20,037 nucleotides of DNA from a virus, in the IMG/VR virus record IMGVR_UViG_3300048804_000201, positions 1-20,037 of that record; one strand, given 5' to 3'. How positions within the stretch are numbered: the first letter of the stretch is position 1; each line of letters opens with the position of its first letter. A program made the position numbers and the translations under genes. Below are positions 1 to 20,037 of this stretch, one piece after another. The notes under the pieces are model-generated. The model had not been told where the DNA came from, did no database searches, and was given only the letters and a program-made list of their open reading frames with translations.

Positions 1-189
1 CTATGCAATACCAGACCCGTGAGGTGCCTGAACGCTAGGCGGTCCGGCCGCGACGTTCCTGCAATCTCTGTCTCTTTCGCAGCCGGGATTCGCAAGTGCC
101 GGGCCGCCCGGCGGAATTCCCACAGGACACCGGAGCTCGAGGGTTCCCGGACTCGTCAGCCGGGACCGAACTTCCCCGGGAAGGTCGGA

Positions 190-212
190 AGAACCCTCGG
201 GCTCTCTTTTTT
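190..212 (+). terminator. Possible rho-independent terminator (plus strand)
   Basis: A short imperfect stem (AGAACC paired with GGCTCT around a CTCG loop, one A-C mismatch) is followed by C and six Ts. This would stop a plus-strand transcript entering from the left, converging on the radC remnant, whose stop lies just to the right. The stem is only six base pairs, so the call is weak. Confidence 0.3.
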
Positions 213-224
213 CGCCGTTCGTCA

Positions 225-461
225 TCAGATCAGCCCCGCCTCCCGGAACGAGAACGGCGCCCCCGCCCCGAGAATCACGTGATCGAGAACCTCGATCCCC
301 ATGGTGTCCCCCACGCGGCAGAGCCGCTGTGTCATCTCCACATCGTCCTCGCTCGGCGTCGACTCGCCCGAGGGGTGGTTGTGCACCAAGATGATCGACG
401 CGGCGGAGGCGACGATGGCCGGGCGGAAGACTTCCCGCGGGTGAGCCCGAGATACGGTCCT
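225..461 (-). pseudogene. radC: Truncated RadC-type JAB/MPN domain (3' remnant)
   Basis: The minus-strand frame encodes the C-terminal part of a RadC-family protein (JAB1/MPN fold, DUF2466) of about 78 residues. It starts around VSRAHPREVFRPAI, continues through IILVHNHPSGESTPSEDD, and ends VLDHVILG...FSFREAGLI followed by two TGA stops. The HxH-x7-SxxD metal-binding pattern of the family is intact. The frame is closed by a stop just upstream of HPREVF, there is no start codon or ribosome binding site, and the helix-hairpin-helix N-terminus is missing. A neighbouring minus frame reads GTLTA near 470-490, which resembles the GTL motif that normally precedes HPREVF. This suggests a frameshift or a chimeric junction there. 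It is probably a decayed or recombined gene and not a functional protein. Family identity is firm; the mode of decay is inferred. Confidence 0.8.
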
Positions 462-515
462 TCAGTTTCGCGGTGAGCGTTCCGAGCCGGGCGGCGTGAC
501 CGGCTAAGAACTGAT

Positions 516-571
516 CGGTGGAAACCAGTTTCCAGTTTCCACCGGCCCCTAAGTGGAAACTCGGTTTCCAC
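516..571. repeat. Cluster of inverted GTGGAAAC motifs
   Basis: Four full copies of GTGGAAAC lie within 56 bases in alternating orientation: 518-525 direct, 535-542 inverted, 553-560 direct, 564-571 inverted. A partial inverted copy (GTTTCC) sits at 528-533. The first pair extends to a perfect 10-bp inverted repeat (516-525 with 535-544). The second is an 8-bp inverted repeat with a 3-base spacer. The cluster lies in the non-coding gap between the radC remnant and the end of the structural operon. It could be an array of operator half-sites or an interspersed palindromic repeat. No coding explanation was found. Confidence 0.75.
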
Positions 572-685
572 CCCTCCCACGTCTTGAGATCCGGGGTCGC
601 CGTCACCCGAGCTGGTTTGCCCCAGGAGTACCTGTGGCGCCTGGTGGTATGCGCCCTCGCGCGTGGTAGCTGGCGCCCGTGCGCG

Positions 686-1396
686 TCACAGTCCGGCCCC
701 CCGCGCCCTCGCGATCGCATTGATAACCTCGCGTTCCATCTCTTCGTGGAACCACCTCTGCGCTTCTTTCTCCGCAGTCTGGACGAAGTGCAGGCGGGTA
801 TTGAGGTGGACGCTAGGCTTGAACGAATAGAGCAGGCGCCTCACCCGCTCTGAAGTCTTGCGCTGAAAGACCCCAACCCCCGGGATCATGTAGGTGCCCT
901 GCTCACCGAACCAGATCCCGCTGGTCTTCTTCTTCGATCGCTTGGCCTTCCCGGTGGGTGTCGTGCCGATCGCCCTGGTCTTCCGAAATCGGAGCTTCTT
1001 GAAGGTCAAAGCCTCCGGCACCTCACTCCGGAACGTGGGCCGGGCAGGGCTGCCCTTCACGGGGATGGCGACGTTCTTTGCTCCAGGCGTGAAGGGGCCT
1101 CGCTCGCCGCCCCTCTCGAACATGGACAGCAGCAGACGGGGCTTCTGCCCGGCCGCGATCTCAGCGAACGCTCTTCCCTGCTTCACCGAGGCGAACGGCT
1201 TGATGACTGCAGCCTCGCGGCGCATGAAGTCCTTCTTGCGGACGGTAAAGACCTGCTCCACCCGATCTCGTTCTACCGCCTGGATCCGCTTCGCCGTGTT
1301 GTTGATCGCATTCACGGCGGCATAGGCAAGCCGGCGCTCCCCGTTCTTCAGGCGTAGGACCATCTGCGTCGAGTCGATCTGCAGGTCAATCTTCAT
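686..1396 (-). CDS. Minor tail protein Z-like / tail completion protein
   Basis: A 236-residue basic protein that ends the minus-strand operon. The N-terminal half has the pattern of the phage minor tail protein Z family: AVNAINNTAKRIQAVERDRV, then a variable region and FAEIAAGQKPRLLLSMFERGG, with a C-terminal amphipathic helix (WFHEEMEREVINAIARAR). Proteins of this type are thought to act in tail completion or head-tail joining and are usually encoded near the head-tail joining genes. Here the gene comes after the tail-tip genes, which is unusual. The ATG overlaps the previous stop as ATGA, and GAGG lies upstream. Similarity is by pattern only, so the precise family is moderately certain. 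Confidence 0.6.
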   Translation of the reverse strand: MKIDLQIDSTQMVLRLKNGERRLAYAAVNAINNTAKRIQAVERDRVEQVFTVRKKDFMRREAAVIKPFASVKQGRAFAEIAAGQKPRLLLSMFERGGERGPFTPGAKNVAIPVKGSPARPTFRSEVPEALTFKKLRFRKTRAIGTTPTGKAKRSKKKTSGIWFGEQGTYMIPGVGVFQRKTSERVRRLLYSFKPSVHLNTRLHFVQTAEKEAQRWFHEEMEREVINAIARARGAGL

Positions 1397-1746
1397 CGGT
1401 GCCGCCTCGTACCCCGCCGCGCGATGTGATGCGGAAGCCGGTGCGCCCGCTCCTCAATCTCGCGACTGTGGTTGTAGATGGCGTCCAGGGACAGGCGGCC
1501 CTCGGACAGCTCGACCAGGGCGGTCGCGCGATCCGGGCGCGGTGGATGCCCGCGAAGCCAGTCGTAGGGAGCGTGGGGAGCAACACTCAGGTCAGGATCA
1601 CGGCCCAGCGCGGCCACGATCCTGGATGCCCCGAAGTCTGCGACCCAACGGCCGAATTCGGTCTCCCAGCGCATGGGGTCTCGGGTAAACACCTGTCCCA
1701 CCCACGCCAAACCGTCCGTGGTATCGGTTGGCGGATCCGGGAACAT
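1393..1746 (-). CDS. Hypothetical phage protein
   Basis: A 117-residue protein of unknown function between the gpJ-like gene and the minor-tail-Z-like gene. It has several Trp residues, a Pro- and Asp-rich N-terminal part and a basic C-terminal tail (HHIARRGTRRHR). There is no signal peptide, membrane segment or recognised motif. It overlaps the next gene by four bases (ATGA), which supports translation within the operon. No good ribosome binding site precedes the ATG at 1746, so a downstream in-frame start such as the Met at residue 25 is possible. Small ORFs in this position are often tail accessory proteins, but that is context only. Confidence 0.55.
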   Translation of the reverse strand: MFPDPPTDTTDGLAWVGQVFTRDPMRWETEFGRWVADFGASRIVAALGRDPDLSVAPHAPYDWLRGHPPRPDRATALVELSEGRLSLDAIYNHSREIEERAHRLPHHIARRGTRRHR

Positions 1747-1779
1747 TCTAGCATGGATTCAGTTGCGGTCAACCCACTG

Positions 1780-3267
1780 TCAGGCAGGCTGGTAGGGATC
1801 TTCCCAGCCGCTCGGCGGGATCGGGCCATACCCCGTCCAGGACGCTCCGAAGACGTCCTCCATGGCCTCGATCTGCACGTCCCCCTTCGTGAGGCTCCCC
1901 GGCGTGATGCGCGTGACGCGGCAGACCATGCCGACGATGCCGAGCGGAGGCCAGGAGACCTTGAAGGGCGAGCCCTGGCGGAGCTCCCACGCGGACCGAT
2001 CCGCCGTGAGGGAGAGCCGGGCAGCCGGGAAGGAGATCGCCCTCGCTTCCCTGGCCACCAAGCGCTGGGCGAGAGCCGTCTTCGTGACCGCCGGAAAGGA
2101 GACATCCTCGACGATGATCTGGCCCTGCGCCTGAATGCTCGCGGAGTTTTGCAAAGTGACGACTCGCTCCGAGTAGTGATCGGCCTCGTCCGTATAGGTC
2201 ACTCGAACCATGTTCGCCGTGGCATCCAGAGACGGCCGCTGGAAGCTCAAGCTCCGGATCTGGTCTTCGCCCAGGGATGGGAGATCGTCGGGATTGTAGT
2301 CATCCCGGATGAGCCGCAGCTCCATGAGGCCCGTGCTGGCGTTGGTCACGCGCACGCCATCAATATGGCGCAAGACCTCCTCGATCACCTCCCCGGCCTT
2401 CCCGGCATCGTTGAGGATCATGCTCAGGCCGAAGCCCTCGGCAAACAACGTCCCGGCAGCGGTCTCGAAAGAGGCGCGATCGAGCCCGTCTTCTGCCGTC
2501 AAACCCAGGGCCGTGTTGGTGTTCGTGAGGATGTCCCAGATGATATTCGCCGGATTGGCGTCGCCGTCGATGTCGTGGGTCCCGCCTGTCAGTTCGAGCG
2601 GGTTGGCGTGATCCACGCGTCGAACTGTGACGGACATCGGGTGGAGGATCGGGCTCATGCCGATGCAGAACGATCCAGGATAGCCCGTAGGAGTGTTTGA
2701 TCCTTGCCACGCCATGATCCAGGCGACACCGGGCCATCCAGGGATTTCTCGGTTGAGATAGACGGCCAGCACGTCATCCGGAGCCTGGGGTATGCCGCCG
2801 TGGTAGCAGCGCAGCTCGCCTCGTATCCCCCCCTCTTGTTCCATGCCGCCGAACAAAGCTGTCGTAGAAGTCACGTCCCCGAAATATCGAATCGTGTCCA
2901 GCACGGGCGTGCTCGCATGGTAGGTAGGCTCGGGCGTGAGGTCGTCCCAAGCTGCCTCGACGACGGAATCAATTTCTCCGGAACACAGACCGTAGGCCAC
3001 GCTCAGATAGTGATAGTAGCCGGGAATGCTGCGGCCGGTGAGACTGTACACGGAGGCGGTGTAGTGGTGTCCGTACCAGAGCACATTCAGGGAGCGCAGC
3101 TTCACCGTACCCCAGATCATAGGGATGGCCCGAGACTCCGAGACAGTCGGCATTTGATCCGGGTCGATCGCTCCCGGCTTGGATTGCTCTAGCTTGACCG
3201 GGCGGTCCCGCAAGTAGCGCCCTGCGAAATAACTGGCCACCCAAACGAAGGCCATAGTCCAGAACAT
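1780..3267 (-). CDS. Tail tip / host-specificity protein (gpJ-like, Phage-tail_3 type)
   Basis: A 495-residue protein matching the putative phage tail proteins of the gpJ/Phage-tail_3 type, which sit at the tail tip and help form the central hub. The start at 3267 is supported by AGAGGA eight bases upstream and a TGATG overlap with the hub gene; the longer frame would overlap that gene further. The N-terminus is hydrophobic (MFWTMAFVWVASYFAGRYL), followed by IPMIWGTVKL and LNVLWYG, typical of the family's first domain. Later segments ANIIWDILTN and SLSFQRPSLDATANMVRVTY fit the hub domains of gpJ homologues. It is shorter than lambda gpJ (over 1,100 residues) and lacks the long C-terminal receptor-binding region. 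Receptor contact is therefore probably made by other proteins here. Confidence 0.75.
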   Translation of the reverse strand: MFWTMAFVWVASYFAGRYLRDRPVKLEQSKPGAIDPDQMPTVSESRAIPMIWGTVKLRSLNVLWYGHHYTASVYSLTGRSIPGYYHYLSVAYGLCSGEIDSVVEAAWDDLTPEPTYHASTPVLDTIRYFGDVTSTTALFGGMEQEGGIRGELRCYHGGIPQAPDDVLAVYLNREIPGWPGVAWIMAWQGSNTPTGYPGSFCIGMSPILHPMSVTVRRVDHANPLELTGGTHDIDGDANPANIIWDILTNTNTALGLTAEDGLDRASFETAAGTLFAEGFGLSMILNDAGKAGEVIEEVLRHIDGVRVTNASTGLMELRLIRDDYNPDDLPSLGEDQIRSLSFQRPSLDATANMVRVTYTDEADHYSERVVTLQNSASIQAQGQIIVEDVSFPAVTKTALAQRLVAREARAISFPAARLSLTADRSAWELRQGSPFKVSWPPLGIVGMVCRVTRITPGSLTKGDVQIEAMEDVFGASWTGYGPIPPSGWEDPYQPA

Positions 3268-4067
3268 CAGGTGATCCTCTGCAGATGCGGGTCCCGCCAA
3301 GGCACATTGGCGAAACCCAGATGGTTCGCGAGATTGTCGAACTTGTCCTTGCAGTCGGCTTCGGTGTGGTTACAGCCGGCATAGGCCACCAGGCCGCCAC
3401 CCCCCGAGAGTCCTGGGAACGGGTTCATTAGCGTCACCGTGTTCGCAACGTGGTTGACGATGAACCGCTTCTGGTCCCCCCATTCGATCCACCCGGCGTT
3501 GAACCAGCCATCCGGATGGAGAGAGAACCCGGTCGCGACGATGTCGGCGCCGTTGACCTCGATGACCGTGATCTCCTGGCGGAAGAGGGCGGCTTCGACC
3601 GAGCAGACTGTGGAGTACAGGGCAAGGTTGCATTGCCGGTAGTAGCCGAGTCGCGGGATCCCCCGTTGCAGCTCGTGACCGATGCCGCAGCACTCCACCT
3701 TGGCCAGGCTGTCCTCCCAGGCTACAGAAAGAATGCGCCCGCGGAACGGGGTGATGTAGTCCACCTCATGCCCCCGGTGAGCCTGAGCCATGAGGACCGA
3801 GATCCTGTTCGCCGGCGCATACGGGATGAAAGCCGCGATGGGTGGGAACGTCCTGGGCACGGTCAGGTGCATGGATCCGGAGGCGTCCTCGGATGACTGG
3901 TCGATCGCCTCCCGGATGATCGGCGCCGGGACGAACGGGTTGCTCGGCCAGGCGGGGAGGGTGATCTCCAGCTCCGCAGACGTGTAGTACCAGATCGCCG
4001 CTCCGGATCCGAAGACGTAGCACTCGACCGGGTTTCCTCCCGCCGCTTCTTGCTCGGCGAAGGTCAT
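3267..4067 (-). CDS. Tail hub protein, BR0599 / DUF2163 family (phiJL001 gp84-like)
   Basis: A 266-residue protein with the hallmarks of the BR0599 family (DUF2163 plus the phiJL001 Gp84 C-terminal domain). These are YYRQCNLALYSTVCSV, a FNAGWIEWG strand, TVTLMNPFPG, and the terminal AGCNHTEADCKDKFDN...GFANVP segment, with the conserved Cys residues present. In gene transfer agents and related siphophages this protein is part of the tail tip between the distal tail protein and the megatron or gpJ-type hub. The order here (tape measure, tip proteins, BR0599, gpJ-like) fits that. The ATG at 4067 is chosen over the longer frame because it overlaps the preceding stop as ATGA. The ribosome binding site is poor, so translation is probably coupled. 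Confidence 0.85.
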   Translation of the reverse strand: MTFAEQEAAGGNPVECYVFGSGAAIWYYTSAELEITLPAWPSNPFVPAPIIREAIDQSSEDASGSMHLTVPRTFPPIAAFIPYAPANRISVLMAQAHRGHEVDYITPFRGRILSVAWEDSLAKVECCGIGHELQRGIPRLGYYRQCNLALYSTVCSVEAALFRQEITVIEVNGADIVATGFSLHPDGWFNAGWIEWGDQKRFIVNHVANTVTLMNPFPGLSGGGGLVAYAGCNHTEADCKDKFDNLANHLGFANVPWRDPHLQRIT

Positions 4068-5062
4068 GACACCAGCTTGTAGCCCGCTTCCAGGGCGTTG
4101 AAGTTCGTGCGGTCCCACGGGTCGGTATCGGGGTGCGTCTCATAGATCCACTTCCACATGCGGTACACGTCCGCGACGATCACCGGGGCCGCGTTGGGAT
4201 AGTCCGCCGAGCCCGCGCGAAGGTAGGGTGTCACCGTACGGTTGCCCGCGTCGTCCTTTCGCATGGTCAGGTTGAGCTGAACACCTTTGATGACGCTTCC
4301 GCTGATGTCCGAGATGTCCTCCAGATCGAAGGTGTCCTTCTGCCCGGCGGTGTTGGAGGCGTTGTATGTGGTGTCTTCGTCGATGGCTCCGGCGTCGTCC
4401 ACGTTCGCCGAGTTCTGGCCGGAGGGCGTGGGCGTGAACTGAGAGTAGGTGCCCGCGGCGTTCGGCATGACGGTTTCGATCCGGCAGTCGCCGTGCTGCG
4501 TCGAGTCGTCGATGTAGAGGTCGGTGAAGTTGGTGCCGCCTTGAGCGCCACTGAAACGTATTTCGTCAACGCCGCTGGCGGAGTCGGTCTGGGTATCGCC
4601 AGTCCCTGCCAGCACGGACACACCATTGACCCATACTTCATAATCACCAGAATTGTCTGGCGTACATTTAAACTCAAGGTAGTACCAGGCGCTTCCGGTG
4701 ACGACATCCACAACCGTTGTCCCGAGAACGGTGCTCTCGTTATTGCTCACGACAGAAATAGACCCGTTGGCATTGAACCTCACGGCAACAGTGATAGTCC
4801 CATTCCGCATAAAGGAGATGGGATACGCCCCAGTGAGAAGCCCAACGGTGTAGAAAGCGCATCCAGCGACCAGCGTGGATTTCACCGAGCCTACCGCATA
4901 GGACGCATTTCCATAGCTCCCCACGGCCAGATGTTTTCCCCCCGTTCGGCGCGGGTTCGTGCTTCCTGGAATGGCGTAGTTAGCATTGTACGCACCCCAC
5001 TTTTCCGCATACTGGGCAGCGGTCGAATAGTGCGAGCATCCATCCATGAAAAGCAGCGCCAT
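4064..5062 (-). CDS. Tail appendage protein with lectin-like (LamG-type) jelly-roll
   Basis: A 332-residue protein starting MALLFMDGCSHY at 5062, preceded by an AAGGGGG ribosome binding site. Residues about 1-190 read like a concanavalin/LamG jelly-roll: alternating strands such as GTITVAVRFNANGSISVV, then WYYLEFKCTPDNSGDYEVWVNG, then a TNFTDLYIDD strand. Residues about 190-332 form a second region (GTYSQFTPTPSG through IKGVQLNLTMRKDDAG) found in tail-associated structural proteins, ending in an Asp/Trp-rich segment. A carbohydrate-binding role on the virion is inferred from the fold. It sits between the repeat-bearing tip protein and the BR0599 hub gene and overlaps the latter by four bases. 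Confidence 0.65.
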   Translation of the reverse strand: MALLFMDGCSHYSTAAQYAEKWGAYNANYAIPGSTNPRRTGGKHLAVGSYGNASYAVGSVKSTLVAGCAFYTVGLLTGAYPISFMRNGTITVAVRFNANGSISVVSNNESTVLGTTVVDVVTGSAWYYLEFKCTPDNSGDYEVWVNGVSVLAGTGDTQTDSASGVDEIRFSGAQGGTNFTDLYIDDSTQHGDCRIETVMPNAAGTYSQFTPTPSGQNSANVDDAGAIDEDTTYNASNTAGQKDTFDLEDISDISGSVIKGVQLNLTMRKDDAGNRTVTPYLRAGSADYPNAAPVIVADVYRMWKWIYETHPDTDPWDRTNFNALEAGYKLVS

Positions 5063-5075
5063 CGGGATCCCCCTT

Positions 5076-6803
5076 CTAGTTGGTCCGAAGGACCTCAAGG
5101 GCCAACTGTGAAACGCGAGCCGATCCGCGGCCGGTCCGGAGCACCTCGACCGCTGCCTGCGTAACCCGAGCGAACCCGCGACCCGTCCGGAGCACCTCAA
5201 GGGCCTCCTGGGTGACGCGAGCGCGAGGCCCCCAGCCCGGCATCTCGGTCGGGTTTTCAAGGCTGACCTCGCGGATGGGAATGGTCGCTTCGATGACCGC
5301 CGGGTTGTGGCAGACCAGCTCGACCTCGTCATCGGCCAGGCGGCACATGCGCAGGAAGGAGATCAGGGTCGTCTCCTTCGCCCAAGCCGCGGGAGCGTAC
5401 GGAATGATCGTCAGCGTTTCGTAGGAGCCCTCGTTGACCGCCTCCGTCACGACGTGGTAGCTCCACGAGGTTCCCCCGGGCAGGCGGACCGCGAGGGTCC
5501 GGCGCCCGAGGCCGTGGTTGAATAGGCCGTCGGTGTACTTGCAGGCCCGGATCCGGATCTGCCCAGCGTTCGCGGCCGCACTCGTCTCCAAGCGGAGATC
5601 CTGCTGCCAGCTCGGGACGAAGAAGGGCACGGCCGCTCCGCGGCGCGCCTCAAGGAAGCGCAGGAGCTGGATCACCTCGGCCGCGCCGAGGGCGGTCCAG
5701 ACGAAGGGCCGCTCCAGTGCCGGGGCGTCCGACCCCGGATCCATCCAGAGCGGGCCCGTGCGGGACTCCAAGGCTTCCTGTGCCCGGTCAAAGCCGTCTT
5801 CCACCGGCCCCGAGCGGTTCGGCTGGACATCGAGGACCTCGACGCCGAGCCAGCTCGGGACCGCCGGATACGTCCGCTCCACGGCCCCGAAGGTTGGGAT
5901 GTCCACAGTCAGCTGCGTCGCGCTGTTCCCGAGGCTCTCCCAGCTCATCGGCTGCGTGGACTTCAGGTATCCGGGCGCCACCGGATAGACTTCCGTCCCG
6001 GCCGGCCAGGCGTTGACCAGCGGCTCGGCCAGCTCGAGATCGTCCGCATGGATGGCTGCGAGAGTGCGCACTTCGGACGGGCTGTCCTGGTTGAGGAACG
6101 CTGCGCTCCTGCCGAGCCAGAACGTCCCGGCGCCGGGCTCCAGGGGGATCGTGGTCTCTCCGGCGTCGACGGCCGCAGCCGTGCGGCGCACGAAGGGCCA
6201 GAGCGGGATCGCCTGCGCGTTGGGTTGACCGCTGTAGAGGAAGGCGGCCATCGCCTGCGCCTCGACGTCGAAGGAGTTCGTTTCCCAGATCATGGAGCCC
6301 GTGGGATGGAGTCGGAGCTGTCGGCGTTGCTCCTTCGTCGAGCGAGCGGTAAGAACATCCGTCAGCCAGCCGATGCGGAGGCGGACGGGCGTGCCGGCGT
6401 TCGGACGGAATGCGGGCAGAGACACTTCACTCCCCGACAGGGCCTTGATAGAGACTCTGTGCAGGTGCAACCCGAGCTTGAGCCGCTTCACGGGAACCTG
6501 TAGTGCGATCGGCACCGGATCCGCTGACACGCGGCGCATATGGAGGCCAAGAGAGAGGCGAGAAACGGGGACCTTAACGGGAAGAGGCGTCTCCGTCGTC
6601 ACTTTCTTGATGGATAGGCCAAGGCTCAGCCGTTTGACGGGCACCATGACCGGGGAAGTCGTATCCACCAAAACGCGGTGCATACCCAGACCCAGCGAGA
6701 GGCGCTTGACGGGCACCCATACCGCCGGAAGCAAGTCCACCGACACCCGACGCTGGTGAAGACCCAGCGAAAGGCGGGAAACGGGAACCGCTACGTCGCT
6801 CAT
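5076..6803 (-). CDS. Tail tip / distal tail protein with N- and C-terminal tandem repeats
   Basis: A 575-residue protein in three parts. Residues 6-126 are five tandem units of 24-25 residues with the core VPV(S/K)RL(S/K)LGL followed by a basic residue and Val. Residues about 135-525 form the globular part (RLRIGWLTDVL..., LHPTGSMIWETNSFDVEAQA, PFVRRTAAAVDAGE), which resembles tail-tip proteins upstream of BR0599-type hubs in related phages; I do not recognise a precise family. Residues 528-575 are three 17-residue units of the form ARVTQEALEVLRTGRGF. The start at 6803 overlaps the preceding stop as ATGA; the longer frame to 6857 lies inside the neighbour. Repeats at both ends suggest flexible or stackable surface arms. 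A structural tail role is inferred mainly from position. Confidence 0.65.
   Translation of the reverse strand: MSDVAVPVSRLSLGLHQRRVSVDLLPAVWVPVKRLSLGLGMHRVLVDTTSPVMVPVKRLSLGLSIKKVTTETPLPVKVPVSRLSLGLHMRRVSADPVPIALQVPVKRLKLGLHLHRVSIKALSGSEVSLPAFRPNAGTPVRLRIGWLTDVLTARSTKEQRRQLRLHPTGSMIWETNSFDVEAQAMAAFLYSGQPNAQAIPLWPFVRRTAAAVDAGETTIPLEPGAGTFWLGRSAAFLNQDSPSEVRTLAAIHADDLELAEPLVNAWPAGTEVYPVAPGYLKSTQPMSWESLGNSATQLTVDIPTFGAVERTYPAVPSWLGVEVLDVQPNRSGPVEDGFDRAQEALESRTGPLWMDPGSDAPALERPFVWTALGAAEVIQLLRFLEARRGAAVPFFVPSWQQDLRLETSAAANAGQIRIRACKYTDGLFNHGLGRRTLAVRLPGGTSWSYHVVTEAVNEGSYETLTIIPYAPAAWAKETTLISFLRMCRLADDEVELVCHNPAVIEATIPIREVSLENPTEMPGWGPRARVTQEALEVLRTGRGFARVTQAAVEVLRTGRGSARVSQLALEVLRTN
5079..5222 (-). 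repeat. Three tandem 51 bp coding repeats (ARVTQ...EVLRTG units)
   Basis: The last 48 codons of the 575-residue tail protein are three units of 17, 17 and 14 residues: ARVTQEALEVLRTGRGF, ARVTQAAVEVLRTGRGS and ARVSQLALEVLRTN. GTCCGGAGCACCTC on the plus strand recurs in the units with a 51-base period. Short V-T-Q...V-E-V-L repeats of this kind occur in other phage tail proteins, probably as linkers. Confidence 0.9.
6426..6788 (-). repeat. Five tandem 72-75 bp coding repeats (VPV-RL-LGL units)
   Basis: Within the 575-residue tail protein, five consecutive units of 24, 24, 24, 25 and 24 residues share VPV(S/K)RL(S/K)LGL at their start. The codons for the core are diverged (for example GTCAAGCGCCTC versus GTCAAACGGCTG). 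The protein pattern is therefore kept by selection and does not reflect recent duplication. Confidence 0.9.
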
Positions 6804-7267
6804 GCCGCCTCTTCGGACAACTCCAGGATGATCTCGGAACCGCTGTTTTCGTCCCATTGGAGCGTGTAAGAACCGCCGGAGGAGGGGTAGGCGGAACCGA
6901 TCTCAATCGAGAACATGAGCTTCCGCGTGCCGTCAGTTCCTCCGTCATGGTAGACGATCGCATGAGAAAACTCGCCCGCATCCAGACCGGGCCAGACAGG
7001 GTAGGGCGATATCCACTGGATAGGTTCGATCCCAGTAAAGGGGTCTGGCAGCACTGTGCCGTGGTACGTAGGAATCAGGATCCCTCCGGCGGTGTAGCCA
7101 GTCCCAGACGCCTCATACGACCGCACCTGTGTGATATAGATGTGCAGGGGGTCGTGCGAGTAGGCCCTGACCAGCATGACTCGGAACGTTCCGCTATCCA
7201 GGGAGTACTCGCCCTTCAGGAGGCTCATGCGAAAATACCCGTACGCTTTGACGTCACCCGCTGGCAT
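6800..7267 (-). CDS. Small tail protein directly downstream of the tape measure
   Basis: A 155-residue protein with a strong ribosome binding site (AGGAGG, seven bases before the ATG) that overlaps the tape-measure stop codon. The N-terminal pattern, a short strand followed by SLLKGEYSLDSGTFRVMLV, is typical of small prophage tail or fibre-associated proteins in which an L-x-G-x-x-x-L-x-S segment precedes a strand naming the expressed analyte-like region. The rest is predicted mainly beta, rich in Gly, Tyr and Ser, with an acidic end. No catalytic motif is seen. It overlaps the next gene by four bases. A minor tail or appendage role is inferred from position between tape measure and tip genes. 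Confidence 0.6.
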   Translation of the reverse strand: MPAGDVKAYGYFRMSLLKGEYSLDSGTFRVMLVRAYSHDPLHIYITQVRSYEASGTGYTAGGILIPTYHGTVLPDPFTGIEPIQWISPYPVWPGLDAGEFSHAIVYHDGGTDGTRKLMFSIEIGSAYPSSGGSYTLQWDENSGSEIILELSEEAA

Positions 7268-7279
7268 CGTGTCTTCCTC

Positions 7280-9913
7280 CTATCCGTTCAGAACCTGTTG
7301 CAAGGCCCGCCGGTTTCTACTAACCGACTCCACCAGGACACGCTGTCCGGCTGGGGTTGAAAACGCCTTGAGGACCAGCCCCTCGTCGAGGCCGATGAGG
7401 AGGCTGCCGCCCTTCTGCTGCTGACCGCCCGCGGTCCCGCCCTGAGCGACCAGGCCCCCGCCGGCGAACCGTTGCACGCTTGGCGAGATCGGCTTGATCG
7501 CCGCCGTGCCCCACTGGTTGAACGCGTGCAGGAACTCGAGGGCGCCCGGCTGCTGCACCGATGCCGCGCGCACGACGAACTCGCCGTTGGAGAGGCGGAC
7601 CGGGCGGCCAGCCTCGGTGACGGCCGCGAGGCTGTCGCTGGTGCCGGTGCCGGGGCCGCGCAGCACGCCGCCCATGGAGAAGCGGGGGAGGCTGCCGATA
7701 CGGCCCCCGGCCGCAGCGTAGGCGCCTGGGTCGACGTACTCCGTTCCGCCACCGCCACCTCCACCCCCGCCCCCGAGCCCACCGAAGAGCCCCGAGAGCC
7801 CCTTGACGATCTGGGCAGCCATCATTTCGGAGACGATCTGGCGAATGCTCTGGATCACGGACCGGGCCATGTCCTTGACCGCTTCCCCGAAGCTCTCTGC
7901 CTCCGTGATGCCCCGCGCGAAGAAGTCCGTGAGCGCCTGGATCCCAGACTGTTCGATCCCGTCCCGGAGCACTGTCATCTGGTTCGCGGCGCGAGCGCCG
8001 GCCGCTCCGATCGCGTCTACCGAGGCGGCGAACTCCTGGGCCTGGCGGATCTTCTCGTCGTTGTTCGTTGCCTCGGCCGAGGCGAGGTAGGCCGCGGCGA
8101 GCGCCCGGAGCGCCACGAGCCGATCCTGCTCCAGAGCCAGCAACGCCTGCTCTCCCTGAAGCTGAGTGAGCTGACCGGACGCGACCTGGTTCTCGATCGC
8201 CTGCCGGTCGAGGCTGAGGTTCGCCATCGCGGCCTCGGCTTGCTTCTGGGCCTCGCCGAGGTCCGCTGCCGCGGTGAGCGCGGCCCGGTAGGCATCCGTG
8301 AGCCGAGCCCGGGCCTCTGGTGGCACGCCAGCCTGCCTCAGCGCCGCATGGTAAGACGCGACCTCTTCGCCGATCTCCTGCATGGCGACCGCATGCGTGC
8401 GGCCCTGGGCGTCGAAGATCTTCTTGACGAAGCCGAGCCGCTTTTCGCCGAGGTCCTCGACGGCCTTCTTCTCGTCCGCTGTCAGCCCCAAGAGCTGAGA
8501 CTCCTGATCAAGGCGGATCTTATTGATCTGCGCATCGATCACCTTCGCATCGGCCACAGCCTTGATCTGGTCGGGTTCGTCTGCGAGCAAAGCCTTTCTG
8601 GCCTGAAGCGAAGCGACCTCCGCATCGGCTTCCTGCTTGACGAGCTGGCGGCGCGCTGCGAAGTAGTCCCGAGCGCTGATGAGCCCTTCGTCATAGCTGC
8701 GCTTTTCGGCGTCGAGGCGGGCCTTGAGTCGGGCCTTCGTGAGGGTCAGCTCGGCGTCAGCGACCGAGCGGAGGGCCGCCGCGTTCCGCTGGGCAAGCGC
8801 AGCAGGGTCCTCTTCCGTTTCGGGCGCCCCGGCTCTCGGCTTCGCGGGGTCGCCAGCCGTGGTGGCAAGCCTGTCTCGCTCCGCGATCCGAGTCCGCAGC
8901 GCAGCCATCTCGGCTTCGGAAGCGTCGCCACCAGCCTTCATTTCGGCGAGGGCGCGCTTGAAGTCACCCCTGATGACCGCACTCATCGCCCGGCCTGTCG
9001 AGACCAAGGCAATGGCGACTTGGGCCAAGAGAGTTGCCGTGATGTCAAAGGCATCGGCGACCATAGCCACGATGAACTTTAGGATCCCGCCGACAGCTTG
9101 GCCGAAGTCCCGCCAGGCATCCTTGGACTGGGCGAGACCCCCACTGACGATCGAAAGTGACTGGGAGACACTCGGTGCCAACCCGGTGGCGAACTGGATC
9201 CCGAGCGCCTGCGACTGGAGCTTCAGGAGCTGGAAATCGTCGTTCATCTTCTGAGTCGCGGCAACCATCTCGCCGCTCAGAAGCACACCCAACTCTCGCG
9301 CCCGTTCGATGAGGTTCCCCAGACCCTCTTCGGCCAGGTCGTTCATGAGGGGGATGAGCTGCGCTCCGGCTTTCCCGAAAATATCGAGGGCGGATTTCGT
9401 CTTTCGGGCGCCGTCACCGACCTTCGCCATACGTCCCGAGATCAGGTCGAAGGCTTGGACGGCATCCTTCCCCTTGAAGTCCTTGGCCGCCAGGCCAAGG
9501 TTGCGGAAGGTAGCCTGAGCGTCTGGTGAGCCTTCGGCAAGCAATGCCAGCTGCTTGTTCATCCGGATCAGGCCGATCGAGAGTTGCTCGGTGCTGACGT
9601 CGGCCGTCGCGGCAGCGAGATTCAGGGCAGAGAGGTTCTCAACGCTGGCGCCGAGCCGCTGGCTGACCTTCCCGACCTGGTCGGCGGCCTCGGATGCCTG
9701 CTTGATGAAGCCGATGAAGGAGCCGACACCCAGCGCAATGCCGAGGCCTCCGAGGAGGTTCGCCGTGCTGCCCAGAACCGAGTTCAGCCCGAGGAAGGAC
9801 TTGCTCCCGGCCTGGCCGGTCTTGTTGCCCTCCGCCTGCACCTTCTTCAGAGCGGAAACGACCTCGGCCACGCCCTCAGCCGAGAGGCGGATGCGTACGT
9901 CAGGCGTCGTCAC
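7280..9913 (-). CDS. Tail tape measure protein
   Basis: An 877-residue protein that sets tail length and is packed inside the tail tube. It opens with VRIRLSAEGVAEVVSALKKV, followed by a Gly/Leu-rich hydrophobic stretch (residues about 45-70) and the EAADQVGKVSQRLGASVENL motif common in tape measure proteins. Further hydrophobic segments lie near residues 275-310, then long coiled-coil regions rich in Ala, Glu, Lys and Gln (about 340-660), a run of ten Gly near 711-722, and a C-terminal GEFVVRAASVQ motif shared with lambda-like tape measures. It starts with GTG at 9913, 14 bases inside the chaperone frame, so translation is coupled. At roughly 0.15 nm per residue it predicts a tail near 130 nm. 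Confidence 0.95.
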   Translation of the reverse strand: MTTPDVRIRLSAEGVAEVVSALKKVQAEGNKTGQAGSKSFLGLNSVLGSTANLLGGLGIALGVGSFIGFIKQASEAADQVGKVSQRLGASVENLSALNLAAATADVSTEQLSIGLIRMNKQLALLAEGSPDAQATFRNLGLAAKDFKGKDAVQAFDLISGRMAKVGDGARKTKSALDIFGKAGAQLIPLMNDLAEEGLGNLIERARELGVLLSGEMVAATQKMNDDFQLLKLQSQALGIQFATGLAPSVSQSLSIVSGGLAQSKDAWRDFGQAVGGILKFIVAMVADAFDITATLLAQVAIALVSTGRAMSAVIRGDFKRALAEMKAGGDASEAEMAALRTRIAERDRLATTAGDPAKPRAGAPETEEDPAALAQRNAAALRSVADAELTLTKARLKARLDAEKRSYDEGLISARDYFAARRQLVKQEADAEVASLQARKALLADEPDQIKAVADAKVIDAQINKIRLDQESQLLGLTADEKKAVEDLGEKRLGFVKKIFDAQGRTHAVAMQEIGEEVASYHAALRQAGVPPEARARLTDAYRAALTAAADLGEAQKQAEAAMANLSLDRQAIENQVASGQLTQLQGEQALLALEQDRLVALRALAAAYLASAEATNNDEKIRQAQEFAASVDAIGAAGARAANQMTVLRDGIEQSGIQALTDFFARGITEAESFGEAVKDMARSVIQSIRQIVSEMMAAQIVKGLSGLFGGLGGGGGGGGGGTEYVDPGAYAAAGGRIGSLPRFSMGGVLRGPGTGTSDSLAAVTEAGRPVRLSNGEFVVRAASVQQPGALEFLHAFNQWGTAAIKPISPSVQRFAGGGLVAQGGTAGGQQQKGGSLLIGLDEGLVLKAFSTPAGQRVLVESVSRNRRALQQVLNG

Positions 9914-10588
9914 GGGTCACGTCGCGGAGAATGGCCGGGAGAGAGGGGGGACGCGATTCGCCGCCCTCGACGTAGGGGGCCAGGGTCGCCCAGACGGTGA
10001 CCGCGTGGCGATAGTCGTCGAGAGCCTGGTACCGCATCCGACTCCTATAGGCGTGCAGCGTTTCTCGAAGGGGCCACCGCAGGATGCGCTGCGCGCGCTC
10101 GTGGTCGTGTTCGGCGAGCTCCCTTACGAGGCCAGCCCAGCGGCCATAGCGACTGGGGGCTCGCTCAGCTCGGGCTGGCCGCCCGGATCCCGGCGAGAAG
10201 ATCTCGGGGAAGTCCAGATGGAGGCCAGCCCACATTGAAAAAAATCGGTGAGCAGCGACAGAATGAGCGACCGGATGGAGGCCTTGTCGCCCGCTCCCCG
10301 GAGCTGGCCGATGTAGGCGGCGGTCTTCTGAGCTTCAGCCGGCGTCCAGCCATCAGAACCGATCTCTTCCGGGACGATGAGGCAGCCGAGCAGTTCGAGC
10401 ATCGTGCCGCTTTGGATCGTCGCGTTGAGAATCCGCTCCCCGAACGCCTCAGGGCTTTCGCCCTCGCCCATGTCGAACTGCAGGCCCGCGCGGCCGGCCA
10501 GGCCGTGAAAGTGGAGGTCGTGCTCGACCGTGCTGTCCGTGATCGAGAGGAACGGCCGGCCGCCCAGGATGATCCTGTCTTCTCCCAT
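9900..10588 (-). CDS. Tail assembly chaperone, -1 frameshifted long form (gpGT analogue)
   Basis: Ribosomes slipping back one base on TTTTTTT (10244-10238) leave the 154-residue frame after Phe117 and enter the frame that reads Ser, Met-Trp-Ala-Gly and on to a TGA at 9900. This gives a fusion of about 229 residues: 117 shared, then 112 unique. The unique part is rich in Arg, Glu and His (ELAEHDHERAQRILRWPLRE) and resembles the small helical T domain of gpGT proteins, which recruits the tail tube subunit. The end overlaps the tape-measure GTG by 14 bases. Feature coordinates span the whole fusion. The frame change at 10238-10244 is inferred, not observed as protein. Confidence 0.75.
10124..10588 (-). 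CDS. Tail assembly chaperone, short form (gpG analogue)
   Basis: A 154-residue protein between the tail tube gene and the tape measure gene, the position of lambda gpG and its analogues, which bind the tape measure protein during tail assembly and are absent from the virion. It is mixed alpha/beta with an acidic stretch (FDMGEGESPEAFGERIL). It ends with a helix (IRSLILSLLTDFF) at which the frameshift site lies; the unshifted frame adds 37 more residues. The ATG at 10588 overlaps the tube-protein stop as TGATG. Sequence similarity to named chaperones is weak. The call rests on position plus the overlapping second frame with a slippery T7 run. Confidence 0.8.
   Translation of the reverse strand: MGEDRIILGGRPFLSITDSTVEHDLHFHGLAGRAGLQFDMGEGESPEAFGERILNATIQSGTMLELLGCLIVPEEIGSDGWTPAEAQKTAAYIGQLRGAGDKASIRSLILSLLTDFFQCGLASIWTSPRSSRRDPGGQPELSEPPVAMAAGLAS
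10238..10244 (-). promoter_or_regulatory. Programmed -1 ribosomal frameshift site (T7)
   Basis: On the minus strand the zero frame reads GAT TTT TTT CAA, giving the classic X-XXY-YYZ heptamer T TTT TTT. After a -1 slip the next codons are TCA ATG TGG, exactly in frame with the downstream 111-codon frame that ends at 9900. Two Phe tRNAs can re-pair perfectly. This is the expected device for making gpG and gpGT-type tail chaperones. Confidence 0.8.
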
Positions 10589-11373
10589 CAGGAGCCCGTC
10601 CGATAGATCGTCTCTCCGTAGGGGGCCAGCGGATGGGCGACGCTGTCATCCTCGGCATACCCGTCGAGGGTGAATTCGGCGTAGTTGTCGGAAATGAAGT
10701 CGATCCCTCCCGAGGCGCGCAGTGTCACGCGCCAGAGGGTGTGCTCCATCTGCGGCCCGCGCTGGTTGTCGGGGATGAAGAGGATGCTGCCCCGCTTCAC
10801 GCCCTCGGCCCCGATCTGTACCTTCGCGTAGCCCGGAGCCGCGATTGCGGCGTAGCTGTAGTCGATGAGAAGGTCGGTCCCCTCCGCGATGGTTCCACCC
10901 GGAACGATGTAGACCATGCCGGTGTCCGCGTCGACCGTGTAGTCCGTGGCCACGGTATAGGTGGTTGGCGTGGCATCTTTCACCACCACGCTACTGACCT
11001 TGCGGTGGGCCAGCCGGTAGGAGCGATCCTGGATGACGTCCGGGACCGACTCAGCTACGGCGGTGCTCGCAGACTGGGTGATCGCCGTACCGAGGGTGCC
11101 GAAGAGCGCCAGACACAGATTTTCCTTGTTGAAGTGATCGAGGGTCATCTGGAGCGCGAGTTCCGATTTCAACACGTCGGAGGCCATGAGGCGCGCCTGG
11201 GCCGTCGTGCTGCCGTACTTCTTGATCTCCTCCTGTGTCGGGGTGAAAGTTATCTTGGGAGCGTTGCCCAGGAAGAGGTAGGCCCCGGTCGGCACACCGA
11301 GGGCGCTGTAGGGAGCGAAATGGACCTTGCCACGGCCGAGTAGGTTCTTGGTGCCGTCAATTACGTTTCCCAT
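10588..11373 (-). CDS. Major tail tube protein
   Basis: A 261-residue protein that polymerises into the tail tube. It is predicted mainly beta and sits directly upstream of the chaperone pair, between the tail terminator and the tape measure region, the usual place for the tube gene. Typical features are the N-terminal GKVHFAPYSALGVPTGAYLFLGNAPKI strands (residues about 13-40), a KITFTPTQEEIKKYGSTTAQ segment, a central beta region with TPTTYTVATDYTV, and a C-terminal DGYAEDDSVAHPLAPYG end. Two adjacent ATGs follow AGGAGG; the second, at 11373 with a five-base spacing, is preferred. It ends in a TGATG overlap with the chaperone gene. Family membership is inferred from architecture and synteny. 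Confidence 0.8.
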   Translation of the reverse strand: MGNVIDGTKNLLGRGKVHFAPYSALGVPTGAYLFLGNAPKITFTPTQEEIKKYGSTTAQARLMASDVLKSELALQMTLDHFNKENLCLALFGTLGTAITQSASTAVAESVPDVIQDRSYRLAHRKVSSVVVKDATPTTYTVATDYTVDADTGMVYIVPGGTIAEGTDLLIDYSYAAIAAPGYAKVQIGAEGVKRGSILFIPDNQRGPQMEHTLWRVTLRASGGIDFISDNYAEFTLDGYAEDDSVAHPLAPYGETIYRTGS

Positions 11374-11387
11374 CATCTCCTCCTGAT

Positions 11388-11858
11388 TTAGGTGACCTGC
11401 TCCGCGTCGTCGACGCGGGACTGATACTCGTATCGCCACGTCATCGTGGCCCGGCAGAACGAGGTCTCCCCCGCCTGGTATTCGAACTTGGTGCCGGTCT
11501 CTCGTGCTGGCCGGTTGGCCAGGCCTCCGAATGTTCCAGCCGCTCCCAATGCCTTCGTCGTCCAGGCGATGATTGGATCCGCGGCCTTGTCCGGCTCCCC
11601 GCCGGCGCCGGCCTTGGTCAAGACCTCAGTGGCGAGAACGAGAGTTCGCAGGACGATCGCCCCGTCTGCCGCATGGACAGGCCTCTCAGGGTGCATGGGG
11701 TCGACCACTTCCGTAGACTGATAGACGGTGAAGGCCGGGAGCTGGTCGGGATTCGGGGTGTCGATGCGCGTGCGCACCGGAAGCGGCACGCCGGCCGGGC
11801 GACCGGTGGTCAGAGCCGCGAAGGCCGCGGCGACGATCTGCTCCCGGACGGTGCTCAC
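11388..11858 (-). CDS. Tail terminator protein (gpU-like)
   Basis: A 156-residue protein with the pattern of phage tail terminator or completion proteins, which cap the tube and help join it to the head. The N-terminal helix is MSTVREQIVAAAFAAL, followed by strands around VRTRIDTPNPDQLPAFTVYQ. The middle has a long helix (DKAADPIIAWTTKALG) and the end has an FCRATMTWRYEYQS strand typical of this family. The start is GTG at 11858, overlapping the previous stop as GTGA. Position between the head-tail joining gene and the tube gene supports the call. Confidence 0.75.
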   Translation of the reverse strand: MSTVREQIVAAAFAALTTGRPAGVPLPVRTRIDTPNPDQLPAFTVYQSTEVVDPMHPERPVHAADGAIVLRTLVLATEVLTKAGAGGEPDKAADPIIAWTTKALGAAGTFGGLANRPARETGTKFEYQAGETSFCRATMTWRYEYQSRVDDAEQVT

Positions 11859-12163
11859 GGGTCCCTCAGGGCGATCCGGGTCATGGCCCCGTCCCCGTAG
11901 GGCGTAGCCTCGCGGACGACCCGGGCGACGCCGTCGACGGTGATGGCGGAGCCGGAGGCCAGCCCGGGCAGGGCACCCGTCTGGACGTGCACCCCCTCAT
12001 CCATGGAGATGACACCGGGCATCTCGCCGCCGAACACCTCGGCCGCTTGGCGATCGTCCAGACCGGTCGTCTTGGCCGCTCCGAGGATCACCTCGACCGC
12101 TCCACCTGCGGCTGCCAGATCCGCCAGCATGGCCGCGATGTCGGATTCGCCGAGGAAGGTCAC
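11855..12163 (-). CDS. Head-tail joining protein (gpFII-like)
   Basis: A 102-residue protein resembling small phage head-tail joining or stopper proteins. The N-terminus has short helices (SDIAAMLADLAAAGG). The C-terminal half carries the family's typical G-x-x-I-x-V-D-G motif followed by V-R-E and a final L-R-D strand (SAITVDGVARVVREATPYGD). These proteins form a ring beneath the portal complex where the tail attaches. The start is GTG at 12163, overlapping the previous stop as GTGA, and the stop overlaps the tail terminator start in the same way. Confidence 0.7.
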   Translation of the reverse strand: MTFLGESDIAAMLADLAAAGGAVEVILGAAKTTGLDDRQAAEVFGGEMPGVISMDEGVHVQTGALPGLASGSAITVDGVARVVREATPYGDGAMTRIALRDP

Positions 12164-12660
12164 TTCGTGGGTCCCTTGAGCACGCCGATATCCAGGTTGA
12201 AGATCGCGGCGGTCGAGTCGGCGTTAGTGATGTAGAGAACCAGCGTTCGGAACGTGGGAAGTGGGTAGAGGGTGACGTCGAACGCCTTCTGCTTGGCGTT
12301 GAGGATGCCCCCCGCAGCGAAAGCCGAGTGGCGGTACGTTTTCGCCGTTCGGCCGAGCCAGACCTCACACTTCACCGAGTCGACGTTGGCCGTCGACGTC
12401 CGGCTCCCGACGAGGATGCGCCAGGTCGGGACGCTGCTGATGAGCGCGTAGGGCAGTTCCCTCGGAAGGGTGATCGTGACGACGGCCGTGTCCACCCCCA
12501 GGGCCGTGAGGCTTGGGGTGATGTATTCATACTGATCAATGGTCCCGCTTTCGTAGTGGCCGAGCAGAGTAGGGATCTTCTGCGTGGCCTGCGCGGGGGG
12601 CACCATCAAGGCCAGAACCGAGAGAGACAGGAGCACCGGCAACCAGGACCGCTTGCGCAT
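12160..12660 (-). CDS. Protein with N-terminal signal peptide in the head-tail operon
   Basis: A 166-residue protein of unknown function. The ATG at 12660 has a GGAGG motif eight bases upstream. The N-terminus MRKRSWLPVLLSLSVLALMV followed by PPAQA-TQ is a textbook Sec signal peptide: basic n-region, Leu/Val core and an A-x-A cleavage site near residue 25. The mature part (about 140 residues) is predicted beta, with Thr-rich strands, a single Cys and a C-terminal FNLDIGVLKGPTK. No lipobox is seen. Its ends overlap the operon, so it is probably co-translated with head-tail genes. An exported protein is unusual in this position. The mature strands resemble small phage structural proteins such as the neighbouring 132-residue one, so the signal could also have been added to a virion protein. 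Confidence 0.7.
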   Translation of the reverse strand: MRKRSWLPVLLSLSVLALMVPPAQATQKIPTLLGHYESGTIDQYEYITPSLTALGVDTAVVTITLPRELPYALISSVPTWRILVGSRTSTANVDSVKCEVWLGRTAKTYRHSAFAAGGILNAKQKAFDVTLYPLPTFRTLVLYITNADSTAAIFNLDIGVLKGPTK

Positions 12661-12716
12661 CTTGCATTCCTCCTCCGGCCGCACCCGCGACCGGGATCCT
12701 CATGAGAGAACCGCCC

Positions 12717-13115
12717 TTACGACGCCTTCTTGATCCCGACGAACCCTGCGGAGAAGTCGAAGTGCGCACCGGAACCGGCGATCGTCCCGATCACGCGGAT
12801 ATAGCGCTTGAGATCGGAGACGTTGACCTTGAGCGTCTGGACTCCGGCGGTGCCGGCGACGTCGGTGACCTCGACGAATGCCGCGGAAGTGACGTCGACG
12901 AAATCCCCCGTCGTCGTGGTGGCCGAGTGCTGCAGTTTCACGTTGAGGGTCGGGGTCGTGCCGGCGGTCGCGGCTGCTCCGTTCAGGACGATCAGGGCAA
13001 CCCCTTCGTAGTCCTGGACATCGAGGGCGGTACCGGTCAGCGTTGTGGTGCGGTCGATGGGGGGTGCAAGGAGCAAGTGATAGGCGTTGGCCAGGGCGTT
13101 GAGAATGTGGGACAC
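12717..13115 (-). CDS. Small head structural protein (decoration-like)
   Basis: A 132-residue, Thr/Ala/Val-rich protein with predicted beta strands. It belongs by pattern to the small phage structural proteins that begin with a short helix plus IDRT-type segment, then strands such as TLNVKLQHSATTTTGDFVDV and VSDLKRYIRVIGTIAG. It lies between the capsid gene and the head-tail joining genes, where decoration or minor capsid proteins are often encoded. The start is GTG at 13115 with AGGAGG six bases upstream. There is no signal peptide or Cys. The decoration role is inferred; a virion structural role is more secure. Confidence 0.6.
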   Translation of the reverse strand: MSHILNALANAYHLLLAPPIDRTTTLTGTALDVQDYEGVALIVLNGAAATAGTTPTLNVKLQHSATTTTGDFVDVTSAAFVEVTDVAGTAGVQTLKVNVSDLKRYIRVIGTIAGSGAHFDFSAGFVGIKKAS

Positions 13116-13118
13116 GGT

Positions 13119-13436
13119 CTACCTCCTGCCGGCGTGGGGCCGGCCTCTGGGCGCCCGGTGGGGCGCTTGGACTTCGGGGTCGCGGGTGTTGACGACCGGA
13201 TCCCCATGGGTGACAACGGTGGCGGGCACGGGCCCGGAGTCGGTGGGGACCTCCGGGCCCGCTTCCTGGGGGTTCGGGACGATGCGGGCGTAGCCGGTCC
13301 GGACCTTCTTCAGGGCCTCCGCGATCGAGAGATCCCGAGGAGCTTCCAGGATGTCGCCGGGGTAGACGTCGTTGTCGGCGCCGCCCAGACAGTGGCCGCT
13401 CGTGATCTCGATCGTGACCTTGGCCTGGTCTGTCAT
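13119..13436 (-). CDS. Small hypothetical head-region protein
   Basis: A 105-residue protein just downstream of the capsid gene. The N-terminal half (VTIEITSGHCLGGADNDVYPGDILEAP, then a helix and GYARIVPNP) resembles short phage proteins with a G-D-x-x-E-x-P pattern and an A-x-x-L helix, found after capsid genes and of unknown role. The C-terminal 45 residues are Pro- and Arg-rich and probably disordered. A GGGAG motif lies upstream of the ATG at 13436. The stop is three bases before the next gene's GTG. No function can be assigned with confidence. Confidence 0.6.
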   Translation of the reverse strand: MTDQAKVTIEITSGHCLGGADNDVYPGDILEAPRDLSIAEALKKVRTGYARIVPNPQEAGPEVPTDSGPVPATVVTHGDPVVNTRDPEVQAPHRAPRGRPHAGRR

Positions 13437-13461
13437 GGCTTCTGCTCCCGCCGGTGTCGGC

Positions 13462-15465
13462 TTAGGCGATGACCGCTCCGGTGCCCTTCACGAAGCTGTC
13501 GCCCCGCAGGACGGCTGTGTCGGCCATGGCGTAGCTCGTGATGACGATCTGGCCGTAGGCCGCCTTGGTGACGACGTCGACCACGATCTCGAGCTCATTG
13601 CCCCACATCCCGACCGCGAGGTCGTTCCAGTTGCCGAAGATGAAGCCGTGCTTCGTCGCCGAGGCCTCGAGCGTCTTGCTGATCTGGTTCGTGGCGTAGG
13701 CCGTGAAGCCCCGGAGCTTGCCCTCGCGGAAGGTTCCCTCCCAGAGCATCGCCGCCTGGCCCGAGACCACCTGGGTCCGCATGAGCACGGCGGCCATCAG
13801 CGGGGTCGTCATCCATGCCTCGGCCCCGAGATCCGCGTTTTTGTCCGCGAGCATGCCCATCATGGTCGTCACGTCGGTCAGGTCCGGGACGCCGTCCACG
13901 CCCCAGGTCTGGACCCCCGCGGCGGAGTAGATCCCAACGGGCTGCCGGTCCGTGCCGGTACCGTGGATAGCTCCGAGGTCGATGGCCAGTCCCGTCCCGA
14001 CCGAGAGGTCGCTCCGGATGTCGGCCTCGGCATCGATCGACGACATGACGAGCAACTGTCGAGGGATTTGGACAGTCCCGATCAGCGTCTTGGGCGAGAG
14101 CGTGACGTAGCCGTAGCCAGGCTCCGAAGCGGTAGCGCCGGACGCCGGATTCTCCGCCATCCATTCGACGGTCGGGGCGGAGGTCTTCTTGTTGAAGAGC
14201 ACGACGCCGGTGAGACCCGGATAGAACTTGGCACCAGCCGCAAGGACCATCGACCGGTTGCGCAGCAGATCGATCATGTCGGGCATGGTCGTCTGCCCGA
14301 CGAGGGTGGCGCCGCCGGTCGGCTGGTTGGTCCCCAGGGTGCGCACCAGCCGCTCCCGCTCCTCTTCGGTACGCAACCGAAGGGGAACCAGGATTCCGCC
14401 ATGTTCCGACCCACCGCGCTGCCTGAAGCGCTCCTGGTGGATCTCACCCTCGATGCCGTCGTACTGGCTCCGCTTGCCTTCCTTGATCTCGATCTGCATC
14501 TGAATGGCGCGCTGGACCGAGTAGCGGCCCCGATCCTTGGCCGGCATCCCCTCCAGGGACTCGGCCGCGGGAGAGGCATGGCCGCGCGTGGCGATCTTCT
14601 TCAGGATCTCCCGGCCGACCTGGTCCGGGGTCAGGCCGCTGCGGATCCAGATCGGAGCCTGGTCGGCCAGGTTGTGGCGCGCCGCCATCTCGATGATGTC
14701 GGCCGCATCGGTGGCGAGATTGCGGACCTCGGCATGCGCCGGCGCCGGCGTCGCTGGCGCTGCGGGCTGGGCCGATCCTGGGGTGCCCTGGGCGGGCGCG
14801 GGCTCCGTGGTCATGGTTCGTTCTCCTTCCGTGGCGGGTTCTTCGATCCGGAACTCAACAAACTCCTCGCCGGCCGAGGCGCGCGATTCGATCTCCGCGC
14901 GGCCAATGCCAACCTTCTTGAAATCAGCGGGGATGGGCTCGGTGGATACCTCCATCGGCATCCACGAGCAGCGATAGGTCCTGATGCCTGTCTTCTTGTC
15001 CGTCGAGGCGAGCACCATGCCGGTGACTCTGTAGCCAACGGAGACGGTCTTCAGATGGCCGTTGCGGACGAGGCTTTCCTGCCGATGCGCATCATCGTTT
15101 TTGTCAGACAGATCGAAGTAAGCAACCCCGCGACCGCGTTTGGTCTTCGTGTCGACTGTGATGTCTCGCACCGATCCCAATTGCACGAGTCGCTGATGAC
15201 TTTGCAGGAGGGGCAGAACCCCTCCACTCGCCTCCGCTCGCGCGAGATCGCAGTCACCCGGTTCGTGGGAAAGGATCTCGTCATATTCGCCGTCCCAATC
15301 CCACCGCCTGACGGGGGCCTCGCTGGAGAAGGCGAGCGGGTAGGAGGAGATTTCGCCACCGGTTCCATCTGCGCGCTGCCCGATTTCGATCGGACATTCG
15401 CGGTATTGAATCGCCGGCACCTTCACGGTGCGGGTCCTGGCGGAAACGGCTTCTGGTGTGCTCAT
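13462..15465 (-). CDS. Fused HK97-type prohead protease and major capsid protein
   Basis: A 667-residue fusion. Residues about 15-150 are an HK97-family prohead protease (peptidase U35/S78), with the likely catalytic His near residue 90 (LLQSHQRLVQLG) and Ser near 142 (LKTVSVGYRV). A low-complexity Ala/Pro linker spans about 217-250. The remainder is an HK97-fold major capsid protein with TLIGTVQIPRQLLVMS, then AIHGTGTDRQPVGIY, and a C-terminal ending in FVKGTGAVIA. The protease cleaves the capsid scaffold region during maturation. The ATG at 15465 is used; a TTG two codons upstream gives the longer form. No clear ribosome binding site precedes it. An internal ATG at 14814 with AAGGAG could make the capsid part alone. 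Confidence 0.9.
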   Translation of the reverse strand: MSTPEAVSARTRTVKVPAIQYRECPIEIGQRADGTGGEISSYPLAFSSEAPVRRWDWDGEYDEILSHEPGDCDLARAEASGGVLPLLQSHQRLVQLGSVRDITVDTKTKRGRGVAYFDLSDKNDDAHRQESLVRNGHLKTVSVGYRVTGMVLASTDKKTGIRTYRCSWMPMEVSTEPIPADFKKVGIGRAEIESRASAGEEFVEFRIEEPATEGERTMTTEPAPAQGTPGSAQPAAPATPAPAHAEVRNLATDAADIIEMAARHNLADQAPIWIRSGLTPDQVGREILKKIATRGHASPAAESLEGMPAKDRGRYSVQRAIQMQIEIKEGKRSQYDGIEGEIHQERFRQRGGSEHGGILVPLRLRTEEERERLVRTLGTNQPTGGATLVGQTTMPDMIDLLRNRSMVLAAGAKFYPGLTGVVLFNKKTSAPTVEWMAENPASGATASEPGYGYVTLSPKTLIGTVQIPRQLLVMSSIDAEADIRSDLSVGTGLAIDLGAIHGTGTDRQPVGIYSAAGVQTWGVDGVPDLTDVTTMMGMLADKNADLGAEAWMTTPLMAAVLMRTQVVSGQAAMLWEGTFREGKLRGFTAYATNQISKTLEASATKHGFIFGNWNDLAVGMWGNELEIVVDVVTKAAYGQIVITSYAMADTAVLRGDSFVKGTGAVIA
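14812..14830 (-). promoter_or_regulatory. Internal ribosome binding site and start for capsid-only product
   Basis: On the minus strand AAGGAG followed by AACGAACC leads to ATG at 14814, in frame and at the border between the protease domain and the capsid part. Initiation here would give a 450-residue capsid protein without protease. This parallels the internal starts lambda-like phages use inside protease genes to make a scaffold, and would supply excess capsid subunits. Confidence 0.5.
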
Positions 15466-15498
15466 GGACAAGATTGATGGCGGATACCTTCCGGGGCG

Positions 15499-15523
15499 CC
15501 AAGTCCGATGTCATCGGACTTGG
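15499..15523. repeat. 12-bp-arm palindrome between divergent head operons
   Basis: CCAAGTCCGATG and CATCGGACTTGG form a perfect 12-bp inverted repeat around a single T at 15511. With mismatches at 15498/15524 and 15493/15529 the symmetry extends to about 15491-15531. It lies between the minus-strand capsid operon and the plus-strand portal operon. No clear -10/-35 boxes are visible nearby. It may be an operator for both operons or the scar of a recombination event. Confidence 0.85.
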
Positions 15524-15555
15524 AGCCCGGGGCCGGGGATGCCAGCTTGGGGCCC

Positions 15556-16113
15556 ATGACACAGGAACTCACCGCTCTTCCCGAGGAATTCTCCGCCGGC
15601 ACCACCGTCCGGTATCGCAAGCGGTTCACCGACTACCCGGCCAGCGCGGGGTGGACGCTGACTCTCTACCTGGGAGGGCCCAGCGCCCGGGCGAAGACGG
15701 CAGCGGCGGACGAAGACGACTTCGTTGTCACCCTGGCCGCCTCGGACACCGGTGGGGACTTTGTCCCGGGGTCCTATCAGGCGGTGGAACGGGTCTCCAA
15801 CGAGGCCGGAGATGTGTATCAGGTCGACGCTCGGAGGACGAACATCACGCCGAACCTGGCGGAAGCCACGGATGGCAGCTCCCAAGACTGGCTGGAACGC
15901 GCGATTCCCGTCCTGCGGGCCCACATCGAGGGGCGGCTGCCGGCGGGTCTGGAGTCCTACCAGGTCGCCGGCAGGGTCGTTTCGAAGATGCCGATCAAGG
16001 ATGCCGACGACCTCCTGTGCCGCTACGAATCCCGACTCGCCCGCCTTCGCAACCCGGACGCCACCATCCGGCCGATCCTGATGTCGTTCACCGAACCGGG
16101 GTTCAGCCAATGA
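15556..16113 (+). CDS. Portal-adjacent head protein with Ig-like N-terminal domain
   Basis: A 185-residue protein encoded just before the portal, overlapping it as ATGA. Residues about 10-105 look like an Ig-type beta domain (FSAGTTVRYRKRFTDYPAS, WTLTLYLGG, GSYQAVERVSNEAGDVYQVD), similar in layout to the protein at 19461. Residues about 115-185 are helical (LERAIPVLRAHIEGRL, then DADDLLCRYESRLARLR) and end with a strand, a pattern seen in small proteins next to lambda-type portals. The head-completion gene gpW occupies this position in lambda, but no sequence match to gpW is claimed. ATG 15556 is preferred; an in-frame ATG at 15508 lies inside the palindrome. Neither has a good ribosome binding site. 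Confidence 0.6.
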   Translation: MTQELTALPEEFSAGTTVRYRKRFTDYPASAGWTLTLYLGGPSARAKTAAADEDDFVVTLAASDTGGDFVPGSYQAVERVSNEAGDVYQVDARRTNITPNLAEATDGSSQDWLERAIPVLRAHIEGRLPAGLESYQVAGRVVSKMPIKDADDLLCRYESRLARLRNPDATIRPILMSFTEPGFSQ

Positions 16114-17657
16114 GCCACAGGAACACCCCGCTCCTCCCGCGTCTGGGCCGGGCCTTCCGCGCCGGCTGGCGGGAACTGACCGGCGCGCGGGGCGCCTTCG
16201 ACGGCGCCAGCACGCACCGCCTGCTCATGGACTGGATCGCACAGGCGCGGTCGGCCGACAGCGAGATCAAGGGCGACATCCGGATGCTGCGCGCCCGGGC
16301 GCGGCAGCTCGCCCGCAATGACGCCTACTCGGGGCGCTTCTTCCGCCTCCTGCAGAACAACGTCATCGGGCCCATGGGGATCAGGCTGCAAGCCCAGGTC
16401 ACGACCGCCTCCGGGGACCTGGACGAGGACGTCAACGACCGGATCGAAACGGCATGGGAAGCCTGGTCGGCCGCTCCGGTGACGATCGATGGCAAACTCA
16501 ACCTGCGGCGCCTGGAAAACCTGCTCGTCAAGACCTGGGGTTGCGACGGGGAAGCCCTCGTCCGCATCTGGAAGGGGTTCGCCGGCAACCCCTTCGGCAT
16601 CGGTTTGCAGGTCCTCGACGCCGACCTGCTCGATGAGACCTACAACCGACAGCGCCAGGGCACCCAGAACGAGATCCGGATGGGGGTGGAGATCGACGCC
16701 GTCGGCCGCCCGGTCGGCTACTGGTTCTGGTCCGCCAGCACCATCGCCGGACAGGACTCCCTGCGCGAGCGCTACTTCGTCCCCGCCGATGAGCTGATCC
16801 ACCTCTACCGGCAGGACCGGGCGAACCAGACGCGGGGCGTGACCTGGCTCCACTCGATCATGGTCCCGGCCCACATGCTCAAGGCGTACGAGGAAACCGA
16901 GGCGGTCGCGGCCCGGATCGGAGCTTCCTCCGGCTTTGCCCTCGTGAAGCGGCCGGATTCGGAGGGGGCGGACCTGGCGACGGGGAAGGCTCCGGCCCAG
17001 CTGGAAATGAACCCGGGCATGGGGTTGATCGTTCCGAACGGCTATGACATCGAGACCCTGAGGGCCGAGCATCCGACGACCCAACTCGCCGCCTTCGTCA
17101 AGCAGATGCTGCGGCGGTTTGCCAGCGGCGTCAGCGTCTTCTACAACGCCTTGGCCAGCGATGGCGAGGCCGTCACCTATTCCACGATGCGGAGCTTCGC
17201 CCTGATCGAGCGCGATGATTGGCGCTCCATCCAGAGTGACTTCATCGACATCTGGCGCCGGCCGCTCTTCCCCATCTGGCTCGACATGGCCCTCCTCTCC
17301 GGGATGCTGGTCCTACCGACCCGGAATCCAGCCCGGTACATGGCGGTGCGGCACCGGCCCAGGGGCTGGCAGTGGGTGGATCCGGAGAAGGAGGCGAACG
17401 GGGCGGTGGTCGCGATCGAGAACGGCCTCGGCACCCGCACCGGCTTCCTGGCGGAGAAGGGCGAGGACCTCGAAGACGTGTTCGTGACGCTGGCGAGGGA
17501 GAAGAAGCTGGCAGAGAAGTATGGCATTGAGATCTCTGGAGGCTCCCGAACCTCCGTTGAAAAGCCCGGAGACGGTCGGCAGCCGGATGAGCAAAAGCCC
17601 GGCTCGAACGGCGACGGGAACAAGTCCGCTGCGGTGTTGAGTCGACTCGGGATCTAA
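16110..17657 (+). CDS. Phage portal protein, lambda gpB family
   Basis: A 515-residue portal protein, close in size to lambda gpB (533). Portals form the dodecameric ring at one capsid vertex through which DNA enters and leaves. Family features include the N-terminal RMLRARARQLARNDAYSGRF helix, NVIGPMGIRLQ, the wing segment WGCDGEALVRIWKGF, LDADLLDE, ADELIHLYRQDRANQTRGVT, and a C-terminal part with ASDGEAVTYSTMRSFALIERDDW. The last 45 residues are Gly/Pro/Lys-rich and probably disordered. A longer upstream in-frame extension is rejected because it runs over the preceding gene. The start overlaps that gene as ATGA. It is encoded on the opposite strand from the capsid, against the usual order. 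Confidence 0.93.
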   Translation: MSHRNTPLLPRLGRAFRAGWRELTGARGAFDGASTHRLLMDWIAQARSADSEIKGDIRMLRARARQLARNDAYSGRFFRLLQNNVIGPMGIRLQAQVTTASGDLDEDVNDRIETAWEAWSAAPVTIDGKLNLRRLENLLVKTWGCDGEALVRIWKGFAGNPFGIGLQVLDADLLDETYNRQRQGTQNEIRMGVEIDAVGRPVGYWFWSASTIAGQDSLRERYFVPADELIHLYRQDRANQTRGVTWLHSIMVPAHMLKAYEETEAVAARIGASSGFALVKRPDSEGADLATGKAPAQLEMNPGMGLIVPNGYDIETLRAEHPTTQLAAFVKQMLRRFASGVSVFYNALASDGEAVTYSTMRSFALIERDDWRSIQSDFIDIWRRPLFPIWLDMALLSGMLVLPTRNPARYMAVRHRPRGWQWVDPEKEANGAVVAIENGLGTRTGFLAEKGEDLEDVFVTLAREKKLAEKYGIEISGGSRTSVEKPGDGRQPDEQKPGSNGDGNKSAAVLSRLGI

Positions 17658-17684
17658 CCCCGTTGCACGGAAAGGAAGAAGGCC

Positions 17685-18107
17685 ATGAGCGCACTGTCTG
17701 ACTATCAGGAGGCCAAGTACCTGGATCACACCTACAACGGTGTAGCCTTCACGCCCCCCTCCGAGATCTACCTCGCGCTCTACACCGCCGATCCCACGGA
17801 TGCGAACGCCGGGACCGAAGTCTCGGTCGGATCCTACGGGCGGAAGCGCATCTATCCCTATGGCGGGAGCACCCCCGCCTTCGCCCTGGCCGTGACCGAC
17901 GGGATCGGGAAGATGGTGACGAATGCCGACGAGATCGTCTTCGTGACAGCCACCGCTCCGTGGGGAACGATCACGCACTTCGGCCTGAAAGACGCGGCGA
18001 GCTCCGGCAACCTCCTCCATCATGGCGCGCTCGATGAGCCCCAGGCCGTCGGCACCGGTGGTCAATTCAAGATTGCGGCGGGAGCGTTGAAACTCCGCAT
18101 GGAGTAG
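17685..18107 (+). CDS. Short phage tail-fibre-family protein
   Basis: A 140-residue protein that follows the portal by 27 bases, with GGAAAGGAAGAAGG upstream of its ATG. It matches the short tail-fibre or tail-associated family found in many actinobacterial and proteobacterial prophages: MSALSDYQEAKYLDHTYN, then AFTPPSEIYLALYTADPTDA, a GTEVSVGSYGRKRI segment, and the WGTITHFGLKDAASSGNLLHHG strand. The fold is predicted mainly beta. A fibre or appendage role in host contact is inferred from the family; precise function is not known. It begins the fibre-like part of the plus-strand cluster. Confidence 0.75.
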   Translation: MSALSDYQEAKYLDHTYNGVAFTPPSEIYLALYTADPTDANAGTEVSVGSYGRKRIYPYGGSTPAFALAVTDGIGKMVTNADEIVFVTATAPWGTITHFGLKDAASSGNLLHHGALDEPQAVGTGGQFKIAAGALKLRME

Positions 18108-18126
18108 TCCCGAGCTGGGCGGCGCC

Positions 18127-18192
18127 ATGCAGCAGAACGACCAGAGCTACCCGATCACCTTGAGCGCGGCGCCCGTCGCCGCTCCGGTGTAG
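18127..18192 (+). CDS. Possible 21-residue leader peptide
   Basis: A 21-codon frame (MQQNDQSYPITLSAAPVAAPV) lies between the short fibre gene and the repeat-rich gene. Its stop is four bases before the GTG of the next gene, which has no ribosome binding site of its own, so translation through this frame could supply ribosomes by coupling. No strong ribosome binding site is seen for it. It could equally be chance. Confidence 0.3.
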   Translation: MQQNDQSYPITLSAAPVAAPV

Positions 18193-18196
18193 AGCC

Positions 18197-19480
18197 GTGT
18201 CCACCCACGTTCAGACATTCGGGGCCCTGCCGGGGACCAGCGGGTGCATTGAGCACACCCTTTCGCCAAGCGTCTACACGGCCTACACGGGCCTTGCTGC
18301 TTGTCGGGTTTTCGCCAAGAAGACTACCCCCACCAAAGCCACGTTCGCATTCTTCCAGTTCGATGCGTCATCAGCACCGATCCCTGACAATGCGACGATC
18401 ACCGGGGTTGAGTTCTTTCAGTTTCTGTCTGCCACGCAACCCGCGGGGTCCCCCGAACTGCGCATCACGCTTTATGACTTCGGACAGATCATCGGGGCCG
18501 CCCTGAACGGAACCGCTGCGGAATTCGGCGGTGGCGACTTCGTCGAGGCCACAACGCGAGCTGACCTTCCGAGCAATGTCTGGTTGGACCTGCTGGACGG
18601 GTGGGGACAGGAGGACAAGGACGCCTACCTCTACCTCATCAGCAGAACCGGCACTACCGATGTCCGAATCCGAGATGGCAGTATCCAGGGCGACGGCGAC
18701 AGCGAGTGGGGCATCAACTTCAACGGGACCAAAGAGTCGGAATACTGCAAGCTGCGGATCACCTACACCCTTCCTGGCGCCACCGCGACCGGAAGCGGGA
18801 CGGCGAGCGCTTCGGCCACCGTCGCTGCTGCGGGGAGCGCCACCGCTACCGGAAGGGGAACCAGCCAGGCTCCGGCGACGGTCGGATCCGTAGGCTCTTC
18901 CACCGCCACCGGGCGAGGTACGGCGCAAGCGACGGCATCGACCTCCTCCGCAGGTTCCGCCACGTCGACGGGACGCGGGACCGCGACGGCCGAGGCCTCG
19001 GTTACCGGCATCAGCTCGGTAACCGCTACGGGACGCGGAACAAGCAGCCTGGCCGCGACCGCCGACGCTCTTGGATCGGCCACTTTGACGGGGATCGGAA
19101 CGGCTGAGGCCTCCGGCACCGTCACGAGCACGGCCTGGGCATCCGCCACGGCAACAGGGCTCGGAACGGCCTCCTGCAGCGCCGAGGTCGAGCAAGCAAC
19201 CGCATCAGCTACCGCGACCGGACGCGGCTGGGCGAGTTGCCACGCTCGAGTCGAGCCCCCCACGCCGATGGCCCGCCACTTCGCCCGGCGCTCCGTCCGC
19301 TCCGCGCATTTCGCCAGCCGCTCCGTCTCCGCCGTCCACCGGGCAACGAGATCCGTAGCGGCCGTTCATGCCGCGACCCGCTCCGTATCCACGACGCACC
19401 ACGCGACGTGCTCCTGCAAGCCGGCCAACACCGCAACCCGCGGGTCCAGGAGGATCACCGATGTCTGCACTATCGACTGA
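18197..19480 (+). CDS. Repeat-rich virion fibre-like protein
   Basis: A 427-residue protein starting with GTG at 18197. Residues about 1-192 form a beta-sandwich-like domain (ATFAFFQFDASSAPIPDNATI, ELRITLYDFGQ, WLDLLDGWGQEDKDAYLYLIS), resembling DNRLRE-type or carbohydrate-binding folds. Residues 194-353 are eight units of about 20 residues with core ATATGRGTA, and 361-420 are six 10-residue units based on H-x-A-T-R-S-V. The end overlaps the next gene by 20 bases. Neighbours are a short fibre protein and an Ig-like protein. The repeats suggest an extended shaft or flexible linker and the N-terminal domain a binding head. Virion location is inferred from context. Confidence 0.65.
   Translation: MSTHVQTFGALPGTSGCIEHTLSPSVYTAYTGLAACRVFAKKTTPTKATFAFFQFDASSAPIPDNATITGVEFFQFLSATQPAGSPELRITLYDFGQIIGAALNGTAAEFGGGDFVEATTRADLPSNVWLDLLDGWGQEDKDAYLYLISRTGTTDVRIRDGSIQGDGDSEWGINFNGTKESEYCKLRITYTLPGATATGSGTASASATVAAAGSATATGRGTSQAPATVGSVGSSTATGRGTAQATASTSSAGSATSTGRGTATAEASVTGISSVTATGRGTSSLAATADALGSATLTGIGTAEASGTVTSTAWASATATGLGTASCSAEVEQATASATATGRGWASCHARVEPPTPMARHFARRSVRSAHFASRSVSAVHRATRSVAAVHAATRSVSTTHHATCSCKPANTATRGSRRITDVCTID
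18776..19255 (+). repeat. Eight degenerate 60-bp coding repeats (ATATGRGTA units)
   Basis: Residues 194-353 of the 427-residue protein form eight units of about 20 residues (five of exactly 20, then 22, 21 and 16), each with (A/S)TATG(R/S/L/I)GT followed by Ala/Ser/Thr-rich sequence. At DNA level GCCACCGCTACCGG-like blocks recur about every 60 bases. Confidence 0.9.
19277..19456 (+). repeat. Six 30-bp coding repeats (H-x-A-T-R-S-V decapeptides)
   Basis: The C-terminal end of the same protein has six 10-residue units: HFARRSVRSA, HFASRSVSAV, HRATRSVAAV, HAATRSVSTT, HHATCSCKPA and NTATRGSRRI. The last two have drifted and carry the protein's late Cys residues. The units are strongly basic. Confidence 0.9.
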
Positions 19481-19841
19481 GATCACGGGGTTCGTTGTCG
19501 GGGATGACCTGGAGATCCGCCGCACCGTCACGGACCTGCCTGCGGCCGTCGCGAAGGCCTGGCTGACGATCAAGCGCCTCCCCAGCGAACCGGATGCCGA
19601 CGCGAAGGTGCTCAAGGCGATCGCGGTGACGGACCTCCCGGGCACCGGGCAGATCGTCACGGCCGGGGGCGTGGGAACGGACGGAGACGTGCGCTTCGAC
19701 CTCGTGCCTGCAGACACGCTCGCCCTCGGTATCGGGCGCTGGGTCTACGACATCCAGATCGGGGTCGCCGGAGGAAAGGTTTACACCATCGAGAAGGGCA
19801 CGCTGCAACTCACGATGGACGTCACGAAAGCAACCAGCTGA
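19461..19841 (+). CDS. Small Ig-like phage protein (baseplate/fibre type)
   Basis: A 126-residue protein with AGGAGG seven bases before its ATG. The whole chain fits one Ig-type beta domain: FVVGDDLEIRRTVTDLPAA, AWLTIKRLPSEPDA, GDVRFDLVPADTLALGIG, RWVYDIQIGVAGGKVYTIE and a final TLQLTMDV strand. The layout is like the N-terminal domain of baseplate upper proteins and also like residues 10-105 of the protein at 15556, suggesting paralogy. It probably attaches fibres or acts as a small virion surface protein. The start lies within the end of the repeat-rich gene. Confidence 0.6.
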   Translation: MSALSTEITGFVVGDDLEIRRTVTDLPAAVAKAWLTIKRLPSEPDADAKVLKAIAVTDLPGTGQIVTAGGVGTDGDVRFDLVPADTLALGIGRWVYDIQIGVAGGKVYTIEKGTLQLTMDVTKATS

Positions 19842-19854
19842 GCGGGAGGCCACC

Positions 19855-20037
19855 GTGTTCCCAACCGAGGCATTCGCACAAACAACAGGGACCCCCTGGA
19901 TTAAGCCCGAGCTCTTCCGGGACCCCCTGGTGATCGCCGGCGTCGCTCTCATGATCGCGCTCAAGGCGCTGGATCTCTTGATGATAATGCGCCACCGCAA
20001 GAGGGAGTCCAACGGACACAACCCGGTGGTGCATGCG
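19855..20037 (+). CDS. Small single-span membrane protein (partial, runs off window)
   Basis: A frame starting with GTG at 19855, with GGGAGG five bases upstream, stays open for 61 codons to the window edge. It reads a short N-terminal part, one hydrophobic span (LVIAGVALMIALKALDLLMI, residues about 29-48) and a basic stretch (MRHRKRESN). Small proteins with one transmembrane span at the end of fibre gene clusters are sometimes holins or spanin-like lysis proteins, but nothing here proves that. The 3' end is not in the window. Confidence 0.55.
   Translation, partial: MFPTEAFAQTTGTPWIKPELFRDPLVIAGVALMIALKALDLLMIMRHRKRESNGHNPVVHA

Follow-up and report, generated by a model that had tools for sequence, protein, structure and literature searches.

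The window, as we call the whole stretch of DNA analyzed here, is an entire IMG/VR contig, linear and 20,037 bp long. Its genes form two operons that run away from each other from a short intergenic region (Table 1). The leftward operon opens with a protease-capsid fusion whose product matches Pfam Phage_capsid (PF05065, 3.6e-30) and, over its full length, phrog_617 (5e-77), as found for an HK97-fold major capsid with a prohead protease; the Peptidase_S78 part gives a weak match (0.007) that lies under the cut-off. The remaining genes of this operon keep the same order in relatives. Within it, positions 12160-12684 encode a protein with a signal-peptide-like N terminus and no match in PHROGs. 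In the rightward operon, the stop codon of the head-tail-joining gene overlaps the start codon of the portal gene (ATGA), and the portal is of the lambda family. The Gp80-like protein, whose gene comes after the portal gene in several relatives, carries the Pfam name podophage GP4 fibre I protein and is classed by PHROGs as a head protein. The repetitive fibre-like protein matched no family in Pfam or PHROGs. For the small conserved protein, the listed open reading frame is 19368-19841, with homology starting only at residue 32. No large terminase of family PF05876 was found in the window.

Table 1. Features of the window, with strand and supporting matches
Feature	Position	Strand	Basis or remark
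Rest of leftward operon: head completion, tail terminator, major tail, tape measure, tail tip	686..13436	-	PHROGs
Protease-capsid fusion gene, first of leftward head/tail operon	13462..15465	-	Phage_capsid, phrog_617
Divergent intergenic region, 90 bp	15466..15555		same place in 26 related contigs
Palindrome GGGCGCCAAGTCCGATG-T-CATCGGACTTGGAGCCC, odd-centred	15494..15528		axis 15511, 45 nt before head-tail-joining ATG
Head-tail-joining gene, first of rightward operon	15556..16113	+	phrog_5774 3.2e-23
Portal gene, lambda family	16110..17657	+	Phage_portal_2 (PF05136) 2.2e-80, phrog_21 4.7e-92
Gp80-like protein	17685..18107	+	PF23140 1.4e-39, phrog_240 1.8e-25
Repetitive fibre-like protein, unknown family	18197..19480	+	homologues at same place in relatives
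Small conserved protein	19461..19841	+	phrog_1084 3e-7

The start codons on both sides of the intergenic region bear on its length. The protease-capsid gene starts at the ATG at 15465, and an extended reading frame would begin at the TTG at 15471. Shine-Dalgarno pairing at the capsid start is unusually poor (below -4 kcal/mol in 8% of loci versus 32% of random positions), a hint, and only a hint, of a leaderless capsid mRNA. On the other side, the listed head-tail-joining frame begins at the ATG at 15508. This codon lies inside the palindrome, and in several relatives stop codons interrupt the extended frame; a start at 15556 is therefore more likely. With these starts, we confirmed the claim of a sequence-only reading of this DNA that the portal and capsid genes diverge across fewer than 100 bases. 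The interval marked by that reading spans the gap plus the head-tail-joining gene. Across 17600-17750 there is no strand change, and the gene after the portal is co-directional with it.

Is the divergent order peculiar to one contig, or is it shared by a lineage? Relatives were collected by portal and capsid searches of viral and bacterial genome contigs, plus a scan for the palindrome. The same divergent junction was present in 26 of 26 other contigs (18 from IMG/VR and 8 from metagenome-assembled genomes [MAGs]; different samples, some pairs being nearly identical); their portal and capsid proteins are 43 to 67% identical to those of the window. The gap between the capsid gene and the head-tail-joining/portal pair measures about 75 to 120 bp in these contigs. 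The sequence-only reading had named this outcome, divergence in all close relatives, as the sign of an ordinary lineage trait, and that is what the 26 contigs indicate. A remote sister, L084 (32 to 36% identical), has the same polarity as the window; its capsid operon opens with three extra open frames, and the conserved genes lie 3.2 kb apart. Two of the L084 frames between the head-tail-joining and capsid genes (3918-4622 and 4622-6562) look secreted. Among more distant relatives, 34 loci yielded both genes, and all 34 have portal and capsid co-directional.

In both the portal and the capsid tree, a single branch separates the two arrangements (support, 98/86 and 100/100, respectively; in the portal tree, L006 is labelled divergent although its capsid falls off the contig). 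With one change of arrangement per tree, the divergence is an old lineage trait, and the co-directional state of the outgroups gives the direction of the change, from co-directional to divergent. In the outgroup G006 (portal 44% identical), TerS, TerL, head-tail-joining, and portal genes all lie on one strand. Within the lineage, the terminase of G004 (the genome of L006) converges on the portal operon and has the orientation of the tail genes; that of G016 and of G017 is found past the tail genes and points the same way as the capsid gene. As the terminase keeps the capsid/tail orientation, the part that turned is the head-tail-joining/portal end together with the downstream fibre and lysis genes. 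We infer that the divergent order is best read as one ancestral inversion of this end. Of the origins offered by the sequence-only reading, inversion thus stands, as an ancient event, and an assembly chimera or a recent mosaic join falls away, since 26 other contigs have the same junction.

No phage record in INPHARED belongs to this lineage (best portal match, 37% identical), and our literature search found no description of it or of its arrangement. The MAG bins that hold lineage contigs are Krumholzibacteriota, Eiseniibacteriota, Verrucomicrobia, Planctomycetota, and Fibrobacter; these bins alone suggest the hosts, and the spread of phyla may partly reflect binning errors. The shared junction also frees a set of metagenomic contigs of the suspicion of chimerism.

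Several relatives carry further genes around the late region. Two prophage-like contigs from bacterial bins have a tripartite efflux operon (OEP, a CusB/HlyD-type protein, and an AcrB-family pump) between the tail and terminase genes (L140:13739-19174, which is G016:C249:43739-49174, and the matching block of G017:C162, about 12-19 kb), followed by genes that by eye are P-II-like and CDF-like; the late region of these phages thus apparently carries cargo for the efflux of metals or drugs. A fusion of ParB_N with an N6/N4 DNA methylase lies just before TerS at L141:1853-3349, with homologues at the same place in G015 and G017. By eye, restriction-modification and other defence-like genes directly follow the lysis genes in several relatives (G027, 17-26 kb [L147/L148]; L106:1384-3840; L005:14787-17308; L095:5729-12639).

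The gap itself holds a conserved element. Counted from the start codon of the head-tail-joining gene, the axis of the palindrome lies at -45 in 26 of the 28 loci, window included. L084 (9 of 13 pairs), whose head-tail-joining protein is 36% identical, is one of them; L115 has a weak palindrome with its axis at -44, and no clear palindrome was seen before the head-tail-joining gene of L116. A MAFFT alignment slid the palindromes of L083 and L084 out of register, and for this reason symmetry was tested ungapped from the start codon: complementary pairs filled 90% of cells at the -45 axis versus 12 to 42% when 29 other axes were tested. Arm sequences fall into several unrelated types: most loci have CCAATCTAAAT, the window has CCAAGTCCGAT, L083 has CCATTGCACAA, and L101 has GTCGAGTC. 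The conserved element takes the form CCAATCTAAAT-N3-ATTTAGATTGG or that of another palindrome. Compared across loci, the sequence of the palindrome has been replaced several times with its symmetry kept. A scan of 2.9 million viral contigs found the common pattern only at this junction, and in the three long contigs checked (33 to 55 kb) it is the sole perfect dyad with 11-bp arms. The distance from the axis to the capsid start is mostly 40 nt but ranges from 33 to 74 nt; given this variation, the palindrome belongs primarily with the portal operon.

Two simple accounts of the element were rejected. The -45 spacing is not a frame effect of an N-terminal extension of the head-tail-joining protein, as in-frame stops occur in L003, L083, L095, L098, and others, and the element is not an intrinsic terminator, as the hairpin has no adjoining T-run. 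Rfam returned no known RNA family for the palindrome, and by eye no sigma-70-like -10/-35 pair is evident in the gap. In the co-directional relatives, a palindrome before the head-tail-joining gene was looked for by eye only; L008:9062-9211 has a different one, TGCAAGATCGATATATACCGATCTTGCA, between TerL and the head-tail-joining gene.

What could such a junction represent? An assembly chimera or a recent mosaic join of two phages would account for the unusual gene order and for a palindrome at the joint, as in some fold-back artefacts, but contigs from different samples, at the protein identities given above, share the identical arrangement, and the trees give it one origin; we see practically no chance that this explanation is correct. 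It is also very improbable that the portal block remains invertible, flipping by recombination at the palindrome. Some recombinases do use palindromic sites, and inspection by eye showed serine-recombinase-like genes in these contigs, but the long contigs hold no second copy of the site, and the opposite orientation is absent from all 26 related contigs.

The remaining alternatives concern the palindrome alone. As a DNA-handling site for packaging, partition, or replication, it would lie between the operons only secondarily. The single copy per genome and the ParB_N-methylase fusion encoded immediately upstream of TerS in G016 (and, by homology, in G015) are consistent with such a role; however, a fixed 45-nt spacing to a gene start would not be expected, and contigs run through the palindrome rather than ending there, which makes this role decidedly unlikely. 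Alternatively, the palindrome could act in RNA, as a leader hairpin that controls translation or stability of the head-tail-joining mRNA and perhaps of the capsid mRNA. The stems are near perfect (RNA fold z-score of -3.2 in the window), the spacing to the start codon is exact, and the symmetry survives sequence replacement. Nevertheless, G-T accounts for only 2 of the 12 cells that depart from Watson-Crick pairing, a mismatch in the subgroup L003 and L106-L109 stays fixed while both half-sites change, and the transcript would need to start beyond the palindrome, inside the leader of the neighbouring operon. We consider the hairpin unlikely, although it deserves some weight. The symmetry at fixed spacing, the few G-T pairs, and the changes at one and the same position in both half-sites of this subgroup fit a dimeric DNA-binding regulator better.

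The explanation that we favor, and hold to be probable, is an ancestral inversion that left two divergent late operons, with the palindrome as a regulator site for the portal operon and probably for the capsid operon too. In the common ancestor of this uncultured lambda-portal/HK97-capsid lineage, the head-tail-joining/portal end would have been inverted relative to the capsid, tail, and terminase genes, so that the late genes became two operons, one for capsid and tail and the other, in the opposite direction, for head-tail joining, portal, and fibre (and lysis). With its axis 45 nt before the first start codon of the portal operon, the palindrome most likely binds a putative dimeric regulator, probably phage encoded, that would switch this operon on or repress it. 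The same regulator probably also acts in the opposite direction, on the capsid operon, whose start is about 40 nt away; the variable distance to this start makes the sharing uncertain. Under separate promoters, the abundant capsid protein and the 12-copy portal would each be made at a level of its own. One point against this explanation is that general late activators do not usually have just one site per genome. The divergent promoter region predicted by the sequence-only reading gains support from a conserved palindrome at a fixed distance. The replacement of the palindrome's sequence with its symmetry kept may mean repeated turnover of the late regulator, and the element at -45 offers a clear marker for finding the late regulator of this phage lineage.

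How does this arrangement compare with known head-gene orders? Homologous portals, 34 to 44% identical, occur in L008, L012, L024, Roseobacter phage CRP-811, and Synechococcus phage S-CBS3, and all of these except L008 also have a homologous protease-capsid fusion (29 to 32%). L008, L012, and L024 have a head-tail-joining homologue just before the portal gene. Unlike in the window, these genes share one strand in all five, in the order head-tail joining, portal, capsid. The view that portal, protease, and capsid are widely kept on one strand therefore holds for lambda-portal relatives outside the clade but not for phage P2, whose operons diverge. Neither the window nor its 26 relatives have co-directional portal and capsid genes; co-directionality is not a strict criterion for phages with a lambda portal and an HK97-fold capsid. 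In this lineage the lambda-portal head-gene order was broken once, and the new order was then kept through large sequence divergence.

Divergent portal and capsid operons are an already known solution, because P2 splits its head genes. There, the portal operon PP (P, Q) and the scaffold-protease/capsid operon PO (O, N, M, L ...) diverge under Ogr activation, with one annotated activator site (3057-3087) between transcription starts at 3016 and 3127; in a P2-like phage, both promoter elements lie at the same coordinates in opposite directions (PMC3931495). The window lineage likewise has its portal and capsid operons diverging from one gap. It differs in that the P2 portal travels with the large terminase, whereas here the portal travels with a head-tail-joining gene and the terminase keeps the capsid orientation. 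The proteins differ as well, the portal being of the lambda family and the capsid Phage_capsid (PF05065) rather than of the P2 Q and N families. The P2 activator site is TGT-N12-ACA, present at four late promoters; the site of the window lineage is a near-perfect palindrome of 25 to 35 bp in one copy, and TGT-N12-ACA is not the shared core of the conserved element in the lineage gaps. The region in which a regulator such as an Ogr-type zinc activator would be encoded lies outside the window. The known solution is thus reached here by a lambda-portal lineage, with another placement of the terminase and a site other than that of P2. The lineage may thus represent an independent P2-like split of the head genes around one palindromic control site, with its sequence replaced and its symmetry and 45-nt spacing kept, a reading for which we see the chances as evenly balanced.
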